IMG/VR virus record: IMGVR_UViG_3300009790_000022
Span: 1-43,827 of that record
Strand: one strand, 5' to 3'
DNA: 43,827 nt
From: a virus
Shown here: positions 1 through 43,827 of the stretch, one piece after another
Position numbering within the stretch: the first letter of the stretch is position 1
How the letters are laid out: every line of letters starts with the position of its first letter
The notes under the pieces: generated by a model
The model's input: the letters and a program-made list of their open reading frames with translations, nothing else
Databases searched by the model: none
Told to the model about the DNA's origin: nothing
Position numbers and translations under genes: made by a program

Positions 1-122
1 AACATATCTTTTAGATGAGGAGTTAAAGTCTCTTCTAAAGCTTCTTTAGCGTTAGCAATAGCGGCTTCTCTTACAGATTTAGCTTCAGCAATAGCTTGCT
101 TGAATAAATCTTTGTTTGCCAT
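1..122 (-). CDS. Prohead scaffold/core protein (gp22-like), N-terminus only
   Basis: The first 40 codons of a gene that runs off the left edge. The visible protein starts MANKDLFKQAIAEAKSVREA and continues as a charged, alanine-rich helix. It sits two genes downstream of the prohead protease, where T4 has the scaffold gene 22 followed by the major capsid gene 23. Residues 11-13 are I-A-E followed by A, the T4-type prohead protease cleavage pattern and very like the end of the T4 internal-protein leader (F-I-A-E-A). It has its own strong-looking promoter and a 90-base structured leader, as expected for an abundant head protein. The scaffold call rests on position and composition; the capsid gene itself is not visible. 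Confidence 0.55.
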   Translation of the reverse strand, partial: MANKDLFKQAIAEAKSVREAAIANAKEALEETLTPHLKDM

Positions 123-144
123 TATTTAAAGTTTGTGAGATTTC

Positions 145-202
145 TACGATTATTTAGAATCGTAATAGAAAATATTTTTTTTTCATGCAGAAGTATCTGC
201 AT
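145..202 (-). other. Structured 5' leader with two hairpins
   Basis: Between the promoter at 212-243 and the start codon at 122 the transcript contains two perfect inverted repeats: ATGCAGA/TCTGCAT (185-191 with 196-202, loop of 4) and TACGATT/AATCGTA (145-151 with 158-164, loop of 6). Neither is followed by a T-run in the direction of transcription, so they are not obvious terminators. They may stabilise the mRNA or regulate translation of the downstream scaffold-like gene. The structures are seen in the sequence; the role is inferred. Confidence 0.5.
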
Positions 203-211
203 ATTCTTATA

Positions 212-243
212 TAAATATATAATAAACAAAAAAACCTGACAAA
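212..243 (-). promoter_or_regulatory. Host-type promoter for the scaffold-like gene
   Basis: On the minus strand TTTG (240-243) is separated by exactly 20 bases from TATATTTA (212-219). This matches the Bacteroidota primary-sigma pattern (-33 TTTG, -7 TAnnTTTG). The -33 box lies inside the loop and arm of the upstream gene's terminator, so terminator and promoter are interleaved. Confidence 0.6.
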
Positions 244-252
244 AAGTCAGGC
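227..252 (-). terminator. Rho-independent terminator
   Basis: On the minus strand the sequence reads CCTGAC, a TTTTT loop, GTCAGG and then seven T. It lies about 25 bases after the stop of the 278-925 gene. This is the cleanest intrinsic terminator in the window and closes the transcription unit coming from the portal/protease side. Confidence 0.85.
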
Positions 253-277
253 TTAAGTGTAGCGGTGTAAGATTCTT

Positions 278-925
278 TTATGAATCTAGTATATCTTTGA
301 TTTCGTTTTTGAATGTTTCTTCTTTAGTAAGCTTAGTAGTTTCTTCTACTCCTTCTTCGTAGCCTCTACCTTTCTCTCTAGCATGTTTCTTAACAGATGA
401 AAAATCTTTATTGAAAGATTTCCACATCTTACATATTTTATTATCTTTATTAGCCTCGCAATAATCGAATGCTGATAATCCTCCTTTTACAGCAGCAAAT
501 AATCCAGCACCATAAGTTGCTAAATATCCTAAGAGCTCTGGTTGGTCCATTACCATTTGAAGAATATCAGTACCTTCATTTACATCTTCTTCAGAAACTT
601 CTACTGTGTCTTCGTTTTTCTTTCTTTTACCATGAGAATGCTCTTCTAAACTTTTGATGTCTAGTTCGTTAACAGGTATGTTTTTCTTAACTCCACCTTC
701 TTTGAAGAATACATCGTAATGTGTTACTTCATGTTTTCCAGTTTCAGAGTTTTCAACTAAAGTATGTTCTCCTGCGATACATACTCCATATCCGTATGTT
801 TCATGCACTACATGTGCTGCACAGTCATGTGCAAAGCCTGGTCCGGCTTCTTCCATATTTTCTTCTTTTCCTTTTTTACCTTCCGCTATAAAGGATCTTA
901 AATCAAAGTTTGTATATTTACTCAT
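278..925 (-). CDS. Putative internal head protein with capsid-targeting leader
   Basis: A 215-aa charged protein starting MSKYTNFDLRSFIAEGKKGK. Residues 13-15 are I-A-E followed by G, closely matching the leader of T4 internal proteins (ending F-I-A-E-A), which target the prohead core and are cut by gp21. The body has a His/Cys-containing segment (about 33-50), a Glu-rich middle, one short hydrophobic stretch (about 131-148) and a basic C-terminus. It lies between another leader-bearing protein and the scaffold-like gene and has its own late-type promoter box at 947-954. It ends in TAA just before a strong terminator. Packaging in the head is inferred from the leader and position; no enzymatic fold is recognised. 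Confidence 0.6.
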   Translation of the reverse strand: MSKYTNFDLRSFIAEGKKGKEENMEEAGPGFAHDCAAHVVHETYGYGVCIAGEHTLVENSETGKHEVTHYDVFFKEGGVKKNIPVNELDIKSLEEHSHGKRKKNEDTVEVSEEDVNEGTDILQMVMDQPELLGYLATYGAGLFAAVKGGLSAFDYCEANKDNKICKMWKSFNKDFSSVKKHAREKGRGYEEGVEETTKLTKEETFKNEIKDILDS

Positions 926-946
926 GATAATCTTTTTATGTTTATA

Positions 947-954
947 TATAAATA
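947..954 (-). promoter_or_regulatory. Late-promoter-like box TATTTATA
   Basis: The minus strand reads CATATTTATATATAAACAT, ending near the ATG at 925. A nearly identical stretch stands before the 26089 gene. There is no TTTG box at the -33 distance, as expected for a T4-type late promoter that uses only a -10 element. Confidence 0.5.
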
Positions 955-967
955 TGTTAGTTTTTAA

Positions 968-1585
968 TTAAACACCTACTAGTTTAGGTCCTATAGATTT
1001 AACTGCTGCTGCTAGTTCAACTCCTTTAATCCCTCCGAGACCGCTTTCTATAGCACCGATAATAGGACTTCCTGAACTGAAAGCACTAACGGCTCCTCCT
1101 ATAGCACTAGCTCCTGCTATTGCAATGGCTACGTTAAGAAGTACTTCAGCAGTTAGTTTTAATTTTTTTATATCGACTTTACCAGATTGTTTGTCTTTCC
1201 ATACAGTCTTAGCTACTCCAAACAGCTTTACAACTTTCATTACTATCTTAATATACTTCTTATGAAGAGTGTGGCCATTTTTTTCTATCCAGTTTGAAAC
1301 AGTATTTTCTCCTTCCTCACTTTTCCCACCACCTTTAAAAAGTTTTCTAAATATTTTCACAATAAACTTTACCACTTCAGCTAAATATTCCATTAACTTA
1401 GGTGCTGCTAGAACTGCTCCTACTATAATAGAAACAACAGCTTCATTGACTAATGGTTTTTCTGATTCATGAACTGCATTGATGTCTTCTTTAGTAACTC
1501 CCTCTAGTATAAGGTTAAGCTTTTTTTCTTCCTTAACTTCAGTTATTACTTCTTTAACAAGTTCTTTTAGTTGAGATTTTTTCAT
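968..1585 (-). CDS. Putative internal head protein, hydrophobic, with capsid-targeting leader
   Basis: A 205-aa protein starting MKKSQLKELVKEVITEV, an amphipathic helix ending in I-T-E. A second possible cleavage site, L-I-L-E before G, follows at residues 25-28, and V-N-E-A near residue 48. The rest is unusually hydrophobic: segments around 50-63, 68-80 and a long Ala/Gly-rich stretch from about 149 to the end, with a basic linker (FRKLFKGGGK) between. This could be a protein that inserts in or perturbs a membrane after ejection, but that is speculation. It overlaps the stop of the protease gene by one base (TAATG), so the two are translationally coupled. No known family recognised. Confidence 0.55.
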   Translation of the reverse strand: MKKSQLKELVKEVITEVKEEKKLNLILEGVTKEDINAVHESEKPLVNEAVVSIIVGAVLAAPKLMEYLAEVVKFIVKIFRKLFKGGGKSEEGENTVSNWIEKNGHTLHKKYIKIVMKVVKLFGVAKTVWKDKQSGKVDIKKLKLTAEVLLNVAIAIAGASAIGGAVSAFSSGSPIIGAIESGLGGIKGVELAAAVKSIGPKLVGV

Positions 1586-2163
1586 TATGCTCTCAGTATA
1601 TCGTTTATGATAGAATCAAGTCCATGGTATTTAGATACTTTTACTTTACCTTCCTGTAGAGCTACAGGGTTCATAAAAGCTCCATGTGTAGATGGATTAG
1701 ATACAAAATCCCAACAAACTAGTTCAAAATCGTCTTGTACCTCTAAATGGCCTTCATTTGTTTGAGAAACTGAACCGGTACCTCTTGATGATATACCAAT
1801 AGTGTGTCCTGCTTTGATGATTTCTTTTACGATATTACCAGCCGGTGTATTAAGTAGTTCTACTTTACCCATTAGGTCATCTCCTTCCCACCAAAGGTCT
1901 TTTACTACATGAGATGCATTTTTAAGTTCTACTACAGGTTTATCTGGGTGATCTAGTTCTCCAAAAGCATTACCGTTTTTGACGAACTCTTCCATATATT
2001 TTTTAGTTTCTCTTTCCAGAATAGGTTTTGCATATACTCTACCATTTTGATTTTCGGCAGTAGCTCTTTGCATTATTCCCTCAACCTCGAATACTCCAGG
2101 TCTAGTTTTTGACTCTCTGAGGGTAGATTTAAATGGCGTAACGTTTACTAATAATTCAGCCAT
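1585..2163 (-). CDS. 21: Prohead core protease (T4 gp21-like)
   Basis: A 192-aa serine protease of the phage prohead/herpesvirus assemblin type that matures the head by digesting the scaffold and trimming core and capsid proteins after I-x-E or L-x-E. Visible family landmarks are G-E-L-D-H-P with the catalytic His at residue 72, and G-I-S-S-R-G-T-G-S-V with the catalytic Ser at 125 or 126, followed by the W-D-F-V-S-N-P segment (about 151-157). Length is close to T4 gp21 (about 212 aa). The position after portal and core genes and before scaffold follows the T4 order 20-67-68-21-22. It is the natural partner of the many leader peptides described in this window. Start codon ATG follows the preceding stop by three bases. 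Confidence 0.9.
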   Translation of the reverse strand: MAELLVNVTPFKSTLRESKTRPGVFEVEGIMQRATAENQNGRVYAKPILERETKKYMEEFVKNGNAFGELDHPDKPVVELKNASHVVKDLWWEGDDLMGKVELLNTPAGNIVKEIIKAGHTIGISSRGTGSVSQTNEGHLEVQDDFELVCWDFVSNPSTHGAFMNPVALQEGKVKVSKYHGLDSIINDILRA

Positions 2164-2166
2164 ATC

Positions 2167-3438
2167 TTAAAAGTTTGGTGTAAATACTGTTGCTTTAGGA
2201 TCTTCAGGAGTTTCATCTATTTCTCCAGCTGCTCTTGCTTGTGCTACCATAGCAGGATCTAGTTGTTTTGCTTTAGGTAGTGAGAGATCTTTAGTAAATC
2301 CTTTTTTAGTTACAGGACGTAAATCTTGCATAAATGCAGATTCAATAGATGGTCCAATAAATGGTCCTATCTTTAATCCTTCTTCGTTTTCGATACTATC
2401 CATATCGTCGTAAACTTTTTGAATCTTATCTCTTACTTTACCGTAAAAAGATTCTACTTCAGTTACAATATTTTCTAGAGAGTTAATAACGCCTTGTGCT
2501 CCTGCATAACCTCCAAAATCGTCCATTTTTTGTGATAGTCTGCTAGTAGCTGCTTCGTTAATAACGTCTTCGTTTAATGTCTTCTTTATAATAGATTTAA
2601 TAGCTTCTTTTAACTGCTTTTCTTTTTCTGCTTGTTTTTCTTTAGCTATATCGTAAGTAGATTTTTTACCAGCTCGTCTGTCTTGATCGTGAGCTTGTTG
2701 CATTCTTTTCATTGCATAACTCTCATCCTTACCCATTGCTTTTTTAATAGCTTTGTCTTTAGCAGCCATATAATCATCAGAATCTATATCTCCATCCCCG
2801 TCGTGATCTTTACCTTTCTTTTCCTCCATATCATCAGTCATATAACCACCTTCTTTGTATGCGGCCATAAATGATTTTACAAAGTTATCTTGATCTTGTC
2901 CTGCATCATGGTGATTCATAGCTAACTCTCTAGCCATTTCTTCTGCATCTTCTAATCCATAGTTACCTAATATATCTTCATTATCTATAAAAGCTATATA
3001 TCCGTCTTTAGAAGACATGTCAATATCTTTTCCTTTCTCTTCTTCCATAGATTCATAATCGTCAGGACCAACTCCAGGAACCATCTTATCTAAATCAACT
3101 GGGTCAGTTTCTATTCCTCTTGTATAATATTGATAGTTGGCAGCAATATATGCTTCAAACTCGGTTTGAATATCAGCTCCATCTAGAAGATCTTGACCAT
3201 GCATTTTGATGAAATCTTTGATAATACTAGCAGTAACGTCTGGGTAGTCAGTTCTTAAAGCTCCTACTACCTTACCTAATAATGCTTTTTTAGCATCTTC
3301 TGACATAGGTGGGTTTGGATCAACTTCTTCTTTTAACGTAGCTTTTTTCATATCGTTAAAAGTATCTTTATCAGCAGCTCCTCTCTTGACTTCTTTCTCT
3401 TTGTCTTGTTTATTTACTTTATTAGATTCTCCAGCCAT
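2167..3438 (-). CDS. Prohead core/scaffold-like acidic protein with EF-hand-like loop
   Basis: 423 aa counted from the ATG at 3438; the frame is open for another 50 codons upstream to a TAA at 3589-3591 (see that entry). Highly charged and helical. Residues 211-222 read D-H-D-G-D-G-D-I-D-S-D-D, an excellent EF-hand/dockerin-type calcium loop, followed by a helix. L-N-E-D (288-291) and I-N-E-A (293-296) are good prohead-protease sites and would separate the acidic N-terminal part from a C-terminal third. It lies immediately upstream of the protease with a 3-base gap, where T4 has core genes 67 and 68. Core or internal head protein is inferred; calcium binding is a motif prediction. Confidence 0.65.
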   Translation of the reverse strand: MAGESNKVNKQDKEKEVKRGAADKDTFNDMKKATLKEEVDPNPPMSEDAKKALLGKVVGALRTDYPDVTASIIKDFIKMHGQDLLDGADIQTEFEAYIAANYQYYTRGIETDPVDLDKMVPGVGPDDYESMEEEKGKDIDMSSKDGYIAFIDNEDILGNYGLEDAEEMARELAMNHHDAGQDQDNFVKSFMAAYKEGGYMTDDMEEKKGKDHDGDGDIDSDDYMAAKDKAIKKAMGKDESYAMKRMQQAHDQDRRAGKKSTYDIAKEKQAEKEKQLKEAIKSIIKKTLNEDVINEAATSRLSQKMDDFGGYAGAQGVINSLENIVTEVESFYGKVRDKIQKVYDDMDSIENEEGLKIGPFIGPSIESAFMQDLRPVTKKGFTKDLSLPKAKQLDPAMVAQARAAGEIDETPEDPKATVFTPNF

Positions 3439-3588
3439 TAGATTAATATAATGATTAGAATCTTTTTCAAGATTATCTTTAGCTTTTTTGGTTGCTTTAT
3501 CTAAATCATCTTTTTTGATAACATCAGAAGCAGGATCAAGTCCTAAAACTCCAAGTTCTATTCTTACTGCTCTATCTAAAGCATCTAA
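3439..3588 (-). other. In-frame coding extension between a TAA and the next ATG
   Basis: Fifty sense codons with no stop directly join the TAA ending the 3589-3819 gene to the ATG at 3438, all in one frame. The translation, beginning LDALDRAVRIELGVLG and ending DNLEKDSNHYINL, is lysine/aspartate-rich helix like the genes on both sides. There is no ATG, GTG or TTG in frame within it. From memory of related marine T4-like phages, the upstream and downstream pieces belong to one continuous protein; this needs a database check. Either the TAA is read through, or this is a recent nonsense mutation or sequencing error. Confidence 0.7.
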
Positions 3589-3819
3589 TTAATAAGTTAA
3601 AGCTGGTCTATCGTCGTATACTTTTACACCTGAGAAGGCAGGTTTAGCAATCTCGAAGATCATTTGCTTGTTTTTTAGGATTTGAACTGTATCGTCGAAT
3701 CCATTATATTGAGAGACGTACATAGGAAACTTCTGTCTCATCTGACGTACAAACTCTTTTTTAGCCATTTTGCCTTCTAAAACGGCGTTATATTTTTCTG
3801 TTGCGGTTACTTGTCTCAT
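3589..3819 (-). CDS. N-terminal part of a head core protein, ended by an in-frame TAA
   Basis: A 76-aa ORF, MRQVTATEKYNAVLEGKMAK onward, ending P-A-L-T-Y before TAA. It includes a basic helix (about 18-31) and a segment Q-Y-N-G-F-D-D-T-V-Q-I-L-K-N. V-L-E followed by G at residues 13-16 resembles a protease site but lacks the I or L at the first position. It follows the 77-aa gene by three bases. In T4 order this slot is gene 68 (core). Reading frame and composition continue unbroken past the stop into the acidic core protein, so this is best regarded as the first part of a 550-codon gene containing one TAA. Confidence 0.65.
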   Translation of the reverse strand: MRQVTATEKYNAVLEGKMAKKEFVRQMRQKFPMYVSQYNGFDDTVQILKNKQMIFEIAKPAFSGVKVYDDRPALTY

Positions 3820-3822
3820 ATC

Positions 3823-4056
3823 TTATAAGTAGTCAAATCCTTTAGTATGTGATGGCCGTTTTGGGCGTTCTTGCTTCTTCCATCCTAGTTTATTCAATGT
3901 CTTTTTTGCTCTTTTTCCCTTACCAAATGCAAAGGGGGTAGCATATTGAGCACCTGCTCCTGGGGTAAATGATGCTCCTCCTACGTTAGTAGTATTAGCT
4001 TCATCTAACTCTTTCATTACTTCTCTAACTAATGAGACTAGCTCTGATTTTTTCAT
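3823..4056 (-). CDS. Small core protein with capsid-targeting leader (gp67 position)
   Basis: 77 aa, starting MKKSELVSLVREVMKELDEA, an amphipathic helix ending L-D-E before A, a good prohead-protease site. The remainder is Gly/Thr-rich, then strongly basic (KGKRAKKTLNKLGWKKQERP), suggesting contact with DNA or with an acidic scaffold. It overlaps the stop of the 4056-4910 gene by one base (TAATG). In T4 the corresponding position downstream of the portal is gene 67, an 80-aa prohead core protein also cut by gp21. Similarity of size, position and cleavage signal supports an analogous role; sequence homology is not claimed. Confidence 0.6.
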   Translation of the reverse strand: MKKSELVSLVREVMKELDEANTTNVGGASFTPGAGAQYATPFAFGKGKRAKKTLNKLGWKKQERPKRPSHTKGFDYL

Positions 4057-4910
4057 TACAGAGATTTTAACTCATTAACTAAATCGTAATATTGCATTAA
4101 GTTAACTAAATGACTGTCTTTAATCTTATCCTTATTTGATAAAGGTTTAATAGATTTTGCAACTTCATCTAGTTTTATTTTTACTACCTCGTCTTTAACT
4201 CTTGAAGATAAGTTTCTAACAGCAGAAGCTATTTTGTTCATTTCTTCATTAACTAAATTTCGTAAACGTGTTTGTGAGTTAACTGAAGTAATAAACTCTT
4301 TTAAAATATTTTTTTGTTCAGGGAGTAAGTTTTTATATTTTTTATTGAACTTTTCTAATAGTATCTTAAATGTTAAAAGTTTAAGATCTTTATCATATTT
4401 AGAATATTCTTCAATAAGAGTGTCTTTTACTTTCTCCTCGTTTTGTTGAGCAGAGGTTAAGTGCTCTAATATTGTTGTTTTATTATCTATCAATGATTGA
4501 GGATTAACAAGATTATCATTATTTTGAGCCTCTAATAGACAATATAAAGCAGCTAGAGGTTTATAATCTCTAACTTGCATACCAAAAAACTCGTCAATCT
4601 TATAGTGTTTTTTTATTTCAGATATAAGACTATATTTTTGACTCTTGAGAGATTTTTGATCTAGTTTTCTTGATACTTCTGTAATAGTTGAAACTATAGC
4701 TTCAGCTTTAGATTGATTTACGTTTCTATTCTTAGTGATAAACTCATATAATTTATACTCTTTAGAAAGAGAACTTGAGTTACCATAAAACTTTTGTAGT
4801 ATAGAAACAGCGGCTGAATCGCTATTGTTTAGGGTGTCTGCAGTGATTTGCTTTACAAGCAGTTCAAAGATAAGCCCGGTATTACGGAATTTTGAATGTT
4901 TTATCTTCAT
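4056..4910 (-). CDS. Conserved-type phage protein of unknown function next to portal
   Basis: 284 aa, MKIKHSKFRNTGLIFELLVK onward. Mostly alpha-helical and Lys/Asn/Leu-rich, with no signal peptide, membrane segment or recognisable catalytic motif. It lies between the portal and small core genes and has its own late-promoter-like box at 4928-4935. A structural or assembly role in the head is implied only by position. Start codon ATG is 17 bases downstream of the box. Not recognised as any T4 gene product. Confidence 0.65.
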   Translation of the reverse strand: MKIKHSKFRNTGLIFELLVKQITADTLNNSDSAAVSILQKFYGNSSSLSKEYKLYEFITKNRNVNQSKAEAIVSTITEVSRKLDQKSLKSQKYSLISEIKKHYKIDEFFGMQVRDYKPLAALYCLLEAQNNDNLVNPQSLIDNKTTILEHLTSAQQNEEKVKDTLIEEYSKYDKDLKLLTFKILLEKFNKKYKNLLPEQKNILKEFITSVNSQTRLRNLVNEEMNKIASAVRNLSSRVKDEVVKIKLDEVAKSIKPLSNKDKIKDSHLVNLMQYYDLVNELKSL

Positions 4911-4927
4911 TATACACGTTTACTATA

Positions 4928-4935
4928 TATAAATA
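4928..4935 (-). promoter_or_regulatory. Late-promoter-like box TATTTATA
   Basis: The minus strand reads CATATTTATATATAG, 17 bases before the ATG at 4910, in the 29-base gap after the portal gene. Confidence 0.5.
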
Positions 4936-4939
4936 TGTA

Positions 4940-6838
4940 TTATTTACCTAAATCTTTAATGTTGTCTTCTTTGAGAAGATCAGGTTCAGACTTAGTCTCT
5001 TCTTTAAATACAATATTCTTTAATGCTTCTTTATTTTTATGGTAAACAGCTTGAGTAGAAAGGTTTTCCATTACGTTTTCATTATCCGATGGAAACCCTC
5101 CATGCATGCCATCTACTCCTAAAGGATCACGTCCTCCTAGTGGGTTTTGGTTAGTACCGTAAACAGAAGCTTTTTCTCTTGGTCTTCCACCTTCTGGTCC
5201 TGGTTCTCCCCATTTAGGTTCCATTTCTGAGTAACCTTGTGGTAGCTCTCCAGGAGCGCCACCTTTTGGTGTTGAAGTAGCTCGTCTACCGTACATTGAA
5301 GCTAAATCGTGAGGAGTACCGTAAGTAGTTCCAGACTTAGCAGGATCGTTACCTTCGTTTTCAATCTGTGCTATTCTAAATGCTGTCTTACTATCCTCTC
5401 TTACAAGATCTCTTTCCATCATATATTGATCTTCAGACATATCAAATATCTTTTCATAAATGTAATCTGATGAGAACATTTTAGAATCTTTCATTTGAGC
5501 TGCTAGATCAACTTTTTCTTTAAGTAATGCAACCTTCTCTTGTTCGAAAACTATTGAAGGAGTTGTTAACTTTATCTCAAAGTTAGTTAGACTTTCTCCT
5601 GTAAATCCTTGCGTGTATAAATGTACCAGAGCTATTTTAGTTAACTCTGATTCCATTATTTTTTGTATTCTTTCTACTGTTCTTGCAAATCTAATATCTT
5701 CTGCAGCTAAAGTAGCTTTACCTTGTAAATCACCTTCATAGCCGAAGTATGCCTTAGGTATCTTTAATGCAGCAAATAACTTAGACTGTAGGTATTCTAC
5801 ATCTTTTGTACCATCGTATTCTAAACCTTTAGTAGTTTCTATTCTTGTAGAAGTATCTCCTCCTCTTACAGGAAGGTAGAAATCTTCCATCATATTTTGA
5901 AGATTAAATCTCAAGTTATATTGACCATCTTCTCCTACATAAGGAGTCTTTTTCATCTGATTAATGGTCTTCTGCATAAACTGCTCTACTTCGTTAGGAG
6001 GAATAGCTCCTACATTTATATAGAACATTCTCTTTTCTGGTGCTCTCATTATACGATGTATTAACATCGCATCTTCCATTAATGTAACTTGCTTGTATAT
6101 TTTTCTACCTGGTTCTAAATAAGAACGTCCATAAGGTAAGTAGTTAGTATCAGATATTAATCTAAAGTGAGCTATTTCGTAGTTATCAAACTCTACTACT
6201 CTTTGTTCTCCTTTTCGTTTTGGTAGGTAGTTAGGATGTTGAGAAGAAGCTATACCGTCAGGATCAAGTTGAAATATTACTTTAGAAGGACTTGCAGGAT
6301 CTTCTCCTTCTCTTCTAACCATATGATAAACTGTATAAGGAAGTACATTATATACTCCAAACTTTTCTGCTACTTCTAACTTAAGAAAAAAGTCTCCATA
6401 CTTACACATGTTACGAGTCCAAGACCAAAGGTTAAACTCTATATTAAGTACATCGTAGAATAAGTTATAAAGAACTCTTTGAATATTTTCATCTGATGAT
6501 TTAACTGATAATATTTCGTTTTGATCATTTTTAACTGTTGCTTCATCAGCTATAATATCTAATGCAGAAGCTATTATTGGATCTGAATCCATTGCTTCAT
6601 AATCAGAATAAAGTTGAACCCTTAATGTCTGATAGTTCAGATTAGGATTAAATATGTTTTTATTATTATAAAGGTAGAGTCTAGTGAACCTGTCTACTAA
6701 AGAGTTTGTTTCATATCTTCCTGTAGTCTGTATTTGATTAACATCAGCTACTTTCAGTTCATCTCCTCCTACGTTTCTTATTACTATATCACTAGCAAAA
6801 AGTCTTCGTAATCTACCAAAAAGTGAAGTATCCGCCAT
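4940..6838 (-). CDS. 20: Portal vertex protein (T4 gp20-like)
   Basis: 632-aa portal subunit that forms the dodecameric ring at the head vertex through which DNA is packaged and the tail is joined. The central region has the usual layout of T4-type portals: an N-terminal part with V-D-R-F-T-R-L-Y and Y-E-A-M-D-S-D-P-I-I-A-S-A-L-D-I-I-A-D-E, a long helical middle with L-L-E-P-G-R-K-like and Y-V-G-E-D-G segments, and a W/Gly/Pro-rich C-terminal tail from about residue 500. Longer than T4 gp20 (524 aa) mainly because of that tail. It lies directly downstream of the terminase, in T4 order, with a late-type promoter box at 6856-6863. Confidence 0.9.
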   Translation of the reverse strand: MADTSLFGRLRRLFASDIVIRNVGGDELKVADVNQIQTTGRYETNSLVDRFTRLYLYNNKNIFNPNLNYQTLRVQLYSDYEAMDSDPIIASALDIIADEATVKNDQNEILSVKSSDENIQRVLYNLFYDVLNIEFNLWSWTRNMCKYGDFFLKLEVAEKFGVYNVLPYTVYHMVRREGEDPASPSKVIFQLDPDGIASSQHPNYLPKRKGEQRVVEFDNYEIAHFRLISDTNYLPYGRSYLEPGRKIYKQVTLMEDAMLIHRIMRAPEKRMFYINVGAIPPNEVEQFMQKTINQMKKTPYVGEDGQYNLRFNLQNMMEDFYLPVRGGDTSTRIETTKGLEYDGTKDVEYLQSKLFAALKIPKAYFGYEGDLQGKATLAAEDIRFARTVERIQKIMESELTKIALVHLYTQGFTGESLTNFEIKLTTPSIVFEQEKVALLKEKVDLAAQMKDSKMFSSDYIYEKIFDMSEDQYMMERDLVREDSKTAFRIAQIENEGNDPAKSGTTYGTPHDLASMYGRRATSTPKGGAPGELPQGYSEMEPKWGEPGPEGGRPREKASVYGTNQNPLGGRDPLGVDGMHGGFPSDNENVMENLSTQAVYHKNKEALKNIVFKEETKSEPDLLKEDNIKDLGK

Positions 6839-6855
6839 TACGGTATATATTTATT

Positions 6856-6863
6856 TATAAATA
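6856..6863 (-). promoter_or_regulatory. Late-promoter-like box TATTTATA
   Basis: The minus strand reads CTATTTATAAATAAATATA, 17 bases before the portal ATG. It also contains TATAAATA, the exact T4 late -10 sequence, in the coding direction, so either register could serve. Confidence 0.55.
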
Positions 6864-6866
6864 GAT

Positions 6867-8441
6867 CTATTTTAACAACCATCTGATGTCTTCTTCACCA
6901 TAGGCTGTCTTAGTAAGATAAGGATTTTCTCTCATATTACCAACGTTTTTCATAACTACTTGATTTTGAGCATTAAGATTGTTAAAAGAAGATAGTTGAG
7001 CTCTAGCTAAATCCATACCTTGTTGACGTAGTTTTAAAGCAGTATCTCTAACATATAGAGCAGTAGCACAAGAAATGATTAAATCATCATTGTACCTATC
7101 TTGTGCTTGTGGTTTACCGTTTTTCCACACAAATACTCGCATCTCCTGCATTAACCTTTTTGATTGAATCGTAACTGAATGTTCTCGAATGTATTCGATC
7201 ATCTTAGCTATAACTAACGGACGAGTTCTCATAGACATTGTAAAACCAGGAACGAGTTTATCTCGTTCATACTTATGCATATATGATTCTACTGATTCCA
7301 TATTAGAAGTGGAACTATAGTAAAGGTTGCGATACTCCCTTTCCAAAACCTGCTCTATTGTTGCCCATCCGATATTAGCATTTTCAACGACCAGCAATGC
7401 TTCATTATATTCGGATGCTAAACCTGTTAAAAAGTTACCGAAATCCTTAGGTGATAGCTTACCTCTATACTCGGCTACTTGAACACAGTTCTCTATATCA
7501 AATACATGAGCTGCAGAATAGTCAGAAGAATCTCCTCTAGCGACGTCAGCTACTACCATATATGATTTCATATAGTCTACTCCTTCCCATATCCATAAGT
7601 TACCATCAACTCCTCTTCTTTCTAAAGGATCCTTTTCATATGTCTGTTCGTAATAAGACATATCATCTGGTTCAAATACAGTATCTCCTGAGGCAAGGAA
7701 GTCACAATCACATTCTTGTCCTGCCATTCTAGGTCCAAGATCTGAATCTTGTTGATCTCTCCATGACTGGTCTCTTTCAGGATGCACAGTCCATGGAAGT
7801 CTTATAGGTAAAAAACTATTTTCTCCAGACTCAGCTCTTTCCCATGTTTGATGAAACCAGTTACCAATACCATTAGGAGTTGATAGTGCCATACATTGAC
7901 CACCTGTTGCTAAGGTTTGCTGTGCTGCTGTAAATGTATCTTCTATATTATCTATAAATGCTGCCTCATCTATTAATAGTAACGATACTGCTTCTGATCT
8001 TGCAGCATCAGTAGATGATGATTTAGCTTGTACTTTAGAACCGTTTTTTAGTCTTAATGATAGTTTGTTTTTTTCAACATGAGGTAACTTCAACCATTTT
8101 GGTAACTCATCATACATAAAGATAACTTTGGTTACTAAGTTTCTAGCAGTTGCTTGAGTAGTAGCCAAAGCAAGAACGTTTTTATCTTTATGAAATAGCA
8201 TTAGCCATAAACTATATGCTGAAGCTAAAGTAGATATACCAAGCTGTCTTGATTTAAGAGTAATAAGATATTGATGATCTCTAAATAAATGAAGTACTTT
8301 CTCCTGAAATGGATAAAGTGCAAATAAGATCCTACCTCTAGTTGGGTGTTGAATATGACAATACTTCTTCATGAAGTACGCCGGATCTTTTGCGCACTTG
8401 ATATACTCTTGTGCGATTATCTTTTTTATGTCTTTAGCCAT
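6867..8441 (-). CDS. 17: Terminase large subunit (T4 gp17-like)
   Basis: 524-aa DNA-packaging motor: an N-terminal ATPase and a C-terminal RNase H-fold nuclease that cuts the concatemer. Visible motifs: adenine-binding region L-Y-P-F-Q-E-K (about 42-48), Walker A variant S-R-Q-L-G-I-S-T (64-71), Walker B L-L-L-I-D-E-A (154-160) with catalytic Glu 159, coupling motif S-T-P-N-G (187-191), first nuclease aspartate in V-V-A-D-V-A-R-G-D (D299), and a later acidic cluster Y-N-D-D-L-I-I-S (about 453-460). Length is shorter than T4 gp17 (610 aa) but usual for marine relatives. It follows an acidic internal-protein gene by seven bases and precedes the portal gene. Confidence 0.95.
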   Translation of the reverse strand: MAKDIKKIIAQEYIKCAKDPAYFMKKYCHIQHPTRGRILFALYPFQEKVLHLFRDHQYLITLKSRQLGISTLASAYSLWLMLFHKDKNVLALATTQATARNLVTKVIFMYDELPKWLKLPHVEKNKLSLRLKNGSKVQAKSSSTDAARSEAVSLLLIDEAAFIDNIEDTFTAAQQTLATGGQCMALSTPNGIGNWFHQTWERAESGENSFLPIRLPWTVHPERDQSWRDQQDSDLGPRMAGQECDCDFLASGDTVFEPDDMSYYEQTYEKDPLERRGVDGNLWIWEGVDYMKSYMVVADVARGDSSDYSAAHVFDIENCVQVAEYRGKLSPKDFGNFLTGLASEYNEALLVVENANIGWATIEQVLEREYRNLYYSSTSNMESVESYMHKYERDKLVPGFTMSMRTRPLVIAKMIEYIREHSVTIQSKRLMQEMRVFVWKNGKPQAQDRYNDDLIISCATALYVRDTALKLRQQGMDLARAQLSSFNNLNAQNQVVMKNVGNMRENPYLTKTAYGEEDIRWLLK

Positions 8442-8448
8442 AACTTAT

Positions 8449-9474
8449 TTATCCTTCTTCCCCGGCTTCGAAATCTATAGGCTCGTCAGATAAATCTTCT
8501 CCACCTTCATCACCACCTAGATCTCCTCCAGCATCATCAGCTCCGAAATCTTCTCCTCCTTCAGCGCCTCCTTCTTCGCCAGGAAAGTCTCCTCCACCGC
8601 CTCCACCGCCGCCGGTGTCAGTATCTCCAGCAATATCTTCTTCTCCAGCACCTTTCATAGGAGCTTCTTTATATAGTAAAGCAAGTTTATCTATAGCTTG
8701 TTGATAATCAGAAATGTTAGAAAGTAAGTATTTTTTACCTAAGATTTGAACTTCGAAAGTTTTACCAGTCCATTTTAGAATATAGTCTTGACCATTTTTA
8801 AGATTAACTCTAAATGAAGTAGGTCTTGGTGATATCCAATCTATTGAATCTACAAACTCTTTAAAGTCTTCAGTTTGTAGTTTTACTATAGCTTGTTTAA
8901 CTGTAGGAAATTTAGATAAGATAGTATCAGTAGCATCTTCTAATACTGTTTCAGGTCCTGCAGAGTTATCAGGTTCTTCTTCTGGTTGAGGTTCTTCTTC
9001 CTCTTCTGAAAGGTCATCCAATAGTGATTCTTTCATTAAATCTTTAAATCTTTTAGAAGGTAGCATACCTTCTGGTTCTATATAAGTTCTAGAACCTTTT
9101 GGATCTACATGAGGTCTACCGTAATCATCTGTATCGTCTGCTTCATCTACACCAGGAAAGTTAGTCATGTTTTGCATAAACATATCTTTGTCTTCTTCAT
9201 CTCCAGGTATATCATCCCTAAACTTATCGATCATATCAGGATCAAAATCTTTTTTAGGAAAATACATAATCACATTACCACTACCATCATCGTCTACGAT
9301 GTCTGTTATTTTTGCATCAAAAAAAGTTTCTATAGTTTGAGCAAATGAGTTTTGTAATGCTTTGTTGGTTCTAGGAGCTTTTATATAGTAAAGATTATCT
9401 GGTGCTTCATTTAACTCAGATATTACTTCAGCGTATGCTTCTAATATAAGATTATGTAGTTGAGATTTCTTCAT
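8449..9474 (-). CDS. Acidic internal head protein with capsid-targeting leader and Gly-rich tail
   Basis: 341 aa. The N-terminus MKKSQLHNLILEAYAEVISE gives L-I-L-E followed by A, with a second site L-N-E-A at about 21-24. The middle is very acidic (runs of Glu around 160-170), a compact folded-looking domain follows (about 190-275, with F-R-V-N-L-K-N-G-Q-D-Y-I-L-K-W), and the last 65 residues are almost only Gly, Asp, Glu and Ala, including eight consecutive Gly. Acidic core proteins are typical scaffold components. It lies between another leader-bearing protein and the terminase. Function inferred from leader, charge and place; the middle domain is not recognised. Confidence 0.6.
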   Translation of the reverse strand: MKKSQLHNLILEAYAEVISELNEAPDNLYYIKAPRTNKALQNSFAQTIETFFDAKITDIVDDDGSGNVIMYFPKKDFDPDMIDKFRDDIPGDEEDKDMFMQNMTNFPGVDEADDTDDYGRPHVDPKGSRTYIEPEGMLPSKRFKDLMKESLLDDLSEEEEEPQPEEEPDNSAGPETVLEDATDTILSKFPTVKQAIVKLQTEDFKEFVDSIDWISPRPTSFRVNLKNGQDYILKWTGKTFEVQILGKKYLLSNISDYQQAIDKLALLYKEAPMKGAGEEDIAGDTDTGGGGGGGGDFPGEEGGAEGGEDFGADDAGGDLGGDEGGEDLSDEPIDFEAGEEG

Positions 9475-9475
9475 C

Positions 9476-11500
9476 TTATCCTTTTCTTAAAGCGTCATTT
9501 ATTTTTTGTACATGACCTTGAATATACCCAAGATCTGTATTTTGATCTAATCCTATGGTTTTACCTAGTTCATATATATCTGATGCAGTATCAATAGCTT
9601 TTTTGTGTAGTGCATCTACTTTATCTTCTGGAGCTCCTTTAAGAGCTATCTTTTCTACAGCAAATAAAGCGTCATGAAGTTTAGCTAGTTCTATAAGTTT
9701 ACCTTCTTCATTAGAACTTGGTACACCGTCAGTATAATCACCAGCTTTTATTTTATTGAACAAAGCAACTGCTCCTGGACATATATCAAAATGTTTAGTC
9801 TGGTATCCATATACGTCTATTTCTCCAACTGCTTCATTAGTTACTGATTCTTTTTTTGCCTCATCATAAACATCAACACTATCTATATCTTTATATTCTA
9901 TTTCATGTTCTGCTCCATCACTATCTAAAGCAATAACAGATGTAGATCCCCACATCTCAGCATTATCTTTATTATCAGAGTAAGGGCTATAAACAACAAA
10001 TTCACGTCCATGACGTGTTTGAATCATAGCATCATCAGAATTTTTCATCAAACCTAATAACTTTTCTTTAGTCATCAATTCTTTGAAAACAAGATTTTCT
10101 TTAGTAGTACCTTCGTAAGGGTTACCTTGATTTCTACCGTAGTTACCTCCTCCAGCTCTACCGAACTCAAAATCTATTTTAAATTCCTGTCCTATAAACT
10201 CCATTACCTCCATAGCAGCTTCGATTTCATCTCCGTCTCCTTGTAAAGCCATTTGCTTTATAACTTCGATAATATCTTCTTGAACACCTCTATATTCGTT
10301 CATTTTTTTAAGAGGAACTAAATTACCATCAGCATCGTGTTTGTGAGGTATGCCATTTTTCATTACATACTTCTTTTTAGGTGCAACTGTAGCATCTTTT
10401 CTAGCTTTAGCTAAATCAGGTCTTTCTTCTCTACCTTTAGATATCGTTTTACTTCTACCTTGACCAGTACCAAACCCAGTTGCTTGTGCTTCATCAGCTG
10501 TAGTATCTAACTCTTGGCCTCGTCCAGTTCCTGCTACTACGTCATCTAGTTCAGCTTCTAGTTCTCTTTTACGAGCTGTATGTTGTCTTAAAGCAGCAAC
10601 GATTTTGTCTTTCTTATCACCTTCAGCAGTTTTATAATGTTGTGCTAGTTGTTTCATTTTGCCTACTAGTTCATCATATTCTTTTTTAACTGCAGCTCCT
10701 GATCTTTCATTTATTGGTACACAGTTATCTACAGTCTTGTTGCCTTTCTTCTTGGTACCTTGTAGTTTGTATCCGTCCCAACATGCTTTGCCGTCTAGTC
10801 CTTTTTTCTTCCCTTCTAAAGCTAACTGATCTAATGCTGGTTGCTTTTCTTCTGCTTCTAAATAATGTTGTGCTGAAGAGATAAACTCTCTTGCTTTAAT
10901 AACCTTACCTTGCCACCAGTGTGGAAAATCTACTTCTCCGTCTGATTTATCATATTTATCTAACTGCTTATAAAGTTTAGCAGCATATACTGCAATATCG
11001 TATATATCTTTTTTAAGCATGTTAGGTTCATCATCTTGATGACCTATATCAAGATCTCCACCTTCATGATCCATTTTATCATCTTCCATTTCATCCTCCA
11101 TCATGCCTTTAGCTTTTCTTGCATCTTTTTCAATAGCATCTTTCTCTCTTTGCATTAAAGCATAAATCTGTTTTATTCTATCTTGATCTTTGGGAGATAA
11201 TTTTTTCATTCTTTCGTGCTCGGAAGCCTCTTCTGAACCTGGTTTCATTTCTTTTGTTAGTTTTACGTTAGCACCGTCGTCTGCTAAATCTTTAGCTTGT
11301 TTTTCGTCATCAGTAAATACCATTCCTTTCTCTGCTTCGTTAAGTTTGGATTGAAGCGACTCTCTTAAAACCTCTAGTTTTTTTGTAGTTTCTTTGACGT
11401 TAATAGAGTTATTATTTTTATATGTACCGTCTTTTATTTTCTCCAATGTTAGTTCACATTGTGATAAACGATCTTTTATTTCTTGGTAGGTCATTTGCAA
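9476..11500 (-). CDS. Large multi-segment head core protein with several protease sites
   Basis: 674 aa, starting [12 protein letters not shown], which echoes the T4 leader M-K-T-Y-Q-E-F. The ATG two codons in (11494) is an equally good start. Candidate I/L-x-E sites occur at L-T-L-E-K (about 18-22), K-L-N-E-A (53-57), L-A-L-E-G (228-232) and P-I-N-E-R (about 263-267), so it may be processed into pieces. Recognisable segments include a coiled, highly charged N-terminal third, a Cys-containing module ([18 protein letters not shown]) and two compact C-terminal domains. A late-type box precedes it at 11518-11525. Role as head core or packaged polyprotein is inferred. Confidence 0.55.
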
Positions 11501-11517
11501 AATGTTTTATATACGTA

Positions 11518-11525
11518 TATAAATA
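11518..11525 (-). promoter_or_regulatory. Late-promoter-like box TATTTATA
   Basis: The minus strand reads CTATTTATTTATATACG, 17-23 bases before the two candidate ATGs of the 674-aa gene. Confidence 0.5.
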
Positions 11526-11531
11526 AATAGT

Positions 11532-12173
11532 CTAAGTATTACTACCATATATTACCTTAAATGGTAACCCTGTTTTGAATAGTGAATACCCTAAAGCTAC
11601 TCCTTCACCATTTCCTACTCCTCCTTTATGCCCATGATGATCAAAAGAGTTTTTTGTGAAAGGTTCTTTCATTTCTTTAAATATACGTAAAAAATTTGAA
11701 TAATCATACTTTGGAAACAACATTCTATCTTCATGTATAAGTAAAATATTATTTTCTTTTACTTCTTCCTGTTTAATAATATCTTTAAAAAACTCCCAAA
11801 AATAATCATCTTCTGGGGGAAGAGAGTTTAAAGTTCCTTCTTCGTTCCAATATTGAAAGAACTGTATTTTATTTAAATCAAAATCAAACGATGTAAAATC
11901 TCTTTCAAGATTACAAAGTTCATCGGCATCATATAGAAGCCCTAAAGATTTATTTTCATGTATTTTATTTATACCGAAAATAAACTTATCAAAGTAGTTA
12001 AATGGTTGTTGATTATATTTCTGTGCATTATAACCTTTGAATAATAATGGTTCATCTGTTAGTATATGAACATTAAAATTTTTTGAGAAATCTGTTTCTA
12101 AAAACTTTATAACTTTCTCTGTATAAAAATCTCCTACTGCACAAGTAGTTAAAAGAATATTATTTTTTTCCAC
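11532..12173 (-). CDS. Putative glycosyltransferase-like protein
   Basis: 213 aa. Starts M-E-K-N-N-I-L-L-T-T-C-A-V-G-D-F-Y, a beta strand and loop typical of GT-A folds. D-A-D (82-84) in L-L-Y-D-A-D-E-L is placed as the metal- and sugar-nucleotide-binding DxD motif. Later features H-G-H-K-G-G-V-G-N-G-E-G-V-A-L-G resemble acceptor-side loops. This suggests transfer of a sugar, perhaps to DNA, capsid or host surface glycans. It overlaps the preceding gene by 14 bases and is AT-richer with Asn/Phe/Lys-rich content, which may point to later acquisition. Family assignment is by motif only. Confidence 0.5.
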   Translation of the reverse strand: MEKNNILLTTCAVGDFYTEKVIKFLETDFSKNFNVHILTDEPLLFKGYNAQKYNQQPFNYFDKFIFGINKIHENKSLGLLYDADELCNLERDFTSFDFDLNKIQFFQYWNEEGTLNSLPPEDDYFWEFFKDIIKQEEVKENNILLIHEDRMLFPKYDYSNFLRIFKEMKEPFTKNSFDHHGHKGGVGNGEGVALGYSLFKTGLPFKVIYGSNT

Positions 12174-12861
12174 CTTTCATATTAGCACACCAGTGATACA
12201 TTTTACCTTTTTCACCACCGTACCTTTTAGCTTTAGCTCTTAATGAAGAAACTGAGCCTTTACAGCTAGCACCTGATTTTTTTACTCTACCAGGTTTAGA
12301 CTTACCTTTGACTTTACCGTCTTTATAGTTTTCATAAACTTCATTTGGTTCAAATATATCTGCTATACTTTTAAGTATCTTTACATGTTTTTCTTTAAGT
12401 AGCGGGTAAAATTCACTTAAAGATCCTCTATCAGTAGTTGCTAGATAAGGGTAAGGTTTTTTTGTATTATCTCCTGGTATTGGAATAAGTTTACCTTTTT
12501 TATCAACTACTTTAAAAATAATAATAGAACTATCATATTCTCCTGCTCCTCCTGCTTTACTGAAATCGTATTTATCTTCGTCAAACTGATATTCAGCTAC
12601 TTGTTGTTCTTTGTAGTTATTCTTTTTTAAAAAATCTGATAGATTATCTTCTTCTATTTCATCTGTTTCATTTTTACTTATATAGAATGCTACATCATTA
12701 GCATTTGGAGCATTACCATCTTTAACTGCTGCATCAAAATCTTCTTCACCAAAGTATTCTTTAGCTGTTTTATTCAAATAGTCCATACCTATACCTTCAT
12801 TTATAGTAGCTTCTTCTCGAAGTACTTCTCTTAAAGCGATAAGCATTTCTTTTCTAGTCAC
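12160..12861 (-). CDS. Leader-bearing head protein with Cys-containing C-terminal module
   Basis: The gene most likely starts at GTG 12861, sharing a base with the TAG of the previous gene and preceded by GGAGGA, giving about 233 aa; ATG 12846 is the alternative. The longer frame to 12933 overlaps the upstream gene and is unlikely. The N-terminus then reads M-T-R-K-E-M-L-I-A-L-R-E-V-L-R-E-E-A-T-I-N-E before G, a leader ending in a prohead-protease site. The C-terminus, A-S-C-K-G-S-V-S-S-L-R-A-K-A-K-R-Y onward to Y-H-W-C-A-N-M-K, is a small two-Cys basic module I recall from marine phage head proteins. Function unknown; head packaging inferred. Confidence 0.55.
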   Translation of the reverse strand: MTRKEMLIALREVLREEATINEGIGMDYLNKTAKEYFGEEDFDAAVKDGNAPNANDVAFYISKNETDEIEEDNLSDFLKKNNYKEQQVAEYQFDEDKYDFSKAGGAGEYDSSIIIFKVVDKKGKLIPIPGDNTKKPYPYLATTDRGSLSEFYPLLKEKHVKILKSIADIFEPNEVYENYKDGKVKGKSKPGRVKKSGASCKGSVSSLRAKAKRYGGEKGKMYHWCANMKGGKK

Positions 12862-13220
12862 TATCCTCCTTGCTGTGAATGCATCATTAACATTCTTACT
12901 ATTACTGTAGCTAGTATACCGAATATAATCCAAAGTGCTTTAGTCACACTATCCTTCCATTTTTTTAAATCTTCTATTTCAGATAGTTTATTTCTAAAAT
13001 CAACTTCATTATCTTGAAGCTCTTTCCTGTATTCTGTATTCTTGTTTGTATTAACAATAACACCATTATCAGGGTTTAATAAAGTATACTTAAGATCAGA
13101 GATATTAGTTTTCATATCTTCTAAATCTTTTTGCATTTGCTTTAACTCTCCATTAGGCATATGGGTTTTGATATGCTTAATCTCTGAAAGTAAGTTTTCT
13201 AAAAGCTGTTTCTGAGTCAT
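12861..13220 (-). CDS. Coiled-coil protein with C-terminal membrane anchor
   Basis: 119 aa: an N-terminal helix M-T-Q-K-Q-L-L-E-N-L-L-S-E, a long charged coiled coil (about 10-90) and one hydrophobic segment at about 94-112 ending in a short polar tail. This layout resembles XhlA-type phage membrane proteins associated with lysis, and also small tail-anchored proteins. Residues 11-13 (L-S-E) could be a prohead-protease site, but a membrane anchor fits a head protein poorly. It has its own late-type box at 13231-13238. Function uncertain. Confidence 0.55.
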   Translation of the reverse strand: MTQKQLLENLLSEIKHIKTHMPNGELKQMQKDLEDMKTNISDLKYTLLNPDNGVIVNTNKNTEYRKELQDNEVDFRNKLSEIEDLKKWKDSVTKALWIIFGILATVIVRMLMMHSQQGG

Positions 13221-13230
13221 TGTTTTTATA

Positions 13231-13238
13231 TATAAATA
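13231..13238 (-). promoter_or_regulatory. Late-promoter-like box TATTTATA
   Basis: The minus strand reads AATATTTATATATAAAAACA immediately before the ATG at 13220 (10 bases between box and start). Confidence 0.5.
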
Positions 13239-13811
13239 TTACATATGTTCTTTTAAGTAACCTAGATATGTTTTTAAGTTTGAGGCTACCTTCTTTTTGA
13301 TATCTTCATTAGATTTCCAATCTTCAACATCCCCTTGTTCAGTAACAAAAGACATTTGTTCATTTACAAAATCTTGTACCCAATCTTCGATATCTTTAGC
13401 AAAGTTTTTAATATTTCCTTGCATCATTTTCTTCTCATACTCTTCAAATAAACCTGCTTTAGTTAAATCAGCTTCCATTTCAACAGTACAAGGATCAAAA
13501 CAGAACCCATGTATTTTATACATTTTTTTAGCTAAGTGATGTTTCATAGGTCCTCCACATTTAGGACATGTTAAAGGGACTCTAACAGCTTTTTTTGCAA
13601 CATCTAACTTAGTAATATTTTGTTTAAGACCATTTTTAATAGTCCAAGTTTTACCAGACTCCTCCCATATATCACCTTCTTCGTGTCTTTTATAAGATTT
13701 TTGATACCCAGTTTGTAGTTTAGTTTTTTTAGTAAAATCTTTATTAACTAGGTTTCTTGCTCTTTGTATGTCTGATTCTTTAAACTCTTTTTTTAGTAGA
13801 GATTCACTCAT
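13239..13811 (-). CDS. Phage protein with zinc-ribbon-like cysteines
   Basis: 190 aa. Four cysteines in the order C82-P-K-C85 and C104-F-D-P-C108 form a plausible zinc site, within V-P-L-T-C-P-K-C-G-G-P-M-K-H-H and I-H-G-F-C-F-D-P-C. The N-terminal third is basic and helical; the C-terminal half is helical and acidic. It overlaps the HAD phosphatase gene by eight bases, so the two are probably co-translated. Similar to hypothetical proteins I associate with T4-like marine phages; nucleic-acid binding is possible but not shown. Confidence 0.6.
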   Translation of the reverse strand: MSESLLKKEFKESDIQRARNLVNKDFTKKTKLQTGYQKSYKRHEEGDIWEESGKTWTIKNGLKQNITKLDVAKKAVRVPLTCPKCGGPMKHHLAKKMYKIHGFCFDPCTVEMEADLTKAGLFEEYEKKMMQGNIKNFAKDIEDWVQDFVNEQMSFVTEQGDVEDWKSNEDIKKKVASNLKTYLGYLKEHM

Positions 13812-14349
13812 AACCTAACTCTTGTAGTTTGTTTATAACATGGTCAACGTTTCCGTCTTTACATCTAATAGCTATACCGCCTCTAGAAGCCCATTCATTT
13901 ATATTTGATTTTTTGTCGTCTATTAATATACTATTTTCATTTGCGTATCTTTGCTTATCAGCTGAGTATGCAAATATAACTTTTGGTTTAGGAGTAAGGT
14001 TATTTCTTACCCATAAGTTTTTTCCTAATCTTGATTGATTCTCTCTTGAAGGTGATGTAAGTAAATCAGGTTTATATGGTGCAATAAAGTTCCATAACCT
14101 TTTTCCTTCAGGCATCCAATCCATTCCTACCCAAAATCTAACTCCTACTTCACCATCAATAAGGTGCCAAAAGGCAGCTTTACCTTTTTCTTTTTCATAA
14201 TCTTGAGGATGCATTCCTGTAAAATGATCAAATCTAGATTCAAAATCTGTTAATACTCCATCCATGTCACAATATATCTTGTAAGGTAGAGTAGGTTTCT
14301 CTTCTTTAAGAGGATAACCTTCGTTTAAAAGTTGTTTAAGTGATTCCAT
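13804..14349 (-). CDS. HAD-superfamily phosphatase with capsid-targeting-like leader
   Basis: 181 aa from ATG 14349, which overlaps the previous gene's stop by 14 bases; the longer frame to 14397 lies inside that gene. HAD motif I is C-D-M-D-G-V-L-T-D (D28, D30). Motif IV is I-L-I-D-D-K-K-S-N (about 150-158), with a Lys-bearing F-A-Y-S-A-D-K-Q segment between. This resembles 5'(3')-deoxyribonucleotidases or HAD enzymes that dephosphorylate small substrates. The chosen start gives M-E-S-L-K-Q-L-L-N-E before G, a leader ending in L-N-E, so the enzyme could be packaged in the head. Neighbouring nucleotidyltransferase and kinase genes suggest a nucleotide-handling cluster. Confidence 0.75.
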   Translation of the reverse strand: MESLKQLLNEGYPLKEEKPTLPYKIYCDMDGVLTDFESRFDHFTGMHPQDYEKEKGKAAFWHLIDGEVGVRFWVGMDWMPEGKRLWNFIAPYKPDLLTSPSRENQSRLGKNLWVRNNLTPKPKVIFAYSADKQRYANENSILIDDKKSNINEWASRGGIAIRCKDGNVDHVINKLQELGYE

Positions 14350-15571
14350 AACCGTTTTTAGTTTTATCTTCCCAGTTTCTAAATGTAATATTGCCAACTA
14401 GGTATGCTTCTTTTTCAAGTTCTAACAAAGCATCTGATTCATTAGTATCTGATGTTTGTATATTTCCCATTCTTCCTTCTATGTTTTGAATATGGTGAAC
14501 CATTTCGTGAGTAAAGGATCTCATTACATCTTTAGGATGTCTACCTTCAACATATAAAACTACTTCTTTAACATTTGGGTCATAATAAGCTGTTCTACCA
14601 AAAAAGTCTACAGACTCAGCAACTTGTCTTCTTATTTTTACTTCAGGTAATGGCTGTATATTCATACCTTCATCTATCATATATTCTAATATAGAAGCCA
14701 TATATGGAGTAAAGTCAAAGTTTTTACTGTCTTGTTTATTTGATAAACCAACTTTTATATGATCTTGATGGAATGATACTTCAATTCCGTCAGTCTCAAC
14801 TTGATTTTTTACCCTATTATAAAGAGTAATAAGTTTATGACGATCATCTGATCTTATTACTGATCTGGGTGCAATAGGTGTACCAGAACTACCTTCAGGT
14901 ATAATCTTTCCTGGTTTTGGTAACTTTTCTTTGAACCATGCATCGAAAAGATCATCTACTTTATCCTTCATTACTTCAGATATAATACTCTTTTTTAACA
15001 TGTTCATTATTTTTAATATTTCTTTTCTATCTATTTCCTTAGGAAAAAAATCTAATACTATATCTAAGTTACCAGATAGAAGTGATTTTCTAAAATCAGT
15101 AGCTCTTATATTATCTTTTGCTCCTGAAATGATTAAACCTTCAACGTTAGTTCTATTCTTAAAAATAGTTATACGTCTAAGGTCTCCAAAATCATCTTCT
15201 GATCTTATACCAGTGACAGCATAAAAATGTTCTTCTGGATTAGATTTTGCATATTCATTTGCTGCTTTCATAGGATTACTATCTCCTAAAACAACTTCTA
15301 ATCCTGGAAGGTATTTACTATAAATATCCCATACTGCTTTTGCTTCGTTAGGAGAAATGCCACTACGTTCTCCTCCACCTATAAATACTACTACTTTTCT
15401 AATAGGTTCTACTACTCTATCAACCTCTCTAAGGGTGTCTAATCCTATTTCTTTATAGTTGGATATATCATATACTTTACCCTTATGAGAACCATTAAGA
15501 AGTCTTTTAGCGACTTCAAAATGTCCTTTATGAGGTGGTTTAAATGCTCCTGGGTAAAGTGCTACTGCCAT
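14336..15571 (-). CDS. Nucleotidyltransferase fused to a zincin metallopeptidase-like domain
   Basis: 411 aa. The N-terminal half is a cytidylyltransferase-like domain: Y-P-G-A-F-K-P-P-H-K-G-H with the H14-x-x-H17 nucleotide-binding motif, G-G-G-E-R-S-G-I-S (about 65-73) and I-S-G-A-K-D-N-I-R-A-T-D-F-R (about 148-161), as in enzymes that join a nucleotide to a phosphorylated metabolite. The C-terminal part has T-H-E-M-V-H-H at about 354-360, a metallopeptidase HExxH motif, followed by L-E-L-E-K-E-A-Y at about 384-391, which could supply the third zinc ligand. Both halves look intact. It abuts the kinase gene by a TAATG overlap. Substrates unknown; no leader visible. Confidence 0.75.
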   Translation of the reverse strand: MAVALYPGAFKPPHKGHFEVAKRLLNGSHKGKVYDISNYKEIGLDTLREVDRVVEPIRKVVVFIGGGERSGISPNEAKAVWDIYSKYLPGLEVVLGDSNPMKAANEYAKSNPEEHFYAVTGIRSEDDFGDLRRITIFKNRTNVEGLIISGAKDNIRATDFRKSLLSGNLDIVLDFFPKEIDRKEILKIMNMLKKSIISEVMKDKVDDLFDAWFKEKLPKPGKIIPEGSSGTPIAPRSVIRSDDRHKLITLYNRVKNQVETDGIEVSFHQDHIKVGLSNKQDSKNFDFTPYMASILEYMIDEGMNIQPLPEVKIRRQVAESVDFFGRTAYYDPNVKEVVLYVEGRHPKDVMRSFTHEMVHHIQNIEGRMGNIQTSDTNESDALLELEKEAYLVGNITFRNWEDKTKNGYGIT

Positions 15572-16500
15572 TATGATAAAAAGTTTTGTACCTTTTGATC
15601 TATTTCTCTAGGTGTTGAATGAATAAGTTTTTCTTGAAAAAGAGGATCATAAAGATCATCTGCAATACTATCTAAAGTATTTTTATTTCTAGTAGCTGCA
15701 TTTTCTTTTTCTCTACGGTGTGATGCAAGTTTCTTCTCCATTTTTTCATCTCCAGGTCCTGTACCTTTCTTTCTATACCAATCTGTAAAGTATTTTCTTA
15801 AAGCTCTATCTTCACTATAGTCTTCAGTATCATAGTCTATACTTTTTACAGCTTTGTAAAACTCTTGTTCTTCTTGATCAGACATTTCATATGGTTGTCT
15901 AAAAGTAGAACCTTGTTCAAGTCCAAGTTTAGCTGTAAGCTTTTCTAAGTAGTCAGATATACCAGCTGCACCATTTTTTGCTGCAGTATTAAACTCTTTT
16001 ATATATTTATCAAACTCTCCTCCTCTATCGTTAATAAAAATAGAAAGGTTACCTTTTAACATTTTATTATAATCATCTATCAACTTATATACGTTAGCCC
16101 AAGTTGAGAATACAGCGGAAGAAGGAACTCTTCTTTTACGTTTTGTATTACTAATAAATGCTATAACAGGGTGAGTATAAACCATTACCATATACACATC
16201 GTATCCTTTATCTAAGAACATTTTAATCTTAGATGGATTAGAAGCAGTGGTATCCCAAACAAAGCTAGTTTTGTCGTCTGCCAGTGCTGCGGCTTCTTTG
16301 TTGGCTAGAGCTACTCCTGGGTTGAGTTTGTTGTATGCGGGGCTGTCCGGATCCTCCACGTATTTGTCTGGGTTGACTTGGTGGAGTGATCCTAGATCTA
16401 GTTGGTTGAGTAGGTACGACTTGCCAGTTCCTGCTCCTCCCGCCATTACTACGAGTTTGGGTCTGTTGCGTTTCTCTAGGATTAGTTGTGTAAGTTTCAT
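15571..16500 (-). CDS. Zeta-toxin-like P-loop kinase with capsid-targeting leader
   Basis: 309 aa. M-K-L-T-Q-L-I-L-E-K is a short leader ending in L-I-L-E. Next comes a P-loop at 21-28 (G-G-A-G-T-G-K-S), N-P-D-K-Y-V-E-D (43-50), A-N-K-E-A-A-A-L and W-D-T-T-A-S-N, an arrangement like zeta toxins and related small-molecule kinases. A helical, charged C-terminal half follows. Zeta toxins phosphorylate UDP-N-acetylglucosamine; the substrate here is unknown. The first 79 codons overlap the C-terminus of the upstream lipoprotein gene in another frame and show unusually GC-rich codons. An enzyme delivered with the DNA, as T4 Alt is, is a possible role. Confidence 0.7.
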   Translation of the reverse strand: MKLTQLILEKRNRPKLVVMAGGAGTGKSYLLNQLDLGSLHQVNPDKYVEDPDSPAYNKLNPGVALANKEAAALADDKTSFVWDTTASNPSKIKMFLDKGYDVYMVMVYTHPVIAFISNTKRKRRVPSSAVFSTWANVYKLIDDYNKMLKGNLSIFINDRGGEFDKYIKEFNTAAKNGAAGISDYLEKLTAKLGLEQGSTFRQPYEMSDQEEQEFYKAVKSIDYDTEDYSEDRALRKYFTDWYRKKGTGPGDEKMEKKLASHRREKENAATRNKNTLDSIADDLYDPLFQEKLIHSTPREIDQKVQNFLS

Positions 16501-16915
16501 TTCTTCTTCCTTGGTTTATTCTAATTCTTGGTTGTTTTGGGTTTGGCAAAACTCCCGGTACGACTCCAGGTCTTGGAACATTTTTAGGTTTAACTTTCGG
16601 TCTAACAGGTGTGCCATAATAACGAGGAGTATTATACCAATAATTATTATTAGGTGTGTTCCACCAGTAGTAGTTCCACCTCCAAGTATAATCGTATCGC
16701 CAGTTGTTCCAGTACCAGTTATTATTCCAGTTAAATCGTGTGTAGTTATCATATCTATCTCTTATAAAATCTTTATAAGGTACTGAAATGGTATCACCTG
16801 CTTCAGTTAAAGCTAGTATACTCTTTATCTCATAACCTTTATTAGTCTGCAGAGTGTAACTCCCGCAACTATATAAAGATAGTAAAAATAAAGCAAATAT
16901 CCAACTTTTCCTCAT
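16265..16915 (-). CDS. Putative lipoprotein, aromatic/Arg-Gln-rich, overlapping the next gene
   Basis: 216 aa. The first 17 residues (M-R-K-S-W-I-F-A-L-F-L-L-S-L-Y-S-C) are a lipoprotein signal with lipid-modified Cys at 17, followed by G-S as in many Bacteroidota lipoproteins. The mature protein is low complexity: an Asn/Trp/Tyr-rich block (about 57-95), then a Pro/Arg/Gln/Ser-rich tail. The last 236 bases overlap the kinase gene in another frame. It overlaps the nuclease stop by four bases at its start. It may act at the host envelope, for example in superinfection exclusion, but that is speculation. Where the tail overlaps the kinase, base composition changes in a way expected for dual coding. 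Confidence 0.65.
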   Translation of the reverse strand: MRKSWIFALFLLSLYSCGSYTLQTNKGYEIKSILALTEAGDTISVPYKDFIRDRYDNYTRFNWNNNWYWNNWRYDYTWRWNYYWWNTPNNNYWYNTPRYYGTPVRPKVKPKNVPRPGVVPGVLPNPKQPRIRINQGRRNETYTTNPRETQQTQTRSNGGRSRNWQVVPTQPTRSRITPPSQPRQIRGGSGQPRIQQTQPRSSSSQQRSRSTGRRQN

Positions 16916-17694
16916 AGTTTTATCGTACTAGGGTAACTATTATAAATAGGTTCAGTTACTGGGTTCTCTAATGCATAGAGTTTGTAGACTAGTTTGAACA
17001 GTTCAAAGTTTTTATCTATATCGTCTATATTTACAATCTTCCATCCTTTACCTTGATATACTCCTTTTCTTTTAGAAGGACCTCTTGATTGAGCTTTCAA
17101 CCATATTATACCTGTTCTTTCTATTTTTATATCTTTACTTTCACCTAATGCTTTAGCATAAGATGCTAACTGAAGATCGTATGATTTATGTAAAGAGTTA
17201 GAAGTTTTTATATCTAAAAGCCATACTTCGTTATCCATCTTCACAACTAAGTCAGCTGTTCCTGCATACTTATGCTCATCTGACCATACAAACTCCTCGG
17301 AAGATAAAAGTTCTGGTTTATAAGTTTTCCAAAAGTCAGCAAACTTAAGAATCATTTCCCATACTATCTGAGAGTATTTTGCATTACCATAATCATCCAT
17401 CCAAGATACTTCATTTCCTTTTACTAACTCTTCAGCTGCTTCGTGAACTTGAGTACCTTCTTTTCCTGCTCTTTTCATTATAAGATCGGCGCTATGCCCA
17501 ACGTCTTTGAGCCAAGACTCAAAAAACTTATTTTTGGGCATGTATTGGAGTATAGTTGTTACGGACGGGTAATATACTCCTTCGCCTCTCTTATAAACTC
17601 TTCTATCTAAAAAGTTTATTTGTTTAAGTTCTGCATTGAACTCTAATCTCTTCTTCTCATTTTGTTTGAGAATATTCATACCTTGTTTTATCAT
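16912..17694 (-). CDS. PD-(D/E)XK nuclease (RecB-like exonuclease family)
   Basis: 260 aa. The core motifs are ordered as in RecB-like/Cas4-like nucleases: H in T-Q-V-H-E-A-A (about 82-88), Y-A-G-T-A-D-L-V-V with the metal-binding Asp (about 147), W-L-L-D-I-K-T-S with the D-x-K pair (about 160-162), and L-Q-L-A-S-Y-A-K-A-L (QxxxY-type motif, about 175-184). It probably degrades or processes DNA during replication, recombination or host DNA breakdown. It overlaps the primase gene by four bases and the lipoprotein gene by four, in a compact DNA-metabolism pair inside the structural region. Confidence 0.8.
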   Translation of the reverse strand: MIKQGMNILKQNEKKRLEFNAELKQINFLDRRVYKRGEGVYYPSVTTILQYMPKNKFFESWLKDVGHSADLIMKRAGKEGTQVHEAAEELVKGNEVSWMDDYGNAKYSQIVWEMILKFADFWKTYKPELLSSEEFVWSDEHKYAGTADLVVKMDNEVWLLDIKTSNSLHKSYDLQLASYAKALGESKDIKIERTGIIWLKAQSRGPSKRKGVYQGKGWKIVNIDDIDKNFELFKLVYKLYALENPVTEPIYNSYPSTIKL

Positions 17695-18614
17695 AGGTCT
17701 AGTTTATGCAGCATGATACCTGATATATCAAGTTCTTCTGCTGTCTGTATTAGTTCAGTAAAAGCTCTGAAGCCCATTTGTGATGGATCCTTATGTGGTA
17801 GATTAACTAAGAATACTCTTTTACCTTGGTTAAGTAGTTGTTCGGCTATTTCTAAAGCTCTATCTCTTGCATCAGTATCTAATGCGACATAGACGTCTTT
17901 AAGTGGGCTGGTTATTATTTTTTTGTATAAAGATGTGGAAAGGCTTTTACCTAATATAGGAATAGCATTTCGACGAATAGCCATTGCATCGAATACTCCT
18001 TCACACAAAATAATAGGTTGGTTCCAGTTGATAAAGTTTTCAAAGAATACTATGTCTTTGGAAGCTTCTGGGTTTTTGTATTTAAAATAGTTGCCATCAT
18101 AAGCTCGTGCAACAAAAAAGTTGAGTTGATTGGATTGAGAATAACTTGGGATAATAACTCGTCCTCCATACTCTCCAGTAGTTGTGTATCCAATCCCATA
18201 TTTAATAAAATCATTATCGGTAAGTCCTCTTTCATATAGGTATTTTCTTACTAAGTTAGCTACCACAGAAGTAGTAGATGCTGAATATAACGATTGATAC
18301 TCTTTAGGGAGTTCTAATATAGATATACCTTTATATTCTGTTCGAACTCCTTTTGGTAAATATTTTAAAATCTCTGCAGCTTGATCTCTTGGTGTTTTTA
18401 GTTGGTAAAGTAAAGAACGAATAGTTCTTCCTCTAGTTTGACACACCCAACACTCCCAAGGATTTTTTCCTTCTTCATTAGTGGCCATGTTAATCTCTAA
18501 CTTTGGCTTATGGTGATTGCAAAAGGGACAATGAAAAGCATAGTTATCTCTAGCTCTCTTGTGGCTTTTACCCAATATATTTTCAATGGATCCTAAAAGG
18601 AAAGTATAATCCAT
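17691..18614 (-). CDS. 61: DNA primase (T4 gp61-type: zinc ribbon plus TOPRIM)
   Basis: 307 aa. The N-terminal zinc ribbon has C29-P-F-C32 and C55-W-V-C58. A TOPRIM core follows: I-L-C-E-G-V-F-D-A-M-A (about 198-208, catalytic Glu) and V-A-L-D-T-D-A-R-D-R-A (about 236-246, metal-binding Asp pair). It makes RNA primers for lagging-strand synthesis with the phage helicase. T4 gp61 is 342 aa, so this is slightly shorter. A 54-base gap with AT-rich sequence separates it from the preceding small gene, so it may have its own promoter. It is unusual to find it among tail and head genes here. Confidence 0.85.
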   Translation of the reverse strand: MDYTFLLGSIENILGKSHKRARDNYAFHCPFCNHHKPKLEINMATNEEGKNPWECWVCQTRGRTIRSLLYQLKTPRDQAAEILKYLPKGVRTEYKGISILELPKEYQSLYSASTTSVVANLVRKYLYERGLTDNDFIKYGIGYTTTGEYGGRVIIPSYSQSNQLNFFVARAYDGNYFKYKNPEASKDIVFFENFINWNQPIILCEGVFDAMAIRRNAIPILGKSLSTSLYKKIITSPLKDVYVALDTDARDRALEIAEQLLNQGKRVFLVNLPHKDPSQMGFRAFTELIQTAEELDISGIMLHKLDL

Positions 18615-18668
18615 ATAACCAGTCCGTATCTTTTAAGAAAGATAAGAACTTTATTTTTATAAAACAAC

Positions 18669-18869
18669 TTATATTTCGTTATTTTGCAAAAGGTCACCAA
18701 TAGCAGCTGAAACTGTTTGGTGAAGTAAAGTTCTATTATCTATATCTAAATATTCTTGAAGTTTGTTAGTAATAGCTTCAGCTAACTTAGTAACATCTTC
18801 AGAAGATAGGTCTAGTTGCTCTCGTACAACGAGTTTTTTATTCTCTAATATGATTTTTGATAACTTCAT
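18669..18869 (-). CDS. Small leader-bearing protein
   Basis: 66 aa. M-K-L-S-K-I-I-L-E before N is a leader with prohead-protease site I-L-E. The remainder is a short acidic helical segment (E-D-V-T-K-L-A-E-A-I-T-N-K-L-Q-E-Y-L). It overlaps the previous gene by four bases (ATGA). The leader is almost identical to that of the upstream 104-aa gene and the 95-aa gene at 20341. Probably a small head-packaged protein; function unknown. Confidence 0.6.
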   Translation of the reverse strand: MKLSKIILENKKLVVREQLDLSSEDVTKLAEAITNKLQEYLDIDNRTLLHQTVSAAIGDLLQNNEI

Positions 18870-19180
18870 ATTGCAAACTCAAATTTTATACTTGGAAAAG
18901 ATTCACTATCATCATCATAATCGTAAAAGTTAGCTCCGCCTGTTATTTCAAATCCTTTGGCAGTTAAGAAGTTTTTCATATTTTTATAGATTCCATTTCT
19001 AAGATCTTCTTTTTGGTGAATACTCACCTTACCTCTAGCATGGTCTCCGTTAGAGTGTTGTATAATACTAACAAAGATATCATCTCTATTGTAAGTATCT
19101 CTCATCTCAGCTTCTAACTCTTCAGCTTCGGGTTTGAATCTTGTCCAATAATCTTCTAATATTATATTACTTAGCTTCAT
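18866..19180 (-). CDS. Small leader-bearing protein
   Basis: 104 aa. M-K-L-S-N-I-I-L-E before D gives a leader ending I-L-E. The body has a compact alpha/beta look: a helix E-A-E-E-L-E-A-E-M-R-D-T, strands I-F-V-S-I-I-Q-H and G-K-V-S-I-H-Q, a helix around 75-85 and F-E-I-T-G-G-A-N-F-Y-D-Y-D-D-D. It starts one base after the stop of the 45-aa gene and overlaps the next by four bases. Not recognised beyond the leader. Confidence 0.6.
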   Translation of the reverse strand: MKLSNIILEDYWTRFKPEAEELEAEMRDTYNRDDIFVSIIQHSNGDHARGKVSIHQKEDLRNGIYKNMKNFLTAKGFEITGGANFYDYDDDSESFPSIKFEFAI

Positions 19181-19181
19181 T

Positions 19182-19319
19182 TTATCTTCCTTGTCCTCTA
19201 TATCCTTTTTTATAGTTTCTAGAGGTTTTTAACTTTGACGATTTAGACTTAGCATGTACGCCTGGTCTTTTTCTTTTAGGACTACCTGCGTAGTTACCTA
19301 GAGTTAATCCTTTTGCCAT
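19182..19319 (-). CDS. Small basic conserved-type protein (45 aa)
   Basis: A short gene encoding MAKGLTLGNYAGSPKRKRPG, then V-H-A-K-S-K-S-S-K-L-K-T-S-R-N-Y-K-K-G-Y-R-G-Q-G-R. It fits exactly: it overlaps the previous gene by 16 bases, and one base separates its TAA from the next ATG. The Arg/Lys/Ser-rich tail ending Y-R-G-Q-G-R is a pattern I recall from small proteins of T4-like marine phages. Strongly basic, so possibly nucleic-acid associated. Function unknown. Confidence 0.8.
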   Translation of the reverse strand: MAKGLTLGNYAGSPKRKRPGVHAKSKSSKLKTSRNYKKGYRGQGR

Positions 19320-19594
19320 ATCTTTACAACTAAATCATCAGTTCCTTTTATCAAACGATGATAGGTTTCTTTTGGTATAAATAGTTTGTTTTCTGTTAAT
19401 CTCTGGGGAACCTCATTATCAAGTTGGAACATCCAATCAGTTTCATGCATAGCTTCAACCACACGGTCTTTCTTATCTCTATGCCATACAAGTTCGTAAG
19501 TAGGAGTATTTCGAGAGAACTCTCTTATTATAAAACCGTCTTCTTTTTTTTCAGAATAAGGTCTACCAGTAACCTGAGAAGTTTGATCCGCCAC
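19304..19594 (-). CDS. Small cupin-like phage protein
   Basis: 96 aa. The pattern E-L-V-W-H-R-D-K-K-D-R-V-V-E, D-W-M-F-Q-L-D-N-E-V-P-Q-R-L, L-F-I-P-K-E-T-Y-H-R-L-I-K-G-T-D-D-L-V-V-K-I resembles a short cupin-type barrel in which His residues line a pocket, a type of small protein I associate with T4-like phages. It overlaps both neighbours (32 bases with the gene before, 16 with the gene after). No role can be assigned. Confidence 0.6.
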   Translation of the reverse strand: MADQTSQVTGRPYSEKKEDGFIIREFSRNTPTYELVWHRDKKDRVVEAMHETDWMFQLDNEVPQRLTENKLFIPKETYHRLIKGTDDLVVKIWQKD

Positions 19595-20348
19595 CTAATG
19601 ATTTCCAATAACGGCCTATATTACAAGACCAATAACCTGCTTTTGTTTTATCTTTCTTTTGAGCACATTTATGACGAGCTGCGAAAGATGCTCTAGCTCC
19701 TCTTTGCTTTAACTTAACTGAAAGACCAGTATCACCGAATGATACTTTTTTAACGTTACCTTTCTTTGACTTAACATAAACGTAGAACTTTTTAGATCCA
19801 CCTCTTTTTGGTTTGTTAAGTGCTACTTTCTTACCTCTGTATTCAGCTTCAGGAATATAATCAACTGATGCTTTTAGCATATCAAAGCCTGAGTAATCAA
19901 ATGTTTCGTTTTGTATTTCTACAGCTTTTCTAAATGCTTCCATATTAATAGTACCGCCGATTGATTCGACAAGCTCTTTAACTAGATCATAATCGATCAT
20001 TTCGTCTATACTCATAGCTTCATCAATCGTTTCCTCGTTTTCGATCATTTCATCAATCATGCAGCCTATTTCAAATAAAGCATTCTTATCTGGTGATACC
20101 ATAGGTAAGTCTAATGGTACCTTCATTCCATTATAATCTCCGTATTCACCAATGTCAGTACTTTCTAAAAGTTTCTCATCTTCTTCGTTTAACGTAATAT
20201 AACCGTCTCTCCATGCGTCTCTTGCTTCAGCAAATAGTTGTATAAACGCTTCAGAGTTATAACGGTAGACATTCTCATGTAATGTCAGTCCATTATCTAT
20301 ATGGTATTGTAGTGAAGGGAATCCGATAAGTTCTTTTATTCTAATCAT
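19563..20348 (-). CDS. Phage protein with basic Cys-containing C-terminal module
   Basis: 261 aa. An acidic helical N-terminal two-thirds (E-N-E-E-T-I-D-E-A-M-S-I-D-E-M-I-D-Y) is followed from about residue 180 by a basic module: K-K-F-Y-V-Y-V-K-S-K-K-G-N-V-K-K-V-S-F-G-D, then A-R-A-S-F-A-A-R-H-K-C-A-Q, then G-Y-W-S-C-N-I-G-R-Y-W. I recall this module at the C-terminus of several phage head or structural proteins (DUF5872-like). It overlaps the 95-aa gene by eight bases. The N-terminus MIRIKELIG lacks an I/L-x-E leader of the kind seen nearby. Function unknown. Confidence 0.6.
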   Translation of the reverse strand: MIRIKELIGFPSLQYHIDNGLTLHENVYRYNSEAFIQLFAEARDAWRDGYITLNEEDEKLLESTDIGEYGDYNGMKVPLDLPMVSPDKNALFEIGCMIDEMIENEETIDEAMSIDEMIDYDLVKELVESIGGTINMEAFRKAVEIQNETFDYSGFDMLKASVDYIPEAEYRGKKVALNKPKRGGSKKFYVYVKSKKGNVKKVSFGDTGLSVKLKQRGARASFAARHKCAQKKDKTKAGYWSCNIGRYWKSLGGGSNFSGYW

Positions 20349-20628
20349 CTGTTTTCATTTCAGGGTGATATTGAAGTTTTATTATCTTAGCATCCTTAGA
20401 AACTGATTTACCGTCTATTATTACTTCTATAGGGTAAGGTTCTAAATCTTGAGCCCAGTACGCTACATCGTAGCTTCTATCTTTATTACTAGTTACTAGA
20501 AGACCTCTGTTGTATTCATCATCTTCAGCTTGCAAAGCTACTTCTTTATCGATAGGTAAAATCATTTCACCTTTCAACTCTATTTTAGTATCTTCGTATT
20601 CGTTAAGTAATATTTTACTTAGTTTCAT
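20341..20628 (-). CDS. Small leader-bearing protein
   Basis: 95 aa. M-K-L-S-K-I-L-L-N-E before Y is a leader ending L-N-E. The body is predicted beta-rich (I-E-L-K-G-E-M-I-L-P, S-Y-D-V-A-Y-W-A-Q-D-L, P-I-E-V-I-I-D-G-K). It overlaps the GIY-YIG-like gene by 14 bases and the next by eight. It belongs to the same M-K-L-S-leader set as the genes at 18669 and 18866. Confidence 0.6.
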   Translation of the reverse strand: MKLSKILLNEYEDTKIELKGEMILPIDKEVALQAEDDEYNRGLLVTSNKDRSYDVAYWAQDLEPYPIEVIIDGKSVSKDAKIIKLQYHPEMKTDD

Positions 20629-21115
20629 TGCTAAAATCTTTTCTATAAAACTTTCCTAGTATATTGTCATTTATATACTGATGACTATATGTCTCTAGGA
20701 CGTCATTTATAAATAGGTGTTTACACTCATAATATGTGAGAAGCTTCTTACTAGGGACTAAGTCAAGTATTCTACGTTGAAAATCTTTTGATAGATCATC
20801 CGAATCTTTTACAAGTTGTTGTATTTTAGGATGAGAGCCATAATAGTCTTTCCAATCAGACTCTTTTATGACTTTTTGTTTAAGTGGGGTACGTCCTCCG
20901 ATACCTTTTGCTTTTCTTTCTTCTCTTAAAGCTTCTAAAGCTTTTTTACCTAACTTCTTATTTCTTTCGAAAAACAATACTTTCTTACCAAGGTACTTTA
21001 AACCGGAGGGTTTATGAAAAACCTCATAAATAAATCCGTAAGTGCCTTCTGGGAAGTCTGATATATCGTTGAAGATCCTACCCTGGTAAGTCCAGGAAGG
21101 GTATGTCATATCCAT
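20615..21115 (-). CDS. GIY-YIG-like endonuclease-type protein
   Basis: 166 aa. The segment G-T-Y-G-F-I-Y-E-V (24-32) and G-L-K-Y-L-G-K-K (38-45) occupies the place of the GIY and YIG motifs, and S-D-W-K-D-Y-Y-G-S follows as in the short phage nucleases related to T4 Seg proteins. Later E-C-K-H-L-F-I-N-D may hold the catalytic acid. Such proteins are often free-standing homing endonucleases or structure-specific nucleases. It sits between fibre genes and small genes, a typical site for an inserted homing-type gene. Catalytic residues are only partly matched. Confidence 0.6.
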   Translation of the reverse strand: MDMTYPSWTYQGRIFNDISDFPEGTYGFIYEVFHKPSGLKYLGKKVLFFERNKKLGKKALEALREERKAKGIGGRTPLKQKVIKESDWKDYYGSHPKIQQLVKDSDDLSKDFQRRILDLVPSKKLLTYYECKHLFINDVLETYSHQYINDNILGKFYRKDFSNETK

Positions 21116-21133
21116 ATAAGTTGGTTTCTGCCG

Positions 21134-22738
21134 CTAGAGCTTTGACTTTAGCTCATCTATTTGTAACTGTTGCTCTTTTATAGCTTGTATTAATAACGCG
21201 ACGATTTTTTCATAACGTACTGCTTTGTACCCGGTATCTCTATCGACTACTACTTCTGGCAGCACTTTTTCGATTTCTTGAGCGATAACACCAACATCAT
21301 GACCGCTATGCTCAGAACTATTATTCCAATCAAATTCATATCCTCCTATTTGATTTATCTTATCTATTGCACTTCCTATTACAGTAATATTATCTTTTAA
21401 TCTTTCATCAGAAGAATAATAAGCTGTTATATCACCTGTAGCAGAAATGCCTCCTTCAATATTAATACTACCACTACCACTGATATTATATGTATTAAGA
21501 TCTAAAGTACCTCCTAGTTGGGGTGAAGTATCTTCTATTATATTATTAATACCTGAGCTTCCTGCAGAAGCAAAAGCAGTATGTGAACCACTTACAACAC
21601 CAAAGTAAAGATGTCTGTCGGTGTTATAATAAAAGTCTCCATTAGATGTTGTTAAACTACCTGTATCAGCATTTGCATAAGAGTTTATTCTAAACAATGC
21701 ATCTTTAACTTGTACAAAGTTAGATGCACTTAAAATAATATTGTTTGCTGATGTAAGTGTTGGAGTACCTACTCCATTGATAGCATTAAACTGAGTTGCG
21801 CTAACTGATCCAGTAACATTAACTGAACCGGTTATATTGTGTTTATTAGATAATAAAGAACCTACATTAATATTATCTAGTACAGTAAGAGAACCTGATA
21901 GTGTATCAGTAGTATTTTTTAAGTATGTATTTTGGATTGATGCTGATGTAGCTAGTTCTACCCAAGCTCCTCCATGAGCAAACCATGCTTTACCTTCAGC
22001 ATGAGTATGAGCAAACATACCGTGATATGTTCCTGCATTTGGTAGTGAACCTGTATTATCGTAATGGAATCTTATTTTACTACTTTGACCTTGTGCATCA
22101 ACTGTTCCTGTAAGAGTACTACTACCTGATTGATTTAAACTTCCGGATAAACTGTAGTTACCAGTTTGATTAAGATTACCGGTTAGAATAGTATTTCCTA
22201 TAGTAGTTTGATTACCAGTTAAAGTATTGTTACCTAACTGAGTAGCTGAACCTGTAAGTCTATGGATACCATTTATTAGTACTCTACCTATAAAATCATG
22301 AGAGTCGTCTGAGGTATCTCCAAACTTATTTGATCCAGATGAATAAGATACAGATGATGATACTAAAGATACATTGTATTGTTGAGCAGTTAGTACTCCG
22401 TTTACAAGCATATCACCTTGTACATCTACATTTCCTTTATGATTGTAAGTACCTGTAACGTATAATATACTTGAAGTATAATCGAACTTAAAGTCTTTAG
22501 ATGCAGTAACAAACTCACCTGAACCAGAAGGTCCATTACCTTCTTTAAGTTGTATATATCCGTCATTACCTATAGATCTTGGCATTGGTAGTTTAACTGG
22601 TTGAGCTAAACTTTGAGACCTATGTAACTCTAGAATATTTCCATCTACAGAAGCAGAGTAGAAAAACTCTCTAAAGTTTAAATCTAACTCGTCATGAGTT
22701 AATGGTGATCCTTTTGTGCCTCTAAACGTTAATGCCAT
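21134..22738 (-). CDS. Tail fibre/spike protein with S74 chaperone domain
   Basis: 534 aa. The N-terminus M-A-L-T-F-R-G-T-K-G-S-P-L-T-H-D-E-L matches that of the next protein and is probably the attachment domain. A long Thr/Ser/Gly/Asn-rich shaft follows, with degenerate repeats such as T-L-T-G-N and S-L-N-Q-S-G-S at about 170-215. The last 92 residues begin S-D-E-R-L-K at 443, the cleavage site of the S74 intramolecular chaperone, which helps trimerise the fibre and then cuts itself off; G-V-I-A-Q-E-I-E-K-V-L-P-E follows. It overlaps the upstream fibre gene by one base (TAATG). Confidence 0.85.
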   Translation of the reverse strand: MALTFRGTKGSPLTHDELDLNFREFFYSASVDGNILELHRSQSLAQPVKLPMPRSIGNDGYIQLKEGNGPSGSGEFVTASKDFKFDYTSSILYVTGTYNHKGNVDVQGDMLVNGVLTAQQYNVSLVSSSVSYSSGSNKFGDTSDDSHDFIGRVLINGIHRLTGSATQLGNNTLTGNQTTIGNTILTGNLNQTGNYSLSGSLNQSGSSTLTGTVDAQGQSSKIRFHYDNTGSLPNAGTYHGMFAHTHAEGKAWFAHGGAWVELATSASIQNTYLKNTTDTLSGSLTVLDNINVGSLLSNKHNITGSVNVTGSVSATQFNAINGVGTPTLTSANNIILSASNFVQVKDALFRINSYANADTGSLTTSNGDFYYNTDRHLYFGVVSGSHTAFASAGSSGINNIIEDTSPQLGGTLDLNTYNISGSGSINIEGGISATGDITAYYSSDERLKDNITVIGSAIDKINQIGGYEFDWNNSSEHSGHDVGVIAQEIEKVLPEVVVDRDTGYKAVRYEKIVALLIQAIKEQQLQIDELKSKL

Positions 22739-23376
22739 TACTTATTCTTTTTTAGTTCTTCAACTTCGGCTTTTAACTCTTTTACTGCTTCAATCAATAC
22801 ACCTACGATGTTACCGTAGCTTACTGAAAGATAGCCTTTATTATCTTCAGTAACAACTTCTGGTAAGACTTTTTGTATTTCTTGTGCTATTACACCAATG
22901 TCTTTTTTACCTCCCATTTCAAAACTAACTCCTCTGATATCTGATATTTTATCTAGAGCTCCTTCTATAGGTTGTATATCTGATTTTAATCTTTCGTCTG
23001 ATATTTGATTGAACGAACCTATTGCACCTATACTACCTGATACGGTAAGTTTATAAGTCAATGGTAAGTCAGTTGTTTCGTTTACATTTATACCTATACT
23101 ACCACTTGGGTCTACAATAAATCCTGCTTGAGTAGTAATAGAGCTGCTTCCAGTATAGAAAGCTATTCTTTTATCTGCTCCAGGGGTAAGACCTTTTAGT
23201 AATGATACTTGATGAGCAGTATTAGTTACGGGTACAGCAGAACTACCAGTATAATGTAGGTTCAGTACTGTCCCATTATTTGAAACTGAGCTTGAATAAA
23301 AGAAGTTACCAAGATTGGTATCCATCTCACCGTATGTTAACGCTTGTCCTTTATTTGCTCTAAATGTTATTGCCAT
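22738..23376 (-). CDS. Short tail fibre/spike protein with S74 chaperone domain
   Basis: 212 aa. It has the same plan as the 534-aa protein but with a much shorter shaft. N-terminus M-A-I-T-F-R-A-N-K-G-Q-A-L-T-Y-G-E-M; S74 chaperone from S-D-E-R-L-K at residue 126, with G-V-I-A-Q-E-I-Q-K-V-L-P-E-V-V; C-terminal coiled coil. The pair looks like a duplication in which the shaft (receptor-binding part) diverged or was deleted. One-base overlaps on both sides indicate a single translationally coupled operon. Confidence 0.85.
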   Translation of the reverse strand: MAITFRANKGQALTYGEMDTNLGNFFYSSSVSNNGTVLNLHYTGSSAVPVTNTAHQVSLLKGLTPGADKRIAFYTGSSSITTQAGFIVDPSGSIGINVNETTDLPLTYKLTVSGSIGAIGSFNQISDERLKSDIQPIEGALDKISDIRGVSFEMGGKKDIGVIAQEIQKVLPEVVTEDNKGYLSVSYGNIVGVLIEAVKELKAEVEELKKNK

Positions 23377-24398
23377 TATAAATCTATTTTAACGACTAAT
23401 GTCATATCTGTATTAACCGGTTTTGGAACAGGTCTTCCTGTTTTTGCTACTGCAATAAGCTGATTTGCATCGTTATACAATCCTATTGTAGTAATGTATG
23501 GAGAAAAAGCACTACCTGTTACATTTGATGCTACTACTCCATCTGAACCTGTTACCGCTGAAGGGTTATAAGTAAAGTTCATTTCTGAATCTTTTACCTT
23601 ACAGTGTACATTATATGTATAAATAGGTTGATTTGATTTCCATCGCAACTTATGTCTACTATAAGTACTTAAATATCTCGCTGTATCAGGGTCAGTTATT
23701 ATAGCTAGTCCTTGATTATAAATAATATCACCAACTATTTTTTTAGGATTTGTATAACTCTTTTCACTACCACTGTAGATTAAGTTACCGTCACCATCAT
23801 CTATTAGTTCTAATCTTTGTTGGTCTTGATCTATATCTACATATTGATTAGTTGCAGTTTCTGCTACATATACACTTTCCGATACTAAAAAATCTTGAGT
23901 GTTAATAGGATTACTATCATACCAATACCCAACTCTTTCTATATAATCATTTAATCCATCTTCTTTTCTCCCCATATAGTCAGCAGAAATATAAGCATCT
24001 GTATTACTTTGTAAAGGGGTTATACTTACTGTGTTAGGTTCTATATGAGTACCAAAAACATTTTTACCGAAAGATATTACTCCTACCTCAGTTTGTAGAT
24101 GTCTTGAACCACTATATGTTAGAGAAGTTTGTAGTGATAGATCTCTTGAACCAGAAAATATTCCATCGCCTGTTCTATCAGCATAAAAGTTATGATTAAT
24201 ACTATCAAATACTAATGATTCATATCTTCCGTTATGAAGATCTAAAGGATAAAAATAACCCGGTATTACTGAACCTGAAAACCCTCGTAACGTTTCTATA
24301 TCATAGTTAGATAGACTACCTGTAACCTCCCATTGTTTCTTGGCTACATAGTCAGATACAAAGACATCTTGACGATTTAGTTTTTTGTAGGTGCTCAT
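23376..24398 (-). CDS. Virion structural protein, paralogue of the upstream gene
   Basis: 340 aa, beginning M-S-T-Y-K-K-L-N-R-Q-D-V-F-V-S-D. The C-terminal 80 residues (P-Y-I-T-T-I-G-L-Y-N-D-A-N-Q-L-I-A-V-A-K onward) match those of the 342-aa neighbour, and both begin with a similar D-V-x-x-S motif. Ser/Thr/Gly/Asn-rich beta content is typical of baseplate-proximal or fibre-connecting proteins. It sits between the readthrough gene and the S74 fibres. Exact T4 counterpart not recognised. Confidence 0.7.
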   Translation of the reverse strand: MSTYKKLNRQDVFVSDYVAKKQWEVTGSLSNYDIETLRGFSGSVIPGYFYPLDLHNGRYESLVFDSINHNFYADRTGDGIFSGSRDLSLQTSLTYSGSRHLQTEVGVISFGKNVFGTHIEPNTVSITPLQSNTDAYISADYMGRKEDGLNDYIERVGYWYDSNPINTQDFLVSESVYVAETATNQYVDIDQDQQRLELIDDGDGNLIYSGSEKSYTNPKKIVGDIIYNQGLAIITDPDTARYLSTYSRHKLRWKSNQPIYTYNVHCKVKDSEMNFTYNPSAVTGSDGVVASNVTGSAFSPYITTIGLYNDANQLIAVAKTGRPVPKPVNTDMTLVVKIDL

Positions 24399-24401
24399 TC
24401 A

Positions 24402-25430
24402 TTAATAATCAAGCTTGATTCTAACGAGTGCTTCTTTAGTAAAGTCTTTTAAAAGTGGTCTTGAAAGTTTAGCTACTGCAAGCAGATCGTTATTATCATT
24501 ATACAAACCAACAGCAGTAATAAATGACTGTGGTGAGTTAATCATTACGTTATGACGTATTTCGCCTGAACCAGTTATTAAAGAAGGGTTAGTAGAATAG
24601 TTAAACTCTGCATTTCTAGCTCTAACAAATATAAAGTTAGATGAAATAGTTTCTTCTGATTGTAATCTAAAGTTAGGTTCCCTAGCTAGTAGGTCATAAA
24701 ATCTTCTAGTATTTTGAGCTGATGCTGGGTTGTTTTGTCTGTTTATTGACATTCCTAATCCACCAGCGGCAAGAGGAGCATCTAAAGCTACTCCATTAAT
24801 AAGTATTACTCCGATATCTGGTAAAAACTTACCATATGATCCTGAACCGTTAGTAAATCCATCAGAGTTTTTAGCTCCAGCAGAAATATTACCAACTGAA
24901 CCGCTTATTAGTTCATATACTCTTCCAGAATCAGAAAATGTAGTAGTGGTAATAAGTTTACTATTATCAGTTAATCTTACTGAGCCATTACTTCCTGATA
25001 GATTAAGTACAAGGTCTAATGAACCTGGTAGAAGTTTTTCTCTATATCTTGCTCTATCAACTGATATTACGTAAAAGTATTCAGATGTTTGAGTTCCAAA
25101 AGTAAAATCAGCTTCTTCGTCTCCTAAGACTAGGTTTCTATACTGACCATATAATACAGCAGAAGGTGATTTACCAGGTACGTTTACATTGAAGTTTAAC
25201 GAACCGGAACCTTTTTTATCTGCATATCCTATAGCATACTGTACTCTTGAGTTAGCTAAATCAGAACCTGTTTGGTATATGTTGTAATAATAATCTCCTG
25301 ATACACCACCTATTTGTGTTGATGATGTAAAGAAAGTGTTAAGAGTAACAATGTCACCAGTCCAAACTGGAGCCGTTACCGACTCTGCACTTATTACAAC
25401 ATCTTCTTTATCAAATCTTTTATATGACAT
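24402..25430 (-). CDS. Virion structural protein, paralogue of the downstream gene
   Basis: 342 aa, beginning M-S-Y-K-R-F-D-K-E-D-V-V-I-S-A. The C-terminus F-I-T-A-V-G-L-Y-N-D-N-N-D-L-L-A-V-A-K is nearly the same as in the next gene, indicating a tandem duplication. Predicted beta-rich, no signal or membrane segment. Its ATG lies two bases after the TAA that ends the readthrough extension, close packing that suggests the extension is genuinely coding. Probably a tail or baseplate-proximal structural protein. Confidence 0.7.
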   Translation of the reverse strand: MSYKRFDKEDVVISAESVTAPVWTGDIVTLNTFFTSSTQIGGVSGDYYYNIYQTGSDLANSRVQYAIGYADKKGSGSLNFNVNVPGKSPSAVLYGQYRNLVLGDEEADFTFGTQTSEYFYVISVDRARYREKLLPGSLDLVLNLSGSNGSVRLTDNSKLITTTTFSDSGRVYELISGSVGNISAGAKNSDGFTNGSGSYGKFLPDIGVILINGVALDAPLAAGGLGMSINRQNNPASAQNTRRFYDLLAREPNFRLQSEETISSNFIFVRARNAEFNYSTNPSLITGSGEIRHNVMINSPQSFITAVGLYNDNNDLLAVAKLSRPLLKDFTKEALVRIKLDY

Positions 25431-25432
25431 TG

Positions 25433-25762
25433 TTAGTTAGTTTTAGTGATTGTTACTGGTACTGTTATCCTTGCTCCTGAATCTCTTCCTACTACTGTGA
25501 TTGTAGTCTGTAATCTATTTCTAGTACCAAATAAAGTATTAACTGTTGTTGCAGTTAAGTTTACTGATGTGCCGATTACTGTTCTTGATACGTTAGTTCC
25601 AAGTGTAGTAGTAGAGTTAAGTTTTTCTGCTTCTTCTGTATTGATACCTACCCCAGTATATGAGTTAAGTACTCTAGCATCTGCTATTATAGCTGTATAT
25701 CCATTTGCTTCAAATGTTGAAGTAGCTCCTTGATAGTTAAGAGTCTGTGGTGATATAGCTAA
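25433..25762 (-). other. In-frame coding extension after a TAA (readthrough tail)
   Basis: After the TAA at 25763-25765 the same frame stays open for 109 codons and ends in TAA at 25433-25435. The translation begins L-A-I-S-P-Q-T-L-N-Y-Q-G-A-T-S and ends D-S-G-A-R-I-T-V-P-V-T-I-T-K-T-N: beta-rich, Thr/Asn-rich and like the structural proteins around it. There is no ATG, GTG or TTG in the frame, so it cannot start independently in the usual way. With the upstream part it makes a 218-codon gene. The plus-strand open frame seen here has no support as a gene. Confidence 0.75.
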
Positions 25763-26089
25763 TTATGCTCCTTGTTTCAATGTTACAGAAGAATATCCTA
25801 TATCTAAAACTGGAAGTTTAGAAGTCCCTCTAGGTAGAGTAGTGAGCTTATACTTCATGATTTGAGTTTCATCAGGAAAAGCTTCTAATAACGGCATGTT
25901 TTCTATTGCTTCACCGTAGAGAGCTGAACCTGATGGATGTACGGGATTATAAAGTGTATAATCTATTTCATCATCCGATAAGGCAAACTGAGTAATTTTA
26001 AATGAACCATCGCCTCTTGCTAAAAGCTCTCTACCTTTTTTAGTCAGTATGGCATCAACGGTTATTATCGAATTATTTAAGTATCCCAT
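25763..26089 (-). CDS. Structural protein interrupted by an in-frame TAA
   Basis: 108 aa before the TAA. M-G-Y-L-N-N-S-I-I-T-V-D-A-I-L-T-K-K-G-R-E-L-L-A-R-G is a pattern I recall from virion proteins of T4-like marine phages, where the protein is longer. It continues S-D-D-E-I-D-Y-T-L-Y-N-P-V-H-P and E-N-M-P-L-L-E-A-F-P-D-E-T-Q. It ends L-K-Q-G-A before TAA and continues in frame for 109 codons. It may be made in two forms, a short one and a low-abundance extended one. A late-type box lies at 26107-26114. Confidence 0.8.
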   Translation of the reverse strand: MGYLNNSIITVDAILTKKGRELLARGDGSFKITQFALSDDEIDYTLYNPVHPSGSALYGEAIENMPLLEAFPDETQIMKYKLTTLPRGTSKLPVLDIGYSSVTLKQGA

Positions 26090-26106
26090 TTCTGTTTATG
26101 TTTATA

Positions 26107-26114
26107 TATAAATA
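26107..26114 (-). promoter_or_regulatory. Late-promoter-like box TATTTATA
   Basis: The minus strand reads ACATATTTATATATAAACAT, 17 bases before ATG 26089. It is a near copy of the element at 947-954, including flanking bases. Confidence 0.5.
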
Positions 26115-26128
26115 TGTTAGTATTTCAT

Positions 26129-27112
26129 TTATGTTACTGCGATAACTCCTCCGAGCTCGTTAGTTGTGTATATTTGACCTTTATCTACTGAATAGATCTT
26201 ACTATTTACAGATCTTACAAATCTTGTACCTTGTTCTGTTTCTAAAAAACTACCTGATACAGGGAAGTTTGAAAATGCTTTTGTTGGGTGAGAACCTGAT
26301 ATTATAGTATCAAAAAATATATTTTCTACTTCTCTATCAGAAAGCTGTATTGCTCTGATAGTAGCATCTGATGAATCATTAGGATGAACACTTCCTCTAA
26401 ACTCTTTCAATGCTAATGCAGGATCGTTACCTGGTATACCTCTAGTCAATACTTTACTTTCAAAAAAATCTTCATTAAACTCATAAAAGTTACCTGCTTT
26501 TGATGTTCTAGTACCTTCATATCTACTTGATACAATACCTACTTTAGTATAAGAACAATTTTGTAGTTCAGCTCTTTCTGCTGATTGAGATATAATGGCA
26601 TTGTAGTTAGAAGGTAGATCTGCTGAACCTGATAATGCTGTTATTCTATCAACTACTCTATTAGTATCACTTAACTTACTTCTTGCACAGTTACTTAGAA
26701 GTACATTATAGTCATTATTAATAAATGATACTGATACATAAGGTACGAAAATAAACTCAGAGTTCAAAACTTCTGGGTTATTATCAAAGTCTAATGTGGT
26801 AGGAAGTGAGTTTATTACAAAATCTGTAAGAGTAAAAAAATAATAACCATTTCTTTTTTGTCTACCTAATACTTTAGATTTTACTATAGTACCACTGTGT
26901 ACACTAAATCTAAACTCATTTACTTCTTTTAATGCTGGTTCTATATATTGAGAGTTTTTACTTGTAAAAGGAATAGATATACCTTTCACTGTATACGGAG
27001 GAAAAGACTCAATGTGAGGATATGAACCAGATACGCTACTACTTACTAATAAGTTAGCGTTACCGGTGCCCCAGCTAGTTGGATTTGCTTTTATAAACTC
27101 TTGTAGTGTCAT
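26129..27112 (-). CDS. Virion structural protein, unknown type
   Basis: 327 aa. M-T-L-Q-E-F-I-K-A-N-P-T-S-W-G-T-G-N-A-N-L-L-V-S-S then a beta-rich Ser/Thr/Asn/Phe-rich chain, with no signal peptide or membrane segment. It sits two bases after the stop of the 968-aa baseplate-associated gene and before a late promoter, so it ends the baseplate transcription unit. Probably tail or baseplate; the T4 equivalent is not recognised. Confidence 0.65.
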   Translation of the reverse strand: MTLQEFIKANPTSWGTGNANLLVSSSVSGSYPHIESFPPYTVKGISIPFTSKNSQYIEPALKEVNEFRFSVHSGTIVKSKVLGRQKRNGYYFFTLTDFVINSLPTTLDFDNNPEVLNSEFIFVPYVSVSFINNDYNVLLSNCARSKLSDTNRVVDRITALSGSADLPSNYNAIISQSAERAELQNCSYTKVGIVSSRYEGTRTSKAGNFYEFNEDFFESKVLTRGIPGNDPALALKEFRGSVHPNDSSDATIRAIQLSDREVENIFFDTIISGSHPTKAFSNFPVSGSFLETEQGTRFVRSVNSKIYSVDKGQIYTTNELGGVIAVT

Positions 27113-27114
27113 TT

Positions 27115-30021
27115 TTAACTAAATCTTGCATAATAGTTAGAACCAGATGCTGTTTGAGTACTATAATAAATATTCAATACTGAACTAGTTGTAATCAAAT
27201 GAGTAGCTCCTGATGATGTTGGGTTAGTATACCACCCATCAAAGTTACCTCCTGGATAATATGCTGCAGTACCTTGAACTGTAAAGAATGCATATGTGTT
27301 GTAGTCATGTGCAAACGTAAATGATCCACTAGTTTGTGCTACAGTATTAGGATAAGTCTTCTCTACAAATCCATCTGCTGAACCTGTAGCGTAAATATTA
27401 AATACATCTCCTAAATATTGAGCAACTAATGTTATATTACATGAAGCAGGAATAGGTTCTGATAGGTTAAAGAAGGTTACGTCAAACTTAACAATAGGTT
27501 GCGCAGTTTTCTTAAATGGGTTATCTCTATTAATATCAGGGGAAGTGTTTACTGCCAAAAGATTTGAACCTGAAAACTCTCCGTCTACTTTGTGTCTTTC
27601 ATCTGATATGCTTCTTGGTACAGGACCAACTGCTCCTTTTAAAATATAATCATAGTTAGTGGTAGAACCACTTACAAACGCTCCTGCATCACTACCAGTA
27701 ATCTCAGATACATCTATTGAACTCGTATATTGTTTTTCTTCCCAACTTACTTCAACTTGTTTAGCTTTACTTCTATTTAACGAATGAGGTTGTATTACTA
27801 TTCCTGTATTTACATTAGATCTTGCAGGTACAAAATCTCTTATCATTCTAAATAAGGAGTTATCAAAGTACTTTATAATATGTACAAACGCTGTTGGGTC
27901 TGCAAAGAAATCATCTCCTTCCCAAAAACTATCCCAATCTTTCCATAGTAATACTAAATCCTCCCAAGAAGGAGTATCATTAGTAATCATTGAAGCTATT
28001 CTATTAAGCTTATCATATGATCTATTGTACTTATCTCCTGGGTCGCCTATAAAGTTATCTATATCAAATGAACTTGTTAAGTGTAGTTTAACAAAGTTCT
28101 CAGCCATATCATTATAGTTAAAACCTACTTCAACTGTATGAATATCGTCTGAATATTTTTCTCGCTCAGATACTACTGATGTATATCTAGATAAAGTACT
28201 ACCTGTGGCAATACTCCCTGTTAAATCTAGTCTTATTTTATCTATTGATGAAGTAGTATGAGTATAAGGTCCTAAGTATCTTGTTCTATCAATAGCAGCT
28301 CCTCCAAACTGTCTTATTTCTAGTAATGATGATGGTACACCAAAACAGTTTATTAACGCTCTTAAACCTCTTTCAGTACCTTTAGCTTTTGTTAATAAAG
28401 GTAAGTTATGATATATTCTTTTATAAACTTCTTTTTGATAGTTGTCTATACCGGTAGGTTGTAAGTTTTCATTACTTGAGCCAGATAATATAGTTACTAC
28501 TTCTGATATTAACTCACTACCTGTTGCTGGTGTTTCTCCAACTAATAAAGAAAATAGGTTACCAGTAGTTTGATTATTTTCATATAGTTTTACCCCAAAA
28601 GACTCTATCGCATCTTTAACTAAATCTTTAGATAGTCCGAAATCTAACCTATTATCTGCATCATACTTATCTGATACTGCTTTAAAATATATCCAAAGAT
28701 TATCAAAATGTTGACCAATCATGCTAAGGAACAACATGTATGGTTCGTTATTAGTATCCTCTCTTAAGAACATTGGGACTGTTCCGTCAAGGTTATCTGG
28801 GTTGGTATTATCGTAAGCTTCTGCTAATACTAGTTGATTATTATACCAAGTAGATCCTGAGGTATGACTGCTTGCGTAGTTATTATACGGTTTAGATGAG
28901 TTAGATTTAGGCCAAGATGTACTACCACTACTAAAGTATAAATGTCTATCGTAATGATCAAAGTTTCTTACTATTCCATTTATTAAACCTTCGTAGTATT
29001 CAGCACTACCGCTTGCATTGTTACTTACATATCCTGATTGACGAATAGTATTTATTGTACTTTCATGGCTCTTTATAAGATCTAACTTATATCTAAAGTT
29101 TCTTAATCTTTCTTCTGCAGATGAAAAATGAATATAGTTTGAATATTCATCGTATTGAATGTTTATTTCAGCTCCAGATTTATTAAATAGTGATAAAAGT
29201 TCGTAGTTACTACCTGTTACTGGGTAACTAAAAAGTTCGTTATAGTTTAAATATTCAGTAGGAGTAGCTGTTTCACTATCAAGTTCAACGTTAAAGTTAG
29301 GACCTTTTAGTTTTGTAAACTTTTCTTCTTCACTTATAAGATCTGCTTCTACTTCAAATCCAAATGAATCTGCTATTATTTCTTGTACAGTAAATATACT
29401 GTTAGGTTTTATAGAACCATTTAATGGTTCGTATAGTTTAAGTAGAAGAGCTGTTCCTTTATCAGTTTTTTCTTGACTTACATTTACTCCTTTTACTTCT
29501 ATATTATCTTCGAACTTTAAAAAGAAATCAGGTAGAAAGCTATTAGTATCTACTTCATTTTTAAACGTACTTATTAATGATGAATAGTCTTTATCAGTAA
29601 GTTCATTAGTTAGAGCTCTTATTTCAGTTCTATCTGCTGAAATACTTTCGATAAAGTGTCTTATAGGTTTTTTAGTATCAGAAAATATATCATCAGTAAA
29701 TGAGTATACAACTTTTACATCACCAGTACCAAAGTCATACTTAACTACATCTTTAGAAGGCTCTACAGTTAGTACTGAAGAACCGGTAGTTATTGCTCCT
29801 GCACCTGCTCCGGTTAAACTATAACCTCTATAATCTGCATCTTCAAATAGTAAGTCATCATTAAGAGAGAATATTTTAAGATTAGCTACGTTTTTATTAG
29901 AATCAAATAGAGAGTTTACAGAAAAAGAGTCAACTAGCTTTTTTTGACCCTCTTCTATCTCCCCAGTCTTTATTAACGTTTTGGGATCAATAGTCTTTAA
30001 TATGTATTTATATTCTGCCAC
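27115..30021 (-). CDS. Large baseplate-associated structural protein (possibly gp7-like)
   Basis: 968 aa, the largest gene here. The N-terminal half is a chain of small alpha/beta segments; a segment at about 520-600 (Y-Q-K-E-V-Y-K-R-I-Y-H-N-L-P-L-L-T-K-A-K) and W-E-D-L-V-L-L-W-K-D-W-D-S-F-W near 690 stand out; the last 200 residues are beta-rich. Its position after gp25, gp6 and a 348-aa protein, and its length close to T4 gp7 (1,032 aa), suggest a wedge protein, but I see no diagnostic motif. It overlaps the 112-aa gene by one base. Confidence 0.6.
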   Translation of the reverse strand: MAEYKYILKTIDPKTLIKTGEIEEGQKKLVDSFSVNSLFDSNKNVANLKIFSLNDDLLFEDADYRGYSLTGAGAGAITTGSSVLTVEPSKDVVKYDFGTGDVKVVYSFTDDIFSDTKKPIRHFIESISADRTEIRALTNELTDKDYSSLISTFKNEVDTNSFLPDFFLKFEDNIEVKGVNVSQEKTDKGTALLLKLYEPLNGSIKPNSIFTVQEIIADSFGFEVEADLISEEEKFTKLKGPNFNVELDSETATPTEYLNYNELFSYPVTGSNYELLSLFNKSGAEINIQYDEYSNYIHFSSAEERLRNFRYKLDLIKSHESTINTIRQSGYVSNNASGSAEYYEGLINGIVRNFDHYDRHLYFSSGSTSWPKSNSSKPYNNYASSHTSGSTWYNNQLVLAEAYDNTNPDNLDGTVPMFLREDTNNEPYMLFLSMIGQHFDNLWIYFKAVSDKYDADNRLDFGLSKDLVKDAIESFGVKLYENNQTTGNLFSLLVGETPATGSELISEVVTILSGSSNENLQPTGIDNYQKEVYKRIYHNLPLLTKAKGTERGLRALINCFGVPSSLLEIRQFGGAAIDRTRYLGPYTHTTSSIDKIRLDLTGSIATGSTLSRYTSVVSEREKYSDDIHTVEVGFNYNDMAENFVKLHLTSSFDIDNFIGDPGDKYNRSYDKLNRIASMITNDTPSWEDLVLLWKDWDSFWEGDDFFADPTAFVHIIKYFDNSLFRMIRDFVPARSNVNTGIVIQPHSLNRSKAKQVEVSWEEKQYTSSIDVSEITGSDAGAFVSGSTTNYDYILKGAVGPVPRSISDERHKVDGEFSGSNLLAVNTSPDINRDNPFKKTAQPIVKFDVTFFNLSEPIPASCNITLVAQYLGDVFNIYATGSADGFVEKTYPNTVAQTSGSFTFAHDYNTYAFFTVQGTAAYYPGGNFDGWYTNPTSSGATHLITTSSVLNIYYSTQTASGSNYYARFS

Positions 30022-30359
30022 TATTCATCAGGTTGTTGTAAATCTATAATCTCTTGATTAGCTTCTAATAACTGTTGTCTAAGTTGAGATATTTCATCCA
30101 ATAAAGGTTGTATATCTTCTGTGTCTTTATCAAACTCTAATAATGCTCCACTAGTTTTTATAAGGTATTCATGGGAGTTAGTTTCTCCATTCAATGGTAT
30201 TTCATTAAAAAGATTTTCATATTCCACAAAGAAATCCTCTACCGTAAACTCTGCTTCAGCAGCGTCCGGTTGACCAAACGTCTTAAAAGATCTATCAATA
30301 ACTTTATCTAAATCTTTCTTGTCGAGTTGTGTTTTGGATATTCTTAGTTCATTAGCCAT
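30021..30359 (-). CDS. Small acidic protein in the baseplate operon
   Basis: 112 aa. L-R-I-S-K-T-Q-L-D-K-K-D-L-D-K-V-I-D-R-S-F near the N-terminus, acidic middle, and a C-terminal coiled coil L-L-D-E-I-S-Q-L-R-Q-Q-L-L-E-A-N. It overlaps the 348-aa gene by eight bases and the 968-aa gene by one (TAATG), so it is tightly coupled to both. A small connector or chaperone for the neighbouring large proteins is possible; not recognised. Confidence 0.6.
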   Translation of the reverse strand: MANELRISKTQLDKKDLDKVIDRSFKTFGQPDAAEAEFTVEDFFVEYENLFNEIPLNGETNSHEYLIKTSGALLEFDKDTEDIQPLLDEISQLRQQLLEANQEIIDLQQPDE

Positions 30360-31398
30360 GTCTAGTTACCTTGAATATATTTTTATTATCTATAACGATA
30401 GTACTATCATTTACAGTAGTTTTAACTAACAATCTATAATATCTTTCTGGTTGAAAAGATTCCATATAGATGTCAAAATAGCTACTTGTATTATCTGCGC
30501 TTATCTTAGTATGGTTACTAAAATCTACTATCATTTCTCCACTATATTCGTCTTTAACCCCCCAATATGATAGTTGAGGAAGTTTATATTCAGTTAGGTA
30601 AATAGAAGAAGTTGTAAATGTTCTGGTAGGATACTTTGGTCTAGCTGATAATCTAAATCTTATAGAGTCAGTATCAGCATATTTCTCCTTATGGTTTTTT
30701 ATACCAATAGTTGCTATATCAGTAGACAGCTCAGTTAATGAGCTACTATAACTGGAATCATCCCATTTGAACTCTAAATAAGGAGGAAAGATAGTATTTG
30801 TATCTGATCCGAAGTATTTAAGGTTTATAGATGATGTAGTGTTATTTTCGTTATCAGGTGAAAGTTTTAACATTATACCTGCATTTCCGTATGAACTAGA
30901 GTAATGACTATGTACTATGCTTGTTACGTCTATATCTAAGTCTTGACTAAGTTTAACACTTTTAGAAACAAAAGCTAAAGAAGATGATATATAATCACCT
31001 CCAAGTGAAGTCCAAGCATCTTGTTGTGCTCCTTTATACTTCCAACTACATCCTGTTTTATTAAGAGGTAAGTCGTCTCTTTTACCTAATCCAGTAGTCC
31101 AAGATCCATTTACTGCTAATGCGTGTAATATGTAATCTTCTGGAAGAGACCCTGCTTCTGCTAGTGAAAGGTGTAAACTACCAGTCCATTGACCTGTTAC
31201 TTTAGAGTTAATAGTAGACTGTATTTGATTAGTATAAAACTGAATAAGTGATCTTTGTACTCTATGAGTATCATCTATGTCTTTATACGTACCAACCTCT
31301 AGTATTTCGTCTAAACCAGCATTGCCATATATATTGCTAATGTTTGGTTCTGACCAAATAGTAGTATCTTTTTCGGGATATATTCTAAATATTGCCAT
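30352..31398 (-). CDS. DNRLRE-like virion structural protein
   Basis: 348 aa. M-A-I-F-R-I-Y-P-E-K-D-T-T-I-W-S opens a beta-sandwich with I-Y-G-N-A-G-L-D-E-I-L-E-V-G and R-S-L-I-Q-F, typical of DNRLRE-type domains, which in other contexts bind carbohydrate or form surface fibres. A second half (P-T-R-T-F-T-T-S-S-I-Y-L-T-E-Y-K-L-P) is also beta-rich. It follows gp6 by a one-base overlap, so it is likely a baseplate or fibre-attachment protein. The DNRLRE match is by pattern only. Confidence 0.6.
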   Translation of the reverse strand: MAIFRIYPEKDTTIWSEPNISNIYGNAGLDEILEVGTYKDIDDTHRVQRSLIQFYTNQIQSTINSKVTGQWTGSLHLSLAEAGSLPEDYILHALAVNGSWTTGLGKRDDLPLNKTGCSWKYKGAQQDAWTSLGGDYISSSLAFVSKSVKLSQDLDIDVTSIVHSHYSSSYGNAGIMLKLSPDNENNTTSSINLKYFGSDTNTIFPPYLEFKWDDSSYSSSLTELSTDIATIGIKNHKEKYADTDSIRFRLSARPKYPTRTFTTSSIYLTEYKLPQLSYWGVKDEYSGEMIVDFSNHTKISADNTSSYFDIYMESFQPERYYRLLVKTTVNDSTIVIDNKNIFKVTRHG

Positions 31399-33215
31399 TA
31401 TAATGATGTTACTCTTCCTTCAATATCAGTATCAGGATATTTTACTTCAAATATACTAGGATCAAAAGAAGGATAAACTACATTCTTCTTTGTTGCTCCT
31501 TTTACGTCATATGCATATTGAGAGTAGTTTCCTCCAACTTTGTTAACTACTTCTATACTCTCTACTGTTTGTACTCCTTTAACATTATCTAATAATGTGT
31601 ATGCTGGTGAAAGATTAATAGGTTGATTAATAGACCAGTTTCTTATATCAAAAAATGTTTTTAGTTTTCTATTACATTCTAATAATACATCTCTAGTGAT
31701 AGCACCAGGTAGTGTTACTATTTCAAACTTTACACCAATATTTACCACAAATGCATCTAAGATGTTTACTCCATCTGCAATCATAGTAAACTGAGATAGA
31801 TATGTTTTTAGGTTTTCTTTAAGACTATACGGCGTAGATGTTAGATTACCATTATTATTATATGCTAATGTATAAAGTGATATAGCTAATGGATTAGTAC
31901 TAAGTAGACTATTACCCTGATTAGGAGGTGTAGTTTGAGTTACATATACTTTTGCTATAGTACCAAATCTAGATGGTAATGATAATGCTCTTACTGCATA
32001 ATCTTGTAATGTTACTGTTCTTTGCTGTTCAGCAAAAGATTTTAAACTATTCTGTCTCAGCTCTTCTGTTGAATCTCCATCTTTACCGCCAAAAGCTGCT
32101 TCTGGGTTATTAAATGCTAGGGTAGCTTGATAAGTTGTATCAGTAGCTGTAGATGTAGCAGTAGTAATAGAGTTAATAGTATTAGAAGGAACATTAGCAG
32201 ATGTACCTCCTCCAGTCAAATATCTTATAGTTAATGTTACGTTAGTAGGAGCTAGTCCATAAGTACTTGTAAATAAGAAGTTAGATGGATCATATGCTTT
32301 ATATAGTTCTCCTACTCCAGTACCATCAGTTATACTGTTGTCAGTTCTAAAAGGATCAGGTAAGAATGAATCTTCGTTACCTCCTGATATACCAGAACCG
32401 AACTGTATTTGTAAAACTCCTTTAGATGTAAATCTAGTTACAAATCTTCTTGGTACTTTCTTTACTTTAAGTTTATTAGGAGCAAGATTAGAATCAGTAC
32501 TAGTATTACTTTCTTCGTTAAATACTGTATCTTGACCTAAAAATGGTACTTCAGTCCATGTTTTACCATCACTGTCAACAATATCTAATACTCTAATAAT
32601 GTTTTCATCTTCTATATTAATGGTAGCAAACTTTTCTGCAGTAGTATAAGTCTCTGTAGTTGATTGAATAGTACCAGAAAATGCTTTAACTGACTTAGAT
32701 AAAGTAAACTCTGCTGGTTTTCCGTTTTCATCTACTGAGTATATTTTAATATCAGTTGGGTCGAATGAGCTACTAAATGTAAAATCTACTGGTTTGTTAG
32801 TTAAGAAGGTAGCTCTACCATCAGTGTTAGATGTTATAACTGCTGAATCATTAACTTTTAATGCTTGATTCCAGTTAGGAGTAAATCCTGCTGTAGCAGC
32901 TACGTTTTGAGTTACAGTTAATGTAGTTTCGGCTGGTGTGCTTACTTTTGGTTTATAACCCATCATATATGCTAATGAATATAGATTAGATGGATTTTTT
33001 GCATGTTGTAAGAATGTCTCTTGAAGTTGAGTATCTTGATAAAAAGATAGTACATCACCTACATAGGCTGCCATCTCAATAAACATAAGTCCAGGTGATG
33101 ATGGACTAAAGTCATTGTATGCATCGGGAAAGTAGTTTTTAGCATACTCTATAAGCTGGTTCTTAAAATCACCAAACTCTTTATTAATATACTTTATGTC
33201 TCTTGTTTCAGCCAT
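31398..33215 (-). CDS. 6: Baseplate wedge subunit (T4 gp6/gpJ-like)
   Basis: 605 aa. The N-terminus has F-P-D-A-Y-N-D-F-S-P-S-S-P-G-L-M-F-I-E-M-A-A-Y-V-G-D. The centre (about 350-410) has the baseplate-J pattern N-P-E-A-A-F-G-G-K-D-G-D-S-T-E-E-L-R, then S-L-P-S-R-F-G-T-I-A-K-V-Y-V-T. gp6 dimers join wedges into the inner baseplate ring and trigger sheath contraction. T4 gp6 is 660 aa. It lies directly after gp25, in T4-like order, with two bases between. Confidence 0.9.
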   Translation of the reverse strand: MAETRDIKYINKEFGDFKNQLIEYAKNYFPDAYNDFSPSSPGLMFIEMAAYVGDVLSFYQDTQLQETFLQHAKNPSNLYSLAYMMGYKPKVSTPAETTLTVTQNVAATAGFTPNWNQALKVNDSAVITSNTDGRATFLTNKPVDFTFSSSFDPTDIKIYSVDENGKPAEFTLSKSVKAFSGTIQSTTETYTTAEKFATINIEDENIIRVLDIVDSDGKTWTEVPFLGQDTVFNEESNTSTDSNLAPNKLKVKKVPRRFVTRFTSKGVLQIQFGSGISGGNEDSFLPDPFRTDNSITDGTGVGELYKAYDPSNFLFTSTYGLAPTNVTLTIRYLTGGGTSANVPSNTINSITTATSTATDTTYQATLAFNNPEAAFGGKDGDSTEELRQNSLKSFAEQQRTVTLQDYAVRALSLPSRFGTIAKVYVTQTTPPNQGNSLLSTNPLAISLYTLAYNNNGNLTSTPYSLKENLKTYLSQFTMIADGVNILDAFVVNIGVKFEIVTLPGAITRDVLLECNRKLKTFFDIRNWSINQPINLSPAYTLLDNVKGVQTVESIEVVNKVGGNYSQYAYDVKGATKKNVVYPSFDPSIFEVKYPDTDIEGRVTSL

Positions 33216-33217
33216 TT

Positions 33218-33625
33218 TTAATCAAAGTTTATTACTACTTCATCTTCAATATTAGTATCAGATACTTTATATTTTAATGCAAACTGAATAGTTCCTGTGT
33301 CAGGATCACCTACAGTGTTTATATCTATAGGTATTATTCTTGGAAAAAATATACTAAGGTCTTCTCTTACTAAAGAATCTACTCTTCTAATAGAATCTTG
33401 ATTAAGATTTTCAAATAATAAGTTTTGTAGTTCGTTACCAAATAGAGGATTTAAATATCTCTCTCCTCTTGCTGTAAGAAAATAGTTAATAAGGTTAGTC
33501 TTTATAGCATCTTTAGTTTGAAATGTCTGATTAAAGACAGCTTTACCTGAGAAAGGTAGTGATACTCCAACCGCTTTACGAGGTTGTAAATCTAACGGAT
33601 CTATTTTTTTTACTTCTGTTGGCAT
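33218..33625 (-). CDS. 25: Baseplate wedge subunit (T4 gp25-like)
   Basis: 135 aa, close to T4 gp25 (132 aa). The segment L-P-F-S-G-K-A-V-F-N-Q-T-F-Q-T-K-D-A-I-K and L-I-N-Y-F-L-T-A-R-G-E-R-Y-L-N-P-L-F-G-N is characteristic of the gp25/gpW family, which nucleates sheath assembly on the baseplate. The C-terminus is beta-rich (I-Q-F-A-L-K-Y-K-V). It overlaps the preceding gene by one base. Confidence 0.92.
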   Translation of the reverse strand: MPTEVKKIDPLDLQPRKAVGVSLPFSGKAVFNQTFQTKDAIKTNLINYFLTARGERYLNPLFGNELQNLLFENLNQDSIRRVDSLVREDLSIFFPRIIPIDINTVGDPDTGTIQFALKYKVSDTNIEDEVVINFD

Positions 33626-34047
33626 TATAATGTACCTGCTCTATTTTTATCTTTTTTCATTGATGCATCTAATATAGATTTTGCTTTTCCTACAAAATCA
33701 AGTTGTGTGATATCGATACCCGGCATAGGACCTTTATGTTCTTTTGTCATTTGGGTAGACATCATAGATGCAAAGTTTGGTTTTTGTACGCCTTGACCTA
33801 CAAAGTTAGCTGCTTCTTCTCCTGTCATATCAGCTTTAGTAGCATTTAACATTTCATCAAGTGTTGCACTTTTACCTACAGACCATTTTTTTGGTTGACC
33901 TTTAGGTACTTCTGCATAAGTTTGAGATACTTGTTTAGTAGGAGTACTTGCTATTTTAACTGCTTCAGTTAACATTTCTTGTAACTCCTCCTTAACAGCT
34001 GCTCTTACTTCTTCTCGTATTATCTTTCTTAGTTGATCGAGTTTCAT
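33625..34047 (-). CDS. Leader-bearing protein in the baseplate operon
   Basis: 140 aa. M-K-L-D-Q-L-R-K-I-I-R-E before E, then further L-Q-E-M and L-T-E-A: an amphipathic leader with three I/L-x-E sites. The rest is a Thr/Lys/Met-rich chain. Despite the head-type leader it sits between tail/baseplate genes. Its start lies only three bases after a late-type box (34051-34058), so the mRNA from that box, if it is a promoter, would be leaderless. Head packaging is inferred; a baseplate role is the alternative. Confidence 0.55.
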   Translation of the reverse strand: MKLDQLRKIIREEVRAAVKEELQEMLTEAVKIASTPTKQVSQTYAEVPKGQPKKWSVGKSATLDEMLNATKADMTGEEAANFVGQGVQKPNFASMMSTQMTKEHKGPMPGIDITQLDFVGKAKSILDASMKKDKNRAGTL

Positions 34048-34050
34048 ATA

Positions 34051-34058
34051 TATAAATA
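34051..34058 (-). promoter_or_regulatory. TATTTATA box three bases from a start codon
   Basis: The minus strand reads CTATTTATATATATG, where the last three bases are the start codon of the 34047 gene. It is either a promoter giving a leaderless mRNA or a translation-linked element. Confidence 0.45.
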
Positions 34059-34064
34059 GTTTAG

Positions 34065-35204
34065 TTATGGAAGTTGATTATCTAATCTAAATTTTACTTC
34101 GTCTAAAAGTACATTTACATCAGAACTAAATGAGGATTGCCCTTTTAACACGGCTACTCCTTCATCTATTGTTTTAGCTACTGCAAATCTTTTTGGTGCA
34201 ATAGCAGGTGAGTTAGGATCTTTTTGTATCTCTAACAAATATTTTATACCGTTAGCAGCAATATAGTTAAAATCTAAATCTTCTCCACTATCATCTTGCT
34301 TACTATCGTTTATTTTATCTAATAGTTTTTTTATACTATTTTTAGCATCATCACTTATATTACTATCTTGTAACTTATTTAACCCATCAGCAAGTGCGGC
34401 TAAAGCAGCATCTGGGTTATCTGTATCAAAATCATTTTCATTAAATCTACCATCAGTACCAGATCCTGTTCCTGCTATTAAACAGTTATCAGTATCACCA
34501 GTTTTTATTTGCTCTTCAGTGCATAGTGTTTTTGGATTAGTAATACCGTTTTCGGTAAGATTACCGTTTCCTATAAAAGTAGGACCTAGAGTAGAAAATA
34601 TTAAAACACCATCTTCATCTAATAATCCTGCTTCATCTAACTCTTCTTCTGATATGTTACCGTTACTAAGTTCATCTTCTAACTGTTTTGATATAACACA
34701 TGATGTAACAGCGTTATCAGCTCTACTAACTATATCTAAAGTTGCTGATAGAGAAGAAGAAGGTGCGTCTAAAACTGCTTCTATAGTACCAATAATTTCT
34801 TCTATCTGTACTACAAACTCTCTTATCTTAACTAATAAATCTGAATATTTAGTTGTTATTAATAATGGTAGACCGAAACCAGGTGGTACAGATTGTGGTA
34901 TAGGGAGTGATGTAATAACCTTTATTATTGCTTTTAACCCTTTCACAGGAGGTTTAAGTTTTTTAGGTAGTTTTTTAAACTTAGATAATCTTCTATCTAT
35001 TCCTCCTAAAGCATTACTTATACCTGCAGCTTGATTTTGAAGTCTTCCTAACTTATCTGAAGAAGGACATCCTCCACTTCTTAAACTATTAGCTATGTTT
35101 ATAGTTTGACTAATAGCATTAGCTGATATTTTACCTTGCAGTTTACCAACTATCTTGGCAATAGCTGCTCCCATTTTCTGTTCTTTGAGATGTACGTATG
35201 CCAT
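34065..35204 (-). CDS. Hypothetical structural protein of the baseplate region
   Basis: 379 aa. The N-terminus M-A-Y-V-H-L-K-E-Q-K-M-G-A-A-I-A-K-I-V-G-K is amphipathic. A basic helix (R-R-L-S-K-F-K-K-L-P-K-K-L-K-P-P) is followed by hydrophobic segments P-S-V-P-P-G-F-G-L-P-L-L-I-T-like and then a helical, Ser/Asp/Asn-rich C-terminus. It overlaps the gp5-like gene by one base. The long helices with a hydrophobic middle suggest a tail or baseplate hub accessory protein; no match recognised. Confidence 0.6.
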   Translation of the reverse strand: MAYVHLKEQKMGAAIAKIVGKLQGKISANAISQTINIANSLRSGGCPSSDKLGRLQNQAAGISNALGGIDRRLSKFKKLPKKLKPPVKGLKAIIKVITSLPIPQSVPPGFGLPLLITTKYSDLLVKIREFVVQIEEIIGTIEAVLDAPSSSLSATLDIVSRADNAVTSCVISKQLEDELSNGNISEEELDEAGLLDEDGVLIFSTLGPTFIGNGNLTENGITNPKTLCTEEQIKTGDTDNCLIAGTGSGTDGRFNENDFDTDNPDAALAALADGLNKLQDSNISDDAKNSIKKLLDKINDSKQDDSGEDLDFNYIAANGIKYLLEIQKDPNSPAIAPKRFAVAKTIDEGVAVLKGQSSFSSDVNVLLDEVKFRLDNQLP

Positions 35205-36361
35205 TATTCAGTAAATACTTTTTTAGAGTGTAGTTGAGGTAGTTTATTTATTAAGATTTCTAACAACGGTAGTACAGTATTACCAGTAACAATAAGTTTA
35301 GCTATTGCAGCTGGTGGTGCTGGTGGTAGTTTAGCCATCGTATCAGCTAAAGTTTTGACTTGTTTTGTTAAGTCATTTAACCATGTTGTAGAAGTCTTTC
35401 CTTTTAACACAGGTTCATGTTCTCTTTTAAGAGCTGCTGCTCCTAAATAAATCTTTTTAGCATCTAATCCTACATATTCTTCTCCATCTAGTGATACTGT
35501 TTTAGCGTTTAGCCCAATACCTTCTTTAGCGGATATTAAAGTATGTTCATCATATGCGTTAAAATATAATCTTCCAGAGTTAATGATTACTTGAGAACCT
35601 TTAAACTTATCTGCTTTTTCAGGTTCATCTTTCCAACTCTCTCTTTTTTCATTTGCTTGTTCTAACTCTACCGTATGATCAGAAGTTAAGTAAATAGACG
35701 ATTTATCTTCATTAATATCTTCTAAAACAGATTCATCTCCTGATTCTGCTTCTTTTTGACCATTACGTATAATAGTAAGTGGTTCCCCATTATTACTATC
35801 ATCTATCCATATATTAGAATCGTACTTAGTACCGGTCATTCTTATGGATTGACCATGTCTTCCTTCGATAGATATATCACCTGGAAATAGTTGTAGAGGG
35901 TTTACTTTATCTGTTTCTTCAAAATAATCTCCAAAATCAGCTTCACTTTGTTGGTCTTCAAACTGACCGGTATCAGGATAAGCATTATGATGAGGATGGT
36001 TCCACATTGGTACTACTTGCCTCCAATATGTTTTAGTAGAGTTAGGTCCAGTACTTCTTCTTTCGGATGATAGTGATACTATCTCCACTACTTCACTTTT
36101 AAGAGGTACTCTTTTTATATTTACATCAGAACAGAATGCAAATCTTAGTTGAGTGTCATCTTCTTCTTTTTTAGCTCCTGATAAAGATCTAAAGAACACT
36201 CCATTTATAGCTTGAGAGCCTCCATAGTCATCAAACTTAGGGTGAAAGGAATCAGTTATTACATCTACAACACGAGCAAAAGTACTAGATGGTCCACTAC
36301 CACCACCGCTTCCAGCTGCAGAAGAACCTCTACCCTGCATAAAACCGGTACTAAATGCCAT
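35204..36361 (-). CDS. 5: Baseplate hub/spike protein (T4 gp5-like, no lysozyme domain)
   Basis: 385 aa. A Gly/Ser-rich start is followed by an OB-fold domain (about 25-150: F-A-R-V-V-D-V-I-T-D, S-E-V-V-E-I-V-S-L-S, W-N-H-P-H-H-N-A-Y-P-D) and then a beta-rich region with repeating short strands (V-I-I-N-S-G-R-L-Y-F-N-A, T-L-I-S-A-K-E-G-I-G-L-N-A) that could form the needle beta-helix. Unlike T4 gp5 (575 aa) there is no E-x-D/T lysozyme domain. It forms the puncturing spike of the contractile tail. It overlaps the previous gene by 11 bases. Confidence 0.8.
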   Translation of the reverse strand: MAFSTGFMQGRGSSAAGSGGGSGPSSTFARVVDVITDSFHPKFDDYGGSQAINGVFFRSLSGAKKEEDDTQLRFAFCSDVNIKRVPLKSEVVEIVSLSSERRSTGPNSTKTYWRQVVPMWNHPHHNAYPDTGQFEDQQSEADFGDYFEETDKVNPLQLFPGDISIEGRHGQSIRMTGTKYDSNIWIDDSNNGEPLTIIRNGQKEAESGDESVLEDINEDKSSIYLTSDHTVELEQANEKRESWKDEPEKADKFKGSQVIINSGRLYFNAYDEHTLISAKEGIGLNAKTVSLDGEEYVGLDAKKIYLGAAALKREHEPVLKGKTSTTWLNDLTKQVKTLADTMAKLPPAPPAAIAKLIVTGNTVLPLLEILINKLPQLHSKKVFTE

Positions 36362-36719
36362 CTTCCTGTTCTTCTTCTTTTGTTTCTATTTCGTTTTTAA
36401 CTTCTTCAGATTCTTCTAATAAATCTTGTAGTTCTGAAAAGTCAAACATATCTGATCCGTCTCCTTTAGCATTAGCTGTTTCTATTCTTTGAACAATAGT
36501 AGCTAGTTTAATAAGAGCTTCATCATTTTTAACTCCTATCTCCATGTACTCTTTTATCATAGGAACGATTAAAGTAGCGTCTCCTATGTTTTCTATAAGA
36601 GGTTTAAGTTCTCCTATTAATGCTTTTACTTGAGCTCTAGTTGTAGTAGAGTTATCATGTATTTCTGAAAAGAGATCAGATAGAGTTTTTCCGTTAAATA
36701 TTTCTTTATCTAAACCCAT
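36351..36719 (-). CDS. Small helical protein upstream of the hub gene
   Basis: 122 aa, helical and acidic: S-D-L-F-S-E-I-H-D-N-S-T-T-T-R-A-Q-V-K-A-L-I-G-E-L, then I-V-P-M-I-K-E-Y-M-E-I-G-V-K-N-D-E-A-L and a Glu-rich end. I recall similar small proteins next to the hub gene in T4-like marine phages. A late-type box at 36732-36739 precedes it, so it starts the baseplate unit. It overlaps the hub gene by 11 bases. Function unknown. Confidence 0.65.
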   Translation of the reverse strand: MGLDKEIFNGKTLSDLFSEIHDNSTTTRAQVKALIGELKPLIENIGDATLIVPMIKEYMEIGVKNDEALIKLATIVQRIETANAKGDGSDMFDFSELQDLLEESEEVKNEIETKEEEQEDGI

Positions 36720-36731
36720 AATAAGTTTTAT

Positions 36732-36739
36732 TATAAATA
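36732..36739 (-). promoter_or_regulatory. Late-promoter-like box TATTTATA
   Basis: The minus strand reads CTATTTATAATAAAACTT, 12 bases before the ATG at 36719, in the gap after the sigma-factor gene. Confidence 0.5.
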
Positions 36740-36742
36740 GAG

Positions 36743-37447
36743 TTACTGAGGATTATTTGAAATAAGACCTTCGTCGTAGTAGTATTGATACTTTTTAATC
36801 CAGTGTTCTTTAAGAACGGAAATAACTTTTGTTAAATGAGGAGTCTCACAATCAGTCATTTCTCTTATATAAATGTATAGGGCTTTCTTTTTGAATAAAT
36901 CTAAATCGTGTCTAGTTTTAAAAATAGTTAAAACTGCATCTGCAATCTGTTTATCTTGTACCTTATGAAATAGTTCATCTAACTCTTCATATACTTCATT
37001 TATCCAATCATCTAACAGGTTAGCTAAAGTAACTCCTGTAGTTGATTCGTAACTTATAGTATTATCATAAGATTCCTCTATATCTGAGAAAGAACCAATC
37101 TGTTTTAGTCTCTTATAGTTCTTATTGTTGTAGTTTATCAACCATCTCTTAACTATAGTACCGAAATAAGAATATGCTTTTGCTCCATTTGTTGGATCAA
37201 ACTTCATAATCTTCTCTTCTAGTAAAACAGAAACAATCTCATGTTTGAGATCTTCTATTCTTTCAACATCTGTGTAGTAAAACTTAAAAGTATGTATAAT
37301 ATTCTCTGCTAACTTATAAAAAGGTAGGTAGATGTGGTCTGTAAATATTTTAGCTCTGTAATCTGAGTCGGTAGAGTTGTTATACTTAACTATATAGTCT
37401 TCTGTCTCTTTTGTAAAGTAGTTAGCTTTGGATTTTTTCCTTGGCAT
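36743..37447 (-). CDS. 55: Late-transcription sigma factor (T4 gp55-like)
   Basis: 234 aa. The central part has L-K-H-E-I-V-S-V-L-L-E-E-K and K-F-D-P-T-N-G-A-K-A-Y-S-Y-F-G-T-I-V-K-R-W-L (about 80-115), the sigma region-2 pattern of T4 gp55 relatives (in T4, F-D-P-E-K-S-N-N-P-F-A-Y-F). Such proteins direct host RNA polymerase to late promoters that consist only of a -10 element, which agrees with the TATTTATA boxes in this window. Longer than T4 gp55 (185 aa). It overlaps the upstream membrane-protein gene by 26 bases. Confidence 0.8.
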   Translation of the reverse strand: MPRKKSKANYFTKETEDYIVKYNNSTDSDYRAKIFTDHIYLPFYKLAENIIHTFKFYYTDVERIEDLKHEIVSVLLEEKIMKFDPTNGAKAYSYFGTIVKRWLINYNNKNYKRLKQIGSFSDIEESYDNTISYESTTGVTLANLLDDWINEVYEELDELFHKVQDKQIADAVLTIFKTRHDLDLFKKKALYIYIREMTDCETPHLTKVISVLKEHWIKKYQYYYDEGLISNNPQ

Positions 37448-37742
37448 AATCGTCGGGGAGTATAAAACGGTTTAAATCGTCTTGTACTTTTTTCATATTT
37501 GTAAAAAACTCACCAACTTCATCATCTGACTGAAAGACCCCTCGTTCGTCTAGATTTTTCAAGTGTTGGTCACTTTTTTTTATTGTTTCTGATAGAGTCT
37601 CTAAAAACTTAGTTTGATTTTCTAAGATATCTTCGTACTTCTCTACCTTAAGTAGTAGATTTCGTAAAATATAACTAAAAATTAATAAAAAGGCAACTAA
37701 AAGTGTAATAATAATGTTGTAGGCGGTGAAAAACTCTTGCAT
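37422..37742 (-). CDS. Small membrane protein with coiled coil
   Basis: 106 aa. One N-terminal membrane segment (about 8-26), then a charged coiled coil (V-E-K-Y-E-D-I-L-E-N-Q-T-K-F-L-E-T-L-S) and an acidic end. Its ATG follows directly on the TAA of the HD-hydrolase gene, so the two are coupled. Function unknown; possibly a membrane-anchored scaffold for the neighbouring gene products. Confidence 0.6.
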   Translation of the reverse strand: MQEFFTAYNIIITLLVAFLLIFSYILRNLLLKVEKYEDILENQTKFLETLSETIKKSDQHLKNLDERGVFQSDDEVGEFFTNMKKVQDDLNRFILPDDYAKEKIQS

Positions 37743-38477
37743 TTATAGATTTTTTAACATATTACTAAGTCCTTGTGATGCATTTACACGTTTACCTGTA
37801 GAGGTTTTTGTTTTTTGTGTTTTCGCCATAGTATTACCACCGTTCCTCTTCCAAATATCATATTCAACCTTGGAAGCAAGGAAGTCGGCACTGTGAAGTA
37901 CACTTACTATTGAAGTTTTCTGTCTAGAACTCTCTTGATAACTAAAAAAGTAGGCTTCATTAGCTTTATCAAACACTCCATCGTGTAATCTTATACCTAA
38001 CCACTCTTTTTGACTTACCTTTATCCCGAACTTCTGTAGTATGTACAGTGATCTATCGGGAATAAGCATAAAGTCTAAGTCTGAGTTGTAGGTATACATC
38101 TCTGATAGTTTATCCTGACGCCATTTATCGGTCTGAGGTTGGTAGTTTTCTTTATCTCCATCACCTAGTTTACCTAAATCATGGAATAAAGCGGCAAAGA
38201 CAAGTTCTTCTTCGGTGTAATCTACTGTTCCACCCATCTCTTGATATAACCTAGACTGTTTCACCGCATATTCCACAACTCTATTAACATGATCGACATA
38301 ACCACCTGCGAAAGCATTATGGTGCCATGATTTACCACTGGCAGGAGCCATTATGTAAGTTTCCTCCATGTGAGAAAGAAGTTTCTTCACTGAGTCTTTA
38401 CGGTCTCCTATGTAAGTATCTACTATTTTAAGATGCTTTTCGTAATTTTTTTGTATTGTTTCGGCCGATAATGACAT
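37743..38477 (-). CDS. HD-domain phosphohydrolase
   Basis: 244 aa. H-H-N-A-F-A-G-G-Y-V-D-H (52-63) supplies the first histidines, and F-H-D-L-G-K-L-G-D-G-D (98-108) contains the H-D pair (H99, D100) of the HD superfamily; a later D-F-L-A (about 208) fits the last ligand. These metal-dependent enzymes remove phosphates from nucleotides or act on RNA, DNA or signalling nucleotides. The substrate is not predictable. It begins the long minus-strand array after a 120-base AT-rich gap. Confidence 0.75.
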   Translation of the reverse strand: MSLSAETIQKNYEKHLKIVDTYIGDRKDSVKKLLSHMEETYIMAPASGKSWHHNAFAGGYVDHVNRVVEYAVKQSRLYQEMGGTVDYTEEELVFAALFHDLGKLGDGDKENYQPQTDKWRQDKLSEMYTYNSDLDFMLIPDRSLYILQKFGIKVSQKEWLGIRLHDGVFDKANEAYFFSYQESSRQKTSIVSVLHSADFLASKVEYDIWKRNGGNTMAKTQKTKTSTGKRVNASQGLSNMLKNL

Positions 38478-38597
38478 ATTAGATTAATTTTATTTATTAT
38501 TTATATATATTTATATACTTATATATTATCTTTTATATATCTATATATATTTTTATATAATATAAATTAAGATAATGATTATTTTTCAAAGAATCAA
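38478..38597. other. AT-rich intergenic region upstream of the HD-hydrolase gene
   Basis: About 120 bases with almost no G or C, made of overlapping TATATAAATA-like runs. Minus-strand TATAAATA occurs near 38500-38520. It probably contains the promoter of the long operon and the 3' end of the lipoprotein unit, but no single promoter or terminator can be picked with confidence. Confidence 0.4.
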
Positions 38598-39194
38598 CTA
38601 TTCTACAATAAATTTTATAAAAAGTTCCTTTTCTTTGTAGTTTATACCGGCATCCCAAAAGATTACCGCTTTAACATCTATAGTATCCCCTTTCATTTCG
38701 GGAGGAAAAGGTCCAACTATACGTTTGCCGTAAAGAGTATTAGATTCTCCCTTCTTAGATAAGTTAACTCTACTAGACTGTACTACTGGAATAATATCAT
38801 AACCTACATCTATAGTAGTATCCGTATAAAAGTTAGCTTGAGCAACAGGAGTTTCATTGTACCACCAATAAGGATCGGTAGCATCTGCATAGACATCTAT
38901 AGAAAAACGTGGAAAATACTCTCCATTCCAATCTAAATCTATATGATAATAACCATTACTATCTAGATTTCCTGGTAACTCTAATGAAGCATCACATGAT
39001 CCATCATAACATACTTGAGGAATATCATCTTTACTACATGAAGCAAACATAGCTAGCATGAGAACTAATAAACCTATACCTATTATAGATTCTTCTCCGT
39101 TAGCATAAACATAGGAAGTGATTTGACGTAGCATCCATACTACTAAATAAACTAAAACGACGGTGAGAACACCGAAAAGAAAACTTGTAAACAT
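38598..39194 (-). CDS. Putative lipoprotein with extra N-terminal membrane segment
   Basis: 198 aa. A first hydrophobic segment (about 5-22) is followed by a second (about 37-51) that ends in a lipobox, M-F-A-S-C-S-K-D-D with the modifiable Cys at 53, a hallmark Bacteroidota lipoprotein start. The mature part is beta-rich (Y-Y-H-I-D-L-D-W-N-G-E-Y-F-P-R-F-S-I). The double segment is odd: either a membrane-anchored protein or a non-canonical signal. A host-type promoter (39216-39250) drives it. A role at the cell surface, such as exclusion of other phages, is possible but unproved. Confidence 0.6.
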   Translation of the reverse strand: MFTSFLFGVLTVVLVYLVVWMLRQITSYVYANGEESIIGIGLLVLMLAMFASCSKDDIPQVCYDGSCDASLELPGNLDSNGYYHIDLDWNGEYFPRFSIDVYADATDPYWWYNETPVAQANFYTDTTIDVGYDIIPVVQSSRVNLSKKGESNTLYGKRIVGPFPPEMKGDTIDVKAVIFWDAGINYKEKELFIKFIVE

Positions 39195-39215
39195 AACCTT
39201 GATTTTTATATACTA

Positions 39216-39250
39216 TAAATATAAGAAAAAAAAATCGGGGAGGCAACTGT
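39216..39250 (-). promoter_or_regulatory. Host-type promoter for the lipoprotein gene
   Basis: Minus strand ACAGTTG (39244-39250), exactly 20 bases, TATATTTA (39216-39223). Same architecture as five other promoters here and as the Bacteroidota consensus. Confidence 0.65.
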
Positions 39251-39257
39251 TTTTTAT

Positions 39258-39293
39258 AAAAAGCTTTAGCTCCTCGCGCAAAACGCGCACGAG
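39258..39293 (-). terminator. Probable rho-independent terminator
   Basis: After the 39305 gene the minus strand has a GC-rich stem with arms CTCGTGCGCG and GCGCGAG around a TTTT loop, then AGCTAAAGCTTTTT with a T-run. GC content stands out strongly in this AT-rich area. The T-run comes after a second small hairpin, so confidence is moderate. Confidence 0.45.
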
Positions 39294-39304
39294 TTGCACC
39301 GCGA

Positions 39305-39754
39305 TTATATCATCTTAGTTAGCTTCTTAGGCTTATATTCAGCCTTCAGCAATAGATCTATATACTTTTTAATAATAGCACACTTCTCATATTGTTCAAG
39401 TTTCTCGTAATATATCCTCAAATAATCTAAAGAACCTTTAACCTCTCTATTATCGAAAGCCTCTCCTATCTTATAGATCTCATCAAAAGAGGAACTATCT
39501 ATCCTAAGTAAATAACCGAATAGTTTATTGAAGTACTTATATCGTGTTATATTACGTACCTTCTTATAGTGCTGGGGGTATTGCTTCATATACATCATAT
39601 CCATCATGTGGAAGTTTTCAACTCCTCTGAGTACCATACCCATTAACACGAAAGGGTTATTGAGGGCATCCTCCATACCGTGTTCCTTGTAGACTTGCTC
39701 GTCACCTTGCTCAAATATTGAGAATAATGTGTTAGGATCTATTATAGGTTTCAT
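39305..39754 (-). CDS. Small helical protein with UVR-like C-terminal motif
   Basis: 149 aa from ATG 39754; the frame is open to 40069 but a late-type box lies just upstream of 39754 and the extra N-terminal part has no support. Met-rich and helical (H-M-M-D-M-M-Y-M-K-Q-Y). Near the end K-L-E-Q-Y-E-K-C-A-I-I-K-K-Y-I-D-L-L resembles the UVR motif of UvrB/UvrC and of small phage proteins that bind nucleic-acid or protein partners. Function unknown. Confidence 0.55.
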   Translation of the reverse strand: MKPIIDPNTLFSIFEQGDEQVYKEHGMEDALNNPFVLMGMVLRGVENFHMMDMMYMKQYPQHYKKVRNITRYKYFNKLFGYLLRIDSSSFDEIYKIGEAFDNREVKGSLDYLRIYYEKLEQYEKCAIIKKYIDLLLKAEYKPKKLTKMI

Positions 39755-39758
39755 ATAG

Positions 39759-39766
39759 TATAAATA
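39759..39766 (-). promoter_or_regulatory. TATTTATA box four bases from a start codon
   Basis: The minus strand reads CTATTTATACTATATG, the last three bases being the ATG at 39754. As at 34051, the spacing would make the transcript leaderless if this is a promoter. Confidence 0.4.
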
Positions 39767-39851
39767 GTACTTCCTATAAGCTAAAATTTTGTTCGCAAAA
39801 TTCCTACCGTTTTTGTAGATTTTTCCAAAAAAAGTTCTTATATTAAAGTAT

Positions 39852-40013
39852 ATGGTAAAGCTAGATATACAAATAGGTGATACTATCTTAATGGGTAAGT
39901 TCAAGAATAAGAAAGTTAAGATAAAATCTATCGAATATGATGAGTTTGGTATGCCTCTGATTAACGGTAGACCTGGATGTACATTTAGAATGGTTCCTAA
40001 TCCTAGAAAATGA
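39852..40013 (+). CDS. Small conserved-type phage protein (53 aa)
   Basis: Plus strand, divergent from the 39305 gene. It starts M-V-K-L-D-I-Q-I-G-D-T-I-L-M-G-K-F-K-N-K-K-V-K-I and ends F-R-M-V-P-N-P-R-K; beta-rich and basic, with I-G-D-T-I-L-M-G-K-F resembling a small family I recall in many phages. Its TGA overlaps the next ATG (ATGA), showing coupling with the following membrane protein. An SH3-like small fold is possible; function unknown. Confidence 0.7.
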   Translation: MVKLDIQIGDTILMGKFKNKKVKIKSIEYDEFGMPLINGRPGCTFRMVPNPRK

Positions 40014-40195
40014 GTCAAAGTTTTATAATATCGGCAGTTACGTTTATCATAGTTATGGTCATCTTTCACCTCCTAAGAGATGTTATCATAAGAGTAATGG
40101 AAATAGACGTAGATAGTAATAAACTTCAGAAGTATAATAAAAGATGGTTAATAAGTACGGCTATAGGCCTAGTAATACTTTATCTTATATATTAA
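40010..40195 (+). CDS. Small membrane protein (61 aa)
   Basis: Two hydrophobic segments (about 4-21 and 47-60) around a charged middle (D-V-I-I-R-V-M-E-I-D-V-D-S-N-K-L-Q-K-Y-N). Overlaps the 53-aa gene by four bases and precedes a 31-aa hydrophobic peptide gene. Small two-helix membrane proteins of this kind are common in early phage regions; a holin-like role is possible but there is no lysis partner nearby. Confidence 0.6.
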   Translation: MSQSFIISAVTFIIVMVIFHLLRDVIIRVMEIDVDSNKLQKYNKRWLISTAIGLVILYLIY

Positions 40196-40199
40196 ACTA

Positions 40200-40295
40200 A
40201 TGAAAAAGACTAACTGGGGACTAATAATAGTATGGGCTTTTATATTATATTGCCTATATACGTTTTGGAAGATGGTGTGGTTTACCTTTTTTTAG
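40200..40295 (+). CDS. Small hydrophobic peptide (31 aa)
   Basis: M-K-K-T-N-W-G-L-I-I-V-W-A-F-I-L-Y-C-L-Y, then T-F-W-K-M-V-W-F-T-F-F: one membrane helix. It starts four bases after the preceding stop codon, consistent with an operon with the two upstream plus-strand genes. Its 3' end overlaps the end of the convergent minus-strand small gene by 14 bases. Coding status is uncertain because it is short. Confidence 0.45.
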   Translation: MKKTNWGLIIVWAFILYCLYTFWKMVWFTFF

Positions 40296-40374
40296 TCTTA
40301 TCCTGTAAATAACCTACAAGACAGAAGACCATCCATCCTCCGGCTAATGATAATATGATTATGTGTTCATTCAT
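40282..40374 (-). CDS. Small hydrophobic peptide (30 aa)
   Basis: Minus strand, M-N-E-H-I-I-I-L-S-L-A-G-G-W-M-V-F-C-L-V, then G-Y-L-Q-D-K-T-K-K-R: one membrane helix with a basic end. The start overlaps the stop of the 86-aa gene (the ATG lies within GATGAATGA), as in other coupled pairs here. Coding status is moderate; too short for a firm call. Confidence 0.5.
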   Translation of the reverse strand: MNEHIIILSLAGGWMVFCLVGYLQDKTKKR

Positions 40375-40624
40375 CTTTCTTATTATCAAGGGTGAATAAA
40401 GTGTGTATGATCATAGCCACAAGTCCGTGTAGGAAGATCTTAGGTGTACCGATTTCAAATGGTATCTGACCTTGGTAGATTCCGAACATATATAGAAAGC
40501 AGGCAAATACGTTTATACCCACTACCACTTGACCCATTATATTTCTTACTCTATTGTTCCACATACGTTTTAGTATAAGGAAAATAAGTATGAATACACA
40601 TATCTCTATAAGAAAGGCTGTCAT
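40367..40624 (-). CDS. Small multi-pass membrane protein (86 aa)
   Basis: From ATG 40624; the longer frame to 40714 runs through the promoter-like element and is unlikely. M-T-A-F-L-I-E-I-C-V-F-I-L-I-F-L-I-L-K then G-Q-V-V-V-G-I-N-V-F-A-C-F-L-Y-M-F-G-I-Y and K-I-F-L-H-G-L-V-A-M-I-I-H-T-L-F give three membrane segments. Function unknown. It has a TATTTATA box at 40644-40651. Confidence 0.6.
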   Translation of the reverse strand: MTAFLIEICVFILIFLILKRMWNNRVRNIMGQVVVGINVFACFLYMFGIYQGQIPFEIGTPKIFLHGLVAMIIHTLFTLDNKKDE

Positions 40625-40643
40625 AATATCTATCTTTATTATA

Positions 40644-40651
40644 TATAAATA
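40644..40651 (-). promoter_or_regulatory. TATTTATA promoter-like box, near-symmetric
   Basis: The minus strand reads TATATATTTATATATAATAAAG, 19 bases before the ATG at 40624. On the plus strand the same bases read TATAAATA, so it could also start the structured plus-strand RNA to its right. Confidence 0.4.
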
Positions 40652-40683
40652 TATACATATATAAAAACCTATATACCGAAAAT

Positions 40684-40883
40684 TATCAGAGGGAGATTTC
40701 TTAGTAAAGCGCACCCGAGACCCTTACGAGCCCTATAGGGAACGATACCGGCACTGTTATAGCAGTATGAGGTAACTATGACAGAAGCCGGCTATCGACC
40801 TGGCCGAAAGTATGAAAAACGGCCTTGTATATTTTTACTGGAGGTACCTGTGTGGGTTTATTTTATAATAACAAACCCTTTTT
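40684..40883 (+). ncRNA. Candidate structured non-coding RNA
   Basis: A 200-base GC-richer island without a long gene. Strong pairings: CGATACCGGC (40743-40752) with GCCGGcTATCG (40787-40797, one bulged C), continued inward by CTGTTATAG (40754-40762) with CTATGACAG (40776-40784, one G-U), giving a nearly continuous 19-bp helix; and GGCCG/CGGCC (40802-40806 with 40820-40824). CCCTATAGGG lies upstream. A stem and T-run follow at 40854-40883. No known RNA family recognised. A 35-codon frame from 40778 (preceded by GAGGTAA) also runs through it, so a small protein is the alternative. Confidence 0.5.
40854..40883 (+). terminator. Probable rho-independent terminator on the plus strand
   Basis: GGGTTT (40854-40859), a 13-base AT loop and AAACCC (40873-40878), followed by five T. 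It ends the structured region. In the minus direction there is no T-run after it, so it is oriented plus. Confidence 0.5.
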
Positions 40884-40887
40884 AATA

Positions 40888-41178
40888 TTAATCAGCATTT
40901 AACATTATACCATCTTCATTATAATAAACACTATACCCTCCACTACTATCTTTTAATACTAACTCAACAACAACATCTTTATAACTTACTTCATTATTAT
41001 CTTCATCATAAAATATATCATCATCATTAAATACTTTATCTAACTCCTCTCTATCATCAATACTAATAATAATACCTCCATCACATTCATCATATTCATC
41101 TAATAAATTATATCTAACTCCATTATTAAATACAACACTTTCATTTCTATACTCTTTACTTTTTTCTACTTTAAACAT
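40888..41178 (-). CDS. C-less cassette gene 4 (96 aa, unknown)
   Basis: Last gene of the C-less cassette. M-F-K-V-E-K-S-K-E-Y-R-N-E-S-V-V-F onward, an acidic mixed alpha/beta protein (D-D-D-I-F-Y-D-E-D-N-N-E-V-S-Y-K-D-V-V-V-E-L-V-L). Its coding strand contains no C except in the penultimate codon, GCT (C at 40895), which gives the only Ala in all four cassette proteins. Leader TTTAAAAATAAAAAGTATG is shared with its neighbour. It has no own promoter and is probably co-transcribed from 41593. No family recognised. Confidence 0.75.
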   Translation of the reverse strand: MFKVEKSKEYRNESVVFNNGVRYNLLDEYDECDGGIIISIDDREELDKVFNDDDIFYDEDNNEVSYKDVVVELVLKDSSGGYSVYYNEDGIMLNAD

Positions 41179-41194
41179 ACTTTTTATTTTTAAA

Positions 41195-41539
41195 TTAATA
41201 TACTATTTCAAACTTCTTTTCTATCTTATCAATATACTCATCAATATAATCTCCATCAACTAAATAACTATCCTCAATCTTCTTAATATCTTCTCTATTA
41301 CTATCATTTATCTCAATCCACACCTCACTACTCTCATCACTCATACTCAATAATATTATCCCATCACCAACTTCTTTATACATTCCAAACTCATCAATAA
41401 TATATTCCATATCTTCTTCAATACACTCTTTCTTAAAATCTTCATATCTATCCAATATATCTTTCTTATCAATATATCTTCTATCAACTTCAACTTCACC
41501 TCTACTTCCAAAACCAATAAATAAATAATCTTTTTCCAT
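41195..41539 (-). CDS. C-less cassette gene 3 (114 aa, unknown; paralogue of gene 1)
   Basis: M-E-K-D-Y-L-F-I-G-F-G-S-R-G-E-V-E-V onward. It contains no Ala, His, Pro, Gln or Thr. The middle (D-F-K-K-E-C-I-E-E-D-M-E-Y-I-I-D-E-F-G-M-Y) and S-M-S-D-E-S-S-E-V-W-I-E-I-N align with the 149-aa cassette gene (D-W-K-K-E-C-Y-E-D-D-C-E-Y-L-I-D-E-F-G-R-Y and N-M-S-D-D-S-E-E-W-Y-V-E-Y-N), so the two are diverged copies. Strongly acidic. Own promoter at 41562-41593 and the shared A-rich leader. Function unknown. Confidence 0.8.
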   Translation of the reverse strand: MEKDYLFIGFGSRGEVEVDRRYIDKKDILDRYEDFKKECIEEDMEYIIDEFGMYKEVGDGIILLSMSDESSEVWIEINDSNREDIKKIEDSYLVDGDYIDEYIDKIEKKFEIVY

Positions 41540-41561
41540 ACTTTTTATTTTTAAACTTATC

Positions 41562-41593
41562 TAAATATAATACTTTTATTTCTAATAAACAAA
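41562..41593 (-). promoter_or_regulatory. Host-type promoter inside the C-less cassette
   Basis: Minus strand TTTG (41590-41593), exactly 20 bases, TATATTTA (41562-41569), then GATAAGTTT. It uses TTTG rather than CAGTTG, and so stays free of C. Confidence 0.65.
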
Positions 41594-41644
41594 TATTTTA
41601 ATATATATTTTCAAACTATTTCATTTATATTAAAATAATATTAT

Positions 41645-42175
41645 TTATATTACACTCATATCTTTACTTTCTCTAAATCTTTTTCTTTTAATAATCCATC
41701 TTCTTTTATAACCACTTCCACTATCATTAATATTTCTCTTCTCCATTAACCCACTTCTTCTACACCACATCTCAAACCTATCACTATAATCTCTCACTCT
41801 CCATCTACTACTTCTAAAATTATATAATCTACTAAATAAACAATCATCACTAAAATAATTATTTTCAATATCACTTAATAACATTTCATTTTTATCATTA
41901 TAATCTAATATTTCAAATAACTCATTTCTAAATAACTTATCCATATTTTTATTTCCATAAACATCTCTATCACTCACCATTAAAATATTATAACTATCTC
42001 TCCTCATATACATTTTATCAAACTCTATTCTAACTATATCATTACAATCATTAAACTTATCATAATAATCTTTCCATTTTATTCCATAAAATAAACAAAC
42101 ATCATCATTTAAAAACTTATAACTTTCACAAACTTTTTCTAATCTATTAAAAACTTTTTTATTTAAATTTCTCAT
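41645..42175 (-). CDS. C-less cassette gene 2 (176 aa, unknown, basic)
   Basis: The longest cassette protein: M-R-N-L-N-K-K-V-F-N-R-L-E-K-V-C-E-S-Y onward. No Ala, His, Pro, Gln or Thr in 176 residues. The C-terminal 60 residues are very basic (Y-K-R-R-W-I-I-K-R-K-R-F-R-E-S-K), suggesting contact with nucleic acid. An uninterrupted frame this long in A/G/T-only sequence, where stop codons are frequent, is strong evidence that it is translated. Own promoter at 42231-42261. No family recognised. Confidence 0.8.
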   Translation of the reverse strand: MRNLNKKVFNRLEKVCESYKFLNDDVCLFYGIKWKDYYDKFNDCNDIVRIEFDKMYMRRDSYNILMVSDRDVYGNKNMDKLFRNELFEILDYNDKNEMLLSDIENNYFSDDCLFSRLYNFRSSRWRVRDYSDRFEMWCRRSGLMEKRNINDSGSGYKRRWIIKRKRFRESKDMSVI

Positions 42176-42230
42176 ACTTTTTACTTTTTTAAATTAATAT
42201 TAAACTTTTTTTAAACTTTTTAAACTTATA

Positions 42231-42261
42231 TAAATATAATAAAAATATTTCAATTTACAAA
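42231..42261 (-). promoter_or_regulatory. Host-type promoter inside the C-less cassette
   Basis: Minus strand TTTG (42258-42261), 19 bases, TATATTTA (42231-42238), then TATAAGTTT. C-free throughout. Confidence 0.6.
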
Positions 42262-42279
42262 CTTTTTTATTATATATTT

Positions 42280-42729
42280 TTATAAAACTTTTTCACTAAA
42301 ATCATTTAAATATATTTCTAAACACTCTTCTAAAAACATATCTTCTCCTTTACATTTCATTTTACCTCTTTCATATCCTCCTTTAATACATTCAATCAAC
42401 TTCTCATTACCTTTATTATATTCAACATACCATTCTTCACTATCATCACTCATATTCATAACAACAATATTTCTAACTCTATTAATCTCATATCTTCCAA
42501 ACTCATCTATCAAATATTCACAATCATCTTCATAACATTCTTTCTTCCAATCCTCCCACCATACATCAAACTCTTCTTCTTCACTACATAAAATATCATC
42601 AATATCTTCTAACCATCTACTCCCAAACCTCAACTTACAATACCATCTATTATCACTCTTATAATCTCCTTCCTTAAACTTTCCTTTAACTTCTTTTTCT
42701 ACTTTATCTAATTTATCTTTATAATTCAT
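42280..42729 (-). CDS. C-less cassette gene 1 (149 aa, unknown)
   Basis: First gene of the cassette: M-N-Y-K-D-K-L-D-K-V-E-K-E-V-K-G-K-F onward. No Ala, His, Pro, Gln or Thr. Acidic, with seven Cys and many Trp/Tyr. The segment E-D-W-K-K-E-C-Y-E-D-D-C-E-Y-L-I-D-E-F-G aligns with the 114-aa cassette protein. Promoter at 42777-42811; the leader ends AAAAATAAAAAGTATG as in the other three genes. Function unknown. Confidence 0.8.
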   Translation of the reverse strand: MNYKDKLDKVEKEVKGKFKEGDYKSDNRWYCKLRFGSRWLEDIDDILCSEEEEFDVWWEDWKKECYEDDCEYLIDEFGRYEINRVRNIVVMNMSDDSEEWYVEYNKGNEKLIECIKGGYERGKMKCKGEDMFLEECLEIYLNDFSEKVL

Positions 42730-42776
42730 ACTTTTTATTTTTATTATTAAACTTTATTATTTTTTAAAAACTTATA

Positions 42777-42811
42777 TAAATATAAGAATAAAAAAGGGAA
42801 TAAAAAACTGT
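42777..42811 (-). promoter_or_regulatory. Host-type promoter at the upstream edge of the C-less cassette
   Basis: Minus strand ACAGTTT (42805-42811), exactly 20 bases, TATATTTA (42777-42784). The spacer still contains C (for example at 42786), while everything downstream of the -7 box is C-free. The change therefore falls within a few bases of the expected transcription start. Confidence 0.7.
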
Positions 42812-42882
42812 TTTTTAGTTGTTTATTAAAAAAGTTTTTCGTACCTTTAGCAAATGTTTTTAGTTCAACCAGTCATACCGTA

Positions 42883-42952
42883 TTGCACGCTCAAGTACTC
42901 TTGGGCAGGGTGTGGTTTGCAAAAATGTACCCAGGGAACTTCCGGAAGGGTA
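42883..42952 (-). terminator. Structured region with probable terminator after the 42988 gene
   Basis: On the minus strand TACCC (42948-42952) pairs with GGGTA (42928-42932) around an inner TTCCGGAA palindrome and is followed by CATTTTT, a likely intrinsic terminator for the 42988 gene. Further on, TTGCA/TGCAA (42918-42922 with 42883-42887) encloses a CAAG-AGTA-CTTG hairpin (42892-42903). A second inverted repeat, CTATATAG twice, lies at 42964-42982. The whole 258-base gap holds no convincing gene. Confidence 0.5.
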
Positions 42953-42987
42953 TATAGGAGAATCTATATAGAAAGCTATATAGGCAG

Positions 42988-43278
42988 TTAGAAGGCCATT
43001 TCTATATCTAGAAGGGACATTCTATAAGTAGTCTTCTGAGACATCATATCATAAGAGTAAAGAGAAAGACTGGTATTACCTACCTTACTTACATTCATAC
43101 CTCTAAAGCTATTCCAGATACTATAAGTCAAATCTCCACCATAAGAGCTATAGGCTTTTATTTCGTATACATCATCCTTATAGGCAACCTTAATCCTTTC
43201 ATCCGCTTTTAACGCCAATATAGCCGTACGGATGGATGATGCTTTCTTAACTTTATCTGAATAACTAACCTTTTTCAT
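42988..43278 (-). CDS. Small basic protein (96 aa) upstream of the C-less cassette
   Basis: From ATG 43278, chosen because promoter and A-rich leader (TTTAAAAATAAAGGTTATG) precede it; the frame is open to 43332 through the promoter. M-K-K-V-S-Y-S-D-K-V-K-K-A-S-S-I-R-T-A-I-L-A-L-K-A-D-E-R-I then a beta-rich part (V-A-Y-K-D-D-V-Y-E-I-K-A-Y-S-S-Y-G). Ordinary codon and amino-acid use, in sharp contrast with the next genes, although it has the same leader type. Function unknown. Confidence 0.65.
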   Translation of the reverse strand: MKKVSYSDKVKKASSIRTAILALKADERIKVAYKDDVYEIKAYSSYGGDLTYSIWNSFRGMNVSKVGNTSLSLYSYDMMSQKTTYRMSLLDIEMAF

Positions 43279-43301
43279 AACCTTTATTTTTAAATACAAC
43301 A

Positions 43302-43336
43302 TAAATATACGAACTATTTTCCATATATCCAACTGT
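43302..43336 (-). promoter_or_regulatory. Host-type promoter for the 42988 gene
   Basis: Minus strand ACAGTTG (43330-43336), exactly 20 bases, TATATTTA (43302-43309); the start codon is 23 bases downstream of the box. Confidence 0.65.
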
Positions 43337-43445
43337 TTTTACGGTTTTTTTTGGTCTTATATAGAAAAAATAGAAGGGAGGGACAGACAAACCTTACTTA
43401 TCTCATACCTTTCCAACACATCTCTCTATCGTCATTCTATACAAT

Positions 43446-43525
43446 CTCGTTATTTTCATTGCTCGCTCGTTGCTCGTTAAGGGCTCGTGATACACGTTTG
43501 CTCGTAAAAATAGACGTTAGCTCGT
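43446..43525. repeat. Cluster of ACGAGC hexamers
   Basis: On the plus strand GCTCGT occurs at 43465, 43472, 43483, 43500 and 43520, with partial copies (CTCGT, GCTCG) at 43446 and 43461. The spacing widens from 7 to 20 bases. It covers the 3' end of the 43477 gene and the gap after it. It could be a binding array for a regulator or replication protein, or a decayed tandem repeat. Confidence 0.6.
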
Positions 43526-43794
43526 ACATTAGTACCGTCCTTATGGAACTCTCTTTTACTCTCTATCTCTCCTATTGAATCAAGTTTCTTCTTAATAGAG
43601 GTGTTGTCAAAATCATTCCTATCATCAGATACCTTCTTAATAGTTTCCAGAACCGCCATTCCAAATAACATTATTATAAAACATAACATACACACAATAG
43701 CAATATTTGCAGAAGTTTGTTTGGATGGACGATCATAATAATCCCATTCTTTAGTTCTACCTTCTAATAGGTTAGGTGTTTTTTTATCTTTCAT
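43477..43794 (-). CDS. Small single-pass membrane protein (105 aa)
   Basis: M-K-D-K-K-T-P-N-L-L-E-G-R-T-K-E-W-D-Y-Y, a membrane segment at about 31-48 (I-A-I-V-C-M-L-C-F-I-I-M-L-F-G-M-A-V) and a charged C-terminal domain. The last residues fall inside the ACGAGC cluster, so the C-terminus may be altered by repeat expansion. Its promoter lies outside the window. Function unknown. Confidence 0.55.
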   Translation of the reverse strand: MKDKKTPNLLEGRTKEWDYYDRPSKQTSANIAIVCMLCFIIMLFGMAVLETIKKVSDDRNDFDNTSIKKKLDSIGEIESKREFHKDGTNVRANVYFYEQTCITSP

Positions 43795-43827
43795 TCTTAT
43801 TTTGTTAAAAATGCGCGTGGCGACTTG

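Follow-up and report, generated by a model that had tools for sequence, protein, structure and literature searches.

A marine phage genome contains a 1,890-base tract in which genes are written without cytosine, and this exclusion of C covers entire transcripts, is retained in relatives whose sequences have otherwise diverged, and recurs around unrelated proteins. The tract was found in a 43,827-base IMG/VR virus record, the whole of which is called the window here. The plus strand of the tract contains 664 A, 419 C, 0 G, and 807 T. No other G-free run in the window exceeds 88 bp and, with the remaining window as background, log10 P of the 1,890-base run is approximately −131, which bears out a sequence-only reading of this DNA that had placed the run beyond chance. 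Because the plus strand is G-free, the minus-strand genes contain no C, as that reading had stated, and equivalently their template contains no G. Our confidence in the exactness of the observation, and in its conservation, is very high.

Table 1. Positions of the C-free tract, its genes, and associated signals in the window
Feature	Position	Strand	Basis or remark
C-free tract (coding strand); template plus strand without G	40896..42785	-	base count; kept in 8 homologous contigs
First promoter, -7 box TATATTTA	42777..42784	-	last C before tract 2 nt upstream (42786)
Gene P0004, 149 aa, acidic, 0 C	42280..42729	-	relatives in L003 (68%) and L004 (55%)
Promoter-like TTTG-N19-TATATTTA before P0003	42231..42261	-	sequence TTTGTAAATTGAAATA identical in L002, L003, and L004
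Gene P0003, 176 aa, 0 C	41645..42175	-	all relatives (41-77% identity) C-free
Promoter-like TTTG-N20-TATATTTA before P0002	41562..41593	-	sequence
Gene P0002, 114 aa, 0 C	41195..41539	-	P0004 paralogue; relative in L002 (62%)
Gene P0001, 96 aa, one C	40888..41178	-	C in Ala codon near gene end
3' hairpin GGGTTTGTTATTATAAAATAAACCC	40854..40878	-	first paired C's after last gene

The four genes that had been read from the sequence were confirmed, in the order P0004-P0003-P0002-P0001. Those lying wholly within the tract (P0002 to P0004) use 25 codons, including stops, and lack Ala, His, Pro, Gln, and Thr. The absence of these five residues had been predicted for all four proteins and fails for P0001, which extends 8 bases past the tract and whose only C belongs to an Ala codon beside its end. 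Three Bacteroidetes-type promoter-like sites fit the tract by eye, in agreement with the three promoters proposed earlier. However, a sigma-70 scan found sites no more frequently than in shuffles, and the promoter assignments consequently rest on conservation among relatives.

The window carries T4-like portal, terminase, and baseplate genes, and its TerL and portal proteins share 76% and 72% identity, respectively, with those of Flavobacterium phage immuto (NC_055915), a cultured Baltic Sea phage with a 160 kb genome. These similarities indicate that the window derives from an immuto-like T4-superfamily flavophage, whose host is presumed only from a relative. Immuto itself has a nearly C-free gene, gp143 (68330-68686), whose 357 nt include 5 C; the genome as a whole is 15% C. 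Two of the five C's sit in the final two codons, and the C-free stretch begins inside the -7 box TATCTTTA. The product of gp143 shows weak similarity to P0002 (E 2e-4, one comparison), and the recorded immuto isolates all encode the same gp143 protein. No long C-free run was found in Microcystis phage Mel-JY01 (TerL 50% identity).

Searching for further base-lacking stretches and aligning homologs, as the sequence-only reading had suggested, yielded 12 further IMG/VR contigs, from other samples, whose tracts have no or almost no C; together with that of the window, the tracts add up to 8,965 nt. A search with P0003 led to L002 (77% identity) and L003 (76% identity), both of which are C-free across these genes. 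The 80-kb contig L004 has 1,079 C-free bases, and L011, L014, L110, L112, and L113 are additional homologous contigs. Relatives of P0003 still contain 0 C at 41% protein identity. Five tract comparisons, which share sequences and are thus incompletely independent, gave 12, 41, 6, 71, and 90 in-tract nucleotide differences (approximately 220 in total), none of which involves C, whereas 79/188, 63/168, and 71/155 of the flank differences do (37-46%). C is therefore excluded from the tracts while A, G, and T exchange freely.

The cassettes are patchy in distribution and modular in gene content. A P0002-like gene precedes P0003 in L002, a P0001-like gene precedes it in L112, and P0004 precedes it in L003 and L004. 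The C-free rule belongs to the setting of a gene and not to its protein family: a P0001 relative in L004 (~32% identity) that lies outside the tract has 12 C in 312 nt, and a close P0001 relative in L114 (83%) that stands alone has 2 C. Six contigs (L002, L011, L014, L110, L112, and L113) are cut within the C-free tract, with L011 and L014 cut at the contig ends, and upstream gene content varies between cassettes, which suggests variation or assembly trouble at the tract. The cut contigs are also what could be said for a sequencing or conversion artefact. We give that explanation almost no weight, as 12 other metagenome samples show the same rule next to normal flanks, and isolates of a cultured phage, immuto, nearly keep it.

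Comparison of codons indicates that the cassette genes encode genuine proteins subject to purifying selection. Among codons that differ at one position, 21-50% of the differences are synonymous, compared with 12-15% expected without selection, the L116/L118 and L002/L003 pairs forming the low end of this range. In addition, stop-creating changes, which make up 8-10% of possible changes, are absent among the cassette-gene differences. Conserved proteins can evidently be made from 15 amino acids. Searches of the cassette proteins with Pfam, PHROG, and PADLOC returned no usable family, and no match was obtained among 50,697 phage records when P0001, P0003, P0004, and the protein of L116 served as tblastn queries. 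The structure prediction for P0003 has a pLDDT of 71 with insignificant winged-helix matches, and its C-terminal half may, by this weak prediction, be winged-helix-like. The model of the P0004 family is poor (pLDDT 57).

IMG/VR was also scanned with a pattern that is independent of gene identity, TATATT-N(17-47)-AAAAGTATG and then a C-free stretch of 110 bases. It should be noted that this pattern is anchored on the promoter and start context and misses genes with other contexts. It retrieved seven of the nine known genes having that start context, with no other match in the sequences collected by then. Eight IMG/VR contigs matched, of which five were known and three were new (L116, L118, and L120). 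L116 and L118 have a common protein of 123-126 aa that is encoded with 0 C and is unrelated to the cassette proteins of the window, and L120 encodes a third unrelated protein, of 74 aa and also with 0 C. The same pattern matched two C-poor MAGs among 84,980 bacterial and archaeal genomes; no gene lies at either match, and both appear chance-like. The start context AAAAGTATG is common to the C-free genes of the window, L002, L004, L112, L116, L118, and L120, and ordinary neighboring genes in L114 have the start context AAAACGGTTATG, which contains C. The unrelated C-free genes of L118 (4012-4499) and L120 (5330-5604) are each followed directly by the same gene (MNKKEI..), as though exchanged at a single site.

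With high confidence, the constrained unit is the transcript (equivalently, the G-free template strand) and not the codons. At eight of the nine visible starts, the last C falls in the -7 box or a few nt away, the exception being L114, where it lies ~30 nt from the -7 box. L110 has two C-free runs with nothing but CTCCC between them, and this interruption directly precedes the second gene's -7 box. The 5' UTRs of the C-free genes have 2 C in ~560 nt, both within -7 boxes, and the 3' UTRs have 0 C in ~525 nt (L120 excluded). By comparison, C makes up 11% of the 5' UTRs and 13% of the 3' UTRs of ordinary genes in these phages. The first C at the 3' end of P0003-type loci falls in a hairpin arm; in the window, the C of one Ala codon comes before it. 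Almost every C in the closing hairpins is paired, and most of these hairpins have no following T run. They are very stable and may serve either as terminators or as protection for a processed 3' end. Because the UTRs are C-free too, the constraint acts on the transcript and not on codons or tRNAs. Independence from the tRNAs for C-containing codons, which the sequence-only reading had listed as a possible benefit, would account for the five missing amino acids, yet it has no bearing on UTRs and intergenic DNA that are likewise C-free, and we regard it as very improbable.

The persistence of C-lessness in relatives amid sequence change, together with its recurrence in unrelated proteins, upholds the earlier proposal that the strict rule is kept by selection. 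A mutational origin was considered as well. A deaminase acting on the displaced non-template strand of transcribed genes could strip C faster than C arises, and such an enzyme would work from promoter to terminator and on one strand only. However, neighboring genes with similar promoters retain C. C content is normal or high in neighbors of the C-free genes, both in the window and in the relative G012; in G012, the small genes surrounding the C-free one use C more than any others on the contig (C3/Y3 0.32-0.36). Moreover, A and G, and not T alone, replace C in the tract, and 0 C across several thousand sites would require an extreme rate. The strand-specific deaminase raised by the earlier reading is thus disfavored by the C-rich neighbors in G012 and is, in our judgment, improbable; regional mutation bias is disfavored for the same reason. 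The tract is richer in A, G, and T than the ordinary coding DNA of the window, and this composition and the G012 neighbors favor selection over mutation as far as sequence comparison can indicate. General C depletion of early genes was rejected as a cause: third-position C in small-gene blocks is mildly depleted in immuto (64-76 kb) and G001 (20-28 kb), and the trend is reversed in G012, where it is enriched (76-88 kb).

What such selection may act on can be narrowed. An mRNA cannot do without A, U, and G, which its start and stop codons require, so C is the only base that can be dropped from it entirely. Most of these transcripts tolerate no C, and the cost must therefore attach to single C's. 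A cost of this kind fits an RNase that cuts at unpaired C, chain termination through CTP or a lack of CTP, or a block at each template G. In the explanation that we propose, a small, swappable set of accessory and probably early phage genes is written as messages of A, G, and U, with mRNA free of C from approximately the start site to the closing hairpin. In some hosts or at some stages of infection, a postulated agent would act on each C in mRNA, and the C-free genes would have to stay expressible during this attack, most likely to counter it. In one version, the agent would be an RNase cutting at unpaired C. In another, it would be a CTP shortage or a poisoned form of CTP such as ddhCTP, a chain terminator made by viperins. 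Transcription with no CTP and an RNase that needs C were both among the causes suggested by the sequence-only reading. Because C first appears base-paired, the RNase version is slightly preferred; this argument is weak, since C is present in every G-C hairpin. ddhCTP may be a poor substrate for host RNA polymerase, which would speak against the CTP-poison version.

We place about even confidence in the view that accessory, probably early genes are kept expressible while an agent acts on RNA C or on CTP. A further claim, that selected genes in three-letter RNA escape, or are made despite, a C-directed cellular attack (RNase or CTP poisoning), is advanced tentatively, at a little under even confidence. 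Evasion by exclusion of a base over whole transcripts would serve several unrelated genes. We infer both the early timing and the counter-defence role of the cassette genes; small, swappable, and patchily spread genes are typical of counter-defence. The P0001-type genes and immuto gp143 carry 1-5 C, which counts against the explanation proposed here.

General properties of RNA or transcription might also disfavor C, namely escape from Rho, little RNA structure, or an R-loop by an origin. Rho prefers C-containing RNA, which would suit the first of these, and a conserved possible-origin element lies beside the cassette in several phages, which would suit the last. However, Rho, RNA structure, and R-loops all respond to many bases jointly, and single C's would be tolerated. 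The suggestion of an mRNA with almost no structure, made in the sequence-only reading, leaves the zero tolerance for C unexplained, and very stable hairpins close the runs. As for an origin-linked R-loop, searches near the C-free genes of L116, L118, and L120 did not find the element. We therefore hold explanations of this general type to be improbable.

A G-free template, a view that the sequence-only reading had not raised, offers another route to the same pattern. It would stay transcribable where modified (7-deazaguanine), excised, or damaged G would halt RNA polymerase, and it would explain the strand asymmetry and the promoter-located start equally well. Six of six near-complete relatives (immuto, G008, G009, G010, G011, and G019) encode FolE, QueD, QueE, QueC, QueF, and the DNA guanine transglycosylase DpdA, and guanine in the DNA of this phage group is probably modified to a 7-deazaguanine, judging from these genes. 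The pathway genes of immuto lie at 18607-37015; the cassette contigs stop short of the dpdA region, and dpdA is presumed to be present there. Several points stand against a template rule, which we consider unlikely, though a serious candidate. Five of these six pathway-bearing genomes lack a C-free gene, other genes with the same promoter type have G in the template, and replacement of G by 7-deazaguanine in phages is reported as only partial, at ~0.02% to 30% of G (PMC6884629). The phages with 7-deazaguanine DNA treated there resemble the window's group in that all near-complete genomes of the latter have the DpdA/Que pathway, but the part of that source covered here describes no G-free or C-free genes, and most pathway-bearing relatives of the window lack them.

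The sequence-only reading knew of no described counterpart, and we likewise found no earlier description of C-less or cytosine-free phage transcripts in the open literature (subscription papers lay outside our coverage). The nearest precedent is the mild avoidance of ACA in RNA phages facing MazF, with a mean relative frequency of 0.83 (PMC12151602). There, too, phage RNA sheds sequences that a cellular RNase would cut; however, a three-base site is mildly depleted in that case, whereas here a whole base is missing from complete transcripts of selected genes of DNA phages. C-less and G-less cassettes used in vitro likewise give a transcript that lacks one base and can be made without that NTP, but they are laboratory constructs, unlike the present natural protein-coding genes with their own promoters. 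Natural genes lacking one base all the way from start site to closing hairpin would represent a novel type of sequence constraint. This constraint points to an agent acting on single RNA C's, on CTP, or on template G, and C-free transcripts provide a simple search rule for phage genes that work under such attack. Immuto, through gp143, provides a cultured phage for testing.

Lastly, the conserved non-coding element mentioned above lies at 40615-40800 in the window, 7015-7195 in L004, and 205-375 in L011, and 47 distinct sequences of it were found in total. An Rfam search of window positions 38000-43827 gave no match. The element adjoins or neighbors the cassette and is found too in relatives without a cassette. 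It consists of TGATNTCA-like repeats with ~11-bp spacing, followed by TTCCCTAA and an AT-rich TATATATTTATATAT stretch, and could be a replication origin, an operator, or an RNA gene.
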